In this document: in pieces, positions 1-46,637 of the stretch
How the letters are laid out: each line of letters begins with the position of its first letter
Numbering within the stretch: position 1 is the stretch's first letter
Assembly: GCA_001767195.1 (NCBI GenBank)
Contig: MEKU01000079.1
Span: forward strand, 8,084-54,720
Direction of reading: 5' to 3'
From: Acidobacteria bacterium RIFCSPLOWO2_02_FULL_67_21
Lineage (GTDB): Bacteria > Acidobacteriota > Vicinamibacteria > Vicinamibacterales > UBA2999
Length of the DNA stretch: 46,637 nt
Position numbers and translations under genes: made by a program
Notes under the pieces: generated by a model
Told to the model about the DNA's origin: nothing
The model's input: only the letters and a program-made list of their open reading frames with translations
Databases searched by the model: none

Positions 1-58
1 TACGTAGTGCTCGGCTTCAGCCGAGCCACTGGCCGGGCTGAAGCCCGGCACTACGTAC
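1..58. repeat. REP-like twin palindrome (family R)
   Basis: Two copies of a palindromic unit face each other. Each begins TACGTAGTGC and continues into a GC-rich stem (CTCGGCTTCAGCCGAG in one, GCCGGGCTGAAGCCCGGC in the other). Further copies are at 6492-6555 (two half units), 9519-9545, 17580-17635, 31939-31984 and 32384-32429. The right edge overlaps the 3' end of the HIT gene and supplies its stop codon. No transposase is visible in the window, so mobility is inferred only from copy number and dispersal. Confidence 0.85.
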
Positions 59-548
59 GGGCATTTGCCAGCTTCGCGAAGATCGGCCGCAGCCGTGCGG
101 CGCTCGCCCCGAGGTCTTCGGGCAGCACCCGCATCTCGCCGACCACCGTCATGAAGTTGGTGTCGCCGCTCCAGCGCGGCACCACGTGCACGTGCAGATG
201 CTCGAGCACGCCGGCGCCCGCCGCCTTGCCGAGGTTCACGCCGACGTTGATGCCGTGCGGCCGGTACGCTTCGGTCAGCGCCGCCTCGGCGCGCTGCGTC
301 AGCACGGCGATCTCCTGCAGCTCCGCCTCGCGCAGGCCGCCGAAGGTGGCCACGTGGCGGTACGGCACCACCATGAGGTGCCCGTTGTTGTACGGGTACA
401 GGTTCAGGATGACGTAGCAGGCGCTCCCCTGGAACACGACCAGGGAGGCCGCCTCAGGCTGGGTCTCGAGGCAGAAGACGCAGCCGCCCGCGGTCGAGTC
501 GCCGCGCGTCACGTATTCGAGACGCCACGGCGACCAAAGACGCTCCAT
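51..548 (-). CDS. HIT family hydrolase (Ap4A phosphorylase/hydrolase-like)
   Basis: A 165-residue protein of the histidine triad superfamily, whose members hydrolyse or phosphorolyse nucleotidyl linkages such as Ap4A or AMP-lysine in the cytoplasm. The N-terminus MERLWSPWRLEYV and the CVFC pair near residue 25 are typical of the bacterial Ap4A-type branch. The triad is seen as HLHVHVVPRW near residues 118-127, preceded by NVGVNLGKAAGAG. The start is the first Met, and the length is normal. The last residues (NART) and the TAG stop lie in the REP-like repeat at 1-58, so the C-terminus appears to have been rewritten by the repeat. The family is secure; the exact substrate cannot be read from sequence. 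Confidence 0.9.
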   Translation of the reverse strand: MERLWSPWRLEYVTRGDSTAGGCVFCLETQPEAASLVVFQGSACYVILNLYPYNNGHLMVVPYRHVATFGGLREAELQEIAVLTQRAEAALTEAYRPHGINVGVNLGKAAGAGVLEHLHVHVVPRWSGDTNFMTVVGEMRVLPEDLGASAARLRPIFAKLANART

Positions 549-640
549 GCAATGCTCAATGCCGAATGCTCAATGCCCAATGCCCAACCGGAGTGCTCTT
601 TGATCATTGGGCCTCAAGCATTGTGCATTGGGCATTCTTG
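549..640. repeat. Inverted arms of 7-bp tandem units (AATGCYC)
   Basis: The left arm reads AATGCTC, AATGCCG, AATGCTC, AATGCCC, AATGCCC in direct tandem. The right arm carries the same units on the other strand (CATTGTGCATTGGGCATT). Transcribed RNA would form a long imperfect hairpin. It fills the gap between the HU stop codon and the HIT start codon on the minus strand. It may act as an intercistronic hairpin or terminator; no clear U-tract is visible. Confidence 0.75.
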
Positions 641-642
641 GA

Positions 643-1002
643 TTAAACGGCCGCGGAATCTGGAGACGGAATCGGCGGCGCCGGGCTCGGCGCCGGCGGG
701 GGCTCGGCCGCCTGACGGTTGATCAGGTCCTTGAGCTCCTTGCCCGGCTTGAAGTACGGCACCTTCTTCGGCGGCACGTCCACCTTGTCGCCCGTCTTCG
801 GGTTGCGCCCCTTGCGCGGCTCGCGCTTCCGCAGCCGGAAGCTGCCGAACCCCCGGAGCTCGATCTTCTCGCCCCGATGCAGCGCATCGATGATGCTCTT
901 GAAGACGGTGTCGACGATGACTTCGGAGTGCTTCTTGGTGAGCTCGGACACGCGCGAGACTTCCTCCACGAGCTCCGCCTTCGTCATGCTGCCGCCAGTC
1001 AT
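643..1002 (-). CDS. HU/IHF family nucleoid-associated protein
   Basis: A 119-residue DNA-bending protein of the HU/IHF family. It shows the dimerisation helices (MTKAELVEEVSRV through SIIDAL) followed by the DNA-binding arm (KIELRGFGSFRLRKREPRKG, RNPKTGDKVDVPPKKVPYFKPGKELK). The GRNP segment with the conserved proline at the arm tip is present. The chosen start (MTGGSM) has a strong Shine-Dalgarno, AGAAGGAGCACC, just upstream. An internal Met five codons later lacks one. The C-terminus has an unusual Pro/Ala-rich tail of about 22 residues (PPPAPSPAPPIPSP) beyond the HU fold. It lies downstream of rpsA on the same strand, a common rpsA-hup arrangement. HU versus IHF subunit cannot be settled here. 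Confidence 0.93.
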   Translation of the reverse strand: MTGGSMTKAELVEEVSRVSELTKKHSEVIVDTVFKSIIDALHRGEKIELRGFGSFRLRKREPRKGRNPKTGDKVDVPPKKVPYFKPGKELKDLINRQAAEPPPAPSPAPPIPSPDSAAV

Positions 1003-1010
1003 GGTGCTCC

Positions 1011-1100
1011 TTCTGGGCTTCAGGCTCCGGGCTTCAGGCTCTGGCCTGGCTGCAGACTGCGGGCGTCAGGCCATCGGCCGTTGGCCGCCTGACGCCTGAA
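1011..1100. repeat. Inverted arms of GGGCTTCAGGC units
   Basis: The left arm contains GGGCTTCAGGCTCC followed by a second GGGCTTCAGGCTC. The right arm is the reverse complement (GCCTGACGCCTGAAGCCC). The structure sits between the rpsA stop codon and the HU Shine-Dalgarno. The rpsA TAA directly abuts the first GGGCTTCAGGC on the minus strand. It may be a transcript-stabilising or terminating hairpin between the two genes. Confidence 0.7.
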
Positions 1101-1104
1101 GCCC

Positions 1105-2919
1105 TTACCTGTTCTTCAGATGATCCCCGAGCGTCACCGTCCCCGTGCCCTCGTTCGACTGGTACGTTTCCCAATCCGTCCGGTAGTCGTCCGACTTCAG
1201 CGCGCGGATGCTCAAGCCGATCTTCCGTTCCTGAGGGCTCAGCTTGATGATCTTCATCTGGTAGCTGTTCCCCACCTGCAGGTCGATCTTCTCGCCGCCG
1301 CTTTGAGAGCCGGCACCGCTTTGAGAGCCAGCACCGTGGGACTCGTCGAACTCCGACACGTGAATGAGCCCCTCGATCCCCTCGTCCAGCTCGACGAAGG
1401 CGCCGAAGTTCGTCATCCGCGTCACCTTGCCCTCGACGACGTCGCCGACGTGGTGGCGGCTGAAGAAGTCGTCCCAGATGTCGGTGGCCAGCTGCTTGAG
1501 GCCGAGCGACAGGCGCTGGTTCTCCGCATCGATGCTGAGCACCATCGCGTCAACGGTGTCGCCCTTCTTCAGGACCTCGGACGGATGCTTGACGCGCTTG
1601 CTCCAGGACATGTCCGAGATGTGAATGAGGCCGTCGATGTCCTCCTCGACCTCCACGAACGCACCGAACTCGGTGAGGTTGCGCACCTTGCCGGTGATCC
1701 GCGTGCCGACCGGGTATTTCCCGGCGAGGTCGTGCCAGGGGTTGCTCTCCACCTGCTTGAGGCCGAGCGAGATGCGCCGGGCCCCGGGATCGACCCCGAG
1801 CACCATCGCCTCGACGGTGTCCCCGACGTTGAGGATCTTGGAGGGATGCTTGACCCGCTTGCTCCACGACATTTCCGAGACGTGGATCAGCCCTTCGACG
1901 CCCGCCTCGAGCTCCACGAAGGCGCCGTAGTCGGTGACGCTCACGACCTTGCCGCTCATCCGCGCGCCCACCGGATACCGGTCCTGCACCGTGGACCAGG
2001 GGTCGGGGACGAGCTGCTTGTGGCCGAGCGAGACGCGTTCGGTCGACGGGTCGTACTTGAGGACGGTGACGTCGACCTCGTCGTTGACCTTGAAGAGCTC
2101 GGAGGGATGCCCGACGCGGCCCCACGACATGTCCGTGATGTGCAGCAGGCCGTCGATGCCGCCCAGGTCGATGAACGCGCCGTAGTCGGTGATGTTCTTG
2201 ACCGTGCCGCGGAGCACCTTGCCCTCCGCGAGCGTCTCGAGCGTCGTCTTCTTCTTTTCGGCGTTCTCCTCTTCGAGGAGCACCTTGCGCGAGAGCACGA
2301 TGTTGCCGCGCTTCTTGTTGACCTTGATCACGCGCATCCGGAGCTCCTGCCCCTTCAGCGCGTCGAGGTTGCGGACCGGCCGGACGTCGATCTGCGAGCC
2401 GGGAAGGAACGCGCGGACGCCGATGTCGACGGCCAGCCCCCCCTTGATGCGCTCGATGACGCGGCCGATGACCACCTTGCGTTCGGTGTAGGCCTTCTCG
2501 ACCTCGTCCCAGATCTTCATCTTCTCGGCCTTCTCGCGCGAGAGGACGATGTGACCTTCGCGATCCTCGGTGCGCTCGAGCAGCACGTCGACCATGTCGC
2601 CCGCCTGCACGGTGACCTGGCCGTGTTCGTCGAGGAATTCGCTGACCTGAACGAGACCTTCTGACTTGTAGCCGACGTCGATGATCACGTCGGTGTCGGT
2701 GACCTGGAGGACGGTGCCTTTGACGACCTCCCCTTCCGCCATGTTGCGGAAGCTGTCGTCGTAAATGCCGAGCATGGCCGCAAATTCCTGCGGGTCCATC
2801 TCCTCGTGGCGCATCGGCTTCACGACCGGGCCGGCCGTCTTGCCGGACCGCGTGCGGGCCGCTGCGCCGGGCTGGTCGGCTTTCTCGGCCGACGCCACCC
2901 CGTTGTCTACATTCGCCAT
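1105..2919 (-). CDS. rpsA: 30S ribosomal protein S1
   Basis: A 604-residue protein with about six S1 (OB-fold) repeats. Typical repeat signatures recur: GTVKNITDYGAFIDLGGIDG, GLLHITDMSW, GLIHVSEMSWSKRVKHPSK, GKVRNLTEFGAFVEVEEDID, and GKVTRMTNFGAFVELDEGIE. S1 binds mRNA leaders and helps 30S initiation. The first about 40 residues are an Ala/Lys-rich non-conserved leader before MRHEEMDPQEFAAML. In the last S1 repeat there is an 18-bp direct duplication (around 1306-1341) encoding GAGSQSGAGSQSGGE. This is an insertion between ESH and KIDLQVG in a loop and is unlikely to abolish the fold. The length slightly exceeds the usual 550-580. The HU gene follows on the same strand. Confidence 0.97.
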   Translation of the reverse strand: MANVDNGVASAEKADQPGAAARTRSGKTAGPVVKPMRHEEMDPQEFAAMLGIYDDSFRNMAEGEVVKGTVLQVTDTDVIIDVGYKSEGLVQVSEFLDEHGQVTVQAGDMVDVLLERTEDREGHIVLSREKAEKMKIWDEVEKAYTERKVVIGRVIERIKGGLAVDIGVRAFLPGSQIDVRPVRNLDALKGQELRMRVIKVNKKRGNIVLSRKVLLEEENAEKKKTTLETLAEGKVLRGTVKNITDYGAFIDLGGIDGLLHITDMSWGRVGHPSELFKVNDEVDVTVLKYDPSTERVSLGHKQLVPDPWSTVQDRYPVGARMSGKVVSVTDYGAFVELEAGVEGLIHVSEMSWSKRVKHPSKILNVGDTVEAMVLGVDPGARRISLGLKQVESNPWHDLAGKYPVGTRITGKVRNLTEFGAFVEVEEDIDGLIHISDMSWSKRVKHPSEVLKKGDTVDAMVLSIDAENQRLSLGLKQLATDIWDDFFSRHHVGDVVEGKVTRMTNFGAFVELDEGIEGLIHVSEFDESHGAGSQSGAGSQSGGEKIDLQVGNSYQMKIIKLSPQERKIGLSIRALKSDDYRTDWETYQSNEGTGTVTLGDHLKNR

Positions 2920-3187
2920 TCCGTGCGAGTCCTCCTTCGTCGTCAGTCTGCCGGTTTCTGTTGCGGGGACCGGCCCCCCGCGGCTATAACAGCGCTTGGG
3001 AGTTGCTGGGTAGCTGGTCGCTGTGTTGCAAGTGGATTCGTTGGTACGCGCGACAGGGGCCCCAAGGCCACCTGACCGCGGAGCCCACCCAGCTACCTAC
3101 TGCGAGCAGTTGCCATTCGCCGATAAGACATAGAGACTACGTGACTTATCGGGAACTGTCAAGGTAACTTGACGAAAGGATGAGGTG

Positions 3188-3874
3188 ATGGCCAAACGCA
3201 AGGCAGCCCGCGCCGCCGCTAAAGCTTCGGCGAGGTCTCGCCGGAGCGCGAAGCGCGGAGGCGGTCGTGCAGCCGGAGGCAAGAAGACGGTCGCCAGGGG
3301 CGCCCGCAAGGCCAGGAAGAAGAGCCCTTCGCGCAGGGCGGCTTCGCGGCCGCAGGCCCGCGCGCGGAAGGCGGCGGCCCGAAAGGCCCCGCCAAAGCGG
3401 ACCCGAACCGCCGCGAAGGGCCGCCTCCGCACGGCTCCGGCGGGCCGCCTTCGCGGCGCTTCGGCGAGCCACGCGAGGAAGGTGCCGGCCCTCAACCGGG
3501 AGCGCCGCACCGTCCGCGAAGAGGAGATGGTCCCGAGCCCGCCCTCGTCGCTGGATCTCGATCGCTCGGCATCCGCCGTGCGCAGCGGCCGGCGCGAGCT
3601 GCACGAGCGCCTCGCTCAGCATAACGAAACAAGCCCAGCCCTGACCGGCGGCGACATCGACGCCGACTGGGAGTCGGCGTACAGCTCCGGCGACGAGGCG
3701 CCGGGCGGCGACAACCCGACCCCCGACCAGGACATCGTCGACGACATCGGCAAGGCGGTCGGTGTGCAGTACGAGGACAACGAGGAGCTGAAGGGCGAGA
3801 CGAAGATCAAGGAGCGCGACAAGAAGCGGTGGGAGCTCGACCCGGCGTCGTCGGAGGACTATAACGACCGGTGA
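3188..3874 (+). CDS. DUF6335-type protein with histone H1-like basic N-terminal tail
   Basis: 228 residues in two contrasting halves. Residues 1 to about 110 are a Lys/Arg/Ala-rich low-complexity tail (AKRKAARAAAKASARSRRS and similar), resembling bacterial histone H1-like or SWIB-associated nucleoid tails. Residues about 125-228 are acidic and match what I know of DUF6335: TGGDIDADWESAYSSGDE, NPTPDQDIVDDIGKAVGV, and a basic-acidic end KKRWELDPASSEDY. The start ATG at 3188 follows AAAGGATGAGGTG. The pairing of a DNA-binding-like tail with an acidic domain suggests nucleoid or nucleic-acid association, but the function is unknown. It is on the plus strand between minus-strand rpsA and cmk, and its stop abuts the inverted repeat at 3873-3945. 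Confidence 0.75.
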   Translation: MAKRKAARAAAKASARSRRSAKRGGGRAAGGKKTVARGARKARKKSPSRRAASRPQARARKAAARKAPPKRTRTAAKGRLRTAPAGRLRGASASHARKVPALNRERRTVREEEMVPSPPSSLDLDRSASAVRSGRRELHERLAQHNETSPALTGGDIDADWESAYSSGDEAPGGDNPTPDQDIVDDIGKAVGVQYEDNEELKGETKIKERDKKRWELDPASSEDYNDR

Positions 3875-3945
3875 ATTGACGGATTGACGGATTGACGAAT
3901 TGAATGGGGCAATCAAATTCGTCAATTCGTCAATCCGTCAATTTA
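3873..3945. repeat. Inverted arms of 8-bp units (GATTGACG) between convergent genes
   Basis: The left arm is GAATTGACG GATTGACG GATTGACG AATTGAA. The right arm is its reverse complement (CAAATTCGTCAATTCGTC, AATCCGTCAATTTA). The structure lies between two convergent genes, the DUF6335 gene and cmk. The cmk stop TGA is part of a TGACGG unit of the right arm. The position fits a bidirectional terminator. Confidence 0.8.
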
Positions 3946-4597
3946 GTTTCTCCTTCACCAGTTTCATTATCGTGTCGACGACAGCCTGAATCGGCATCGC
4001 GGTGGTGTCGATGCGCACGGCGTCGGCGGCAACGGTCAGGGGCGAGACGGCGCGCGTCGTGTCCGACTTGTCGCGCGCCTCGATGGCTTCCGCCACGGCG
4101 GCCTGCCCGGCCTGGCCGCCGCTGTGCGCGGGATCCGAGGCCCGGCGGCGCGCGCGCTCCTCCGCCGAGGCATCCAGATAAATCTTCACGTCGGCATCGG
4201 GGAACACGACGGTCCCGATGTCGCGTCCTTCCATCACGACGCCGCCCTGACGGCCGATGCGGCGCTGACGCGCCACCAGCACCTCGCGCACCTGCGGCAG
4301 CCGCGCCACCGAGGCGGCCGCCTTGTCGGCCTCCGGCGTGCGAATGGCGCGAGTGACATCGAGTCCGTCGATTGACACTACGCCGCCGTCGACCGTGATC
4401 TCCGCGCGGCCGGCCAGCTCCGCCACCGCGCGCTCGTCATCGAGCGCGAGGCCGTCGCGGACGGCCTCGAGCGCCACCGCGCGATACATCGCGCCGGTGT
4501 CGATGTGACGGTAGCCGAGATGCTGCGAGACGGTGCGGGCGACGGTGCCCTTGCCGGCACCGGAGGGGCCGTCGATCGCGATGATCAACTTCTTCAT
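3938..4597 (-). CDS. cmk: Cytidylate kinase
   Basis: 219 residues, the normal size for CMP kinase, which converts (d)CMP to (d)CDP with ATP in pyrimidine salvage. The P-loop GPSGAGKGTVAR is near residues 9-20. The CMP-binding signature GYRHIDTGAMYRAVAL follows at about 34-49. VVMEGRDIGTVVFPDADVKIYLDASAEERARRR covers the lid and catalytic region. The start is MKKLIIAIDG; an in-frame extension upstream lies in the repeat at 4598-4686 and is discounted. The stop codon is provided by the TGACGG repeat unit. cmk next to rpsA and rluB is a classical bacterial neighbourhood. Confidence 0.96.
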   Translation of the reverse strand: MKKLIIAIDGPSGAGKGTVARTVSQHLGYRHIDTGAMYRAVALEAVRDGLALDDERAVAELAGRAEITVDGGVVSIDGLDVTRAIRTPEADKAAASVARLPQVREVLVARQRRIGRQGGVVMEGRDIGTVVFPDADVKIYLDASAEERARRRASDPAHSGGQAGQAAVAEAIEARDKSDTTRAVSPLTVAADAVRIDTTAMPIQAVVDTIMKLVKEKLN

Positions 4598-4686
4598 AAC
4601 CACGAAGGCCACGAAGAGATCGAAGAGCACGAAGACTCCCTTTCCTATTCGTGAGCTTCGCGATCTTCGTGAACTTCGTGGTTCAA
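4598..4686. repeat. Inverted arms of 9-bp CACGAAGNN units (family C)
   Basis: The left arm reads ACCACGAAGGCCACGAAGAG and the right arm ends GATCTTCGTGAACTTCGTGG, its approximate reverse complement. Related copies are at 5872-5962 and 28030-28117. This one fills the gap between the divergent start codons of cmk and the alpha/beta hydrolase. It therefore sits in a 5' region, where it cannot be a simple terminator. Confidence 0.8.
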
Positions 4687-4710
4687 CGCCGATGTTAACA
4701 TGCGGGACGA

Positions 4711-5874
4711 ATGCGATTCGGGCGTCTCATCGTCCTTCTCGTCATCGCTGTCGTCATCGCGGCGATCGCGTACCTTGCGGGTCCGTACGTCCGGGCGGCG
4801 TCGCTCTTCGTGCGGGTCGGGAACGTCGGCGGCCCGACAGAGGCGCTTGCCCGGTGGACGGCGCGCGGCGTCACCCTGATGGCGCCGCACGACGTGCCCA
4901 CGCGCCAGGGCAACGTCCAGGCGCAGTTCTATCGGCCCGACGGACGCGTGCGCCGGACGGTGCTGCTGGTCCCCGGTGTCCACTCGATGGGGATCACCGA
5001 ACCGCGGCTCACGGCGCTGGCGCACGACCTTGCCGGCAGCGGCATTGCGGTCATGGCCCTGGCACTGCCCGACCTGATGGACTATCAGATCACGGCCCGC
5101 TCTGCCGACGTCATCGAGGACGCGGTCGCGTGGATGGCGACGCAGCCGGACCTGGCGCCCGACGGCCGCATCGGGGTCGTGGGAATCAGCTTTGCCGGCG
5201 GGCTGTCGATCGTCGCGGCCGGCCGTCCTGCCATCAGAGACAAGGTCGCCTACGTCGTTTCGTTCGGCGGCCATGGCGATCTGAGCCGCGTGCTGCGGTA
5301 CCTGGCGACCGGCGAGGCGATCCAGGCGCCGGGCGTCAGGACGACGCCGCCGCACGACTACGGGGTGGCGGTCATCACCTACGCGGCCGCCGACCGCCTC
5401 GTGCCGCCCGAGCAGGTGGCGCCGCTGCGCGCGGGCATCCGCACGTTCCTGCTCGCCTCGCAGCTGACGCTCGTGAACATGGATCAGGCCACCGCCACCT
5501 TCGCCAGGGCGCGTGAGATGGCAAAGCCGCTGCCGGAGCCGGCCGTCACGTATCTCACCTACGTCAACGACCGGAACGTGAAGGCGCTGGGGCCGCGGCT
5601 GGTGCCGCACCTCGAGCTCGCCGCTGACCCGGCCGCATCACCCGAGCGCGCGCCGTCGGTGCCGGCCGCGCCCGTCTTCCTGCTGCACGGCGACGGCGAC
5701 ACCGTGATTCCGACGGCGGAGTCGGTCGTGCTCGCCGGCTACCTGCAGTCGCAGCGCGTCGACGTCCACCTGCTCGTCAGCTCGATCATCACGCACGCCG
5801 AGCTGGATCGATCCGCTGCCGCCGCGGAGATGTGGCGGCTCATTGAGTTCTGGGCCGACGTGCTCAAGCGATAA
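4711..5874 (+). CDS. Membrane-anchored or exported alpha/beta hydrolase
   Basis: 387 residues. An N-terminal hydrophobic segment (about residues 5-22) looks like a signal anchor without a clear cleavage box. The alpha/beta hydrolase core shows LLVPGVHSMG (oxyanion region, about 85-94), the nucleophile elbow GISFAGG with Ser160, an acid in HGDGDTVIP (Asp330) and a late histidine in ITHAELD (His362). This order is the canonical Ser-Asp-His triad. The substrate is unknown; the family includes dienelactone-hydrolase-like and esterase enzymes. It is transcribed away from cmk, and its TAA stop is the first triplet of TAAACCACGAAG in the following repeat. Confidence 0.75.
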   Translation: MRFGRLIVLLVIAVVIAAIAYLAGPYVRAASLFVRVGNVGGPTEALARWTARGVTLMAPHDVPTRQGNVQAQFYRPDGRVRRTVLLVPGVHSMGITEPRLTALAHDLAGSGIAVMALALPDLMDYQITARSADVIEDAVAWMATQPDLAPDGRIGVVGISFAGGLSIVAAGRPAIRDKVAYVVSFGGHGDLSRVLRYLATGEAIQAPGVRTTPPHDYGVAVITYAAADRLVPPEQVAPLRAGIRTFLLASQLTLVNMDQATATFARAREMAKPLPEPAVTYLTYVNDRNVKALGPRLVPHLELAADPAASPERAPSVPAAPVFLLHGDGDTVIPTAESVVLAGYLQSQRVDVHLLVSSIITHAELDRSAAAAEMWRLIEFWADVLKR

Positions 5875-5962
5875 ACCACGAAGATCACGAAGATCGCGAA
5901 GGGCACGAATGAGTTCTAATGTCTTCGTGGTCTTCGCCACCTTCGTGGCCTTCGTGGTTTTC
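5872..5962. repeat. Inverted arms of 9-bp CACGAAGNN units (family C)
   Basis: The left arm is AACCACGAAGATCACGAAG followed by ATCGCGAAGGGCACGAA. The right arm is GTCTTCGTGGTC, CACCTTCGTGGCC and TTCGTGG. The left edge contains the hydrolase stop TAA and the right edge ends two bases before the rluB start codon. It therefore spans the whole intergenic gap. Confidence 0.8.
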
Positions 5963-5964
5963 TG

Positions 5965-6798
5965 ATGCAGCAGCGGCTTCAGAAAATCCTCTCTCACGCC
6001 GGCATCGCGTCACGCCGCGCGGCTGAGAAGCTGATGGCCGAAGGCCGGGTCACGGTCAATGGCACGACCGTACGCGAGATGGGCACGAAGGCCGACCCTG
6101 CCGTCGACGACATCCGGGTCGACGGACGCCGCATCAAGGGCGCCGAGCGGCTCCGCTACATCCTGCTGAACAAGCCGGCCGGCTACGTCAGCACGCGGTC
6201 CGATCCGCAGCGCCGGCCGACCGTGCTCGATCTGCTGCGCGGCGTCCGCGAGTATGTCTATCCCGCCGGACGGCTGGACTACGACACGGAGGGCCTGCTG
6301 CTGCTCACCAATGACGGCGATCTGGCCGCGAGGCTGACGCACCCCCGGCATGGCGTCGAGCGCACGTATGAGGCGCACGTCGCCGGCATGCCGGACGCGC
6401 GCGCGCTCGAGCGGCTGCGCACAGGTATTCCGCTCGACGGCCGCCGCACGCTGCCCGCGGACGTCGAACTGCTCAACAAGAGCCGTTCGGGTCCGGCTAA
6501 AGCCGGACACTACGTACAGAAGCGTTCGGGCCCGGCTAAAGCCGGGCACTACGTACAGAGAGATGGCGTCCTGCGGCTGACGATTCGCGAGGGACGCAAC
6601 CATCAGGTGCGCCGCATGTGCGAGGCCGTGGGCCACCCGGTGCGCGCCCTGCGGCGTGTCCGCATCGGCCCGCTCGCCGACCGGCCGCTGAAGCCGGGAC
6701 AGTGGCGGGAGCTCACGGAGAAGGAGGTCAGGGACCTGAAGGCGGCGGCAAGTCGTCTTCGCCGTCGCCGAGCGGCAGCATCTCCTCGCGGGGCGTGA
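5965..6798 (+). CDS. rluB: 23S rRNA pseudouridine synthase, RluB/RsuA family
   Basis: 277 residues. An S4 RNA-binding domain (about 1-60: LQKILSHAGIASRRAAEKL, VTVNG) is followed by the RsuA/RluB catalytic domain. The catalytic motif is GRLDYDTEGLLLLTNDGDLA (catalytic Asp about residue 100), with LNKPAGYVST before it and EGRNHQVRRMCEAVGHPV after it. In E. coli, RluB makes pseudouridine 2605 in 23S rRNA. The protein carries an in-frame insertion at about residues 173-200 made of two REP-like units reading SGPAKAGHYVQ twice. The 3' end overlaps the convergent scpB gene by 71 bp. The next-door scpA/scpB pair supports the RluB assignment. Confidence 0.92.
   Translation: MQQRLQKILSHAGIASRRAAEKLMAEGRVTVNGTTVREMGTKADPAVDDIRVDGRRIKGAERLRYILLNKPAGYVSTRSDPQRRPTVLDLLRGVREYVYPAGRLDYDTEGLLLLTNDGDLAARLTHPRHGVERTYEAHVAGMPDARALERLRTGIPLDGRRTLPADVELLNKSRSGPAKAGHYVQKRSGPAKAGHYVQRDGVLRLTIREGRNHQVRRMCEAVGHPVRALRRVRIGPLADRPLKPGQWRELTEKEVRDLKAAASRLRRRRAAASPRGA
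6480..6562. repeat. Two tandem REP-like half units inside rluB
   Basis: The units TCCGGCTAAAGCCGGACAC and CCCGGCTAAAGCCGGGCAC, each followed by TACGTACAGA, lie 39 bp apart in direct orientation. Because 39 is a multiple of three the reading frame is kept, and each contributes SGPAKAGHYVQ to the protein. They belong to the same family as the element at 1-58. Confidence 0.85.
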
Positions 6799-7378
6799 CT
6801 TCCGTGAGGCCCGCCGGCGGGTCGAAGCCGAGCGCTTCGGCCATGTCCTCGACCTTCGGCAGATCGTGCAGGTCGTTCAGGCCGAACCGGATCAGAAACT
6901 CCTTCGTCGTCGCATACAGAAACGGGCGGCCGACGACGTTCTTGCGGCCGACGATCTTGATGAGATGCCGCTCGAGGAGCGTGGAGAGGACGCCGGACGT
7001 GTTCACGCCGCGAATCTCGGAAATCTCGAGCGCCGTGATCGGCTGCTTGTAGGCGATGACCGCCAGCGTCTCGAGCGACTGCACCGTGAGCTTCTGGATC
7101 GACCGCTCGTGGAACAGCCGGCGCACCCACTCGTGCAGCTCGGGCCGCGTCACGATCTGATAGCCGCCGGCGACCTCGACGAACTGGAGGCCGGGGCGCT
7201 GGTCGTAGTCAGCCCGAAGGGCCTGCACGGCGGCCGTCACGTCTTCGGCCGGTTCATCGGCCAGCAGCTTGAAGAGCATCCTGGGCGTAATCGGCTCGGG
7301 CGAGGCAAAGATGAGCGCTTCCACGATCGCCTTGAGCTCGGCCGATGCCGTACCGACTGTCTGAGTCTCGTCTGACAT
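6728..7378 (-). CDS. scpB: Segregation and condensation protein B
   Basis: 216 residues, a winged-helix protein that bridges the ScpA kleisin and the SMC heads during chromosome segregation. The two wHTH regions are visible: LKAIVEALIFASPEPIT at the N-terminus, and the conserved stretch LSRAALETLAV-like IQKLTVQSLETLAVIAYKQP followed by EISEIRGVNTSGVLSTLLER, HLIKIVGRKNVVGRPFLYAT and FLIRFGLNDLHDLP. The start MSDETQTVG was chosen over an upstream Met that lies in the 9-bp repeat region. The C-terminus runs into the 3' end of the convergent rluB. It lies downstream of scpA on the same strand. Confidence 0.95.
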   Translation of the reverse strand: MSDETQTVGTASAELKAIVEALIFASPEPITPRMLFKLLADEPAEDVTAAVQALRADYDQRPGLQFVEVAGGYQIVTRPELHEWVRRLFHERSIQKLTVQSLETLAVIAYKQPITALEISEIRGVNTSGVLSTLLERHLIKIVGRKNVVGRPFLYATTKEFLIRFGLNDLHDLPKVEDMAEALGFDPPAGLTEVTPREEMLPLGDGEDDLPPPSGP

Positions 7379-7390
7379 ACGCCTCAACGG

Positions 7391-7466
7391 GCCACGGAGG
7401 CACAGAGACACAGAGACAAGCTACATATGGGGTCTTCTCTGTGCCTCTGTGTCTCTGTGGCTTGTA
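7391..7466. repeat. Inverted arms of 9-bp CACAGAGAC units
   Basis: The left arm is CCACGGAGGCACAGAGACAC followed by AGAGACAAG. The right arm is CTTCTCTGTGCCTCTGTG followed by TCTCTGTGGCTTG. It lies between scpA (7482-8279) and the scpB start at 7378, so it would form a hairpin in the scpA-scpB transcript. A second copy is at 9430-9502. Confidence 0.8.
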
Positions 7467-7481
7467 AGTGGGTGAACATCG

Positions 7482-8279
7482 TCACGACCGTGGATCGCCA
7501 ATCGGCTGGGGCGCGTCGGCGGGGCGGGCGCGCGTGTACACCCGGATCTCGCCGAAGCCGCCCGTCTGAAACACGCGCACGAGCTTGAGGCGGATCATCT
7601 CGAGCAGCGCCAGGAACGTGACGATCATGAACGGCCGCGAGCCGTCGCCGTCGGCAAAGAGGTCCTCGAAGCCGCACGCCTCGGTCTCCGACAGCCGGTC
7701 GAGGAGCTGCTGAATACGCGTCTCGATCGAGATCTGATCGGGCGGCAGCACCATCCGCGGGCGGCGGCTCGCCCGCTCGAGCACGCCGCGGAAGGCGCTC
7801 AGCAGCGAGAAGAGATCGACCTCGAGCTCCGGCTCGTACGGCTCGCCGGCCGCGCCGGCCACGCTGGCGTCGGCGCGGGTGAACTGCGCCTCGCGCAGCG
7901 TCTCGCGGTCGTGCAGCAGCTCGGCGGCCGCCTTGAACCGCTCGTGCTCGAGCAGCCGGCGCACGAGCGCCTCGCGCGGGTCTTCCTCCGGCCCGGCGTC
8001 CTCCTGCGAGGGATCCGGCCGCGGGAGGAGCATCCGCGACTTGATGTGAATGAGCGTCGCCGCCATCACCAGGAACTCCCCGGCGACGTCGAGGTTCATC
8101 TCCTGCATCAGATCGACGTACTCGAGATACTGCTTCGTGATGACCGCAATCGGAATGTCGTAGATGTTCAGCTCGCTCTTCCGAATCAGGTACAGCAGCA
8201 GGTCGAGCGGGCCCTCGAAGGCGTCGAGCCTGACGTGGTACGCGTCGGGCGAGGACTCGAATTCGGGATGCTCAGCCAA
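7482..8279 (-). CDS. scpA: Segregation and condensation protein A (kleisin)
   Basis: 265 residues with a proposed TTG start. It is the kleisin subunit of the SMC-ScpAB complex. The diagnostic N-terminus YHVRLDAFEGPLDLLLYLI begins about residue 13, followed by KSELNIYDIPIAVITKQYLE and EFLVMAATLIHIKSRMLLP. The C-terminal winged helix ends FMIVTFLALLEMIRLKLVRV, FQTGGFGEIRVY. There is no ATG in frame near the conserved start. TTG at 8279 gives MAEHPEFESSPDAYHV, and no strong Shine-Dalgarno is seen, so the start is uncertain by a few codons. The gene is divergent from trpS with 33 bp between the proposed starts. Confidence 0.93.
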   Translation of the reverse strand: MAEHPEFESSPDAYHVRLDAFEGPLDLLLYLIRKSELNIYDIPIAVITKQYLEYVDLMQEMNLDVAGEFLVMAATLIHIKSRMLLPRPDPSQEDAGPEEDPREALVRRLLEHERFKAAAELLHDRETLREAQFTRADASVAGAAGEPYEPELEVDLFSLLSAFRGVLERASRRPRMVLPPDQISIETRIQQLLDRLSETEACGFEDLFADGDGSRPFMIVTFLALLEMIRLKLVRVFQTGGFGEIRVYTRARPADAPQPIGDPRS

Positions 8280-8288
8280 GGGCGTGCA

Positions 8289-8296
8289 TATGATAG
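8289..8296. promoter_or_regulatory. Candidate shared -10 region between scpA and trpS
   Basis: The 33-bp divergent gap contains an AT-rich island, CATATGATAGTAG. On the plus strand TATGAT (8289-8294) lies 18 bp before the trpS ATG. On the minus strand TATCAT (8291-8296) lies about 11 bp before the scpA TTG. Both resemble a sigma70 -10 hexamer, which would give very short leaders. No convincing -35 was identified, so this is a tentative call. Confidence 0.35.
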
Positions 8297-8312
8297 TAGT
8301 TTCTTCCTGGGT

Positions 8313-9410
8313 ATGAGCGACATCCCGCACGACCGCGCCGGCACCTTCGAAGAGGCCGTTCGCCGCTCGCAGGCGCTGCGCGCCGATTTCGTCAGGCATC
8401 CGCAGCGGTACCGCATGCTGACCGGCGATCGCCCGACCGGGCCGCTGCACATCGGCCACTATTTCGGGTCGCTCAGGAATCGTGTCGAGCTGCAGAACCT
8501 CGGGCTCGAGACCTTCATCGTCATCGCCGACTACCAGGTGCTCACCGACCGCGACTCGGTCGAGGCCGTCCCCGGCAACGTGACCGAGCTCGTGCTCGAC
8601 TACCTGGCGGTCGGGCTCGACCCGGCAGGCGGCCACACCCACATCTTCTGCCACAGCCACGTGCCGGCCCTCAATCAGCTGCTGATTCCCTTCCTGACGC
8701 TCGTCGGCATGGGCGAGCTGGACCGCAATCCGACCGTCAAAGAGGAGATCGACGCCGCCGGGCTCACGACCGTCAACGCGGCCATGTACACGTATCCGGT
8801 CCACCAGGCCGCCGACATCCTCTTCTGCAAGGGCAACGTCGTCCCGGTCGGACGCGACCAGCTGCCGCATCTCGAGCTCACGCGCAAGATCGCCCGGCGG
8901 TTCAACCAGCGGTTCTGCGCGGGCCGGCCGCCGGTCTTTCCGGAGCCGGAGGCGCTGCTGTCGAACGCGCCGAAGATCCTCGGGCTCGACGGCTCGCAGA
9001 AGATGAGCAAGAGCCGCAACAATGCGGTGATGCTGCGGGCCGGCGCGGACGAGACGGCGGCGCTCGTGAAGAAGGCCAAGACCGATGCGGACCGGCAGAT
9101 CACCTACGACCCCGAGCGCCGGCCGGAGGTCGGCAACCTCCTGCTGCTGGCCTCGCTCTGCACCGGCGAGGAGCCGGCCGCCATCGCGGCCCGGATCGGC
9201 GAGGGCGGCAGCGGCGCGCTCAAGAAGGTGGTGACCGACGCCCTGAACGACGGCCTCGCACCGATCCGCGCGAAGCGGGCCGACCTGGCGCGTCACCCCG
9301 ACATCGTCCGGGAGACCCTGCGGCGCGGCATTGCCGAAGCCAACGACGTGGCGGACCGCACGCTCCGCGAGGCGCGCGCAGCGATGAATATGGGCTACGG
9401 CCTCGATTAG
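8313..9410 (+). CDS. trpS: Tryptophan--tRNA ligase
   Basis: 365 residues, a class Ic aminoacyl-tRNA synthetase that charges tRNA-Trp. The HIGH motif is at residues 46-49 (GDRPTGPLHIGHYFGSL) and the KMSKS loop is seen as GSQKMSKSRNNAV near residue 230. Other TrpS features are ADYQVLTDRD, the MYTYPVHQAADILF stretch and VPVGRDQLPHLELTRKIARR. About 28 residues precede the usual start (MSDIPHDRAGTFEEAV), making it slightly longer than the common 330-340. It is the only plus-strand gene between minus-strand scpA and the M50 protease, a neighbourhood where it is usually co-directional. Confidence 0.96.
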   Translation: MSDIPHDRAGTFEEAVRRSQALRADFVRHPQRYRMLTGDRPTGPLHIGHYFGSLRNRVELQNLGLETFIVIADYQVLTDRDSVEAVPGNVTELVLDYLAVGLDPAGGHTHIFCHSHVPALNQLLIPFLTLVGMGELDRNPTVKEEIDAAGLTTVNAAMYTYPVHQAADILFCKGNVVPVGRDQLPHLELTRKIARRFNQRFCAGRPPVFPEPEALLSNAPKILGLDGSQKMSKSRNNAVMLRAGADETAALVKKAKTDADRQITYDPERRPEVGNLLLLASLCTGEEPAAIAARIGEGGSGALKKVVTDALNDGLAPIRAKRADLARHPDIVRETLRRGIAEANDVADRTLREARAAMNMGYGLD

Positions 9411-9429
9411 CGTTCTTTCAGATCCACGG

Positions 9430-9502
9430 GTCACAGAGACACAGAGCCACAGAGATTCCTGAGCCAATTGTTCTCTCTGTCTCTGTGACTCTGTGGCTTC
9501 GT
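9430..9502. repeat. Inverted arms of 9-bp CACAGAGAC units
   Basis: The left arm is TCACAGAGACACAGAGCCAC followed by AGAGATTCC. The right arm is TCTCTGTCTCTGTGACTC followed by TGTGGCTTCGTG. It is the same family as 7391-7466. It lies between the convergent trpS and M50 protease genes, where it could terminate both. Confidence 0.8.
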
Positions 9503-9518
9503 GCAAGTGAAAGACCTG

Positions 9519-9545
9519 TACGTAGTGCTCGGCTTCAGCCGAGCC
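9519..9545. repeat. REP-like half unit (family R)
   Basis: A single TACGTAGTGCTCGGCTTCAG unit followed by CCGAGCC, identical in sequence to the left half of the element at 1-58. It ends four bases before the M50 protease stop codon. Confidence 0.8.
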
Positions 9546-9548
9546 AGG

Positions 9549-10199
9549 TCACAGCAGCAATTGCAGCAGTAATGACGCCGGCGGGGAGATGATTGTCGTC
9601 AGCATGCCCGTGAGCATCAGGCCGTAAAGGATCAGGAAGCCGAACGGGCGCAGCCGGTCGAAGGTGTTCGCAAGCGGCCCGGTGAGCAGCCCGGCCAGGA
9701 CGTTCCCGCCGTCGAGCGGCGGGATCGGCACCAGGTTGAAGACCGCCAGCAGCACGTTGACGAACACCATCGTCTCGAGCAGGTATTCCAGGCGGTTGGC
9801 CAGCGACATGGCGATGGCATCCCCGCTCGCCTCGACGGGCGCCAGCCCGCGCAGGACGAGCGCGGCGGCCGCGGCCAGCACGAGATTGCTCGCCGGCCCG
9901 GCCGCCGCGACCAGCATGAACTTCTGACGCCAGTTCGGCCGCAGCTCCGCCGGGTTGACCGGCACCGGCTTCGCCCAGCCGATGAGCGGCAGGTTGGTCG
10001 CCATCGCGACCAGTGGAAAGACGATCGTCCCAATCGGGTCGATATGGACGGCCGGGTTGAGCGAGAGACGGCCGAGCATCCGCGCGGTCGAATCGCCAAG
10101 CCGATCGGCCGACCAGGCGTGAGCCGCCTCATGGACCGACAGGGAAATCAGAAGCGCAATGAACCCGGTGAGGAGCTGGGTGAGGTCGAGGCTCGGCAA
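9549..10199 (-). CDS. Site-2 protease family protein (peptidase M50B)
   Basis: 216 residues, an intramembrane zinc metalloprotease of the rhomboid-independent S2P type. The zinc motif HEAAH is at residues 23-27 in the first transmembrane helix (ISLSVHEAAHAWSADRLGD). NPAVHIDPIGT is near residue 50, and the second metal-ligand motif NLVPIPPLDGG is at about 155-165. Roughly five hydrophobic helices are visible. The compact size without a PDZ domain matches the group found beside trpS and scpA in many bacteria. The substrate is unknown; RseP or SpoIVFB-like roles would be speculation. The gene is convergent with trpS. Confidence 0.9.
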   Translation of the reverse strand: MPSLDLTQLLTGFIALLISLSVHEAAHAWSADRLGDSTARMLGRLSLNPAVHIDPIGTIVFPLVAMATNLPLIGWAKPVPVNPAELRPNWRQKFMLVAAAGPASNLVLAAAAALVLRGLAPVEASGDAIAMSLANRLEYLLETMVFVNVLLAVFNLVPIPPLDGGNVLAGLLTGPLANTFDRLRPFGFLILYGLMLTGMLTTIISPPASLLLQLLL

Positions 10200-10213
10200 T
10201 CGAGGACAGCGTA

Positions 10214-10290
10214 CTACAGGGTGCCTGGAGTGCGCGCGTTACGCACTCCAGGCGCCTCAGGCACCTTAGGCACTTCAGGCACCCTACCGA
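10214..10290. repeat. Inverted arms of 9-bp AGGCACCTN units
   Basis: The left part is AGGGTGCCTGGAGTGCG. The right part is CGCACTCCAGGCGCCTCAGG followed by CACCTTAGGCACTTCAGG and CACCCT, its reverse complement extended by tandem 9-bp units. It fills the gap between the DUF4136 gene and the M50 protease. The TAG stop of the DUF4136 gene lies at its right edge. Confidence 0.75.
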
Positions 10291-10838
10291 AGGTTGACCG
10301 GAAACCGCTCGAGAATCCGCGCCACCGCCGTATCGATCTGCTTCTCGAACAGATCCTGGCGGTCGACCATGCCGGCGAACGCGCCGTCGGCCCATCCGCG
10401 CCAGACCAGGCGGTTGGTCGCGGTCTCGACGGCATCCAGCGTCAGCGTGCCCGCATCGAAGACCGATGGGGCGCTGTCCTCATCGGTGTAGCCGTACTGC
10501 CGATCGGCGCCGCCGGCATCGACCCGCTGGCTGATGCTGGCGTGGTAGTGCAGCTGGAGGTCGGCGGCTCCCCGCTCGACGAGCTCGAGCCCCTTGGCGG
10601 CGAGGCCGCGCTCCACGGCGCCGCGCACGCGCGCCTCGAAGAACTCGTTGTTGTCGAGCCGCGGGTCCCCGGTCGACAGCTGCTCGGCCGGCGCCCACGT
10701 GAACGTCCGGTACTGCGTGAACGTGACGCCCCGCTGCACGAACGAGCTCACGTTCATCGTGGCGCAGGCGCCGAGGGTCATCATCCATGCGGCGGCGGCC
10801 GCCGCAGCCAGTGCCGCTCGAGAGCCAAGGGGACGCAT
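10284..10838 (-). CDS. DUF4136 domain lipoprotein (copy 2)
   Basis: 184 residues. The N-terminal signal ends in a lipobox-like MTLGAC with Cys at about residue 25. This is followed by the DUF4136 core: NVSSFVQRGVTFTQYRTFTW, GDPRLDNNEFFEARVRGAVE, AADLQLHYHASISQRVD and TLTLDAVETATNRLVWRGWA. DUF4136 proteins are envelope lipoproteins of unknown function, frequent in Acidobacteriota and Bacteroidota. It shares long stretches with the upstream gene and starts inside its stop codon (TAATG), so the two form a translationally coupled tandem duplication. Confidence 0.85.
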   Translation of the reverse strand: MRPLGSRAALAAAAAAAWMMTLGACATMNVSSFVQRGVTFTQYRTFTWAPAEQLSTGDPRLDNNEFFEARVRGAVERGLAAKGLELVERGAADLQLHYHASISQRVDAGGADRQYGYTDEDSAPSVFDAGTLTLDAVETATNRLVWRGWADGAFAGMVDRQDLFEKQIDTAVARILERFPVNLR

Positions 10839-11431
10839 TAGTGTGCTCCTGTCCGCGCCGAGACCGGGCGCGCGTCCATGTCGGGGCGCTGCAGGTGCTC
10901 GAACATGCGGCCGACGGCTTCGTTGATCTTCGCGGCCATCCGATCCTGGTCGCGCAGCATGTCCTGCACGCTGTGCTGGGCCCAGCCGCGCCAGACGAGC
11001 CGGTTCGTGCGCGCGTCGACGATATCGAGCACGAGCGTGCCGGCCTCGACGTCGAACACCCGGACGAGGCAGTCGGCGTCGTAGCAGTAGCCGTACTCCC
11101 GATCGAGGCGGTTCACGTCGACCCGCTGCGTGATGTTCGCGTGATAGTGGATCACCAGATCGGGCGTGCCGTCGCCGGCTCTCTTGAAGCCCTTGGCGGC
11201 CAGCCCCTTCTCGACCGCGCCCTGCACGTGATCCTGGAAGAACGGATCGCGATCGAGACGCGGATCTCCGGTGGGCAGCGCGTCGGCCGGCCCCCAGTCG
11301 AAGGTGCGGTACTTCGTGAAATCGATCCCCTGCTGCACGTGCGAGCTCACGTTCATGGTGGCGCACCCGGCCAGCGTGAGCGCGGCGAGCCCGGAGAGTG
11401 CCAGCAGCGTCCAGCGTCCCAGTTGTCGCAT
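10838..11431 (-). CDS. DUF4136 domain lipoprotein (copy 1)
   Basis: 197 residues with a clear signal peptide and lipobox LTLAGC (Cys about residue 23). The DUF4136 core reads NVSSHVQQGIDFTKYRTFDW, GDPRLDRDPFFQDHVQGAVE, TPDLVIHYHANITQRVDVNR and TLVLDIVDARTNRLVWRGWA. It is probably lipid-anchored in the outer membrane or periplasm. Its TAA overlaps the ATG of the next gene (TAATG), which implies coupling. Compared with its partner it carries two extra Cys residues (YCYDADC). No partner or substrate can be assigned. Confidence 0.87.
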   Translation of the reverse strand: MRQLGRWTLLALSGLAALTLAGCATMNVSSHVQQGIDFTKYRTFDWGPADALPTGDPRLDRDPFFQDHVQGAVEKGLAAKGFKRAGDGTPDLVIHYHANITQRVDVNRLDREYGYCYDADCLVRVFDVEAGTLVLDIVDARTNRLVWRGWAQHSVQDMLRDQDRMAAKINEAVGRMFEHLQRPDMDARPVSARTGAH

Positions 11432-11469
11432 CGGCGGTACCTCGAGTGGATGGCGTGTGCGGGCCGGCC

Positions 11470-11763
11470 CTACGCCGCGTACCCGACGTAGTCCGGCACC
11501 GCGTGATCGATCACCACCCAGCCCTGCGCGCGCAGGCTCCGCGCGATGCTGGCGTGCCGCTCCATGGCGCCGAGCGCGTGGTCGTAGTGCTCGACCTGCG
11601 CCGCGGACATATCCCAGTGGGGAATGACGGCGACCTCGTACCCCTCGTGGTCCCGTGCGTCAACCTCACAGGTCACCGCGCAGCCGCCGCGGCGGAAGAT
11701 CCAGCGAACCATCGGAACCGACGTGCCGTCGGCGGTCGTGGTGGTGAAGGATGGGTGTGCCAT
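11470..11763 (-). CDS. Small protein of unknown function (97 aa)
   Basis: I do not recognise this family. The protein begins MAHPSFTTTTADGTSVPMVR with GGGAGG directly before the ATG. It has one candidate Cys pair region (RRGGCAVTCEVDARDHEGY) and an aromatic-rich middle (VIPHWDMSAAQVEHYDHAL). The C-terminus is WVVIDHAVPDYVGYAA. It is soluble and has no signal peptide. A further in-frame extension upstream exists but has low-complexity composition. A strong -24/-12 match at 11776-11791 lies immediately upstream, linking it to the sigma54-type promoters elsewhere in the window. Confidence 0.6.
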   Translation of the reverse strand: MAHPSFTTTTADGTSVPMVRWIFRRGGCAVTCEVDARDHEGYEVAVIPHWDMSAAQVEHYDHALGAMERHASIARSLRAQGWVVIDHAVPDYVGYAA

Positions 11764-11775
11764 GCCTCCCGCTGT

Positions 11776-11791
11776 GGCAACAGCGGTGCCA
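11776..11791 (-). promoter_or_regulatory. Candidate sigma54 (-24/-12) promoter for the 97-aa protein
   Basis: Read on the minus strand it is TGGCACCGCTGTTGCC, with exact GG-N10-GC spacing and 10 of 12 matches to TGGCACG-N4-TTGCW. The predicted start of transcription lies within a few bases of the ribosome-binding site, so the leader would be unusually short. That is the main weakness of this call. Confidence 0.45.
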
Positions 11792-11905
11792 GCCCACAAT
11801 CGGGGCGAAATGCGCGGAATATCGGGGAATCGGGCGGGTGGGGCGCCCGGCCTCGCGGCGGGTTGCTGCGGGGCCGGCGAAGTTTTCAGGAAGATGTGGA
11901 ATTTT

Positions 11906-12700
11906 TCAGAAGAACCGCTCCCCCACCATGATCGTGTCCCCGCCCTGCACCAGATCGCCAAGGCCGGTGCCGATCGCCCGCTGGGCGCCGTCGACCGTGC
12001 GGACCACCCGGATCCGCGACATCGCGGCGCGGTCGGTGACGCCGCCGGCCAGCGAGAGCGCCTGCAGGACGGTCGTATTTTGCGGGAGCGAATAGGCGCC
12101 GGGCATCCTGACCTCGCCGTAGACGAACACGCGCTCGGCCCGCAGCACGAAGATGGTGTCGCCCGATTCGAGCGCCACGTTCGAGGAGGCCAGCCCCGAC
12201 TCGAGATCCCGGAGCTGGGCCCGCAGCAGCATCTCCCCGCCGGCGCGCGCGATGACGACCTCGCCGCTGGCGGTCGGCAGCGTGGAGCCGGCCACCGCCA
12301 GCGCCTCGATCAGCCGTGTGTCGCCGGCGAGCGGGTAGACGCCCGGCGTGCGGACCTCGCCGACCACCACGACCCGCTGGCTGACGTGCCGGCCCACCGT
12401 CACGGAGAGCTGCGGGTTCAGGAAGTAGCCACCATCCCGCAGGTGCCGCCGGAGCTCGGCCTCGAACTGCCGCACGGTCAACTGGCCGGCCCGCACCCGT
12501 CCGACGAGCGGATAGCTGAAGGTACCGTCCCCGTCGACCGTGAACCGGCCGGACAAGTCCGGCTGATCGAAGGACGTGATGACGAGGGCGTCGCCGGGGC
12601 CGATGATGTAGTCCCCCTGGGCGAGCCCAGACGTGCCGGCGGCCACCGCGAACGCCGTCACGAGCAGCAGGCGGATGAGCGACGTGGAAGGCGGCGTCAT
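11906..12700 (-). CDS. Polysaccharide biosynthesis/export protein (Wza/OPX-like)
   Basis: 264 residues with a signal peptide (LLLVTAFAVAAGTSGLAQ) but no lipobox Cys. The Poly_export domain begins at YIIGPGDALVITSFDQPDLS and continues through VDGDGTFSYPLVGRVRAGQ. Two SLBB-like modules follow: VVVVGEVRTPGVYPLAGDT, and VFVYGEVRMPGAYSLPQNT with VLQALSLAGGVTDRA. Such proteins form the outer-membrane or periplasmic export channel for capsule or EPS. No glycosyltransferase, Wzc or other EPS gene is adjacent, so it is an orphan here. It is transcribed divergently from the OxyR-type regulator with 70 bp between starts. Confidence 0.88.
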   Translation of the reverse strand: MTPPSTSLIRLLLVTAFAVAAGTSGLAQGDYIIGPGDALVITSFDQPDLSGRFTVDGDGTFSYPLVGRVRAGQLTVRQFEAELRRHLRDGGYFLNPQLSVTVGRHVSQRVVVVGEVRTPGVYPLAGDTRLIEALAVAGSTLPTASGEVVIARAGGEMLLRAQLRDLESGLASSNVALESGDTIFVLRAERVFVYGEVRMPGAYSLPQNTTVLQALSLAGGVTDRAAMSRIRVVRTVDGAQRAIGTGLGDLVQGGDTIMVGERFF

Positions 12701-12745
12701 GTTTCCAGTGTCGACCCGGTTTGTGATAGCGTCAAATGCAATTAT

Positions 12746-12772
12746 TATCTCTAACTGATAGTATTTCGCTAT
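12746..12772. promoter_or_regulatory. Candidate LysR/OxyR operator at the divergent export-oxyR gap
   Basis: The AT-rich 70-bp gap holds two overlapping palindromes with 7-bp spacers: TATC-TCTAACT-GATA (12746-12760) and ATAG-TATTTCG-CTAT (12758-12772). The outer bases of the second match the OxyR half-site ATAG-N7-CTAT exactly, although the inner T and A of the consensus are not kept. It overlaps the proposed oxyR start codon, as expected for autorepression. Confidence 0.4.
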
Positions 12773-13733
12773 GGACCTGCTGGCCGTCCCGCCCGTGTCG
12801 CTGCGCCAGTTGCAATACATCGTGGCCGTGGCCGATGCCCGGAGCTTCCGCCGGGCCGCCGAGGCGTGCCACGTGGCGCAGCCCTCGCTGAGCGCGCAGG
12901 TCGCGCTCGCGGAGGAGCAGCTCGGGATCCGCCTGTTCGATCGCGACCGGCGCGGTGTGCGCCTGACCCACGGCGGCGAGGCGCTGGTCGACCAGGCGCG
13001 CCGGGTCCTGCTCGCCGCGGGCGATCTGCGCAGCCTCGCGCAGCAGTTCCGCGATCCCTTTCACGGCACGCTGCGCGTGGGGGTGATCCCGACCGTCGGC
13101 CCCTACCTGCTGCCCGACATCACGCCGGCGCTCGGGCGCGACTATCCCGACCTGACGCTGATCTGGAGCGAGGAGCGGACCGAGCGGCTGGTCGAGCAGC
13201 TCGACAGCGGCGCGCTCGACGCCGCCATCCTCGCCCTCGAGGCCCCGATCGGCGAGTGTGAGTACGCCATTCTCGGGCGCGATCCGTTCGTGCTGGCGGC
13301 GCGGCCCGACCATCCGCTCGTCAGGCCGCACGCGCCGGCGACGCTCGAGGCGCTCAACGGGGCTCCCCTGCTGGTCCTGAACGAGGGGCACTGTTTCAAG
13401 GACCAGGTCCAGAGCCTCTGCGCTCACACGGGCGTACGGAAGATGAGTTTCCAGGCGACGAGCCTTTCGACGCTCGTGCAGATGGCCGGCGCGGGCACCG
13501 GAGTGACGCTCCTGCCCGCGCTCGCCGTGCCGGTCGAGAACCGCCGCGGGCAGCTGCGGGTGCGCCGGTTTGCGCCGCCGGTCCCCGGGCGGACCCTGAT
13601 TCTGGCGTGGCGGCGCGGGTCGGCGCTGCGGCCGGCGTTCAGCAAGCTGGCCGACACGATGCGGAAGGCCTATCCGCGCAGGAAGCTCATGGCGTCCACC
13701 GCGCGCGAAACATCTCACGCGGACGGGAAATAG
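12771..13733 (+). CDS. oxyR: OxyR-type LysR family redox regulator
   Basis: 320 residues. The N-terminal winged helix-turn-helix is LRQLQYIVAVADARSFRRAA followed by EACHVAQPSLSAQVALAEEQ. The C-terminal sensor domain contains GHCFKDQVQSLC with Cys208 and Cys217. This spacing matches the E. coli OxyR redox pair Cys199/Cys208, so peroxide sensing by disulfide formation is well supported. A GTG at 12795 (MSLRQLQYIV) is an alternative start that better matches other OxyR N-termini. No ahpC or kat gene is adjacent; the divergent partner is the export protein. Confidence 0.85.
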   Translation: MDLLAVPPVSLRQLQYIVAVADARSFRRAAEACHVAQPSLSAQVALAEEQLGIRLFDRDRRGVRLTHGGEALVDQARRVLLAAGDLRSLAQQFRDPFHGTLRVGVIPTVGPYLLPDITPALGRDYPDLTLIWSEERTERLVEQLDSGALDAAILALEAPIGECEYAILGRDPFVLAARPDHPLVRPHAPATLEALNGAPLLVLNEGHCFKDQVQSLCAHTGVRKMSFQATSLSTLVQMAGAGTGVTLLPALAVPVENRRGQLRVRRFAPPVPGRTLILAWRRGSALRPAFSKLADTMRKAYPRRKLMASTARETSHADGK

Positions 13734-13737
13734 GTCC

Positions 13738-13812
13738 CAGGCCAAATCCCAAAACCCAAATGCCAAATCCCAAATCGAGCCGGAAGCCCGCAGCCTGAAG
13801 CCCACAGCCCCT
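13738..13812. repeat. Tandem AAATCCC / GAAGCCC units
   Basis: Short direct units (CCAAATCCC, CCCAAATG, CCAAATCCCAAATC), then GAAGCCCGCAGCC and GAAGCCCACAGCCC. No inverted partner arm is obvious, unlike the other repeats. It fills the gap before the sigma54 promoter of the following Usp gene. Confidence 0.55.
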
Positions 13813-13813
13813 G

Positions 13814-13829
13814 TGGCACGCCGCCTGCT
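13814..13829 (+). promoter_or_regulatory. Sigma54 (-24/-12) promoter for the 13852 Usp gene
   Basis: TGGCACGCCGCCTGCT has exact GG-N10-GC spacing and 11 of 12 matches to TGGCACG-N4-TTGCW. It lies 23 bp upstream of the Usp start codon, which suits a short leader. Confidence 0.75.
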
Positions 13830-13851
13830 CCTGAACCGCACGGGGGCGACA

Positions 13852-14817
13852 ATGCTCACGCGGATACTCGTGCCGACCGACTTCAGTCCGCCGTCGGAGG
13901 CCGCCCTGGCGTACGCCAGAGCCCTGGGCGCCACGTTCGGCGCGCCGCTGCACCTGCTGCACGTCGCCACCGAGCGCGTGCTGCCCCCGTACGCAGCGGG
14001 GGATGCGGGCGAGGCGGGCGCCGCCGCGCTCAGAGACCTCCGCACGCGCCTGAGCCCCGACGACCGCCGGCGCGGCGTGGTTGGCCACGTCGTCGAGTCA
14101 CCCGACCCGGCCGCCGAAATCGCCCAGTACGCCGCCGCGAACGGCAGCGATCTCATCGTCATGGGGACGCACGGCCGCGGCGGGCTGGCGCACCTGTTCA
14201 TGGGCAGCGTCGCCGAAAAGGTCGTGCGCACTGCGCCCTGCCCCGTGCTCACGGTCCACCGCCCCCCCGGGGGCTCGGGCGTGCGCTTCCGGCGGATTCT
14301 CGTCCCCACCGACTTCAGCGACGCATCGGACGGTGCCCTGGCCTGCGCGCGCCTCATGGCGGACCGCTTCGGTGCCTCCATGCACCTGCTGCACGTGCTC
14401 GAGGATCTGCGCATCGAGGGCCCGCTCGGCGCGGAGGTCTTCGTGAGCGAGACCCCCGACACCCGTACGGCCAGGCTCAGGGACGCCCGGGAGCGCCTGT
14501 CGCACCGCCTCACGGCCGAGGACCGGCGCGATCGGCAGGCGACTGGCGAAGTGATCTTCGGGCACTGCGCGGGCGTGATCGCCGAGTACGCCGAAGACAA
14601 CGAGTTCGATCTGATTGTGCTGGGGACGCACGGCCGCACCGGCCTGCGTCATCTGATCATGGGCAGCGTCGCCGAGCGGGTGGTGCGGAATGCGCCATGC
14701 CCCGTGCTGACGACGCGGATCCCGTGCGCCGAAACAAAGGGGTCGGAGGTCGACCCCGTTATTTCTGCGCCTGAAGCCCGAACTTCTCGATCCGGTAGCG
14801 CACCTGGTCGCGGTTGA
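13852..14817 (+). CDS. Universal stress protein, tandem UspA domains
   Basis: 321 residues with two Usp domains. Domain 1 runs from [20 protein letters not shown] to [38 protein letters not shown]. Domain 2 runs from [20 protein letters not shown] to [34 protein letters not shown]. Both keep the ATP-binding G-x2-G-x9-G-S/T pattern (GTHGR...GS). The start MLTRIL was chosen because it fits the sigma54 promoter just upstream. The last about 35 residues read through into the convergent NtrC-type gene (59-bp overlap) and look non-conserved. Usp proteins support survival under growth arrest or low oxygen. Confidence 0.92.
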
Positions 14818-16117
14818 TCCCGAGCAGATGAGCCGCCTGCGTCTGATTGCCGCTGGCGCGATCGAGCGCCTGAATGAGGAGCTGCCGCTCCAGCTCTTCG
14901 AGGTTGACGCCTTCCGGCGGGAGCCTGAACTCGGTCGGCGTCACGCTGCGCGTCAGGGTGGTGAAATCATCGGGCTCGAGCCATTCGCGGTCGGTCAGCA
15001 GCATCGCGCGTTCGATGGCGTTGCGCAGCTCGCGGACGTTGCCCGGCCATTGGTACTGGTCGACGAGCTTCGCGGCCGCGGGCGTGAGCCCTTTCACGCG
15101 CTTCCGGAACTCCCGGTTGAAGCGATCGATGTAATAGGACGTCAGCAGCGCGACGTCTCCGCGGCGCTCGCGGAGAGGCGGCAGCGGCAACGGCATGACC
15201 TGCAGCCTGTAGAAGAGGTCCTCGCGGAACTTGCCGCTCTTCACCGCCTCTTCCAGGTTTCGGTGGGTGGCCGCGACCACGCGCACGTCGACCCGGATGT
15301 CGGAGAGGCCGCCGACGCGCTTGAAGGCCTTCTCCTCGAGGAAGCGCAGCAGCTTGGCCTGCAGCCCCGGCGTCATCTCGCCGATCTCGTCGAGAAACAC
15401 CGTGCCGCCGTCGGCCGTCTCGAAGAGCCCCCGCTTCTGCTGCCGGGCGTCGGTGAAGGCGCCCCGCTCGTGGCCGAACAGCTCGCTCTCGAGCAGCTGC
15501 TCGGGGAGCGCCGAGCAGGTGATGTTGACGAACGGCCGGACCGCACGGTCGCTGTTGTAGTGGATCGCCTTGGCGGCGAGATCCTTGCCGGTACCGGTCT
15601 CCCCGGTCAGGAGCACCGTGGACGCGCGGCTGGCCGCGATGCGGTCGAGGAGCGACTTGACCTGCTGCATCGCGGGCGACGACCCGATGATCGCGTCGAA
15701 GCCGAACTCGCGCCCCTGGCTCGAGCGCAGGGCGCGCACTTCGCGGCGCAGCTGGCTCGTCTCGAGCGCCTTGTCGACGAGCAGCGCCACCTCGTCCAGG
15801 TTGAACGGCTTGTTGACGTAGTGAAACGCGCCGAGCTTCATCGCCTCGACGGCGTTCTCGACGGTCGAGAACGCCGTCATCAGGATGACCAGCGTGTCGG
15901 GCGACTGCTCCTTGACCCGGCGCAGCACCGAGAGGCCGTCGTCGTCGGGAAGCCGGAAGTCGAGGAGAATGAGATCGATCTCCGGCGTGAGCTGCGCCAT
16001 GGCCTCGGCGGCGGTGCCAGCCTCGAGGATGTCGTAGCCTTCTTTCGCAAGGCGTTCGCGCAACGACCAGCGCAGCAACGCCTCGTCGTCGACCAGCAGC
16101 AATGTGGCGTGGGGCAC
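14759..16117 (-). CDS. NtrC-type sigma54-dependent response regulator (copy 1)
   Basis: 452 residues in the classic order. The receiver domain (1 to about 120) has VDDEALLRW, phospho-acceptor Asp53 in LLDFRLP, and Lys103 in NKPF. The AAA+ domain (about 140-380) has Walker A GETGTGKD (172-179), the sigma54-contact loop GAFTDA (219-224; canonical form GAFTGA), Walker [13 protein letters not shown], and the R-finger region. A Fis-type helix-turn-helix ends it ([20 protein letters not shown]). It activates sigma54 promoters by ATP-driven remodelling. It is divergent from the NtrB-like kinase at 16156 with a 38-bp gap. A close paralogue lies on the far side of that kinase. Confidence 0.95.
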
Positions 16118-16155
16118 GAGCGCCTAGTATACCGGCGGAGAAGGCGGCAGATCGA

Positions 16156-17586
16156 ATGACTCGACCCGACGGCCGGCGCAACGCGATGATCCACGCCGGG
16201 GCGCTCGTCGCGACCCTCGCGATCTTCCTGATCGACCTGCGGGAGCCGCTCGTCTACGCGATCGGCATTCTGTACGTGCTGGTCATCGTCATGGGCCTGT
16301 GGACCAGCTGGTATGGCTATCCGATTGTGGCGGCCGTGGTCGCGACCACGCTGCTCATCGTCGACGTCATCGTCGGGTGGGGGCCCGATACGCCCGCCTT
16401 CATCTTCGTGAACCGGCCGTTGATGGCGCTCGTCTTCGTGGCGACGGCGACGCTCGTGATGCATTTCAAGCGCCTGGAGCGCCGCTGGTCGGCCGACGTC
16501 CAGCAGCTGGCCGACATCAAGCGGGCGCTCGACAGTGCCGCGATTGTCGCGACCACCGATGTGTCGGGGCGGATCACCTACGTGAACGACAAGTTCTGTG
16601 AGATCTCGAGATACTCGCGGGAGGAGCTGATCGGGCAGGACCACCGCATCATCAACTCCGGGTATCACTCGAAGGCCTTCATGCGCGACCTCTGGCGCAC
16701 GATTGCCGCCGGCCGCATCTGGCACGGCGAGATCCGCAACCGCGCGAAGGACGGCAGCCTGTACTGGGTCGATACGACGATCGTCCCCTTCCTCAACGAG
16801 CACGGGAAGCCGTATCAGTACATCGCAATCCGCGCAGACATTACGGCGCGGAAGGCGGCGGAGGATCGCCTCGCGCAACAGGCGGCGCTGGCGCGCCTGG
16901 GGCAGATGGCGGCGGTGGTGGCGCACGAAGTGCGCAACCCGCTCGCGGGGATCAAGGGGGCCATCCAGGTGCTGATGTCGCGGCGCCCGCCGGGGGATGC
17001 CGAGATCCCGGTCATGCACGACGTGGTCGGGCGGATCGACTCCCTGAGCGAGCTGATCAACGACCTGATGGTGTTCGCGCGGCCGCGGCCGCCGCGCCCC
17101 GGTACCTTCCACCTCCGGCCGGTGCTCGTCGAGGCGATCTCGCTGCTCCGCCGCGATCCGATCGGCCGCAGCGTGGAGGTGGCCATCGATGGCGACGATC
17201 TGACGCTCGTCGCCGACGCCGAGATGATCAAGGCGACAGTGACGAATCTGATCCTCAACGCCGCGCAGGCGATGAGCGGCCGGGGCCGGATCGCGATCCG
17301 GGTGGCCCAGCAGGACCGGCAGTGCCTGCTGGAGATCCACGACAGCGGGCCGGGCATCCCGGCCGAGCTCCAGGAGCGCGTCTTCGAGCCGTTCTTCACG
17401 ACGAAGGCGCGCGGCGGCGGGCTCGGGCTGCCGATCGCGCGCCGCACGGCGGAACTCCACGGCGGCACGTTGACGCTGGCGTCCCCACCCGGGAACGGCA
17501 CGACGTTCACCCTCGCCCTCCCGATCCGGGCGCTGGCCGACCCGGTCGGCGACGTGGCCCCGGCCGCCCCGGTACGCCGTACGTAG
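16156..17586 (+). CDS. NtrB-like membrane PAS sensor histidine kinase
   Basis: 476 residues. The N-terminal membrane region (about 10-105) has three to four helices (GALVATLAIFLIDLREPLVY and onward). A PAS domain spans about 120-232 (DVSGRITYVNDKFCEISRYS, GEIRNRAKDGSLYWVDTTIV). The HisKA phospho-acceptor is His257 in AVVAHEVRNPLAGIKGAIQV. The ATPase has NLILNAAQAM, DSGPGIP and GGGLGLPIARRTAELHGG. The kinase core is of the NtrB type that pairs with sigma54 response regulators, and two such regulators flank it. The final VRRT and TAG stop come from the REP-like element at 17580-17635. Its input signal is unknown. Confidence 0.92.
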   Translation: MTRPDGRRNAMIHAGALVATLAIFLIDLREPLVYAIGILYVLVIVMGLWTSWYGYPIVAAVVATTLLIVDVIVGWGPDTPAFIFVNRPLMALVFVATATLVMHFKRLERRWSADVQQLADIKRALDSAAIVATTDVSGRITYVNDKFCEISRYSREELIGQDHRIINSGYHSKAFMRDLWRTIAAGRIWHGEIRNRAKDGSLYWVDTTIVPFLNEHGKPYQYIAIRADITARKAAEDRLAQQAALARLGQMAAVVAHEVRNPLAGIKGAIQVLMSRRPPGDAEIPVMHDVVGRIDSLSELINDLMVFARPRPPRPGTFHLRPVLVEAISLLRRDPIGRSVEVAIDGDDLTLVADAEMIKATVTNLILNAAQAMSGRGRIAIRVAQQDRQCLLEIHDSGPGIPAELQERVFEPFFTTKARGGGLGLPIARRTAELHGGTLTLASPPGNGTTFTLALPIRALADPVGDVAPAAPVRRT

Positions 17587-17635
17587 TGCCGGGCTTCAGC
17601 CCGGCCGTAGCTCGGCTGAAGCCGAGCACTACGTA
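17580..17635. repeat. REP-like twin palindrome (family R)
   Basis: TACGTAGTGCCGGGCTTCAG CCCGGC is followed by the inverted unit CTCGGCTGAAGCCGAGCACT ACGTA. It lies between the convergent kinase and second NtrC-type gene, and its first TAG is the kinase stop codon. Confidence 0.85.
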
Positions 17636-17646
17636 CCACGCGATCC

Positions 17647-19056
17647 CTACGCGGGCGCCGCCGCCGGCGACTCGTGCGCGTCCGCCGCGTGCCGGAGATG
17701 CGGCTTCTCCAGCCCGAACTTCTCGATCCGGTAGCGCACCTGGTCGCGGTTGATGCCGAGCAGGTGCCCCGCGTGCGTCTGGTTCCCCCGGGCGCGCTCG
17801 AGCGCCTGCACGAGCAGCGATCGCTCGACCTCCTCCAGCACGAGCCCGTTGGGCGGCAGCTGGAACTGCAGCGCGCCGCCGGCCGTCCGCGTGAGCGTCG
17901 AGAAGTCCGGCAGGTCGAGCCACTCCCGGTCCATGAGCAGCATCGCGCGCTCGATGGCGTTGCGCAGCTCGCGGATGTTGCCCGGCCACCGGTACCGCTC
18001 GAGCAGCGCCATCGCGTCGGGCGCGACGCCGCGCACCCGCTTGCGGAACTCCCGGTTGTAGCGGTCGATGTAGTAGTGGACGAGCAGCGGGATGTCGCCT
18101 CCGCGGTCGCGCAGCGGCGGCAGGACGATCGGCATCACCTGCAGGCGGTAGAACAGGTCCTCGCGGAACTTCCCCGCCTGCACCTCCGTGTCGAGGTTCC
18201 GGTTCGTCGCCGCAATCACGCGGACGTCCACGCGGATGTCGGCCAGCCCGCCGACCCGCTTGAACGTCTTCTCTTCGAGGAACCGCAGCAGCTTGGCCTG
18301 AAGCCCCGGCGTCATCTCGCCGATCTCGTCGAGAAACACGGTGCCGCCGTCGGCAATCTCCACGAGACCGCGCTTCTGCTGCCGCGCGTCGGTGAAGGCG
18401 CCCCGCTCGTGGCCGAAGAGCTCCGTCTCGAGCAGCTGCTCCGGGAGCGCCGACGCGGTGATGTTCACGAAGGGCCGCGCCGACCGCTCGCTGTTGTAGT
18501 GGATGACCTTCGCGACCAGGTCCTTGCCGGTGCCCGTCTCGCCCGTCAGCAGCACGGTCGACGCCGGGCTGGAGGCGATGCGCGCCATCAGCGCCTTGGC
18601 CTCGACCATCGCCGGGGATCCGCCGATGATCGCGTCGAAGCCGTACTCCCGTCCCTGGCTGCTTCTGAGGCTGCGGACCTCGCGGCGCAGGCGGCTGGTC
18701 TCGAGCGCCTTCTCCACGATCAGCGCCACTTCGTCCACGTTGAACGGCTTGTTCACGTAGTGATAGGCCCCGAGCTGCATGGCCTCCACCGCGTTCTGCA
18801 CGGTGGAGTACGCGGTCATCAGAACCACGAGCGTGTCCGGCGATACCTCTTTGATCTTGCGGAGGACCGTCAGGCCGTCCCCGTCGGGAAGCCGGAAGTC
18901 GAGCAGCACCAGGTCGATGTCCTCGGCTATGTGCTCGAGGGCAGCGACGGCGGTGCCCGCCTCGGTGATCGTGTACCCGTCGCGGGCGAGCCGCTCGCGG
19001 AGCGACCATCGCACCAGGTCTTCGTCATCGACGATCATCACGTTCACGCTACTCAT
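17647..19056 (-). CDS. NtrC-type sigma54-dependent response regulator (copy 2)
   Basis: 469 residues, collinear with and very similar to the regulator at 14759-16117. Receiver: VDDEDLVRW, Asp53 in LLDFRLP, NKPF. AAA+ domain: [26 protein letters not shown], and [20 protein letters not shown]. Fis-type helix-turn-helix: [20 protein letters not shown]. It differs from copy 1 mainly in a longer, Ala-rich C-terminal tail. The start MSSVNVMIVDDED has an upstream AAAGG. A further in-frame Met 12 codons earlier is possible. Two near-identical activators around one kinase suggest duplication, with both perhaps phosphorylated by the same kinase. Confidence 0.94.
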   Translation of the reverse strand: MSSVNVMIVDDEDLVRWSLRERLARDGYTITEAGTAVAALEHIAEDIDLVLLDFRLPDGDGLTVLRKIKEVSPDTLVVLMTAYSTVQNAVEAMQLGAYHYVNKPFNVDEVALIVEKALETSRLRREVRSLRSSQGREYGFDAIIGGSPAMVEAKALMARIASSPASTVLLTGETGTGKDLVAKVIHYNSERSARPFVNITASALPEQLLETELFGHERGAFTDARQQKRGLVEIADGGTVFLDEIGEMTPGLQAKLLRFLEEKTFKRVGGLADIRVDVRVIAATNRNLDTEVQAGKFREDLFYRLQVMPIVLPPLRDRGGDIPLLVHYYIDRYNREFRKRVRGVAPDAMALLERYRWPGNIRELRNAIERAMLLMDREWLDLPDFSTLTRTAGGALQFQLPPNGLVLEEVERSLLVQALERARGNQTHAGHLLGINRDQVRYRIEKFGLEKPHLRHAADAHESPAAAPA

Positions 19057-19211
19057 AGTCGTCCGTCGCCTTTCGGATGGGGAAAATTCCATGACGCTGC
19101 GAAACATCCCCCAGGAAATCTGCCCAAACGAGTGGTTTTCCCGGTCTTGAGCAACTTCCGCGCCGCAGCAGAACGCTGTGGGATTTCGGCTTTGGAATTT
19201 AGGATTTGTGT

Positions 19212-19227
19212 TGGCACGCCCCTCGCC
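19212..19227 (+). promoter_or_regulatory. Sigma54 (-24/-12) promoter for the SRPBCC-Usp operon
   Basis: TGGCACGCCCCTCGCC has exact GG-N10-GC spacing, a perfect -24 heptamer and 10 of 12 matches overall. The next start codon is 28 bp downstream. It is divergent from the copy 2 NtrC-type gene, so the 198-bp gap could also hold enhancer sites. Confidence 0.7.
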
Positions 19228-19254
19228 TTCAGTGGCGCCGAACGGAGAGTTCCA

Positions 19255-20265
19255 ATGACTCGATGGCACGCGCTGATGGGGCCCCTGCTCGGCACCGCGC
19301 TGGTCCTGCACGGCCTGGGCAACACCGTCATTCCGCTTCGCGGGCTCGACGCGTCGGCGACCGGGCAATGGATGCCGGCGATGACGCTGCTCTACGCCGT
19401 GGCGATCGTGGGGTTTGTCGTCGCAGGCCTCGGGGTCTGGGGCCTCGGATCGGTCAGCCGCACGGCCGTGCCTGCCAGCTGGATCGCGGGCGTGGCCGGA
19501 ATGCTCGCCAAGCTGGCGTACGGGATCCCGGACCTCTGGCTCGGCATCGCGTTCAGCGCCGCCCTGCCCCTGTTGACCACGCTCTACGTCACGACCGTCC
19601 CGCACCACGCGCGCCACTCCCAGCGGCCGCCGATCTGGCACTGGCTTGGCGCCGCGGCAGGAACCGCCCTGCTCGTCTGGGTGACGGCGTCGACGGTCGT
19701 CTGGCCGTGGGCGCGCGCCTGGGGCACCACGCACGAGGAGTGGCTGACGGCGCTGCCGGGCGATCGCGCGCCGCGCACGCCGCACCTCGAGATCTTCCAC
19801 GGGGTAACGATCGACGCGCCTCCCGAGGTGGTCTGGTCGTGGCTCGTGCAGCTCGGACAAGACCGCGCCGGCTTCTACAGCTATGATTGGCTCGAGCGGC
19901 TGTTCGGGTCCGACATCCACAACGCCGACGAAGTCCGGCCGGAGTGGCAGACGCGGCAGCCGGGCGACCGCGTGTACGCGACGCAGGCCGGCTATCTCGG
20001 CGGCCTGTTCGGCGAGCGGCCCGGCTGGGCGGTGACGATGGCGGAGCCGAACCGGGCGCTCGTGCTGGAGACCTGGGGCGCGTTCGTGCTGGTGCCGCAG
20101 CCGGAAGGCCGAACCCGCCTGCTGGTCCGCTCCACCATCAGCCACGACCGCATTCCGGTCTGGGCCGCGGCGCTCAACTTCACCGTGTTCGAGCTGCCGC
20201 ACTTCATCATGCAGCGGCGGATGCTGCTGGGGATCAAGGCGCGAGCCGAGCGACCGACGACATGA
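19255..20265 (+). CDS. Membrane protein with C-terminal SRPBCC-like domain
   Basis: 336 residues. The first about 150 contain four predicted transmembrane helices (MGPLLGTALVLHGLGNTVIP, LLYAVAIVGFVVAGLGVWGL, and two more). The soluble part matches the SRPBCC (START-like) proteins with the signature PPEVVWSWLVQLGQDRAGFY and YDWLERLFGSDIHNADEV, ending in MAEPNRALVLETWGAFVLVP. SRPBCC folds bind hydrophobic ligands; no substrate is known. It starts 28 bp from a sigma54 promoter and overlaps the downstream Usp gene by ATGA, so the two are co-translated. Confidence 0.75.
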   Translation: MTRWHALMGPLLGTALVLHGLGNTVIPLRGLDASATGQWMPAMTLLYAVAIVGFVVAGLGVWGLGSVSRTAVPASWIAGVAGMLAKLAYGIPDLWLGIAFSAALPLLTTLYVTTVPHHARHSQRPPIWHWLGAAAGTALLVWVTASTVVWPWARAWGTTHEEWLTALPGDRAPRTPHLEIFHGVTIDAPPEVVWSWLVQLGQDRAGFYSYDWLERLFGSDIHNADEVRPEWQTRQPGDRVYATQAGYLGGLFGERPGWAVTMAEPNRALVLETWGAFVLVPQPEGRTRLLVRSTISHDRIPVWAAALNFTVFELPHFIMQRRMLLGIKARAERPTT

Positions 20266-21140
20266 CACACCCCCGGGTGGTTCTCGCACCGATCGATTTC
20301 TCCGACCCGTCGCGGACCGCGCTCGACGTGGCCGCGCGCCTTGCGCGGCATACAGGTGCCGCGCTCCACGTGCTGCACGCCGAAGATCCCCTGATGGCCG
20401 AAGCGGCCCGCCAGGGCGGCATCGACCTCCGGGCGGACACCGAGGAAGAGCTCGGCCGCTTCATCGCCTCGACCCCGAGCGCCGCCGCGCTGGCTCCGGC
20501 CAAGCATGTGGCGATCGGCCCTCCGGTCGACGTCATCCTCTCGGCGGCCCGCACCCTCGGCGCCGATCTGATCGTCGTCGGCAGCCACGGCATGTCGGGC
20601 GCCGAGCGGCTGGTGTTTGGATCGACCACGGAAGGCATCCTGCGGAACGCGGGCGTGTCGGTGCTGGTGACGCCGTCGGCGTGGGCGGCGGCAGGAGCCG
20701 GCGGGGATCTCACGGGAGCGGGCCCCCTCATCGCGGCGGTTGATTTCTCCCCCGCCTCGCTGGCCGCGGCCAGGTCCGCGTGCGCGCTGGCGGCCGCGCT
20801 CGGCACCACCACGGAACTCGTGCACGTGGTGCCGGAGCTGCCGGTGCTCGCGCGCTGGAGCGCGCATGCGGCCGCCGCGGTGCGCGAAGGCGTCGAAACC
20901 GCCCGGGCGGAGCTGGCCCGCGTGACGGCGGACCTGCACTGTGCGGTCAGCGTGGACGCGAAGGTGGAGACCGGCGGCGTCGCCGACCGCCTCGCCGCGG
21001 CCGCCGCGCCATCACGCGACAGGCAGCCGATTCTCGTCCTCGGCCGCCGGGGCGCCGGAGAGCGCCGGGGCGTCCCTGGATCCACGGCCTACCGCGTATT
21101 GACCCTCGCGAAGGTGCCGGTGTTGATGCACATCGAGTAG
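20262..21140 (+). CDS. Universal stress protein, tandem UspA domains
   Basis: 292 residues. Domain 1 (PRVVLAPIDFSDPSRTALDV through ADLIVVGSHGMSGAERLVFG, STTEGILRNAGVSVLVTP) keeps the ATP-binding glycines. Domain 2 (GPLIAAVDFSPASLAAARSA through ILVLGRRGAGERRGVPGSTA) is diverged, with GRRGAGERR replacing the usual GTHGR. The ATG overlaps the stop of the SRPBCC gene (ATGA). It belongs to the sigma54-promoted operon starting at 19255. Confidence 0.9.
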   Translation: MTHPRVVLAPIDFSDPSRTALDVAARLARHTGAALHVLHAEDPLMAEAARQGGIDLRADTEEELGRFIASTPSAAALAPAKHVAIGPPVDVILSAARTLGADLIVVGSHGMSGAERLVFGSTTEGILRNAGVSVLVTPSAWAAAGAGGDLTGAGPLIAAVDFSPASLAAARSACALAAALGTTTELVHVVPELPVLARWSAHAAAAVREGVETARAELARVTADLHCAVSVDAKVETGGVADRLAAAAAPSRDRQPILVLGRRGAGERRGVPGSTAYRVLTLAKVPVLMHIE

Positions 21141-21161
21141 AGCCGCTCGTGCCCACGTAGA

Positions 21162-23228
21162 ATGGGGCGCGTGTCGTCCCTCGGCCGGTTCCTGTCCACG
21201 ATCGCCTTCGGTGGCGCCATCGCGGCGCTGTTGATTCTCGCCGGCACGCGCGACCTGGAGGGGTACGACCACTCGTTCTTCTCGCTGGATCGCGGGACCG
21301 CCGTCGAGGCCGTTGGGGTGCTCGGGCACCCTGTTTATACGCTGGCGCTCGGACTCGGGGTCCGGCTGCCGCTCCATGGCAACCTCGGGGCGTCGCCGGC
21401 CGCAGCGATCGCCCCTTTTGTACCCGCGCCACTGGCGTACTGGCTGCTGATCGCATGCGGCATTGCGGCAGCTCAGCTCGTGGTCCGGCACGCGCTCGAG
21501 CCGCTGTGCGAGCGCATGGTCTCATGGTTCGCCGCGCTCCTCCTCTTCTGCTCTCCTCCGATCGTGAACTACGCGATCTACGACGACTGGCCGGAGACCG
21601 CGCTCACGTATTGCGCCTTCGTCGCGTGCGTGTTTGCGCCGCACGCGCTGCTCTCACTGCTCGGTGCGGACCGCTCCCCGGCAGCCCGCCGTATCGGAGG
21701 CGCGCTGGTGGCTGCGGTCGTGTATGCGCTGCTCGCAGCCTCGCATCAGGGGTACTGGCCGTTGCTCGCGGTCACCCTGCTGCTGGCGTGTGTGCCGGCG
21801 CTGTTGCGATCGGACCATCCGGTGCGCCGGAGGCTGACCGCTGTCGCCATCCTCGCGATCGTCTCCCTGACGGCCGTCGCCCTTCAGATCCCCGACATCC
21901 TCCGGGAGCTCAGCGTCCCGGGTGCCGACATCGGCGCCATGCGGCGATTCGTTCAGGGCCCGACGGGCAATGTCGTGCTCGCCAACCTGTTTCCATTCGG
22001 CCAGATCGGGGCTCGACGGCCGTTCACCTATCTCCTCCTGGCGATCGTCGCCGCTCTGGCAGGTCTTGGAGCCAGGGATCCGCTCGCGCGAAGGCTGGCG
22101 GTCGGCGGCGCCGTCATCTCGTTCGGACTCGGCACGGCGGCCTCGATCGTTGAGCCCGGGGCCCGTTTCTACTCGCCGTCGGTGACCTGGGCCTTCAGGG
22201 ATCCGGCGATCGCATTTGCGGTGTTCAGCGGCGCCTGCGCGTCGCGAGTGTGGCGTCGTCCAACCCGCTTCGGCCCGCTCATGTGGACCGCGGCCGCGGC
22301 GCTCGGCGCCGCCGGCCTGCAGGGGCCGGTGTATGCGGCCCGCCTGACGGTGACCAACACAAGCGAGCCGGTCGTCTGGAACCTGGTGCATCCCCGATGG
22401 CGCGACCACCAGGTGTGGACGCGCGACGTCACGCCGCCGGCCGAGCGAGCCACGCTCCGCGGACTCGGCCCCGGGACGACACAGGCGGCCGGACGGCTGG
22501 CGCTCTGGCCAGGCACGCGCGAGCGGATGCGCAGCGGACGCCGTGCGGCCACCGACTTCGCCGACGCGGGCTATGCGCTGGTGACCGCCGGGACGAAGCA
22601 GCGCACCATGCACGGTCTGGTTCGTCCCAACGACCTGCTGTTCAACCAGGCGATCGATCTCTCCCCCCGCGTCCTCTGCGACGCGGCGGCGGTCGCGTTT
22701 CTGCAGCTCCGGTATCTGGTCCTGCCGCCCGAGGTCAGCTGTGAGCCCTGGGCGCGGCTTCCGGGCGTGATCGTCGATCGGTGGTGGCAGGTGGCCGGCG
22801 CCCGCGTACGGGACGACCGCGCAAGAGCAATTCCCGCCAGCCGCGTGTCGGGCCACGATGGACGCGTACCGGCGCTGGCGGACGATTCTTCCCTGCTCGA
22901 GGCGCTTGTGCCGCTGCCGGAAACGTCAGTGCGGATCGGCACTCGAGACGTCGAGATTCAGCTCGATGACCAGTCCCGACTCGCCGATCGGGCGCTGGTG
23001 CTTCCCGTGGCGTACGACTCCGCGTGGCGGGTCTCGTCGGGAACAACCCGGAGTGCAGGCGGACTCCTGGCGGTCACCAGCGTCGATCGGGCTCGCGTCA
23101 CGCTGGAGTTCGTTCCCGACGCTGCGGCGATTGCGCGCGCGCTGGCGATGACCGTCGCGCAGTTCCTAGCCACCATCGGGCTCGTCGGCCTGGCGGTCCT
23201 CCGTCCCGCCGGGGCCGCGACTCGATAG
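21162..23228 (+). CDS. Large polytopic membrane protein of unknown function
   Basis: 688 residues. Around ten hydrophobic helices fill the first about 400 residues (LSTIAFGGAIAALLILAGTR, MVSWFAALLLFCSPPIVNYA, LTAVAILAIVSLTAVALQIP). A soluble segment of about 250 residues and a final helix (MTVAQFLATIGLVGLAVLRP) follow. The arrangement of an N-terminal membrane half plus a C-terminal segment with LPVAYDSAWRVSSG recalls YfhO-like or GT-C glycosyltransferase-type proteins, but the diagnostic Asp motif is not clear, so I do not assign a function. GTG at 21171 is an alternative start. There is no obvious promoter, and it may be read from the Usp operon 21 bp upstream. Confidence 0.65.
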   Translation: MGRVSSLGRFLSTIAFGGAIAALLILAGTRDLEGYDHSFFSLDRGTAVEAVGVLGHPVYTLALGLGVRLPLHGNLGASPAAAIAPFVPAPLAYWLLIACGIAAAQLVVRHALEPLCERMVSWFAALLLFCSPPIVNYAIYDDWPETALTYCAFVACVFAPHALLSLLGADRSPAARRIGGALVAAVVYALLAASHQGYWPLLAVTLLLACVPALLRSDHPVRRRLTAVAILAIVSLTAVALQIPDILRELSVPGADIGAMRRFVQGPTGNVVLANLFPFGQIGARRPFTYLLLAIVAALAGLGARDPLARRLAVGGAVISFGLGTAASIVEPGARFYSPSVTWAFRDPAIAFAVFSGACASRVWRRPTRFGPLMWTAAAALGAAGLQGPVYAARLTVTNTSEPVVWNLVHPRWRDHQVWTRDVTPPAERATLRGLGPGTTQAAGRLALWPGTRERMRSGRRAATDFADAGYALVTAGTKQRTMHGLVRPNDLLFNQAIDLSPRVLCDAAAVAFLQLRYLVLPPEVSCEPWARLPGVIVDRWWQVAGARVRDDRARAIPASRVSGHDGRVPALADDSSLLEALVPLPETSVRIGTRDVEIQLDDQSRLADRALVLPVAYDSAWRVSSGTTRSAGGLLAVTSVDRARVTLEFVPDAAAIARALAMTVAQFLATIGLVGLAVLRPAGAATR

Positions 23229-23295
23229 CGGCCGCCGTACGTGGGACGGGTGCCGCCGGACACTCAATCGCATCGACCGGCGGACCCGCCGTCCG

Positions 23296-23841
23296 CTAGA
23301 TAGCCGCGGCCACAATCGCCCCGGCCGCATAGGCCGCCAGCGCGACAAGGCCGCCAAGGATCAGCATCTCGCTTCCGGTCTTCCACCATGGCTCGCGCGT
23401 GATCGCGGCACGGGCCACGCCAACGCCAAACAGCGCCATCATCGTCAGCACGGCCGACCACGGCAGCTGCGCATCCTCGTCGAGCGGCAGGACGTACGGA
23501 ACGAGCGGCAGCACCCCGGCGACGACGAACGCCACGAGCGTGGCCGTCCCGTGCTTCCAGGGATAGGTCTCCTGCTCCGGCAATCCGTCGGCCGCCAGGG
23601 CGCTCTCGTGCGCGCGGATCGCGAGCAGGTTGCCGACACCCATCGCCACGCCGTCGGCCGCGAGATTGGCGGCGCCGACGATCAGCACCGCAGCGGCCGA
23701 CAGTGCGCCGCCGGCAACGCCGGCGACGACCGCAAAGGTGGTGATGATGCCGTCGTTGGCGCCGTAGACGAGGTCCCGGATGTAGTGACGAAAAACCCCC
23801 ACCGTGCCGCGAGGCTCGACGTGCAGGGATTCGCGAGACAT
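23296..23841 (-). CDS. VIT1/CCC1-type metal transporter
   Basis: 181 residues with about five helices. The hallmark of VIT1/CCC1 proteins is present near the N-terminus: [20 protein letters not shown], followed by [20 protein letters not shown] and the Glu-rich linker. Members move Fe2+ or Mn2+ across membranes. The protein is at the short end of the family, lacking much of the cytosolic metal-binding loop. The start [10 protein letters not shown] has AGGAG upstream, and earlier in-frame Mets are discounted. It is divergent from the BCAM0308-type gene. Confidence 0.78.
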
Positions 23842-23856
23842 CTGGTCGCTCCTGGT

Positions 23857-23878
23857 CGCAATAGGAATGCCGTTTGCT
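23857..23878. promoter_or_regulatory. Overlapping divergent sigma54-like promoters
   Basis: On the plus strand AGGAATGCCGTTTGCT (23863-23878) has exact GG-N10-GC spacing and a perfect -12 element (9 of 12 matches), and suits the BCAM0308-type gene at 23901. On the minus strand CGGCATTCCTATTGCG (23857-23872) has the same geometry with 8 of 12 matches, facing the VIT1-type gene. The minus-strand site would start transcription beside the ribosome-binding site, so it is the weaker of the two. Confidence 0.45.
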
Positions 23879-23900
23879 GCCCTACTCATCGGGGGATCCC

Positions 23901-24419
23901 ATGCGGAGTGCGAAACCATACACGAACGCGACATTCACCAAGCGGGTTGACCATGCCGGAGGCCGCCACAGGCCGCCCAGAGCGCCCGCCGAGCCGGCGG
24001 CCTGTGTGCCTGGCTGCGGCGCGGTGTACGTGAAACGTCGGTGGAGCCAGGCCCCTTCCGCGCGGCTTCTGGCCGGCAGCGCCGGCACGCCGCTCGTCGT
24101 CCGGCTCTGCCCCGCCTGCCGGCGGCGCCGTACGGGTGTGCCGCACGGATATGTCCATGTCGAAGGGGGATTTTTCGTGACGCACCGGAGCGACCTCGAG
24201 CATCTACTCCACAACGAGGCCGCGCGCGCGCGCGAGGACAATCCTCTCGCGCAGGTCATGAGCTGGCGGCATTTCAAGGACGGCAGCCTTCTGATCGCGA
24301 CGTCGACCGAGCACCTGGCGCAGCGGCTCGGGCACGCGCTCGAGAAGGCGTACGACGGCGCCGTCCAGTACGGGTTCTCGCACGAGAACAAGATGGCGCA
24401 CGTGTGGTGGAAACGGTAA
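23901..24419 (+). CDS. BCAM0308-type zinc-ribbon protein
   Basis: 172 residues. A Cys-rich ribbon ([14 protein letters not shown] and LCPACRRRR) precedes the conserved region [38 protein letters not shown] and [20 protein letters not shown]. This matches the BCAM0308 family, named after a gene of the Burkholderia cenocepacia low-oxygen locus. It resembles NMD3-like ribosome-associated zinc ribbons, so a role in ribosome hibernation or RNA binding is possible but unproven. The first Cys pair is CxxxC instead of CxxC. The ATG follows GGGGG at a good distance. Confidence 0.75.
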
Positions 24420-24470
24420 ATGGTGCGAGGGTGCGTACGACAGTGCAAGGTGCGACGGTGCGGAGTTGCG
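24420..24470. repeat. Left arm of GGTGCGA tandem repeat
   Basis: Tandem units of 7-8 bp (GGTGCGAGGGTGCG, then AGTGCAAGGTGCGACGGTGC). The 14-mer at 24449-24462 recurs as its exact reverse complement at 24897-24910. Together the two arms bound a segment of about 500 bp holding the four-helix-bundle gene. Confidence 0.75.
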
Positions 24471-24547
24471 GGCCGCAGGTCGCCCGGACCGTCGCGCTGG
24501 CGCACCCCTGATCCCGTTCACTTCCTGACTCCGCTTCTGAGATATCG

Positions 24548-24856
24548 CTACAGCCTCGCGACGGCCCCGCACGTCCTCTGCGCGAGCGCCTCAAGGACGA
24601 CGAATTCCTCCCGGATCAGATAGCCGCGATCCACCGCGTCCTGCCGGTGGTTCTGACATTCCATGAGAGATCCGCGCGCAATGTCGAGCAGACGAGCGAA
24701 GTCGCGATGCGTCCGACGTCCGAATCCCTCGGCGATGTTGCGCGGCGCAGATGCCGCGGCGTGGCGGAGCTGATCCCAACGTACGCAGATCTTGCAAGGC
24801 GCGCCGTCCCGCCATACTGCAGATCCGTATGCAAGCGCTCCCGAATTCGCGCGCAC
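24548..24856 (-). pseudogene. Four-helix-bundle (S23/IVP-like) protein, N-terminally degraded
   Basis: The C-terminal 75 residues match the four-helix-bundle (23S rRNA intervening-sequence protein, Avd-like) family: QLRHAAASAPRNIAEGFGRR, THRDFARLLDIARGSLMECQ, and DRGYLIREEFVVLEALAQRT. The expected first helix (a K-V-W-Q-K-A type segment ending in FP) is missing, and the region upstream (ALAYGSAVWRDGAPCKICV) only faintly resembles it. A GTG at 24856 gives 102 residues, but the start is a guess. The family is of unknown function and often multicopy. The gene sits between inverted GGTGCGA arms. Confidence 0.6.
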
Positions 24857-24892
24857 GGCGCGCTCGTTCCTATCGTGGCGCGTTCGGTCACC

Positions 24893-24925
24893 CCGGCGCA
24901 CCGTCGCACCGCCGCACCGGCTCTC
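24893..24925. repeat. Right arm of GGTGCGA tandem repeat
   Basis: CGGCGCACCGTCGCACCGCC GCACCGG is the reverse complement of the left arm at 24420-24470, with a shared exact 14-mer. It ends shortly before the P-type ATPase remnant. Confidence 0.7.
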
Positions 24926-24942
24926 GTGTAATCCATCACCGG

Positions 24943-25735
24943 ATGCAGGCGGGTCGCTGGCACGGACAGGCGGCGGAGGCCGTCCTGGCCGCGCTCGAAT
25001 CACGCGCTTCGGGTCTCTCCGACGACGAAGCGCGGCAGCGTCTCGCGCGGTACGGCCCCAACCGCCTGCCGGCCGCACCGCGCACGCCGGCTCTGAAGAT
25101 CCTCCTCGACCAGTTCCGCAGCATCGTCGTGCTGCTGCTCGTCGCCGCCACGGTGGTGTCGTTGCTCCTCGGAGATCTCATCGAGGCGTCGGCCATTGCC
25201 GCGGTGCTCGCGATCAACGCCGCGCTCGGCTTCACGACGGAGTTTCGCGCGCGCCGCGCGATGGACGCGATCCTGCGCCTCGATGCGCCACGCGCGGCGG
25301 TGATCCGCGGCGGGGCGCTGCGCGTCATCGACGCCCGCGATCTCGTCCCTGGCGACATCCTCGAGCTCAGGGCCGGGCACCAGGTGCCGGCGGATGCGCG
25401 GCTCATCGAGTCAACCGATCTGCACACGAACGAGGCCGCGCTCACCGGCGAGTCGCCCGACAGCGGCGGGCCCGCCGGCCGGGCCGCACGCCTTTGCCGT
25501 GGATCCCGTCGATCGCGCCGTCAACGAGGCGGCGCAGCGGTTCGGCACCGATGTGGCCAAGGAGGCGGCGGCCGTCGTGCTCTCAGCGGGGCTGCAGATC
25601 GCCACGATGTACGTGGAGCCGCTGCCGCAGCTGCTGCGCGTCACACCCCTTGGCACTGGCGAATGGATGATGGTGGCGGCGTGTGCCGCAGTGCCGGCGA
25701 TCGTCGGCCAGTTATTGAAGCTGCGGGCTTCGTAA
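24943..25735 (+). pseudogene. P-type cation ATPase remnant (internal deletions)
   Basis: The N-terminal part is a good cation P-type ATPase: LSDDEARQRLARYGPNRLPA, two helices (SIVVLLLVAATVVSLLLGDL, AIAAVLAINAALGFTTEF), the actuator domain DLVPGDILELRAGHQVPADA and NEAALTGESP. The reading frame then changes. A second frame holds FGTDVAKEAAAVVL, which matches the hinge motif that follows the P-domain, joined directly to the last helices (EPLPQLLRVTPLGTGEW, ACAAVPAIVGQLLKL). The catalytic DKTGT segment, the N-domain and most transmembrane helices are absent: about 0.8 kb remains of about 2.6 kb. It cannot be a working pump. Confidence 0.8.
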
Positions 25736-25755
25736 CGCGGGTTGAAAATGCCTTG

Positions 25756-26127
25756 TCAGGCTCGCCACGCGAACCCAACGAGGTTCGCGCCACGGGGCCG
25801 CCACGCGTTCAGCTCGGTCCCCTCATCGACCACCGGCACGCGCACCTCGAGCACCCCGCCGGTCAGCCGGGCATCCGCCCGGTTCGGCCAGGCGCCCGCC
25901 GGCAACGCAACCAGGCGTGAAAACCGGCCGTAGGTGCATTCGACCTGATCCCGGCACCCATGGGCGGCGCTGTCGGGACGGGGGCGCTCGCCTGACACGC
26001 GCAGCGCGTCGTCGGAGATCTCCACGCGAATCGCGTCGGGAGGCACGCCAGGCAGATCGACGCGGATGACGAAGCACCCGGGGCGCGCGAAGCTGTCGAC
26101 GTCGGGCGACCAGGCGCGTGCCTTCAT
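25756..26127 (-). CDS. Hsp20/alpha-crystallin family small heat shock protein
   Basis: 123 residues. The alpha-crystallin domain is visible from FVIRVDLPGVPPDAIRVEIS through DDALRVSGERPRP and YGRFSRLVALPAGAW to the characteristic GVLEVRVPV. The N-terminal arm is short (MKARAWSPDVDSFARPG) and the C-terminal I-x-I anchor is not obvious. Small heat shock proteins are ATP-independent holdases. The start overlaps the stop of the upstream wHTH-like gene (ATGA), giving a two-gene operon under the sigma54 promoter at 26383-26398. Small Hsp genes are common members of hypoxia and dormancy regulons. Confidence 0.85.
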   Translation of the reverse strand: MKARAWSPDVDSFARPGCFVIRVDLPGVPPDAIRVEISDDALRVSGERPRPDSAAHGCRDQVECTYGRFSRLVALPAGAWPNRADARLTGGVLEVRVPVVDEGTELNAWRPRGANLVGFAWRA

Positions 26128-26339
26128 ACGAACCGCCGTCCGACGTTGGCGCCGAGGAACTCGCGGCCGTTGGTCCAGAGGGCCCCAGAGATGACAAGAT
26201 GCTCGAGGACGCGCGCACAGTGCGTCATTTCGAGGTTGAAGAGGCGTGCAGCCTGAGGCAATGTCAGGCGCATCCCGGGCATCTCGTGGTATTCGTCGCG
26301 GATACGCGCGCCGATCGTGCTATCCAGATGTTCGGTCAT
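26124..26339 (-). CDS. Small winged-helix-like protein upstream of Hsp20
   Basis: 71 residues: MTEHLDSTIGARIRDEYHEM, PGMRLTLPQAARLFNLEMTH and CARVLEHLVISGALWTNGRE. The pattern (PGMxLTxxQAxRLFxL, then xxCxxxLxxLVxxGxL) resembles short winged helix-turn-helix proteins often found in stress loci. DNA binding is inferred from the fold pattern. The start was chosen at MTEHLDS, 32 bp or so downstream of the predicted sigma54 transcription start. Its stop overlaps the Hsp20 start codon. Confidence 0.65.
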   Translation of the reverse strand: MTEHLDSTIGARIRDEYHEMPGMRLTLPQAARLFNLEMTHCARVLEHLVISGALWTNGREFLGANVGRRFV

Positions 26340-26382
26340 TCGTCGTCTCTCCGCGTGTGATTCGAGTGTTCGCGCCTGCCTC

Positions 26383-26398
26383 AGCAATGCGTATGCCA
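26383..26398 (-). promoter_or_regulatory. Sigma54 (-24/-12) promoter for the wHTH-Hsp20 operon
   Basis: Minus strand TGGCATACGCATTGCT, exact GG-N10-GC spacing, perfect -12 element TTGCT, 10 of 12 matches. It is 44 bp from the start codon of the first gene. It sits in the 146-bp gap between this operon and the BON gene end; nothing else is evident there. Confidence 0.65.
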
Positions 26399-26485
26399 CG
26401 CATGCGGTCGTCAGGGCCGCGCGCCAGCGCGGGCATTTCAGAGAATCTCAGGGCGCCGACGCCAGCGGCCGGCCGGGGTATTCCC

Positions 26486-27193
26486 CTAGCGTTCTGAAAT
26501 TTCCCCACCCTCGAGTGGCTCCGGGCGGTCCGGCGGCTCCACGACAATCCGGTTGTCGACCCACCGGATGCCTGGCGCGCTCGCCGCGGCGTGCTCGGCC
26601 GCCTCGCGCTGGAGCCACGAACCGACCCTCCCCGTCAGCAGCACCGCCTCTCCTTCGATCGCCACCGAGATGTGGCGCGCATCGACATCGGCGTTGTGAT
26701 GGAGCGCCTCTGCAATCCGGCGCCGGACATCCCGGTGGGTGCGATCGGGGGTCACCTCGATGTGGTTGAAGATGCCCCGCACGCCGCGCAGGTGCCGTAC
26801 CGCCTTTTCGGCATTCCCCTTCTGCGCAATCCAGCTCACGGCGCCGGTGAGCGTCACGTATCCGTGATGGACGGCCGCCTGCACGGACTCGGGGACGCCG
26901 ATGCGGAGCTCCAGCATCCGCGCCACGTCCCGGGCCAGGTCCGCGTCGCTCGGCTCGATCGCCAGACGCACCTGGAGATCGTTGGCGACGGCACGCACGC
27001 CGTGCACCCGCTTGACGGCGCGTTCGGCGGCGAGCTTGCCGGCGTAGGTGTCGATGAAACCGGTGAGCGTGACGACGCCGCCCTTGACGGCCACGCCGAT
27101 CGCGCTGCTGTCCACATCGGGGTCCCAGTCGAGCTGCCTCACCACGGCGTCCCGCGCACGAAGATCGGTGTCGGTCAGAGTCATCGTGGCCAT
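26486..27193 (-). CDS. Triple BON-domain protein
   Basis: 235 residues with three BON domains and no signal peptide. The repeats are IGVAVKGGVVTLTGFIDTYA with KLAAERAVKRVHGVRAVAND, then VQAAVHHGYVTLTGAVSWIA with AEKAVRHLRGVRGIFNHIEV, then ISVAIEGEAVLLTGRVGSWL with IRWVDNRIVVEP. BON domains (as in OsmY) bind phospholipid or other interfaces and protect the envelope under stress. The start ATG follows GAGGAGGTCAGCAG. A sigma54-type promoter lies 41 bp upstream at 27234-27249. Confidence 0.9.
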   Translation of the reverse strand: MATMTLTDTDLRARDAVVRQLDWDPDVDSSAIGVAVKGGVVTLTGFIDTYAGKLAAERAVKRVHGVRAVANDLQVRLAIEPSDADLARDVARMLELRIGVPESVQAAVHHGYVTLTGAVSWIAQKGNAEKAVRHLRGVRGIFNHIEVTPDRTHRDVRRRIAEALHHNADVDARHISVAIEGEAVLLTGRVGSWLQREAAEHAAASAPGIRWVDNRIVVEPPDRPEPLEGGEISER

Positions 27194-27233
27194 CTGCTGA
27201 CCTCCTCGGGTGCTCCCGGAAGTACTTACGACG

Positions 27234-27249
27234 AGCAAGTCCGGTTCCA
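27234..27249 (-). promoter_or_regulatory. Sigma54 (-24/-12) promoter for the BON gene
   Basis: Minus strand TGGAACCGGACTTGCT, exact GG-N10-GC spacing, perfect TTGCT, 10 of 12 matches. The gap between the divergent BON and CBS genes (27194-27460) carries this site and a plus-strand counterpart at 27388-27403. Confidence 0.6.
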
Positions 27250-27387
27250 CGCTCCACGCCGCGTTACGTATCGCCGCCTCCACCACGATGGCAGCCGTCA
27301 GGAATTTCTCCGCGGCCCTGCGCGACAAATTCCGCCGTGCGGACCGGCCGCACTCGACGCGTTCCCGCCGCAGGCGGAGGCGCGGCG

Positions 27388-27403
27388 AGGCACGGTCGTT
27401 GCG
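27388..27403 (+). promoter_or_regulatory. Sigma54 (-24/-12) promoter for the CBS gene
   Basis: AGGCACGGTCGTTGCG, exact GG-N10-GC spacing, 10 of 12 matches. It is 57 bp upstream of the CBS gene start, which has a strong GGGGAGG ribosome-binding site. Confidence 0.6.
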
Positions 27404-27460
27404 TCTGCGGCGTCAGAGCATCGACGGGAGTTCTGTAGCTGAACGTAGGGGAGGCGCATC

Positions 27461-28033
27461 ATGGGCGAACGCAAGGTGAGCGTGCCGCTGCCCACCACAA
27501 CGGCCGCAAAGCCACGCGCACCGTCGCGATCACTGAAGGCACACCCGCGAAAGCGGCATGACGAGGATGCGATGACCATCAACGACATCATGACCACCGA
27601 CGTGAAGACGTGCAGCCCGTCGACCGACGTGTCGGCGGCCGCAGCCCTGATGCTGGACGGCGACTGTGGGTTCCTGCCGGTCGTCGACGACGGGAAGCTC
27701 ATTGGCGTGGTGACCGATCGCGACATGTACATCGCGCTCGCCACCCGCGACGTCAAGCCGTCCGACCTCAGGGTCGGGGACGTCGCGTCCACGAAGGTCT
27801 GGACCTGCAGTCCGGACGACGACGTGTACGCGGCGCTCGCGACCATGAAGGAGAAGAGGGTCCGGCGGCTGCCGGTCGTCGGGTTCGGCGGCACCGTCGT
27901 GGGCATCGTGTCGATGAACGACCTGCTGCTCCGTGCCGGCGCGCGCAAACCGATCCGGACCGACGAGGTCGTCGGGACATTCCAGGGAATCTGCGCGCAT
28001 CACCAGCCCGTCCCGCACATCCACACGGCGTGA
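27461..28033 (+). CDS. Tandem CBS-domain protein
   Basis: 190 residues. The first about 37 are a basic, low-complexity extension (SLKAHPRKRHDED). A CBS pair follows: MTINDIMTTDVKTCSPSTDV, CGFLPVVDDGKLIGVVTDRD, then LRVGDVASTKVWTCSPDDDV and RVRRLPVVGFGGTVVGIVSM with NDLLL. CBS pairs (Bateman modules) bind adenine nucleotides and act as energy sensors. Such stand-alone proteins are common in hypoxia regulons, for example Hrp1 of Mycobacterium. An internal ATG at the MTINDIM position is possible, but the upstream ATG has the better ribosome-binding site. Its stop TGA belongs to the TGAACCACGA repeat. Confidence 0.9.
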   Translation: MGERKVSVPLPTTTAAKPRAPSRSLKAHPRKRHDEDAMTINDIMTTDVKTCSPSTDVSAAAALMLDGDCGFLPVVDDGKLIGVVTDRDMYIALATRDVKPSDLRVGDVASTKVWTCSPDDDVYAALATMKEKRVRRLPVVGFGGTVVGIVSMNDLLLRAGARKPIRTDEVVGTFQGICAHHQPVPHIHTA

Positions 28034-28117
28034 ACCACGACGGACACGAAGATCCCGAAGAACACGAAGGCACGATCGCTTCGTGACCTTCGGGATCTTC
28101 GTGCCCGTCGTGGTTCA
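28030..28117. repeat. Inverted arms of 9-bp CACGAAGNN units (family C)
   Basis: The left arm is TGAACCACGACGGACACGAA with GATCCCGAAGAACACGAAG. The right arm is CTTCGTGACCTTCGGGATC with TTCGTGCCCGTCGTGGTTCA. The arms are close to perfect complements. Each outer TGAACCACGA supplies the stop of one convergent gene: the CBS gene on the left and the Usp gene on the right. Confidence 0.85.
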
Positions 28118-29023
28118 GTCTCGCAACGTCAGAACGGGACAGGCGGCCGCCCGCACCACGTGCTGCGTGGTCGATCCGAACACGGCCAGGTCTGCCGCGC
28201 CGCGGCCGTGCACGCCGAGCACGATGAGATCGGCGGCCCGCTCGGCGGCCACACGCAGAATCGCCCGGCCCGGCTTTCCGCGCGCCATCTCCGTCTCGAC
28301 CGTGCAGTACGACCGCACCGCGCCGGGCACGAGCGCGTCGAGGCGCCTCCGGCGCTCCGCCTCTGTCTCCGCGACGAACTTCCGCACGGTGTCGGGCGTC
28401 CCGGTCAGGACCTCCTCCTCCTCCGGCATGAACTCGACGACATGCAGCACGGTCAGCCGCGCGTCGGCCTCCTCTGCGAGCGAGATCGCGAAGTCCAGCG
28501 CCTTGAGCGAGCAGTCGGAGAAATCGACGGCGCACAGAATGCGCCGGAAGACCGGTGCCAGCGGCACAGCGTCGGGTGCGCGGGGCGGCACCACCAGCAC
28601 GGGACAGGCGGCCTTCCGCAGGATTCGCTCCGTGACCGATCCGAGCAGGAGCCGGTCGAACCCCGATCGGCCGTGCGTCCCCATGACCATCAGATCACAC
28701 GACAGCTTCTCGGCGAGCGCGAGGATCTCCACGCCGACACTGCCTTCCGCGACCTGGTAGTCGACAACCGGATTGGCGCCTGCCTCTCCTTCTGCCAGGC
28801 GCCGCATCCCGGCGATGAGCGCCGAGCGCTCGGCCGCGGTCATGACATAGGCGGGAAAGGCCGGCGCCCCGGGCGCGACGGCCGCCAGCGGCACGAGCGG
28901 CTGCACGTACAGCATCGTGATCGCCGAGCCGTACCACCGGGCGATCGCCGCCGCGTAGTCGAACGCGTGCCGCGAGCACTCGGAGAAGTCCACGGGACAG
29001 AGAATCCGGCGGATCTCGATCAA
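28115..29023 (-). CDS. Universal stress protein, tandem UspA domains
   Basis: 302 residues with two well-kept Usp domains: IRRILCPVDFSECSRHAFDY to DLMVMGTHGRSGFDRLLLGS, VTERILRKAACPVLVV, and FRRILCAVDFSDCSLKALDF to DLIVLGVHGRGAADLAVFGS, TTQHVVRAAACPVLTL. The ATP-binding glycine pattern is present in both. It follows the helix-hairpin-helix remnant by 12 bp on the same strand and is probably read from the sigma54-like site at 29796-29811. Its stop TGA is part of the repeat at 28030-28117. Confidence 0.92.
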   Translation of the reverse strand: MIEIRRILCPVDFSECSRHAFDYAAAIARWYGSAITMLYVQPLVPLAAVAPGAPAFPAYVMTAAERSALIAGMRRLAEGEAGANPVVDYQVAEGSVGVEILALAEKLSCDLMVMGTHGRSGFDRLLLGSVTERILRKAACPVLVVPPRAPDAVPLAPVFRRILCAVDFSDCSLKALDFAISLAEEADARLTVLHVVEFMPEEEEVLTGTPDTVRKFVAETEAERRRRLDALVPGAVRSYCTVETEMARGKPGRAILRVAAERAADLIVLGVHGRGAADLAVFGSTTQHVVRAAACPVLTLRD

Positions 29024-29035
29024 GGCGCCCAGCCT

Positions 29036-29775
29036 TCAGGCCGCGCGGCCTGTGTAATAGGTTTCACATTCCCACTCACGACCGGCCACCACCCGGCGGC
29101 CGCGCAGCGGTCCGTGCGCGGCGGTCACCACCGTGTGCAGCCGCTCGCCGGTCCCGTCATCCGCATAGAGCACGACCCAGTCGCCGGTCCGTGCGGCGCG
29201 ATGCGCGGCAGCGCGCCGGCGGCCGCCTGCTCGCAATACTCCCGGTCGACGTCGAGCAGCTCCGCGACCGGAGGCGGCGGCCCTGCGGCCGCCGGCGTCC
29301 GCACGCGGCCGAGCCGATGCGCCAGCGAATCGCGGATCCCGGCGAGCCGCTTCTCGCCGAAGCCGGCGATGGTCTCGAGCCGGCCGTCGTGGGCGGCCGC
29401 CTCGAGGTCGGCCAGCGTGTCGATGCCGAGCTCGTCGTGCAGCCGCGCCGCCAGAACCCCGCCGATGCCGGGCACCGAGGCCAGCAGCGCCACCGGGGCG
29501 GACTCCCCCCGCAGCCGCTCCAGCATCGGCAGCCGCCCTGACACGAGCAGCTCGCGTACCGCGCGCGCGATGCTGTCGCCCACCCCCCTCAGCTCCTTCA
29601 GCCCCGCACTCCCCTGCTGCCTGAAGATCTCATCAACGGGACGGCTGGTTCCGCGGATGGTCATGGCGGCGCGGCGGTAGGCGCGCACCCGATACGGATC
29701 GGCGCCCTGATCGCGGAGGAGGCGCGCGGCCTCCTCGAGCCGACCGGCCACATGTTGGTTCAGTGCGCAGATCAT
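29036..29775 (-). pseudogene. Helix-hairpin-helix DNA-binding protein, frameshifted with an internal loss
   Basis: The N-terminal frame has the polymerase X-like helix-hairpin-helix region: AARLLRDQGADPYRVRAYRR, GSAGLKELRGVGDSIARAVR, ASVPGIGGVLAARLHDELGI and ETIAGFGEKRLAGIRDSLAH. It reaches AAAGALPRIAPHG and then loses frame near 29215. The expected C-terminus continues in another frame (RTGDWVVLYADDGTGERLHT, VTAAHGPLRGRRVVAGREWE, CETYYTGRAA). The middle segment that normally joins them (a WLPVLHT...TALFSNT type stretch of about 30 residues) is absent. The start MICALNQHVAGRL is tentative. Probably non-functional or truncated. Confidence 0.7.
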
Positions 29776-29795
29776 GTCGCGCCTGCTCTGGCTCA

Positions 29796-29811
29796 AGCAA
29801 ACGCCGCGCCC
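29796..29811 (-). promoter_or_regulatory. Candidate sigma54 promoter for the HhH-Usp pair
   Basis: Minus strand GGGCGCGGCGTTTGCT, exact GG-N10-GC spacing with perfect TTGCT but a weaker -24 (10 of 12). It lies 21 bp before the HhH start codon and would also serve the downstream Usp gene. Confidence 0.45.
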
Positions 29812-29910
29812 TCGAGCTCGTGCGGAATCTTTCATGAGGCAGGGCAAAAACCCTGCCCGCGCCGGCCCGCGGATACCGCCCAACTTCGCGCCGTCAGCCC
29901 TGCCGGCGCG

Positions 29911-29926
29911 TGGCACGGTCAATGCT
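29911..29926 (+). promoter_or_regulatory. Sigma54 (-24/-12) promoter for the Usp-HPF operon
   Basis: TGGCACGGTCAATGCT, exact GG-N10-GC spacing, perfect -24 heptamer, 11 of 12 matches. It is 52 bp upstream of the Usp start, with AGGAG before the ATG. Confidence 0.75.
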
Positions 29927-29977
29927 GCCGGTACCAACGGGCGCGATGGCGCGCCGCATCACCAGGAGAAGAACGCG

Positions 29978-30472
29978 ATGACTGATTCAATCACCCGCAT
30001 TCTGGTGCCGGTCGACTTCAGCGCCCACTCGGACCGGGCGCTGCGGTATGCCGCGTCGCTGGCGAGCGAGGTGGGCGCGTCGGTGGAGTTGCTGCACGTG
30101 GTGGAAGACCCGTTCAGGGCCGGCGCCTTCTCGTCCGAGGTCTACCCGCCCAACCTGCCGGAGGTCCTGGAGGGCCTGACGGCCGAAGCCGGCCGGCGGC
30201 TCGCGACGATCAAGGACACGATGTTCCCCCATGGGACCGACGTCGTCTTTACCGTGATCGTCGGACGGCCCGACCGCGATATCGTCGAGCAGGCGAAGGC
30301 CGGCGGCTTCGATCTGATCGTGATGGGCACGCACGGACGGACCGGGTTCTCGCACATGCTGATGGGAAGCGTGGCCGAGCGCGTCGTGCGCATGTCGCCA
30401 TGTGCCGTCCTGACCGTGCGCGGTGCGGAGACGCCCGAGCGTCACTCGGCGGCGCCGTTCAGGGCCGCGTGA
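29978..30472 (+). CDS. Universal stress protein, single UspA domain
   Basis: 164 residues: TRILVPVDFSAHSDRALRYA, ELLHVVEDPFRAGAF, and [20 protein letters not shown] with [17 protein letters not shown]. The G-x2-G-x9-G-S ATP-binding motif is intact. The ATG was chosen for its AGGAG at proper spacing, downstream of the sigma54 promoter. Seven bases separate it from the HPF-like gene, so Usp, HPF and the 77-aa protein form one operon. This links growth-arrest survival with ribosome hibernation. Confidence 0.93.
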   Translation: MTDSITRILVPVDFSAHSDRALRYAASLASEVGASVELLHVVEDPFRAGAFSSEVYPPNLPEVLEGLTAEAGRRLATIKDTMFPHGTDVVFTVIVGRPDRDIVEQAKAGGFDLIVMGTHGRTGFSHMLMGSVAERVVRMSPCAVLTVRGAETPERHSAAPFRAA

Positions 30473-30479
30473 GGAACCC

Positions 30480-30893
30480 ATGACCCAGATCCCGACGCAG
30501 GTCACCTTTCACGGCATCCGGCACTCCGACGTGCTCGAGGCGGAGATCCTCGAGCGGGTCGCCTGGCTGGAGCAGTTCTACAGCCGCGCGATCGGTTGCC
30601 ACGTGCTCGTGGACGTGCCGCACCGGCATCAGCGTGGTGCCCGGCACGTCCGGGTGCGGGTCGAGCTGACGGTTCCCGGCGGGCCGCCGATTGTGGCCAG
30701 CCACGATCCGTCGCTCCACGCCTCGCTGAAGGACTCCGGAGAGGCGGCCCACCACAAGGAGAGCGAGGTCGAGAGCGTGCACCGGTACGCGCACGTCGCG
30801 ATCCGGGAGACGTTCGACGCCGCCCGGCGGCGGCTGCAGGACTTCGCGCGCGAGCAGCGCCACGCGACCAAGACCCGTGAGGCAGCCCTATGA
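30480..30893 (+). CDS. HPF/RaiA family ribosome hibernation factor
   Basis: 137 residues. The S30AE fold is suggested by TQVTFHGIRHSDVLEAEILE, a curved beta-sheet (CHVLVDVPHRHQRGARHVRV, RVELTVPGG) and the last helix (VAIRETFDAARRRLQDFARE). HPF and RaiA bind the 30S decoding region and inactivate or dimerise ribosomes in stationary phase. The long-form C-terminal dimerisation domain is absent. It lies seven bases after the Usp gene and overlaps the next gene by ATGA, in the sigma54-promoted operon. Confidence 0.75.
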   Translation: MTQIPTQVTFHGIRHSDVLEAEILERVAWLEQFYSRAIGCHVLVDVPHRHQRGARHVRVRVELTVPGGPPIVASHDPSLHASLKDSGEAAHHKESEVESVHRYAHVAIRETFDAARRRLQDFAREQRHATKTREAAL

Positions 30894-31123
30894 CGACGGA
30901 CGAACCCGAGACGCCGAAGATTCGCGAGCCGCTCGCCGAGCTCGAGCGGAAGCTCCTCGAGGCGTACCTGGCGGGCGCGGGCCACAGCCTCGACGCCCTC
31001 CTGACCCGCACCGACGCCGAGGCTCGCGCGCTGCTGACGGCGGCATCGCGCTATGCGAGCGACAAGCTGGCAGAGGTCGAGGCGCGGTCGCGTTACCTCC
31101 ACGCCCTGCACGGATCGCCCTAG
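30890..31123 (+). CDS. Small helical protein of unknown function (77 aa)
   Basis: I do not recognise a named family. The sequence is acidic and helical (PLAELERKLLEAYLAGAGHS, DAEARALLTAASRYASDKLA), with no signal or membrane segment. Its ATG overlaps the HPF-like stop (ATGA), so it is co-translated with HPF. A role beside ribosome hibernation is a reasonable guess only. It overlaps the end of the sortase remnant on the other strand by four bases. Confidence 0.65.
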   Translation: MTTDEPETPKIREPLAELERKLLEAYLAGAGHSLDALLTRTDAEARALLTAASRYASDKLAEVEARSRYLHALHGSP

Positions 31124-31382
31124 AAGTCCAGCCGCTCGGCCTGGACGATGAACCGCTGCGGCGCGCGGCCGACGTATCTGAACGGATAACAGGTCACGAG
31201 CGTCAGACGCACGCCCGGCCACTCCTCCAGGACCCAGACATCGTCCGGATCGACAATCAGCACCTGCCGTACGCGGTACCCTGCGAGACCGCTGGTGAGA
31301 CGCGCATGGTCAGCGTGCCGGCGGCGCCAGAGGGCCAGGCCACCAGCGACAGAACCGTCCCGATCAACAGCCATCTGGTCAT
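31120..31382 (-). pseudogene. Class D-type sortase remnant
   Basis: The C-terminus is clearly a sortase: RVRQVLIVDPDDVWVLEEWP followed by RLTLVTCYPFRYVGRAPQRF, with the catalytic Cys in TLVTCYPF and the catalytic Arg in RFIV. The region that should hold the catalytic His (about 100 residues) is missing. A separate frame upstream encodes a signal/anchor helix (MTRWLLIGTVLSLVAWPSGA), consistent with the original N-terminus. The two ends are now joined out of frame, so the gene is dead. Confidence 0.7.
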
Positions 31383-31466
31383 TGTCCGTCTCGCGGTTTG
31401 TGAAATTGCAACAGGTGTTCCATACTCGGGGTGGAGGGAAGTCCGCCCCGCATCGGGACGGCGATA

Positions 31467-31482
31467 TGGCCTCCCGTCTGCA
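31467..31482 (+). promoter_or_regulatory. Weak sigma54-like site for the DUF302 gene
   Basis: TGGCCTCCCGTCTGCA has exact GG-N10-GC spacing but only 8 of 12 matches. It is 23 bp before the DUF302 ATG, which has a GGAGG ribosome-binding site. The support comes mainly from position and from the neighbouring sites. Confidence 0.35.
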
Positions 31483-31504
31483 TGCCAAGACATCTGGAGG
31501 CTTC

Positions 31505-31921
31505 ATGCAGGAGACCCGCTACGGATTGCGCGTCGAGCTCCCCGTCGGTTACGACGCCGCGGTGGAGCGCGCCACCGCGGCGCTGAAGTCGCAGGGGTTC
31601 GGCGTCCTGACGACGATCGACGTGCAGCAGACGCTCAAGCAGAAGCTCGATCGCGACTTCCGCCGATACGTGATCCTCGGGGCGTGCAATCCACCGCTCG
31701 CCGACCGCGCCCTCCACGCGGAGCTCGAGGTGGGGCTTCTGCTCCCCTGCAACGTAATCGTGTACGAGACGACGCCAGGCCGAACCGTCGTCGCCGCGAT
31801 GGCGCCGCTGGCGGCACTTGGCATCGTGGGCGACAACGCGGAGCTGCAACGCGTCGCCGAGGAGGCTGACGCGCGGCTGCGAGCGGCCCTCGCATCACTC
31901 GAATCAACGCCCACTGCCTAG
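31505..31921 (+). CDS. DUF302 family protein
   Basis: 138 residues. The DUF302 pattern is clear: YGLRVELPVGYDAAVERATA, ALKSQGFGVLTTIDVQQTLK, KQKLDRDFRRYVILGACNPP, LADRALHAELEVGLLLPCNV and VVAAMAPLAALGIV. The CNPP and PCNVIVYE motifs with two conserved Cys are kept. DUF302 proteins are small cytoplasmic proteins of unknown function, common in low-oxygen and sulfur-related loci. The TAG stop lies in GCCTAG, the end of the element at 31915-32021. Confidence 0.88.
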   Translation: MQETRYGLRVELPVGYDAAVERATAALKSQGFGVLTTIDVQQTLKQKLDRDFRRYVILGACNPPLADRALHAELEVGLLLPCNVIVYETTPGRTVVAAMAPLAALGIVGDNAELQRVAEEADARLRAALASLESTPTA

Positions 31922-32021
31922 AAGCGGTTTCAGAACCGACGTAGTACCCGGCTTTAGCCGGGCTGAAGCCCGGCACTACGTACGTACCCCCAAGTCGGTT
32001 ATGAACCGGTTCTCGCTAGGC
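31915..32021. repeat. 107-bp inverted-repeat element with REP core
   Basis: The outer ends are GCCTAGAAGCGGTTTC and, inverted, GAACCGGTTCTCGCTAGGC. Inside is a REP-like core (GTAGTACCCGGCTTTAGCCG, GGCTGAAGCCCGGCACTACG). The structure looks like a MITE. The left GCCTAG supplies the DUF302 stop codon. A related, partial element is at 32384-32450. Confidence 0.7.
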
Positions 32022-32031
32022 ATTGTTCCGT

Positions 32032-32370
32032 TCATTCGGCCTCGTGAAAGTCGCCCGTGTCGTAGCGCGTGCCGTGCGACGCCACCGCCTGCCACCGGCC
32101 GTCGCGCTTCTGCCACACGTTGGTGTAGTGATAGTGGCCGCTCGTGTCGGACCCGTCGTAGCGGCTCCGCTCCTGCTGGCTGGTGAACGCGACCGCCATG
32201 TCGCCGTAGTCGTTCACCGAGACCTCGTCCAGGTCCATCATGTCGGCGACGAACTTCGCATCCAGAAGCGGCGTCGGCGTCGCCGCCGCGCCATGGACGA
32301 ACACCTGCATACCGCTGCCGACAATCGTGACGGCTTCGTCTGCCGTCACTGCGCGGCTCAGGATGTCCAC
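32032..32370 (-). pseudogene. SnoaL/DUF4440-like protein, N-terminally truncated
   Basis: The 112 visible residues resemble the NTF2-like SnoaL/DUF4440 fold: LLDAKFVADMMDLDEVSVND, YGDMAVAFTSQQERSRYDGS, and HYHYTNVWQKRDGRWQAVAS. The start is a GTG (MDILSRAVTADEAV), but the conserved first helix of the family is missing. The frame runs back toward the REP-like element that begins at 32384. The gene sits exactly between two repeat elements. It may be a truncated gene or a shortened functional protein. Confidence 0.55.
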
Positions 32371-32383
32371 GTGCCGCAGTCCA

Positions 32384-32450
32384 GTACGTAGTGCCGGGCT
32401 TCAGCCCGGCTAAAGCCTTGCACTACATCTGTTGGGAAACCGCCTCTAGG
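32384..32450. repeat. Partial inverted-repeat element with REP core
   Basis: A REP-like core (TACGTAGTGCCGGGCTTCAG, CCCGGCTAAAGCCTTGCAC) is followed by the element end AAACCGCCTCTAGGCA. The end is the reverse complement of the TGCCTAGA-GCGGTTTC end seen at 31915. Its CTA (TAG on the minus strand) is the stop codon of the adaptor gene. Confidence 0.7.
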
Positions 32451-33651
32451 CACCTTGGTTTCTCGGGCTCACGTGCGTGCCGCCGACGACCACGTCGGCC
32501 GGGTGCACGATCACCCGCGCCCCCTGGTCCAATCCCGACAGGACCTCGGCCTCGCGGCCGGTCTGCTGGCCGAGCTCCACGCGGGTCAGGCGCGCACGGC
32601 CGTCGGCCACGACGTAGACGGCCCAGGCCTCGCCGTCTCGAAAGAGCGCGCTCGTCGGCACCTTCAGCACGTCCGCCGCCTCCCAGAGCACGATCCGCAC
32701 GTCGACCCGATACGCATCGCCGAGCGCGGCCTCTTCCGCGCTGCCGTTCGCAGGCTCCAGAATCACGTTGACGCGCTGCTCTTCGACGCCGAGCGCCGAG
32801 ATCTTGGTGAAGCCCCCCGGCTCGATCCGGCGCACTCTGGCCTCGAGCGTCGCCGACGCGCCCGGCTGCTCGATGATGGCCCGCGCGCCTTCCTGCACCC
32901 GGACGGCGTCGGTCGAGAGCAGATCGACGACGAACTCGAGATCCGCCGGGTCGCCGATCTCGACGAGCGGCTCGCCGGCCGGCACCAGCGTCTCGCTCTC
33001 GCGCAGCCGGCGCAGGATCACGCCGTCGGCCGGCGCTCTCACCGGCACGGCTGCGGCGCCGGACGCCCCCGATGCCGGCATCAACCGCGCGTCCGCCCGG
33101 CGCAGGTCGGCGGTCGCGGCTCGCACGGCAAATCCGGCGGCCGACGCGGTCTCGCGCGCGAGCCGCGTCTCCGCCTCGCGCAGATCGAGGTCCTGCGCCG
33201 GCACGACGCCGGCCTCTGCCAGCCGCCGCGCGCGGGCGAGCTCGCGCTCGGCCTGTGCGAGCGCGGCGGCCGCGCGCTGCTCGTCCGCCCTGGCGCGGCC
33301 GAGCGCTGCCCGCGCGCTTTCCACGGCCGCCTGCGCTTCGGCGCGCGTCCGCGCGTCGAGCAGCGCCGGCGGCTCCGGCTGAATCCGCGCGATCGTGTCG
33401 CCCTGCCGCACGCGATCGCCCGGCTCGAGCGCAATCCGCAGCAGCCGACCGGTCACGGGTGCCGCGACCACAAACCGCTCCCGGACGCGCGTGCGGCCTT
33501 CTTCATCGACGGTCACGACAAGGGGGCCGCGCGTGACCGGTGCCACGTCCACCTCCACGGGCGTCGGCCAGAATGCGACGGCCAGCAGCACGCCGACCAC
33601 CGCCACTCCGATCCACAGGCGCCGACGTGCCACCATGCCAGCCACGCTCAC
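32446..33651 (-). CDS. HlyD-type periplasmic adaptor (membrane fusion protein)
   Basis: 401 residues. An N-terminal membrane anchor ([18 protein letters not shown]) is followed by the lipoyl half-motifs ([35 protein letters not shown]), a long coiled-coil hairpin ([20 protein letters not shown] to [14 protein letters not shown]), and a beta-barrel/MP domain ([20 protein letters not shown]). It links an inner-membrane transporter to an outer-membrane channel. The GTG start at 33651 overlaps the TGA of the permease gene (GTGA); ATG 33636 is an alternative. No TolC-type gene is nearby. The TAG stop is in the repeat at 32384-32450. Confidence 0.9.
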
Positions 33652-36025
33652 TCCTGAGTCTTCAGCACCGCGACCAGATCGAGCCGATCGAGCCGGCGCC
33701 GCACGGCCAGCCCGGAAAGCGCCGCCGCGAGGATCACGATCAGCCACGTCCAGGCCACGGTGCCCGGCAGGAACACGAACGTCAGACGGTACATCTCGTT
33801 GTTGAACCCGAGCAGAATGAGCTGGCCCAGCAGATAGCCGATCAGCGCGCCGACCGGCAGCGCCGCCGCCGTGAGCACGGCCAGCTCCCCCAGCAGCATG
33901 AGGGAGATCTCGGCGCGCGTAAAGCCCATCACGCGCAGGCTGGCCAGCTCGCGGCTCCGCTCGGAGAGCGACACCCGCGCCGCGTTGTACACGACCCCGA
34001 ACGCGATGACGGCCGCGAAGATCACGTTGATGGAGATCTGCAGGTTCATGTTCTCGGCCATCATCTCGCGGAAGTTCCGGAGCGTCGCCTCGCGGAGGCT
34101 GACCCCGCCGACCGCCGGCATCGCCTTGACCTGGTCATAGAAGCGCTCCTGCTCGGCCGGGTCGAGGGTCAGCGCCACCGCCGAGACCGTATCGCCCTCG
34201 CGCAGCAATCGCGTCACGTCCTCGATCCGCATGTAGGCATTGAGGCCGAGCGTATCGTCGATCAGCATCGCCACCCGCATCCGCTGCACCGGCCGGCGCC
34301 CCTCGAGCACCTCGACCTGCAGCTCGTCGCCGGGCCCGACGGCCAGCACCTCCCCGAGCATGCGCGACAGGACGAGGCCGTCGCGGGGCAGCGTCACGGG
34401 GCCGCGCTCCCGATCGATGACGCGGTTCAGGCGCGGCGCGTCCGGCAGGCCCGTGATGGCCAGCGTCCGCGTGCGCGAGCCCGCGCGGAGCCTCGCCGGC
34501 ACGGTGCGCATCGGCTCGGTCTCCATGACCCCGGGCAGGTGCCGGACGTCGTACACGGCTCGGGCGCTGCGGGGCTCGACGAAGCCGACCGTCGCATCCT
34601 GCCGCATCAGGCGCGTGAACTGCTCGTTCATCAGCGCGTCCATCACGTCGATGAACGCCATGCCGACAATCAGCACCGCCACCGCGAACGCGATGCCGAC
34701 CACCGAGATCAGCGCCCGGCCGGGCTGACGCTCGAGGTTCCGCAGCACCATGCGCGCGGCCAGCGGCAGCGCGACGCCGGTCGAGACCCGCTCAATCGGG
34801 CTGCGCCGATGGCGCGCGGGCGCCTCGGGCCGCATCGCCTCGGCCGGCGGCAGGCGGACCGCACGGCGGACCGCCGCCTGCGCGCCGAGCGCCGCAACCA
34901 CCAGGCTGCCGGCCACCGAGGCCGCCGCCACGCCGGCCGACAGGCGATAGCTGAGGCGCGGGAACCGGAAGAACTCGTTGTAGAGGTCGATGAGCTGCGC
35001 GCCCAGCCACGCGCCCAGCACCACGCCGCCGGCCGCTCCCGCCGCCGCGATCACCAGCGCCCACTTGATGTAGTGCCAGGCCAGCGTGCCGTTCGAGTAC
35101 CCGAGCGCCTTCATGGCCGCGATCTGCGCGCGCTGCAGCGCCAGCGCCCGCGTCAGCGCGATGTGCAGGATGAAGGCGGCGACGCCGAGGAAGATGAGCG
35201 GCACGAGGAAGCCGAAGGTCTGCAGCTGCGACAGCTCGTTCTCGAGCGTCCACGCCGACACCTGCAGGCCCTGCGGGATTGCCCCGCGCCCGCCGTACGG
35301 CTCGAGCAGCGGGTCGAGGGCGGCAATCGCCTCGCCTACCGAAGCGCCCGGCGCCAGTGCCAGCGAGACGTCGTTGAAGCCGCCTTCCATGTTGAAGGCG
35401 GACGCCAGCGCGCGCCGGTTCATCCAGAAGATGCCGAAACGCCGCGTGTCGGGCACGATCTCCCCGGGCCGGATGGCGTAGACGTACTCCGGCGACAGCG
35501 CCACGCCGACGATGGTGAGCCGGCGCCGCCGCCCGTTGATGATCGCGGTGAGACTGTCGCCCGGCGCCAGCCCATGCTCCTCGCAGAAGAGCTCGCTCGC
35601 GAGCACCTCGTCGGGCCTGGCCGGATCGATCCACCGGCCGCTCCGCAGGTACACGCCGTTCAGCCGCGGCTCTCCGGCGTCGGGCAGGGAGATCAGCCGG
35701 CCGACCGCCGGCTCCGTCATGGCCGGCACGTCGAGCGTGACATCGGCGACCACGCGCGTATCCACCGCGGTGACGCCGGGAAGTTCACGGAGCCTCGGCT
35801 CGAGCGACAGGGGCGCGCGCGTCAGCGAGGCGAACACGTCGGCAAAGCGGGCTTCTTCGTAATACGCGGCGCGCGTCCGCTGGAGCGAGTCGAAATTCGA
35901 GAGATACGTCACGAACATGGTGACGCCGGCACCGACGACCACGGCGATCGCGAGCGCCTGGCCGCGCATGGCCCAGAGATCGCGCACCAGCTTGCGGTCG
36001 AGGATGCGGAGGCGGCGCAGCAGCA

Positions 36026-36032
<7 letters not shown>
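33648..36032 (-). CDS. FtsX/MacB-type ABC transporter permease
   Basis: 794 residues with two FtsX-type halves. The first has an N-terminal helix ([20 protein letters not shown]), a large extracytoplasmic domain and three helices ([60 protein letters not shown]). The second repeats the plan ([20 protein letters not shown]; the last helices [20 protein letters not shown] and [14 protein letters not shown]). The cytosolic [13 protein letters not shown] and [12 protein letters not shown] segments contact the ATPase. It is likely part of a tripartite efflux or lipoprotein-handling machine with the ATPase and adaptor that overlap it on both sides. The substrate is unknown. Confidence 0.93.
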
Positions 36033-36733
<701 letters not shown>

Positions 36734-36749
36734 GGCAGGCGCGCGCAGT

Positions 36750-37211
36750 CTACCGGATCGCGGGTGAGAGATCGGGCGCCTCGGCGGCGATCTCCGGCTC
36801 CAGACGGACGGTCGAGGTCAGCGACGCCGTGACCAGACAGGCCTTCTTGGCCTTCTCGAGCGCCGCCTGCGCACGCTCGCGCCCGGTCTCCGCCGGCAGC
36901 ACCAGCCTCGGACGGAGCACGATCTCGGTGAACCGCACGATGCCATCCTGCCGGTCGACAACGCCCTCCGTCGCGATCTCGAGGGAGAGGAACTCCACCT
37001 TCGACAGACGGGCGACGGCGCGGAACGTCAGCAGGAAGCAGGCCTCGACCGACGCCAGCAGCAGATGCTCAGGGCTCCACGCGTCCCCTGGGCCGTCGTA
37101 GGTCGTCGGCGCCTCCATGCGGATCGAGGGCAGCCCATCCGCCGAGACGTCGGCGTACCCCGCGGGCCCGCCGTCAAGGCGCACGTCGTAGCGATGCGGA
37201 AACGGCTTCAC
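36750..37211 (-). CDS. OsmC/Ohr family protein
   Basis: 153 residues: [20 protein letters not shown] with [15 protein letters not shown] holds the catalytic Cys of the second OsmC motif. [15 protein letters not shown] and [20 protein letters not shown] hold the second Cys. OsmC and Ohr proteins reduce organic hydroperoxides. The GTG start at 37211 overlaps the stop of the upstream gene (GTGA), which supports this start over other options. It is in the operon that begins at 40439. Confidence 0.88.
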
Positions 37212-37576
37212 TGTCCTCTCATCATCCCACGGCCGCCGCCCTGGCCCGGCATGCCCTGGCCGCCCATCATCTGCCCGTGCATCTGCGCCATGTGCTCGTG
37301 CATCGTCTTCTGCTGACGCACCATCTCGTTGACCACGGCGGCCATCGAATCGACCTTCGCGGTACCGGATGCCGCGTTCATCTGCGTCACGAGGGCGTCG
37401 AGTTTCGCCTCGTTGGCCTTCATCCCGGCCATCATCTGCTCGTGCATCTTCATCATGTCGCCCATGTTCGGTGACGGCTGCTGCGCCGACACGGCGGCAG
37501 CGCCGGTCAGGCGGCCGACCCCGCTGCCCAGGGCCAGAAGAACGACGGTTATCGCGAGTGCTGAACGGATCATCAT
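37208..37576 (-). CDS. Met/His-rich exported protein
   Basis: 122 residues. There is a signal peptide with likely cleavage at VSAQQ, then a helical Met/His-rich body: NMGDMMKMHEQMMAGMKANE, EMVRQQKTMHEHMAQMHGQM and a Gly/Met tail (GGQGMPGQGGGRGMMRG). Met- and His-rich repeats of this type often bind copper or silver in the periplasm, but this is inferred from composition. The ATG overlaps the stop of the HAD-ATPase gene (ATGA) and its stop overlaps the OsmC start. Confidence 0.7.
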   Translation of the reverse strand: MMIRSALAITVVLLALGSGVGRLTGAAAVSAQQPSPNMGDMMKMHEQMMAGMKANEAKLDALVTQMNAASGTAKVDSMAAVVNEMVRQQKTMHEHMAQMHGQMMGGQGMPGQGGGRGMMRGQ

Positions 37577-39396
37577 GCGGCCTCCTTGTTGTGACCAGGC
37601 GTTCCCGGTGCTGCCTTGCTGCGCTCGATGCCTGCCAGCGCCGTGCCGGACGACAGCTCATCGTCGGTCAGGTCGTATCGGGAACGGATGGCGTTCACGA
37701 TGCCCGGCAGCACATCCTTTTCGGTCCCCCGGCCGAACCACCCCTCGAACACACGCAGATCCTGGGCGAGCGCGTGATCTCCAAAGACGTCGGCGATCCA
37801 CCGCGAGAAATCGCCTCGGTGAAGGTACGCCGCGAACGCCGCCGAGGAACCGTGCTCGAGCACATCGACGAACTGACGGAGCGTCCGCGCCCGGCGTGGT
37901 GGGCCGCCGTTGACGGCGAACTGGAACGATCGAGCGTCGGTGACCGGCACGTCGACGTACTTCTGGCGGTGCCGCACGTGCGTCGTGAGCCGCTGGCCGA
38001 TGTTGAACAGCTTCAGCTCCCCGCCCGCCTCGTCGGTGATCGGCAGGGCCACGGCCTGCCCGGTGGCGATCCGGCCGAGCCGCGACCAGTCCGCCGGGGC
38101 GACGCCGCCAGGCCCGCAGGCGCCGCACCGCGCGCACAGCGCGTCGATCTCGGCGGGGTTCGATTCGCAGGTCACGATCATGACCTCGGTGGCATCGAGC
38201 AGCTCGGCCGGGAGCCGCGACGCGCAGTACGTGACGACGATGTAGCCGTTGCGGTCGAGATCGAGCAGATGCCCGGCCGCCGCGTCGTGCAGGAAGTAAT
38301 GGGCCTCGTCCAGCAGAATCCGGTGCGGCAGCCCGGTGTGCCGACGCAGGATGTTGATCGCAGGCAGCACCGAGCGGATGTACTCGATCTTCTCGTCGTG
38401 CGGCACGTGCGCCAGGTCGATGACGACGCTGCGGTCCGGGTACCGGAGCGCCCGAATCAGATCGCGCGGCGAGGGGGGCGGATCCTCGGCGCCCATGACC
38501 GTCACCCCCGGAAGCGCCTCGAGCGATCGATAGTCGCCTTCCGCATCGAGCACGCATACCGAGTAGCCGTGGAGGATCAGCTGCTCGCAGAGCAGGCCCG
38601 CCATCCAGGACTTGCCGGATCGGGCATCGCCGGCGATCAGGATGTTCCGGCCGCGGACGGCCAGCGAGAACTCCAGCCCGTCTTCGGTGTGGCCGAGCCG
38701 CAGGCGCCGCCGCGCCTTCTCGGGCACCGGCACCCGTCCCGTCGCCGCCACCGAGCGGACGTACTCGGCCACCGCCGCCGGCGAGCTTCCGCGGATCGTG
38801 GCGTCAGCGGCCGCCAGGAGGGCCGGGCTCCCCCACTCGACCGCCGCCCCGCTCTCGACCAACTGCAGCAGCGCGTGGTCGTTCTCGGCGTCGCCCACGC
38901 CCACAGCGTTCCGCGGCGACAGCCGCAGCATATCGAGCGTCACGTGCAGCCCTGTCGCCTTGCTGACACCCTGCGGCAGGACCATCACGCGGCTGCGGTT
39001 GAATGCCAGGACCAGCGGCAGCTCGAGCTCGCGTACGGCCTCCAGGATGCGCGGCGCGTCCGCCGATGCGCAATCCACGAGACACTGCCCGGGCGTAAAC
39101 GGAATTCCGCGGCGGCCCAGCGCCTCGAGGAGGGCCGGCGCAACCGGCGGCGCCAGCGCGCTGGTGAAGTCGCTGCCCGGAAAGTGCACCACCGCCCCGT
39201 TCTCAGCCACCACGCCGTCGACGAAATGAAGGTCGCCGGCCACGCGCCGCAACTGGCTCAGAATCCGCCCCGTGACCAGCAGCACGGTCAGCCCGCGCGT
39301 CCGGGCTCTGGCGATCGCATCGCGCACGGCGGGATCCAGCGCATCGCGCTGCGCGATGGTCCCGTCGTAATCGAGCGCGATGACCTTGAGCTTCAT
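37573..39396 (-). CDS. HAD-IIB phosphatase fused to a HerA-like P-loop ATPase
   Basis: 607 residues. Residues 1 to about 215 are a Cof/IIB-type HAD phosphatase: LDYDGTIA (Asp9, Asp11), LLVTGR, and GVGDAENDHALL (166-177). A linker leads to a P-loop ATPase: Walker A GDARSGKS (256-263), CVLDAEGDY, and Walker B RILLDEAHYF (359-368). Its closest likeness is HerA/VirB4/DUF87-type ATPases. The last about 150 residues are unassigned. Fusion of a sugar-phosphate-type HAD with a motor ATPase is unusual, and the substrate is unknown. It overlaps the Met-rich gene and follows tonB by 35 bp with a hairpin between. Confidence 0.85.
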   Translation of the reverse strand: MKLKVIALDYDGTIAQRDALDPAVRDAIARARTRGLTVLLVTGRILSQLRRVAGDLHFVDGVVAENGAVVHFPGSDFTSALAPPVAPALLEALGRRGIPFTPGQCLVDCASADAPRILEAVRELELPLVLAFNRSRVMVLPQGVSKATGLHVTLDMLRLSPRNAVGVGDAENDHALLQLVESGAAVEWGSPALLAAADATIRGSSPAAVAEYVRSVAATGRVPVPEKARRRLRLGHTEDGLEFSLAVRGRNILIAGDARSGKSWMAGLLCEQLILHGYSVCVLDAEGDYRSLEALPGVTVMGAEDPPPSPRDLIRALRYPDRSVVIDLAHVPHDEKIEYIRSVLPAINILRRHTGLPHRILLDEAHYFLHDAAAGHLLDLDRNGYIVVTYCASRLPAELLDATEVMIVTCESNPAEIDALCARCGACGPGGVAPADWSRLGRIATGQAVALPITDEAGGELKLFNIGQRLTTHVRHRQKYVDVPVTDARSFQFAVNGGPPRRARTLRQFVDVLEHGSSAAFAAYLHRGDFSRWIADVFGDHALAQDLRVFEGWFGRGTEKDVLPGIVNAIRSRYDLTDDELSSGTALAGIERSKAAPGTPGHNKEAA

Positions 39397-39409
39397 CGGA
39401 CCTCGGTCT

Positions 39410-39432
39410 GCCGGGTCCAAAAGGACCCGGCC
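39410..39432. repeat. Strong intercistronic hairpin
   Basis: GCCGGGTCCAAAAGGACCCG GCC is a perfect stem of about nine pairs with an AAAA loop. It lies between the TonB-type gene and the HAD-ATPase gene, where it could attenuate read-through or protect the upstream mRNA. There is no T-tract, so it is not a classical terminator. Confidence 0.7.
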
Positions 39433-40157
39433 TACTTGGTGAGGGTGAACGAGACGACGACGGTCAGGATGAATTTTTCCGGCTGGCCGTTCAGCAGCAC
39501 CGGCGAATAGCGCCACTGCCGCACGGCCTCGAGCGCCGCGGCGTCGAACACACCGTTCGAGCGAAGCACCCGCACATCCTCGACCCGCCCGTGCTGGTCG
39601 ACCAGCGCTTCGAGGATGACGATCCCCTCCAGCTGGCGGGCGACGGCCAGCGCCGGGTAGACCGGCTCGACGCGATGCACGAGCGTCGGCTCCTTCACTT
39701 GGCCGCCGATGCGGATCGGCCCGCGCGGCGGCGGCGGAGGGGGCGGCGGCGGTGGAGGCGCTTCCGGGACCAGCCCGCCGACCACCCCGCCCGGGATGCC
39801 GCCCGGCACCCCGCCTTCGACCCCTGTCATCTGCGCGAAATCAGCGGACGGCTCCGGCGCGATCTCGTTCGGCGGCTCGATCGGCGCCACGTCGCCCGAC
39901 GTCGGGACCGGGCGCTCCACCCGGGCGCGCTGCTCGGGTGGCGGGGCCGGCGGCGGGGGCGGCGGGGGCGGCGGCGCCGCCGCCCCCACCACGAACGCCA
40001 TCATCATCTGCTCGGCCGGAATGGGCGCCACGACGAACATCACCGGGCCGATGAAGACCGCGCCGATCAGGACCACGTGGGCCACGACCGACACCACGAT
40101 CGGGCCCGCCTGGTGCCTCGGTGTGTGTGCTGTCTTGCCGGTGATCAGGTCAAACAT
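39432..40157 (-). CDS. TonB family energy transducer
   Basis: 241 residues. An N-terminal membrane helix (VVSVVAHVVLIGAVFIGPVM) is followed by Pro-rich spans (two runs of about ten prolines) and a C-terminal TonB domain: PTLVHRVEPVYPALAVARQL, EGIVILEALVDQHGRVEDVR and ALEAVRQWRYSPVLLNGQP. TonB couples the ExbBD proton motor to outer-membrane receptors; no exbB, exbD or receptor gene is in the window. It is the second gene of the eight-gene operon. Confidence 0.92.
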   Translation of the reverse strand: MFDLITGKTAHTPRHQAGPIVVSVVAHVVLIGAVFIGPVMFVVAPIPAEQMMMAFVVGAAAPPPPPPPPPAPPPEQRARVERPVPTSGDVAPIEPPNEIAPEPSADFAQMTGVEGGVPGGIPGGVVGGLVPEAPPPPPPPPPPPRGPIRIGGQVKEPTLVHRVEPVYPALAVARQLEGIVILEALVDQHGRVEDVRVLRSNGVFDAAALEAVRQWRYSPVLLNGQPEKFILTVVVSFTLTK

Positions 40158-40193
40158 GCCCTCCTCCCTGCCCGACGCACGCGATACAGTGCG

Positions 40194-40439
40194 TCACGCA
40201 CGACCTTCGCGCGGGCGGCGCCGCAGGAGCCGCGCTTCCCGGCCCTTCACCACTTCCTCCAGCAGGCAGACGCCGGCAAGACCTGTCACCGCGGGGACGA
40301 TGCCGATCATCATGAGCACGAGGCCCACGAGCGAGGGGTGCGTGGCCCCGTACGCAATGAGCGCGAGGCCGACGGCCACGCGGCCGATGCGGCCCGTCGT
40401 CGATCGGAGGAAGTCGATGTACGCGTCGAGGAACGCCAT
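40194..40439 (-). CDS. DUF2892-like small membrane protein
   Basis: 81 residues with two membrane segments (RVAVGLALIAYGATHPSLVG, LVLMMIGIVPAVTGLAGVCL). The pattern of an N-terminal FLRSTTGRIGR-type amphipathic stretch then a G-x3-A helix and a helix ending in GxCxL is that of the YgaP-type DUF2892 membrane module. The protein may shape or anchor a complex; no activity is predicted. It heads the operon beneath the sigma54-like promoter at 40467-40482. Confidence 0.7.
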   Translation of the reverse strand: MAFLDAYIDFLRSTTGRIGRVAVGLALIAYGATHPSLVGLVLMMIGIVPAVTGLAGVCLLEEVVKGREARLLRRRPREGRA

Positions 40440-40466
40440 TGTCTGATTGCCTGCGATCGGCGGTAG

Positions 40467-40482
40467 TGCAAGGGCACGGCCA
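40467..40482 (-). promoter_or_regulatory. Sigma54 (-24/-12) promoter of the eight-gene operon
   Basis: Minus strand TGGCCGTGCCCTTGCA, exact GG-N10-GC spacing, perfect TTGCA, 9 of 12 matches. It is 28 bp upstream of the DUF2892 start. The genes downstream to 32446 are all on the minus strand with gaps of 36 bp or less, most of them overlapping. Confidence 0.55.
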
Positions 40483-40576
40483 CACCGGATCCCGTGCAAA
40501 ACAAATCGCTTACGGTTCGCGCCTGAGATCCGGACGGGAAAAACTCTGTGGAGTGCGAAAAAATCGGAGGGGTCGA

Positions 40577-40978
40577 TCAGTGGAGCGGCGTGCCCGGCGA
40601 CCGCGATGCGTGCGCGTCGATCACGAGCGATCCGAGGCCGTGCATGTCGAACGGCTTGCTGACCACACGGTAGGCGCCGAGGTCGAGCGCGGCCCGGATC
40701 ACCTCCGGCGTGCCGAAGGCGGTCATCATCACGACGGCGCTGTCGGGCCGCAGGCGGCGGACGCTCGCCAGCAGTTCGAGATCGTTGGAGTCGGGCAGCC
40801 GGTAGTCGAGCAGCACGACGTCAATCGGCTGAAGGCTCCCTTCGAGCGTCTCGACGGCGGCCGTGGCGCTCGCAGCCTCGACGACCGTGTGGCCCATCTG
40901 CGCGAGCGTCTCGGCGATCGACCATCGGATCAGCGTTTCATCCTCGACCACGAGCACGCGGAGACGCTGCTCTGTCAT
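40577..40978 (-). CDS. Single-domain response regulator
   Basis: 133 residues, a receiver domain only: VVEDETLIRWSIAETLAQMG, Asp58 in VVLLDYRLPDSNDLELL, MMTAFGTPEVIRAALDLGAY and Lys in SKPFD. No output domain follows, so it may act as a phosphorelay or through another protein. Its sequence resembles the receivers of the two NtrC-type regulators. It lies 111 bp downstream of the twin-PAS kinase on the same strand, with an inverted repeat between them. Confidence 0.92.
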   Translation of the reverse strand: MTEQRLRVLVVEDETLIRWSIAETLAQMGHTVVEAASATAAVETLEGSLQPIDVVLLDYRLPDSNDLELLASVRRLRPDSAVVMMTAFGTPEVIRAALDLGAYRVVSKPFDMHGLGSLVIDAHASRSPGTPLH

Positions 40979-41007
40979 GAAAATCTCACACCTATGGGGA
41001 AAACCCC

Positions 41008-41067
41008 GGATCAGGGATCAGGGATGAGGGGGCAGGAACAATGGATCCGTGCCCCTCATCCCGGGCC
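41008..41067. repeat. Inverted arms of ATCAGGG units
   Basis: CCGGATCAGGGATCAGGGAT followed by GAGGGGGCA forms the left arm. TGCCCCTCATCCCGGG is its reverse complement. It lies between the twin-PAS kinase and the response regulator and would form a hairpin in their transcript. Confidence 0.65.
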
Positions 41068-41089
41068 TTACAAGAATCGCTCCACACCT

Positions 41090-42559
41090 CTAGGCGCGTG
41101 CCGCGCCCGATGTGAATAACGGCAGGTGGATCGTGACGACCGTCCCGCCGCCGGTGGGACACTCGACGCGGATGCTGCCCTGGTGCGCCTCTACCAGCCG
41201 CTTCGCGGTCGGAAGGCCCAGGCCCGTGCCGCGCGATTTCGTCGTGAAGAAGGGGACGAAGATGCGTTCGCGAACCTCCGGCGGGATGCCCGGCCCGTCG
41301 TCGGCAAAGGCGATGCGGCAGAGGCTGTCGATGGTGGCGATCGACACCTGGATGCGTCCGCGGCCCCGCATCGCCTGCGCACTGTTGACCAGCAGGTTCT
41401 GAAAGACGATCTTCAGCAGCTCGGGATCGCCCACCACCGGCAGCGAGCCGCCTTCCACGCGGATGTCGACATCCTTGAGCGCCGGATCGCCGCCGAGCAG
41501 GTCCGCCGTCATGGAGATGAGCGGCGGCACCTCCACCGGCACCGGCCTCGGCTGCGGCGGCCGAGCAAAGAGCAGCAGGTCCTGTATCAGGCTGTTGAGC
41601 GTGTCGATCCGCGCGACGATCTCGCCGACGATGGCCGCGTCCCGGCTCTCAACGGGCAGGCGGCCGCCGATCACCTGCACGGCGCCGCGGATGCCGGCGA
41701 GCGGGTTCTTGATCTCGTGCGCGATCACCGCTGCCATCTCGCCGAGCCGCACGAGTGCCGCCTGCTCGCGGAGCCGCTCCTCCATCTGCACGCGGGCGCT
41801 CAGGTCGTGGAGGATTCCGGTGAACCTGCGGCGCCCGCCGCTGGCGATCTCCCCGACCGACAGGTGCAGGGGAAACGTGGTCCCGTCGCGGCGAACCCCG
41901 GTGACCTCGCGGCCGATCCCGATGATCTCCGCGTGGCCGGTCGAGAAGTATCGCGCCAGATACCCGTCGTGCTCCTCCCGGTACGGCGACGGCATCAGCA
42001 TGGCGACGTTGCGCCCGACCACTTCGGACGCGTCGTAGCCGAACAGGCGCTCGGCCGCCGCGTTGAATGCCTCGATGCGGCCCCGCGCGTCGATGACCAC
42101 GATGCCGTCGACGGCCGACTCGACGATCGACCGCCACTGCTCCTCGCTGGCGCGGAGCCGATCCTCGAGCTGCACGCGGGCGCTCAGGTCGTGCACGATG
42201 CCGGTGAACTTGCGCTCCGTGCCGAGTGACATCTCCCCCACCGACAGGTGCAGCGGAAACGTCGTCCCGTCGCGGCGCAGCCCGGTCACCTCGCGGCCGC
42301 TGCCGATGATCCGCGCATCGCCGGTCTGCAGATAACGCGCGAGATAGCCGTCGTGCTCCTCTCGATACGGTGAGGGCATGAGCATCGACACATTCCGGCC
42401 GAGGATCTCCGCCTCCGGGTAGCCGAAGAGCCGTTCGGCCGCCGGATTGAACGTCTCGATGCGTCCGTGCGCGTCGATGACAATGATGCCGTCGACCGCC
42501 GAGTCGATGAGCGCCTGCAGCACCTGCGTGGCGCGGCCGTGTGGGTCGAGAGACTGCAT
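41090..42559 (-). CDS. FixL-like histidine kinase with two haem-type PAS domains
   Basis: 489 residues, soluble. Two PAS domains, 60-70 percent alike, lie at about 12-125 and 144-255. Each holds the FixL haem signature. In PAS1, YREEHDGYLARY has His69 and Arg75, then RIIGSGR has Arg89. In PAS2, His197, Arg203 and Arg217 are equally spaced. The spacing (6 and 20 residues) equals that of Bradyrhizobium FixL His200, Arg206 and Arg220. The kinase core has phospho-acceptor His281 (AVIAHEIKNPLAGIRGAVQV), NLLVNSAQAM, DDGPGIP and GTGLGLPTAKRL. Haem binding and O2 sensing are inferred from these residues. The response regulator downstream is the likely partner. Confidence 0.92.
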   Translation of the reverse strand: MQSLDPHGRATQVLQALIDSAVDGIIVIDAHGRIETFNPAAERLFGYPEAEILGRNVSMLMPSPYREEHDGYLARYLQTGDARIIGSGREVTGLRRDGTTFPLHLSVGEMSLGTERKFTGIVHDLSARVQLEDRLRASEEQWRSIVESAVDGIVVIDARGRIEAFNAAAERLFGYDASEVVGRNVAMLMPSPYREEHDGYLARYFSTGHAEIIGIGREVTGVRRDGTTFPLHLSVGEIASGGRRRFTGILHDLSARVQMEERLREQAALVRLGEMAAVIAHEIKNPLAGIRGAVQVIGGRLPVESRDAAIVGEIVARIDTLNSLIQDLLLFARPPQPRPVPVEVPPLISMTADLLGGDPALKDVDIRVEGGSLPVVGDPELLKIVFQNLLVNSAQAMRGRGRIQVSIATIDSLCRIAFADDGPGIPPEVRERIFVPFFTTKSRGTGLGLPTAKRLVEAHQGSIRVECPTGGGTVVTIHLPLFTSGAARA

Positions 42560-42673
42560 GCCGTGAGCCCCCCATAGCTTACCGTGAAATTTTCCGCATC
42601 GTCGGAGGCCCGCAGGCCATGGGGCGGACCGGGCCGCAGCCTTGCATCCTTGGAAGGCCAGAGAGGCGCGCGC

Positions 42674-42982
42674 ATGACACCCGATCTTTCGACGACAAAC
42701 ACGTTCCTTGGCATCATGGCCGCGGTCAGCCTCATCGAGGGGCTCGCGATCGTTGCGCTGCTCGCGGGGGGCTATCTGATGTATCGCCGCGTGATGCAGA
42801 CCCTGCGCGAGATCGAGGCGCGGCACATCGGACCCACAGCGGTCAGGGTCAACGCCATCCTGGACGATGTGCGAGGGGTGACGTCGGTTGTGAAGGGCGC
42901 CGCCGAGACGACGGACGCGGGCGTGCGCGGCGGGCTGGCGTGGCTGCTGAGGCGCGTCCAGTCCACTGGCCGCGCGGCGTAG
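42674..42982 (+). CDS. Small membrane protein with DUF948-like helix
   Basis: 102 residues. One membrane helix (FLGIMAAVSLIEGLAIVALL) is followed by a long amphipathic helix (RRVMQTLREIEARHIGPTAV through VVKGAAETTDAGVRGGL), as in DUF948-type membrane-anchored coiled-coil proteins. The start has GAGAGGCG upstream. It is divergent from the twin-PAS kinase with 114 bp between. Function unknown. Confidence 0.65.
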   Translation: MTPDLSTTNTFLGIMAAVSLIEGLAIVALLAGGYLMYRRVMQTLREIEARHIGPTAVRVNAILDDVRGVTSVVKGAAETTDAGVRGGLAWLLRRVQSTGRAA

Positions 42983-43115
42983 TCGTTCCTGCTCGGACGC
43001 CAGTGCACCCCCACGTGCGCGAACTTTTCCGGCCCCGCCGGAGATAGTGCACCACCACTCCTCGCGGCGACGCACGCGACACCCGCGGCTAACCCGGAAA
43101 CGACCGCTGCGATGC

Positions 43116-43131
43116 TGGCACACAAGATGCG
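43116..43131 (+). promoter_or_regulatory. Candidate sigma54 promoter for the 43155 gene cluster
   Basis: TGGCACACAAGATGCG, exact GG-N10-GC spacing, 9 of 12 matches with TGGCAC intact. It is 23 bp before the ATG at 43155, which has a GAGGAGG ribosome-binding site. Confidence 0.55.
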
Positions 43132-43154
43132 GCGGCGCATGAGGAGGCACCTTC

Positions 43155-43493
43155 ATGCCGTCCACGCACGACCGGTCGCACTACGCATGCAGCATCTCGG
43201 TTTCGCCGGTTACCGAGGGCGGGTGGACTCTCGTCATCGAGCGCGACGGGCGACTCATCGCGACGGAGCACTTCACGGATTGGCATCGTGTCGAACGACG
43301 CCTGGCGTGTCTGGAAATCGAGGCATGCCCGGGTAGAACCCCTCGCTGCTGGGCCCCTCATTCTTCATGCGCGCCATCCAGTTCACAGCGTCGGAGATGC
43401 GGGCTGGTTCGGGCAGCAGGGCCGGTTGCGCGTCCTGCGCCAGCGCTGACGGGGCTGCCATCGCCGCGATCAGCACGACCGCGGCGGCGGTAA
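43155..43493 (+). CDS. Small stress-island protein with aberrant C-terminus
   Basis: The first about 57 residues look genuine: HYACSISVSPVTEGGWTLVI, ERDGRLIATEHFTDWHRVER and RLACLEIEA, a pattern I associate with short uncharacterised proteins of similar loci. From about residue 58 (CPGRTPRC and onward) the sequence becomes Arg/Ser-rich and is the antisense of another reading frame (43273-43476). The natural C-terminus was probably lost in a deletion near 43323. The open frame formally runs to 112 residues. Function unknown. Confidence 0.5.
   Translation: MPSTHDRSHYACSISVSPVTEGGWTLVIERDGRLIATEHFTDWHRVERRLACLEIEACPGRTPRCWAPHSSCAPSSSQRRRCGLVRAAGPVARPAPALTGLPSPRSARPRRR
43273..43476 (-). pseudogene. 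N-terminal remnant of an exported protein
   Basis: A signal-peptide-like start (LIAAMAAPSALAQDAQP) is followed by LLPEPARISDAVNWMARMKN and EGPSSEGFYPGMP. This resembles the start of a large acidobacterial outer-membrane protein. After GFYPGMP it continues as the antisense of the 43155 gene. Only about 50 residues remain, and the start codon is not clear (GTG at 43476 is possible). Confidence 0.35.
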
Positions 43494-43650
43494 TGTGCGG
43501 ACGCGACTCGCCGGGCTCACCGATGCGCAGTGGCGGGACGCCGTTCGCGCCGGCGGCTGCGATCCGGCGATCGCCGGGCGGTTCATCGACCGCCGTCGCG
43601 TGAAGATTCGCCAGGGACGAACCCTGGAGACCGGGGGAAGGACCCGGATC

Positions 43651-44424
43651 ATGACCGAAGAACTCTCGATCGTTGTGTCGCAGCTCCCATCGGTCGGGCG
43701 CGCGCTGGCGGTGCTCGTCGTGGCCGCAGTGCTCGGCGCGGCGCTCGGCATCGTCCGGCCGGTTCGACGCGAAATCGTACCGCGGCCGGCGCACGTCGTC
43801 CAGGCGCAGATCCTGCTCGCGATCGTCGGCGCCAGCATCATTGTGGTCGTGCAAGACAGCCTCGCCCGAGCGTTCGCGATCGTCGGCGCTGCCGGCCTCG
43901 TGCGGTACCGGTCGCGCGTCGAGGATGTGAAAGACGCCGGCGTCATGCTCATTGCGCTGGCGCTCGGGCTGACGGCCGGCGGCGGCATGTTCCTGTTCGG
44001 GTTCGTGGCGTGCGCATTTGTCATCGGTGTGCTCTGGCTCCTCGAATCGCTGGAGCCGCGGGCGCGCGCCCGCTTCGACCTGACGATCGCGTCCAAGGAC
44101 GCCGCGCGCCTCAGACCCGAGATCGAGCTCGCGCTCGAACAGTACGGAGTGACCTACGAGCTGCACGGATCGTCGCCGACCGAGCTGGTCTACCAGGTCA
44201 CGGTGCCGTTTGCCGAAACAATCCAGCCGCTGACCAAGCTCATTCGCCAGCTAGATGGGCACGACGGAACGGTGGTCGACTGGGAGATCAAGAAGTTCGA
44301 GACGGTGCTTCCCTACCAGGTGGCTCGTGCGCCGGTATTTTGCAGTTGCGCCCACCGTTCTGCTGGTCATGGCGCTTGCGCCGTCGGGCTCTGGATCGCC
44401 TCGCCCGCCGGCGGGCGCGCCTGA
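43651..44424 (+). CDS. DUF4956 family membrane protein
   Basis: 257 residues with about four N-terminal helices (ALAVLVVAAVLGAALGIV, AQILLAIVGASIIVVVQDSL, GVMLIALALGLTAGGGMFLF, FVACAFVIGVLWLLESL). The DUF4956 hallmark is AFAIVGAAGLVRYRSRVEDV with KDAG. A soluble C-terminal domain follows (FDLTIASKDAARLRPEIELA, VTVPFAETIQPLTKLIRQLD). The start was chosen for its AAGGA. After VDWEIKKFE, the usual end of the family, about 40 odd residues read through the start of the next gene, so a frame loss near the end is likely. Function unknown. Confidence 0.8.
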   Translation: MTEELSIVVSQLPSVGRALAVLVVAAVLGAALGIVRPVRREIVPRPAHVVQAQILLAIVGASIIVVVQDSLARAFAIVGAAGLVRYRSRVEDVKDAGVMLIALALGLTAGGGMFLFGFVACAFVIGVLWLLESLEPRARARFDLTIASKDAARLRPEIELALEQYGVTYELHGSSPTELVYQVTVPFAETIQPLTKLIRQLDGHDGTVVDWEIKKFETVLPYQVARAPVFCSCAHRSAGHGACAVGLWIASPAGGRA

Positions 44425-45142
44425 GGCACAGATCATCACCGCCGCCGCGCGTCCTGAATCGCTCACATTCGCGGTCCTTGGTGATGTCGGCAACGGCGAT
44501 TCCGTACAGTACGACGTGGGCCGCCAACTCTGGGCGGCTCGGGCGGCGTTCCCCTTCGAGTTCGTCATCCTGCTCGGCGACAACAGGCTCGGCCGGCAGA
44601 CTTCGGAGGATTTCGTCACGAAGTTTCAGAAGCCCTACGAGCCGCTCCTGCAGAGCGGCGTGCGCTTCTACACCTGCGTGCGCCAGCACGTCCGGTTCGT
44701 GGTGCTCGACACCAACTTTCTCGATCCGAAGCAGATCGCGTGGACCGAAGAGACGCTGCGGAACGCGCGGGAGCCCTGGAAGATCGTCTACTTTCACCAT
44801 CCGCTCTATTCCAACGGCGGCCGCCACGGGTCGGACGTCGAGCTCCGCGTCGTTCTCGAACCGATGTTCGTGAAGTACGGCGTGAGCGTCGTGTTCACCA
44901 GCCACGATCACATCTACGAACGCCTCACGCCTCAAAAGGGAATCACGTACTTCGTCGAGGGATCGGGTGGGCCATTGCGAAAGGGCGACTTGCGGCGGTC
45001 CGAGACGACGGCCGCCGGCTTCGACCAGGACCAGACGTTCATGCTGGTGGAGATTGCGGGAGACCAGATGTCGTTCAAGGCGATTTCTCGAACGGGCGTG
45101 ACGGTTGACTCGGGTGTAATCGGCAGGCGCCCGACCACGTAG
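44327..45142 (+). pseudogene. Metallophosphoesterase lacking the GNHD block
   Basis: 271 residues with a signal peptide and a calcineurin-type fold: FAVLGDVGNGD (metal Asp), FVILLGDNRLG (bridging Asp), then VRFVVLDTNFLDPKQIAWTE, KIVYFHHPLYSNGGRHG and VVFTSHDHIYERLTPQKGIT. The central GNHD block that supplies a metal Asn and the catalytic His should follow GVRFY. Instead GVRFYTCVRQHVRFV joins directly to the next strand, a loss of about 20-28 residues. The frame is kept, so a protein is made, but it is likely inactive. The GTG start at 44327 follows AGGTGG. Confidence 0.7.
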
Positions 45143-45159
45143 GACGGCAGGAGACGGCC

Positions 45160-46428
45160 ATGACCACCCACGCGCTTCCACATCCGGCGGCCATCGCCCC
45201 GATCCGGTTCCGTGCCGGAGCGCTCTTCCAATTCACAATCGAGCACTTTCTGCTGCTCCCGATCGGCGGTCTGATCGCGCTCGTCTGGGCCAATACCCGG
45301 CCCGAGAGCTACTTCACGCTGTCGCATACGCTGGCGTTCACCGTCAACGAAATCGGCATGGCGCTGTTCTTCGCGCTCATTACCCAAGAAGTGGTGGAAG
45401 AAGTCATGCCGGGCGGTGCGCTGCACACATGGCGGCGCTGGATGCTCCCGATGGTGGTCGCCGTTGGCGGCACGCTTGGTTCCGCCTTCGTGTACCTCGC
45501 CTATGTTGACGTGAAATACGAGGCGGTCCTGGCGCCCGGATGGCCCGTGGCGGGTACCGTCGATCTCGCCTTCGCGTACTTCCTTGTCAAGGCGATCTTC
45601 CGGCGGCTATCTTCCGGCGGCACGCCGCGATTCCGTTCCTGCTGCTGCTGGCGATCGTCGCCGATGCCGTCGGCATGCTGGTCGTCGCATCGAGGCCTTC
45701 GTTCGTCGAGGTCCGTCCCGGCGGCACCGCGGTCATGGCGGTCGCGATCGGCCTGGCGTTCTTCCTGAGGCGCTCGAAGGTCAGGAGCTTCTGGCCCTAT
45801 CTCGCGCTGTGCGGCCCGCTCTCATGGTGGGCCCTGTACCCAGACGGGCTGCATCCCGCGTTTGGGCTCATGCCCATCGTCCCGTTTCTGCCGCACGCAC
45901 CGCGCCACGCTCGACCTCTTCGGCGAAGCGTCGCATGGACCGCATGATTCTCCACGACACTTCGAGCATGTCTGGAAATATCCGATTCAGGGCGTACTCT
46001 TCCTGTTCGGGCTCGTCAACGCCGGTGTGCTGCTGAGCAGCTATGGCACAGGGACCTGGGCGCTGCTGACCGCCGCCCTCGTGGGCAAGCCCGCAGGGAT
46101 GCTCGCGGCCGTCGCGCTGGCCCTTGGCCTCGGGCTGCACTTACCGCTCCGGTTCCACTGGCGCGACCTCGTCGTCGTGGCGCTCGCCACGTCCGGCGGC
46201 TTCACGTTCGGGTTGTTCTTCGCCACGGCAGTCTTCCCGATGGGCCCGATCCTCTCGGAGCTGAAGATGGGCGCGGTCGCCACCGGCATCGGCGTACCGG
46301 TGACCGTTGGTGCAGCCTGGGTGCTGCGCGCAGGCCGATTCGGATACCACGCCCATCCCCATCGGCACGAATCGCATCGAGCTCATGTGCATCACTCGCA
46401 TGCGCACCACGCGAGTGTAGAAAAGTGA
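45160..46428 (+). pseudogene. nhaA: NhaA-type Na+/H+ antiporter with two frameshifts
   Basis: Three collinear segments together match NhaA. Frame 1 (45160 to about 45603) has FTIEHFLLLPIGGLIALVWA, VNEIGMALFFALITQEVVEE and PGWPVAGTVDLAFAYFLVKA. Frame 2 (to about 45905) has FLLLLAIVADAVGMLVVASR, FWPYLALCGPLSWWALYPDG and MPIVPFLPHAP. The original frame returns with TLDLFGE, YPIQGVLFLFGLVNAGVLLS and LVGKPAGMLAAVALAL. A 14-bp tandem duplication (ATCTTCCGGCGGCT) near 45596-45623 causes the first shift; a one-base change near 45903 restores frame. A stop at 45766 cuts the protein after 202 residues. It ends in a His-rich tail (HAHPHRHESHRAHVHHSHAH). Confidence 0.85.
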
Positions 46429-46436
46429 GGTTGGTC

Positions 46437-46625
46437 ATGCCGCGCGTTCCCGGCACAGTCCGCATTGCCGAACAGGTGGCCGAGCGGCGCCGCCGGTATG
46501 TCTTCTTCACCATCTTCGACGATGCAGATGTCGCGGTGAACGACGGAGTCGTCACGCTCACGGGCCGGGTCACTCAGCCCTACAAGGCCGAGGCATTCGC
46601 CGATCTCGCGGCGCGGGGCGACTGA
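46437..46625 (+). CDS. BON-domain protein, short or frameshifted
   Basis: 62 residues: the BON start VFFTIFDDADVAVNDGVVTL followed by TGRVTQPYKAEAFADLAAR. The usual continuation (a V-x-G-V-x-x-V-x-N-x-I strand) is missing because a TGA follows RGD. A frameshift just before the stop seems likely; the window ends 12 bp later so it cannot be checked. The ATG is nine bases after the NhaA remnant stop. Confidence 0.6.
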   Translation: MPRVPGTVRIAEQVAERRRRYVFFTIFDDADVAVNDGVVTLTGRVTQPYKAEAFADLAARGD

Positions 46626-46637
46626 CCCGGGGTACGC

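Follow-up and report, generated by a model that had tools for sequence, protein, structure and literature searches.

Described systems and the locus in the window

For the four-helix bundle of S23 proteins we know of no catalysis and no catalytic site. RAYT (TnpA-REP) is a Y1 HUH transposase, and the REPIN layout combines its gene with dispersed hairpins; Avd, the accessory protein of DGRs, forms a pentamer and acts together with a reverse transcriptase and with template and variable repeats. Cyanobacterial STRRs are comparable heptameric repeats.

S23 and Avd are homologous and share the four-helix-bundle fold, according to the accessible part of PMC10053308. The accessible sections of PMC4990558 describe the intervening sequence (IVS) of Coxiella 23S rRNA as an S23 ORF within inverted arms, cut by RNase III, with tandem heptamers (GACAGAT) beside the ORF that vary in copy number among strains; Leptospira is named there as having a 23S rRNA IVS with an S23/IVP ORF. 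IVP ORFs in insertions of both 16S and 23S rRNA are reported in the available text of PMC11270868. A literature search that left most subscription papers and all preprints outside its reach found no prior report of an association of S23 genes with repeat arrays.

The window, i.e. the whole stretch of 46637 nt analyzed here (positions 8084-54720 of contig C79 of genome G000, the window's genome), carries such an S23-array element at 24420..24925, its right edge being uncertain by ~15 bp as placed by comparison with contig C246 of a related genome, G036. The element consists of a left arm (24420..24463, + strand) with GGTGCG(A) units at 24422, 24430, 24449 and 24457, the remnant of an S23/IVP four-helix-bundle gene (24572..24775, − strand, in a frame open at 24548-25078), and a right arm (24893..24918, − strand) with inverted CGCACC units spaced 8 bp, at 24897, 24905 and 24913. 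The likeness to the 23S rRNA IVS is in the S23 ORF placed inside stem-forming inverted arms, those of the window copy being short. However, an IVS resides inside rRNA genes, whereas S23-array elements reside between protein genes, often several per genome (the window copy is between two protein-coding ORFs and not inside an rRNA gene); also, each element has its own unit arrays, which are found alone elsewhere as well. With the REP/REPIN-RAYT systems the elements share a gene flanked by its own repeats and dispersed inverted hairpins of the same sequence; inverted copies of this kind, matching the flanking repeats of the gene, are present in relatives. The S23 repeats, though, are tandem arrays of 7-14 bp units, whereas REPs are single palindromes, and no Y1 hit was obtained for the window S23 gene, a member of PF05635. 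The arms can also be seen as terminal inverted repeats, as in a MITE or an insertion sequence.

The preliminary description of this locus pointed to an exact inverted 14-mer and tandem units around an S23-like gene, and all of these are indeed present. The 14-mer alone (GGTGCGACGGTGCG at 24449-24462 and CGCACCGTCGCACC at 24897-24910) means little, since chance alone yields 1.35 inverted 14-mers per window at distances of up to 700 bp (order-2 Markov model, 60 simulations); it was rejected as evidence in its own right. Simulated windows contained on average 0.017 cases of a 6-mer recurring in tandem at 8 bp and also present in inverted form within 700 bp. The real window has four such places, 24420-24925 included; this tandem-and-inverted pattern is not at chance level. 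The gene scored 61.7 bits against PF05635 (cut-off 33.8), matching profile positions 33-100 of 106, and 58 bits against TIGR02436 (cut-off 24). It does not encode a full-length domain with four helices, while its relative L068 spans PF05635 positions 1-98; seven S23 proteins used as tblastn queries gave no sign of helix 1 beside the gene in any frame. The window S23 gene is real but decayed, a remnant. Taken alone, the window copy stayed below the alignment control (score 28, the 95% control limit being 35), and a special RNA fold was rejected, as 76 of 100 shuffles folded equally well. Support for this copy comes from its relatives and from the empty site in G036.

At that site the upstream ORF (23874-24419) ends in a stop codon at 24417..24419 (+ strand), directly after which the element begins; the right flank (24940..25735, + strand) contains pieces of a P-type ATPase, N-terminal (PF00690, PF00122) and C-terminal (PF00689). 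In G036 (contig C246, locus L350) the same upstream gene and P-type ATPase gene are ~26 bp apart, the matching points being 562 bp apart in the window, and the ATPase gene is shortened in G036 too. As judged by this sequence comparison, the G036 contig represents the empty site and the window element an insertion. In G034 and G027 the upstream gene is kept, different sequence follows it and the element is absent. The preliminary description is to be amended in these points: the gene is a remnant, the 14-mer is not significant by itself, and the insert directly follows a stop codon and is next to a P-type ATPase gene that is shortened in the relative as well.

Association of S23 genes with inverted arrays

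Matches to PF05635 were found in 31 of the 43 genomes of the window's family (174 in all, no more than 17 per genome) and, in a phylum sample of 247 genomes, in 118. Besides the window, 108 of the 174 family matches entered the analysis, and the flanks sufficed for 106. Selection of the 108 was by score, with a low-scoring set added, and was made mostly before inspection of the flanks (the first 30 came with the search). The phylum set was made of the best match from each of 30 genomes, 29 of which were used (L152 was at a contig edge). From named genomes of many phyla we took the best 80 of at least 589 matched stretches, of which 75 were entered and 73 could be scored; all 80 carry the SIPSNIAE motif, so the named set represents one subfamily.

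With exact 7-mers and at least three units required on both sides, 45 of 105 scorable loci (window included) had inverted arrays and 4 had direct ones; the corresponding numbers for 1854 control positions were 27 and 28. By local alignment, calibrated at 972 control positions, inverted arms above the 99% control limit were seen at 85 of the 106 family loci; in direct orientation 7 of the 106 exceeded their own 99% limit and 8 the inverted limit. The phylum loci, judged by the family controls, passed in 19 of 29 cases inverted and in none direct. In the named set (435 control positions; loci from the best 80 of at least 589 matches) 54 of 73 loci passed inverted, while in direct orientation 4 of 73 exceeded their own 99% limit, set high (82) by a few strong direct repeats, and 11 exceeded the inverted limit. 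Arms were G-rich on the left at 74 of 85 family loci and at 53 of 54 named loci, and of the 41 counted in the named set 36 had a period of 7 or 14, the commonest there (both named counts are again from the best 80 of at least 589 matches); periods 8 to 10 were also common in the window's family (19 of 51).

When the left arm of one locus was aligned with the right arm of another, 21 of 526 same-genome pairs and 86 of 2844 sampled other-genome pairs passed; arm pairing is locus-specific. In 718 kb round 40 S23 loci, i.e. in regions centred on S23 genes, there were 28 inverted array pairs, of which 20 enclose S23. The eight non-S23 pairs and two further places gave no significant S23 profile hit (best E 0.25); most of these pairs were two separate arrays with long ORFs of ordinary genes between them. 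The association of S23 genes with inverted arrays, far from being confined to the window locus, is strong beyond the window's genome.

Similar flanks had also been anticipated at the other four-helix-bundle genes of the window's own genome, which has three PF05635 hits, the window copy included. This holds for L003, clearly an inverted-arm case (GGTTCAG arms, inverted score 54.5 vs direct 24.5), and only partly for L001, where the layout is mixed: the two nearest of its GGGGCAA-type arrays form a direct pair (score 41, vs 30 inverted), ~550 bp further out there is an arm in inverted orientation, and the S23 copy carries an internal stop. A LysE-like gene suspected by eye between the L001 arrays was dropped, having no Pfam hit in the frame tested. 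The arm units differ among all three loci; GGTGCGA was not found at the other two, so sharing of units among the S23 loci of this genome was rejected and the association is one of architecture, not of sequence.

Probable joint transfer, empty sites and dispersed arrays

That the gene and the tandem-inverted repeat travel together, as proposed in the preliminary description, is supported by homology of paralogues from arm to arm, by empty sites and by covariation of unit and protein. The paralogues L102 and L105 of G007 are 82.5% identical from array to array, and their flanks otherwise share only further arrays; with dN 0.03 and dS 0.65 (dN/dS ~0.05) their S23 genes have been under strong purifying selection after the duplication. 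L111 and L112, from two genera, are alike in the gene and the arrays only. Among relatives of the window S23, L068 (G034) and L360 (G024) have GGTGCGA arms too, and in a third one, from G021, only one side carries units. Identity of S23 proteins was correlated with similarity of arms measured by 5-mers (Mantel r 0.426; 85 loci, 2850 cross-genus pairs), while within-genome permutation gave a mean of 0.056 and a maximum of 0.186 in 1000. Such covariation could arise from recognition or from common descent; in either case the parts travel together.

At L068 (9080-10611) the arms are nested, with outer GGTGCGA and inner CGGTGTCTCGGTGG units (by eye), and enclose a PemK/MazF-like gene (PF02452, 60.8 bits) along with S23.

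The L033 element of G008, whose RNA is predicted to fold into a very stable stem (z −9.9, 20 shuffles), is not present between the corresponding two genes of G002, G003, G005, G007 and G009; G001 and G006 have a different gene at this site. The L071 element is missing from G001, G003, G006 and G007; G009 has it, with a shortened S23. The filled and empty junctions of the L033, L071 and window sites, read by eye, are strongly diverged and have no readable target duplication. At the L033 site in G003 (L187), G007 (L191) and G001 (L190) we observed other hairpin repeats (GTCCGGCTTCAGCCGGAC; GGGGCAAACCTTCAGGTTTGCCC) filling the gap, with no S23 element.

Units of S23 arms were dispersed in the genomes. 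Three consecutive copies of GCCAGTA were matched 100 times in G008 (overlapping matches, those in its own S23 arms counted) and no more than once in each of the 42 others. The GGTGCGA pattern had 429 matches in 14 of 43 genomes and none in the remaining 29, and the reversed-pattern control for such counts gave 0 in all genomes. Where an S23 gene with GGTGCGA units was seen there were 224 (G034), 34 (G024), 28 (G020), 23 (G026, one side, contig end), 13 (G035) and 3 (G027) matches; where no S23 with such units was shown, there were 52 (G021), 15 (G017), 15 (G036), 8 (G022), 6 (G031), 5 (G019) and 2 (G018). The window's own genome had a single match, and only the window's own S23 has such units there. 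Arrays of a locus's own unit more than 2 kb from S23 numbered 63 in 558 kb from 18 genomes, vs a permuted mean of 19.9 (maximum 48 of 2000). Some dispersed copies, in G008, are hairpins with similar loops. Array density was 10 in 330 kb for genomes without S23 vs 31 in 313 kb for S23-rich ones, a contrast that gives weak support, as 8 of those 10 arrays came from one genome.

The window itself contains six array-only hairpins, with CAATGC units of 7 bp period (550..640), TTGACGGA units (3875..3943), CACGAAG units (4601..4682 and 5877..5958) and CACAGAG units (7396..7458 and 9432..9495). As to the hairpin at 3875..3943, TTGACGG is the unit of the S23 locus L048 and was seen at L049 too; CACGAAG was seen, among the S23 loci examined in the family, at L105 only and on one side, and CACAGAG arms at none of them. 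Other layouts were observed as well. In the window, inverted REP-like repeats (GCCGGGCTGAAGCCCGGCACTACGTA) at 31957-32410 surround a small DUF4440/SnoaL-like ORF (32032-32370, − strand), and in contig C15 of G008 (L201, 1620-2240) GGTGCC arrays and inner REP-like GTCCGGCTTTAGCCGGAC repeats surround a small non-S23 ORF.

Heptameric repeats of Xanthomonas and Nostoc were described in 2015 (PMC4692102); the accessible text of that paper gives no origin for them, characterizes them as ‘generally’ not associated with mobile elements, counts 70 and 75 convergent inverted pairs in two Xanthomonas genomes, and contains no mention of 23S or ‘four helix’ that we could find. In Xanthomonas codiaei, GGGATTC/GGGAATC arms surround an S23 gene that separates accC (biotin carboxylase) from accB (biotin carrier), and a second S23 gene, with GGGGACC arms, lies between carA and carB. 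GGGAGTA arms occur in Nostoc. By eye, Luteimonas has an S23 with GGGAATC arms at an apparent accB/accC site and Pseudoxanthomonas one with GGGGACC arms at an apparent carA/carB site. Matches to GGGAATCGGGAATC numbered 42 in X. codiaei, 140 in Luteimonas and 19 in Pseudoxanthomonas, with 0 for the control. GGGAATC, common to the S23 arms of X. codiaei and Luteimonas, is the heptamer published for Xanthomonas in PMC4692102, where the convergent inverted pairs are described as well.

Among 32 matching records, six cyanobacterial plasmid loci were inspected; every one has arms of this type, and two of the six are near-identical regions of one strain. On plasmid pANA02 of Anabaena sp. 90 (L356) an S23 element separates cas6 from cas4 within a type I-D cas gene cluster; on plasmid pNe_5 of Nostoc edaphicum (L355) one is situated between the genes of the beta and alpha subunits of ribonucleotide reductase. 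The latter site, together with the carA/carB and accB/accC sites, suggests a liking for gaps between genes of the same pathway. In the accessible part of PMC10910872 a 23S rRNA IVP appears in a figure on CRISPR-associated genes, and one could guess that this listing came from S23 elements in such arrays; TAACTGA repeats are treated in PMC4679880, where the accessible text does not mention S23.

A candidate mobile cassette and its alternatives

The best reading of these data is that array, S23 gene and inverted array form a transposase-free mobile cassette with a REPIN-like layout, related to the rRNA intervening sequence. Judging from the genome comparisons, the cassette has inserted between genes and has been copied within a genome, its protein has been kept under selection, and its units have been dispersed. 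The window segment is probably a decayed copy of this widespread tiny cassette, in which S23 would recognize its own units and a host enzyme would do the copying. The cassette, ~0.5-0.8 kb long, would be composed of a left tandem array (with 7 bp as the ground state of the period), one S23/IVP gene and the array inverted. S23 may recognize its units in folded RNA or single-stranded DNA, a role as proposed for RAYT proteins with REPINs, and the host enzyme may then place copies of the hairpin elsewhere: the full cassette in cis, an array-only hairpin in trans. In a transcript the arms would form a long stem, a possible substrate of RNase III like that of the 23S rRNA intervening sequence, so that insertion inside operons would be cheap for the host. 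The arrays may lengthen and shorten by slippage, the two arms being kept alike.

Several observations count against the cassette model. The loci whose inverted arms did not pass were 21 of 106 in the family, 10 of 29 in the phylum sample and 19 of 73 in the named set (the last from the best 80 of at least 589 matches). At L001, in the window's own genome, the nearest arrays are direct. G031 has six GGTGCGA matches and no PF05635 hit; the GGTGCGA arrays of G017 and G036 were not linked to a cognate S23, and the nearest S23 relative in G021 is one-sided. G010, which lacks S23, has eight arrays in 66 kb. Pseudoxanthomonas has 19 GGGAATC matches, though none of its three S23 loci clearly has this unit, and the units of the window hairpins are unlike those of the genome's three S23 loci.

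One could suppose that the arrays are moved by an unrelated enzyme, for instance an HUH/Y1 transposase of RAYT or IS200 type, with S23 as linked cargo. The existence of array-only hairpins without S23, the other small ORF found between GGTGCC arrays in G008, and the lack of a catalytic site known to us in S23 all fit such a passenger role; still, we consider it unlikely given the strong purifying selection on S23 after duplication, and given that in the 40 regions, centred as they are on S23, most inverted array pairs enclose the gene. Even less probable is that the arms serve merely as an RNase III stem or as a protein site in S23 mRNA, with S23 binding its own stem and the whole being rarely mobile. 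The cleavage of the Coxiella IVS arms round an S23 ORF, as given in the accessible part of PMC4990558, would agree with such processing or autoregulation, as would the stable stem of L033 and the insertions between genes of one pathway, but the empty sites, the paralogues at unrelated sites and the dispersal of units require mobility in addition.

S23 might instead act like Avd, with the stem-loop RNA, once excised, serving as template for a reverse transcriptase of the host. This would fit the homology of the two proteins (in the accessible part of PMC10053308), and weak hits to the Avd equivalog NF033474 (cut-off 80) were obtained for L145 (31) and L033 (20.5), both below the cut-off, and none for the window protein, L071 or L125. 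A match to RVT_1 (PF00078) is present in 11 of the 31 S23-bearing family genomes vs 2 of the 12 without S23, and the window's genome has two such hits, on contig C99 and not on C79. However, RVT_1 is absent from 20 of the 31 S23-bearing genomes, the S23-rich G001, G004, G005, G006, G008, G020, G039 and G040 among them, which, for reverse transcriptases of PF00078, disfavours a role as general partner; we regard this route as very improbable. As to GC-rich DNA yielding inverted repeats by any gene, the chance-level 14-mer and the failure of the window copy alone in the alignment control are what such an origin predicts; it is contradicted, for the class, by the controls on direct orientation, position, mismatched pairs and Markov sequences and, for the window copy, by the empty site in G036, and we regard it as hardly credible. 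Membership in a defence system was rejected: of four proteins given to PADLOC, three had no match and L145 had a weak one, to Cas11e (E 0.0058). Carriage by phages was rejected too, as phage records contained no tblastn match to L145 at E 1e-5.

Beyond the mobile cassette of the window, we would put forward a wider scheme tentatively. S23/IVP proteins might be non-enzymatic specificity factors of a separate class of mobile elements, with an own unit for each S23 type; array-only derivatives might be a main source of STRRs in cyanobacteria, xanthomonads, the window's phylum and many other bacteria, and the rRNA intervening sequence might be one such element that landed in rRNA.

Two old questions, the function of S23/IVP and the origin of bacterial heptameric repeats, are joined here, and the association makes both testable: S23 gains a candidate ligand, its own unit, and the repeats gain a candidate parent gene. 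The loci provide a natural set of protein-repeat pairs whose specificity might be readable from sequence covariation, and the rRNA intervening sequence would be placed within a larger class of cassettes. The pairing of gene and repeat, seen in many bacteria, may explain the S23 family and some of the scattered short repeats of bacterial genomes.

Follow-up and report, generated by a model that had tools for sequence, protein, structure and literature searches.

The window, i.e., the whole 46,637-nucleotide stretch of DNA analyzed here, encodes a histidine kinase in which two consecutive PAS domains both carry the haem-binding residues of the oxygen sensor FixL. The presence of two FixL-type haem PAS domains in a single kinase, as the original prediction had proposed, is backed by the sequence, a structural model and conservation in eight species, with the haem itself being predicted. 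Based on the sequence, the best reading of the protein is an O2/hypoxia sensor kinase. The fuller account, which we hold to be probable, is that of a cytosolic FixL-type O2 sensor kinase with two haem b PAS domains and an output through a receiver protein and a sigma-54 low-oxygen stress response.

Kinase gene and domain layout

Translation of the minus strand from 42559 to 41093, with the stop codon extending to 41090, revealed one complete gene of 489 codons encoding a PAS-type histidine kinase, laid out as follows.

41090–42559, minus strand: histidine kinase gene, 489 aa, PAS1-PAS2-HisKA-HATPase_c (translation, Pfam)
42176–42520, minus strand: PAS1, residues 14–128, FixL-type haem PAS (alignment to BjFixL 1dp6/1dp8)
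42353–42355, 42335–42337 and 42293–42295, minus strand: PAS1 codons of His69, Arg75 and Arg89
41792–42139, minus strand: PAS2, residues 141–256, FixL-type haem PAS (alignment to 8js5, 1d06 and 2vv6)
41969–41971, 41951–41953 and 41909–41911, minus strand: PAS2 codons of His197, Arg203 and Arg217
41558–41746, minus strand: HisKA dimerisation/phosphoacceptor domain, residues 272–334 (Pfam PF00512)
41117–41431, minus strand: HATPase_c domain, residues 377–481 (Pfam PF02518)

The catalytic motifs are all intact, i.e., HEIKNPL, in which the phosphoacceptor His281 sits, the N box, G1 (DDGPGI) and G2 (GTGLGLP), and together with the Pfam matches they give the HisKA plus HATPase_c core of a histidine kinase of the FixL type. 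No membrane anchor was seen in the kinase sequence, and Pfam found these kinase domains instead of the HAMP and MCP signalling domains of Aer2-type sensors, which are absent from the protein. GC content by codon position is 0.71/0.46/0.90 in the gene, and orthologue alignments begin at residues 1–14. A longer 691-aa ORF starting at 43165 was ruled out as the gene start, as the codon-position GC signal drops in the extension and an opposite-strand gene overlaps it (42584–42982), which is conserved with 55% and 48% identical homologues in L138 and L144.

Haem residues and structural model

The two triplets named by the original prediction at FixL spacing, His69/Arg75/Arg89 and His197/Arg203/Arg217, proved exactly right in the translation, the alignment and the model. 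In the alignment to FixL that had been proposed as a check, both map onto His200/Arg206/Arg220 of Bradyrhizobium japonicum FixL (BjFixL). Each domain has the histidine on the Fα helix, arginines at +6 and +20 and hydrophobic distal residues, and a phmmer search against solved structures returned FixL as the best match of both, with E about 1e-38.

The AlphaFold model of the kinase, which contains no haem, has a mean pLDDT of 84 and a pTM of only 0.46, so the domain arrangement is uncertain. His69 and His197 lie within long Fα helices (residues 65–79 and 193–207), while Arg89 and Arg217 stand at the start of Gβ strands. PAS1 fits the haem domain of BjFixL in 1dp8 at 1.3 Å over 118 residues with an offset of +131, placing residues 69, 75 and 89 on 200, 206 and 220; PAS2 superposes on BjFixL 2vv6 at 1.3 Å over 106 residues with an offset of +3, placing 197, 203 and 217 on the same three positions. 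Both predicted domains match FixL crystal structures at 1.2–1.4 Å over 105–119 residues (Z 19–20), an agreement that amounts to consistency and not to proof, because the model was built without haem and AlphaFold knows FixL. The modelled PAS1-PAS2 tandem fits the PAS-A/PAS-B dimer structure of BjFixL (8js5) at 3.8 Å over 244 residues.

Conservation of both haem sites

To follow the double-haem kinase across the window's order, 162 genomes were searched, and it was found in the window species and seven others (L101–L107; L106 and L021 are the same assembly). The histidine and the distal arginine are kept in both PAS domains of all eight species. At the position of Arg206, 15 of 16 domains have the arginine, the exception being an Asp in PAS1 of L107. 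Mean pairwise identity between the eight species is 0.70 for PAS1 and 0.71 for PAS2, and this even conservation, together with the retained histidines and distal arginines, indicates that PAS1 is not a relic. Inside each gene PAS1 and PAS2 differ at 20–33% of residues and at 36–60% of fourfold sites.

In the window kinase the two domains share 75% of residues and 61% of fourfold sites. They are alike, as had been claimed, but too far apart to be called nearly identical, and a fourfold identity of just 61% means that they did not duplicate recently. As this value is only slightly above most comparisons of orthologous domains (29–56%), a recent gene conversion between the two, also considered, is not demonstrated. 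The simplest reading is that selection acts on both haem sites.

Copy number of the haem PAS domain

Relatives have either one haem PAS (e.g., L113, L118, L120, L128), a group in which some single-PAS calls come from partial contigs (e.g., L125) and may be truncated, or a haem PAS preceded by a non-haem PAS (L108–L111, L116, L122), which implies that the second haem domain was repeatedly gained or lost. At the same syntenic locus, G109 encodes a single-PAS kinase where G110 and the window genome (G000) encode two PAS domains. Double-haem genes are scattered in the kinase-core tree, whose well-supported branches require three changes or more. In the domain tree, which has 116 columns and leaves most forks unresolved, PAS1 and PAS2 are sisters in L107 (100/90) and in L104 (92/82), a pairing that suggests separate duplications or conversion; the PAS domains of Azospirillum and Paludibacterium branch apart from the Acidobacteriota ones. 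The kinase of L126 (G033:C753) has an in-frame truncation of PAS1 past the haem His/Arg region and is likely in the course of losing its second haem domain.

It could be argued from this history that PAS2 alone is the O2 switch, and that PAS1 binds haem but is silent in signalling or mainly aids dimerisation, as a leftover of easy PAS duplication. The PAS count flips between one and two in close relatives and even at one locus, the N-terminal PAS of L108–L111, L116 and L122 lacks haem residues, and G033 has lost part of PAS1. However, a silent domain sits poorly with the haem histidine and distal arginine kept in PAS1 of every double-haem species and with a conservation equal to that of PAS2, and we regard this explanation as rather unlikely.

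Pocket residues and ligand

Among the haem-pocket residues of FixL as named in PMC10765370, the distal Ile/Ile/Leu/Val set of Sinorhizobium meliloti FixL (SmFixL) is present in PAS1 and PAS2 alike. The domains differ at the equivalent of BjFixL H214, on the propionate side (R in PAS1, E in PAS2), and at position 218 (S in PAS1, I in PAS2). If such differences gave the two haems unequal affinities, or if the haems were coupled, the kinase could respond to O2 at two thresholds or with steep cooperativity; a homodimer would carry four haems. However, only the window species has Glu at the H214 position in PAS2, so no conserved PAS1/PAS2 difference was seen at the pocket positions of the orthologues. 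Furthermore, in Vibrio vulnificus Aer2 the three haem PAS domains bind O2 with similar affinity but play different parts in signalling (PMC13401364), a precedent that speaks against taking two thresholds for granted. We consider a two-threshold or cooperative response unlikely. The same holds, at an equally low level of belief, for a broader scheme in which a FixL-type family gained its second haem repeatedly, was tuned to two O2 thresholds or to cooperativity, and drives a sigma-54 stress output via the receiver-only protein.

NO and CO are further ligands of haem PAS domains, and NO- and CO-bound BjFixL structures (1dp8, 1lsv) are among the structural matches, but sensing of NO, CO or redox state in place of O2 appears quite improbable given that all eight species retain in both domains the distal arginine, which hydrogen-bonds the ligand in FixL (PMC10765370). 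That haem occupies neither domain or only one, the residues persisting by common descent, would agree with the N-terminal PAS of several relatives, which lacks the haem residues, yet it is very improbable when those residues have survived in 8/8 species despite the fourfold-site divergence between the domains.

Gene neighbourhood and the stress-gene island

The oxygen-sensing kinase that we favor lies next to a receiver-only gene, and a candidate output regulator lies in a distant stress-type island of the window.

40577–40978, minus strand: response regulator of 133 aa consisting of a receiver only, encoded by the gene just downstream of the kinase (Pfam PF00072)
39432–40499, minus strand: YgaP-like membrane protein and TonB-type protein, downstream (synteny, Pfam)
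14762–16117, minus strand: NtrC-type sigma-54 activator, REC-AAA+-Fis HTH, 452 aa (Pfam, identity to the relatives' homologues)
13813–32370: stress-type island, containing the window's NtrC-type homologue
13813, 28118 and 29774: three Usp genes of the island
14762 and 17650: two sigma-54 NtrC-type regulators
16102–17583: non-haem PAS kinase of the island
23299: VIT1
25759: Hsp20
26489: BON
27461: CBS
30423: ribosome-hibernation-type S30AE
31295: DUF302

The receiver-only gene is kept beside the kinase in relatives, with neighbours 63–76% identical in L136, L137, L141 and L151, and the order DUF4956, kinase, receiver, YgaP-like protein, TonB-type protein is common to the window, G109 and G110. 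At the kinase locus, a FixJ-type regulator (receiver plus LuxR-type HTH) beside the kinase is absent, the neighbour being the receiver-only protein; the system is not FixL-FixJ.

Other genes of the region have features of their own. At 37573–39516 a HAD-type hydrolase is fused to a HerA/DUF87-type ATPase (647 aa), and L138, L139 and L141 have homologues 52–74% identical in the vicinity of the haem kinase. An NhaA-type Na+/H+ antiporter at 45160–46425 is present as two ORFs, one matching an early and the other a late part of the family profile, and is a frameshifted or split gene.

At eight loci a REC-AAA+-Fis sigma-54-type regulator lies near the haem kinase, as checked by Pfam in L137, L139, L142, L145 and L149 and by similarity in L146, L147 and L150. 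These kinase-near regulators are 62–74% identical to the window protein encoded at 14762–16117, which is probably the distal partner of the haem kinase, and the own genome encodes sigma-54. The window gene lies 25 kb from the haem kinase and adjoins the second, non-haem PAS kinase (16102–17583), which may be the real partner of the regulator. Near the haem kinase of L142, L149 and L150, two or three receiver-carrying proteins stand in a row (receiver-only plus NtrC type), and a branched phosphate flow is possible there. In L141 (5982–7724; same assembly as L021) a double-haem kinase is fused in frame to a receiver and lacks the HATPase end (G2 region); the kinase may be dead or rewired, or the assembly wrong.

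Of 11 long contexts around the haem kinase in relatives, 10 contain Usp genes close to it, against 1 in 10 control stretches (Fisher p 0.0003). A sigma-54 promoter scan of the island gave 2 matches vs 0.34 expected, one at a gene start and the other inside a called gene, and was discarded as too weak to count. By analogy, a low-oxygen or dormancy-type programme would fit the genes of the island. In mycobacteria, the DosS/DosT-DosR system ties haem sensor kinases to genes for Usp, alpha-crystallin, CBS and ribosome-hibernation proteins; DosS and DosT hold their haem in GAF domains and the regulator is LuxR-type, and the likeness to the window system is one of analogy only.

Proposed mechanism

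We propose that PAS1 and PAS2 would both bind haem b via the histidine of the Fα helix. In FixL, O2 bound to the PAS-B haem represses the kinase (PMC8534201) and the distal arginine hydrogen-bonds to the bound ligand (PMC10765370). In the same manner, O2 on the haem, held by Arg89 or Arg217, would keep the window kinase off, and its loss would lead to autophosphorylation of His281; both the ligand and the sign of the response are carried over from FixL. PAS2, joined to the dimerisation helices, would probably be the direct switch, like PAS-B in FixL, while PAS1, in place of the haem-free PAS-A of FixL, may serve as an additional O2 input and bias PAS2. The receiver-only neighbour and the sigma-54 NtrC-type activator, as putative partners, would then receive the phosphate, and the activator may switch on a low-oxygen stress programme that includes Usp, Hsp20, a ribosome hibernation factor and CBS proteins.

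Distribution of the tandem motif

The own genome gave 41 kinase-type matches, 20 of which were fetched as loci, and a FixL-type haem PAS was found in the window kinase only. The tandem H-R-R motif is rare and not a chance match: at exact spacing, 4 of 396 Acidobacteriota genomes have it, each belonging to the window's order. Among 398 Pseudomonadota genomes the Azospirillum seed itself was the single hit, and a reversed control pattern gave 1 match in total. The motif is strict and overlooks variants; of the eight double-haem species it misses four, some of them outside the sample. Two Azospirillum kinases (L023, L025) carry two strict FixL-type haem PAS motifs each. In Paludibacterium (L047:4914–8747) a 1278-aa hybrid kinase contains five PAS domains, three with strict haem motifs, along with a receiver and an Hpt domain.

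Comparison with known systems

Characterized FixL has one haem PAS, as the original prediction correctly stated (PMC8534201; PMC10765370), and the effect of haem PAS number on the O2 response has been hard to test in a kinase. BjFixL (8js5, 1drm) shares with the window protein a soluble tandem-PAS kinase with a HisKA-type core, the haem PAS fold, the His/Arg/Arg residues and the distal pocket; it differs in carrying haem in the second PAS (PAS-B; PMC8534201), whereas the window kinase has haem residues in both, and in having FixJ as partner where the window kinase has a receiver-only neighbour. SmFixL (1d06) shares the distal set and, with PAS1, an Arg at the H214 position, but it is membrane anchored with a single PAS (PMC10765370). 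The open-licence papers searched describe no FixL-type kinase carrying two haem PAS domains. The window's order offers one-haem, two-haem and non-haem plus haem kinases on similar cores, some at the same locus, as well as a haem sensor kinase linked to a sigma-54/universal-stress island in a group whose O2 signalling is little known.

The Azospirillum kinases share two strict haem PAS motifs in a histidine kinase but are about 42% identical overall, and the Paludibacterium protein differs in its hybrid build, its five PAS domains and its receiver and Hpt domains. The tandem haem PAS itself is already known, in the Aer2 chemoreceptors of Vibrio. V. vulnificus Aer2 has three such domains (PMC13401364), and V. 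cholerae Aer2 two, going by the title of Greer-Phillips 2018 as cited in PMC8694187. The Aer2-type haem PAS falls in cluster 119, apart from the FixL-type cluster 3 (PMC10468136). Aer2 and the window protein have in common tandem haem-PAS O2 sensing in one protein, experimental in Aer2 and predicted in the window; Aer2 proteins, however, are chemoreceptors, whereas the window protein is a kinase, and as such a good test case for why a sensor would need two haems.
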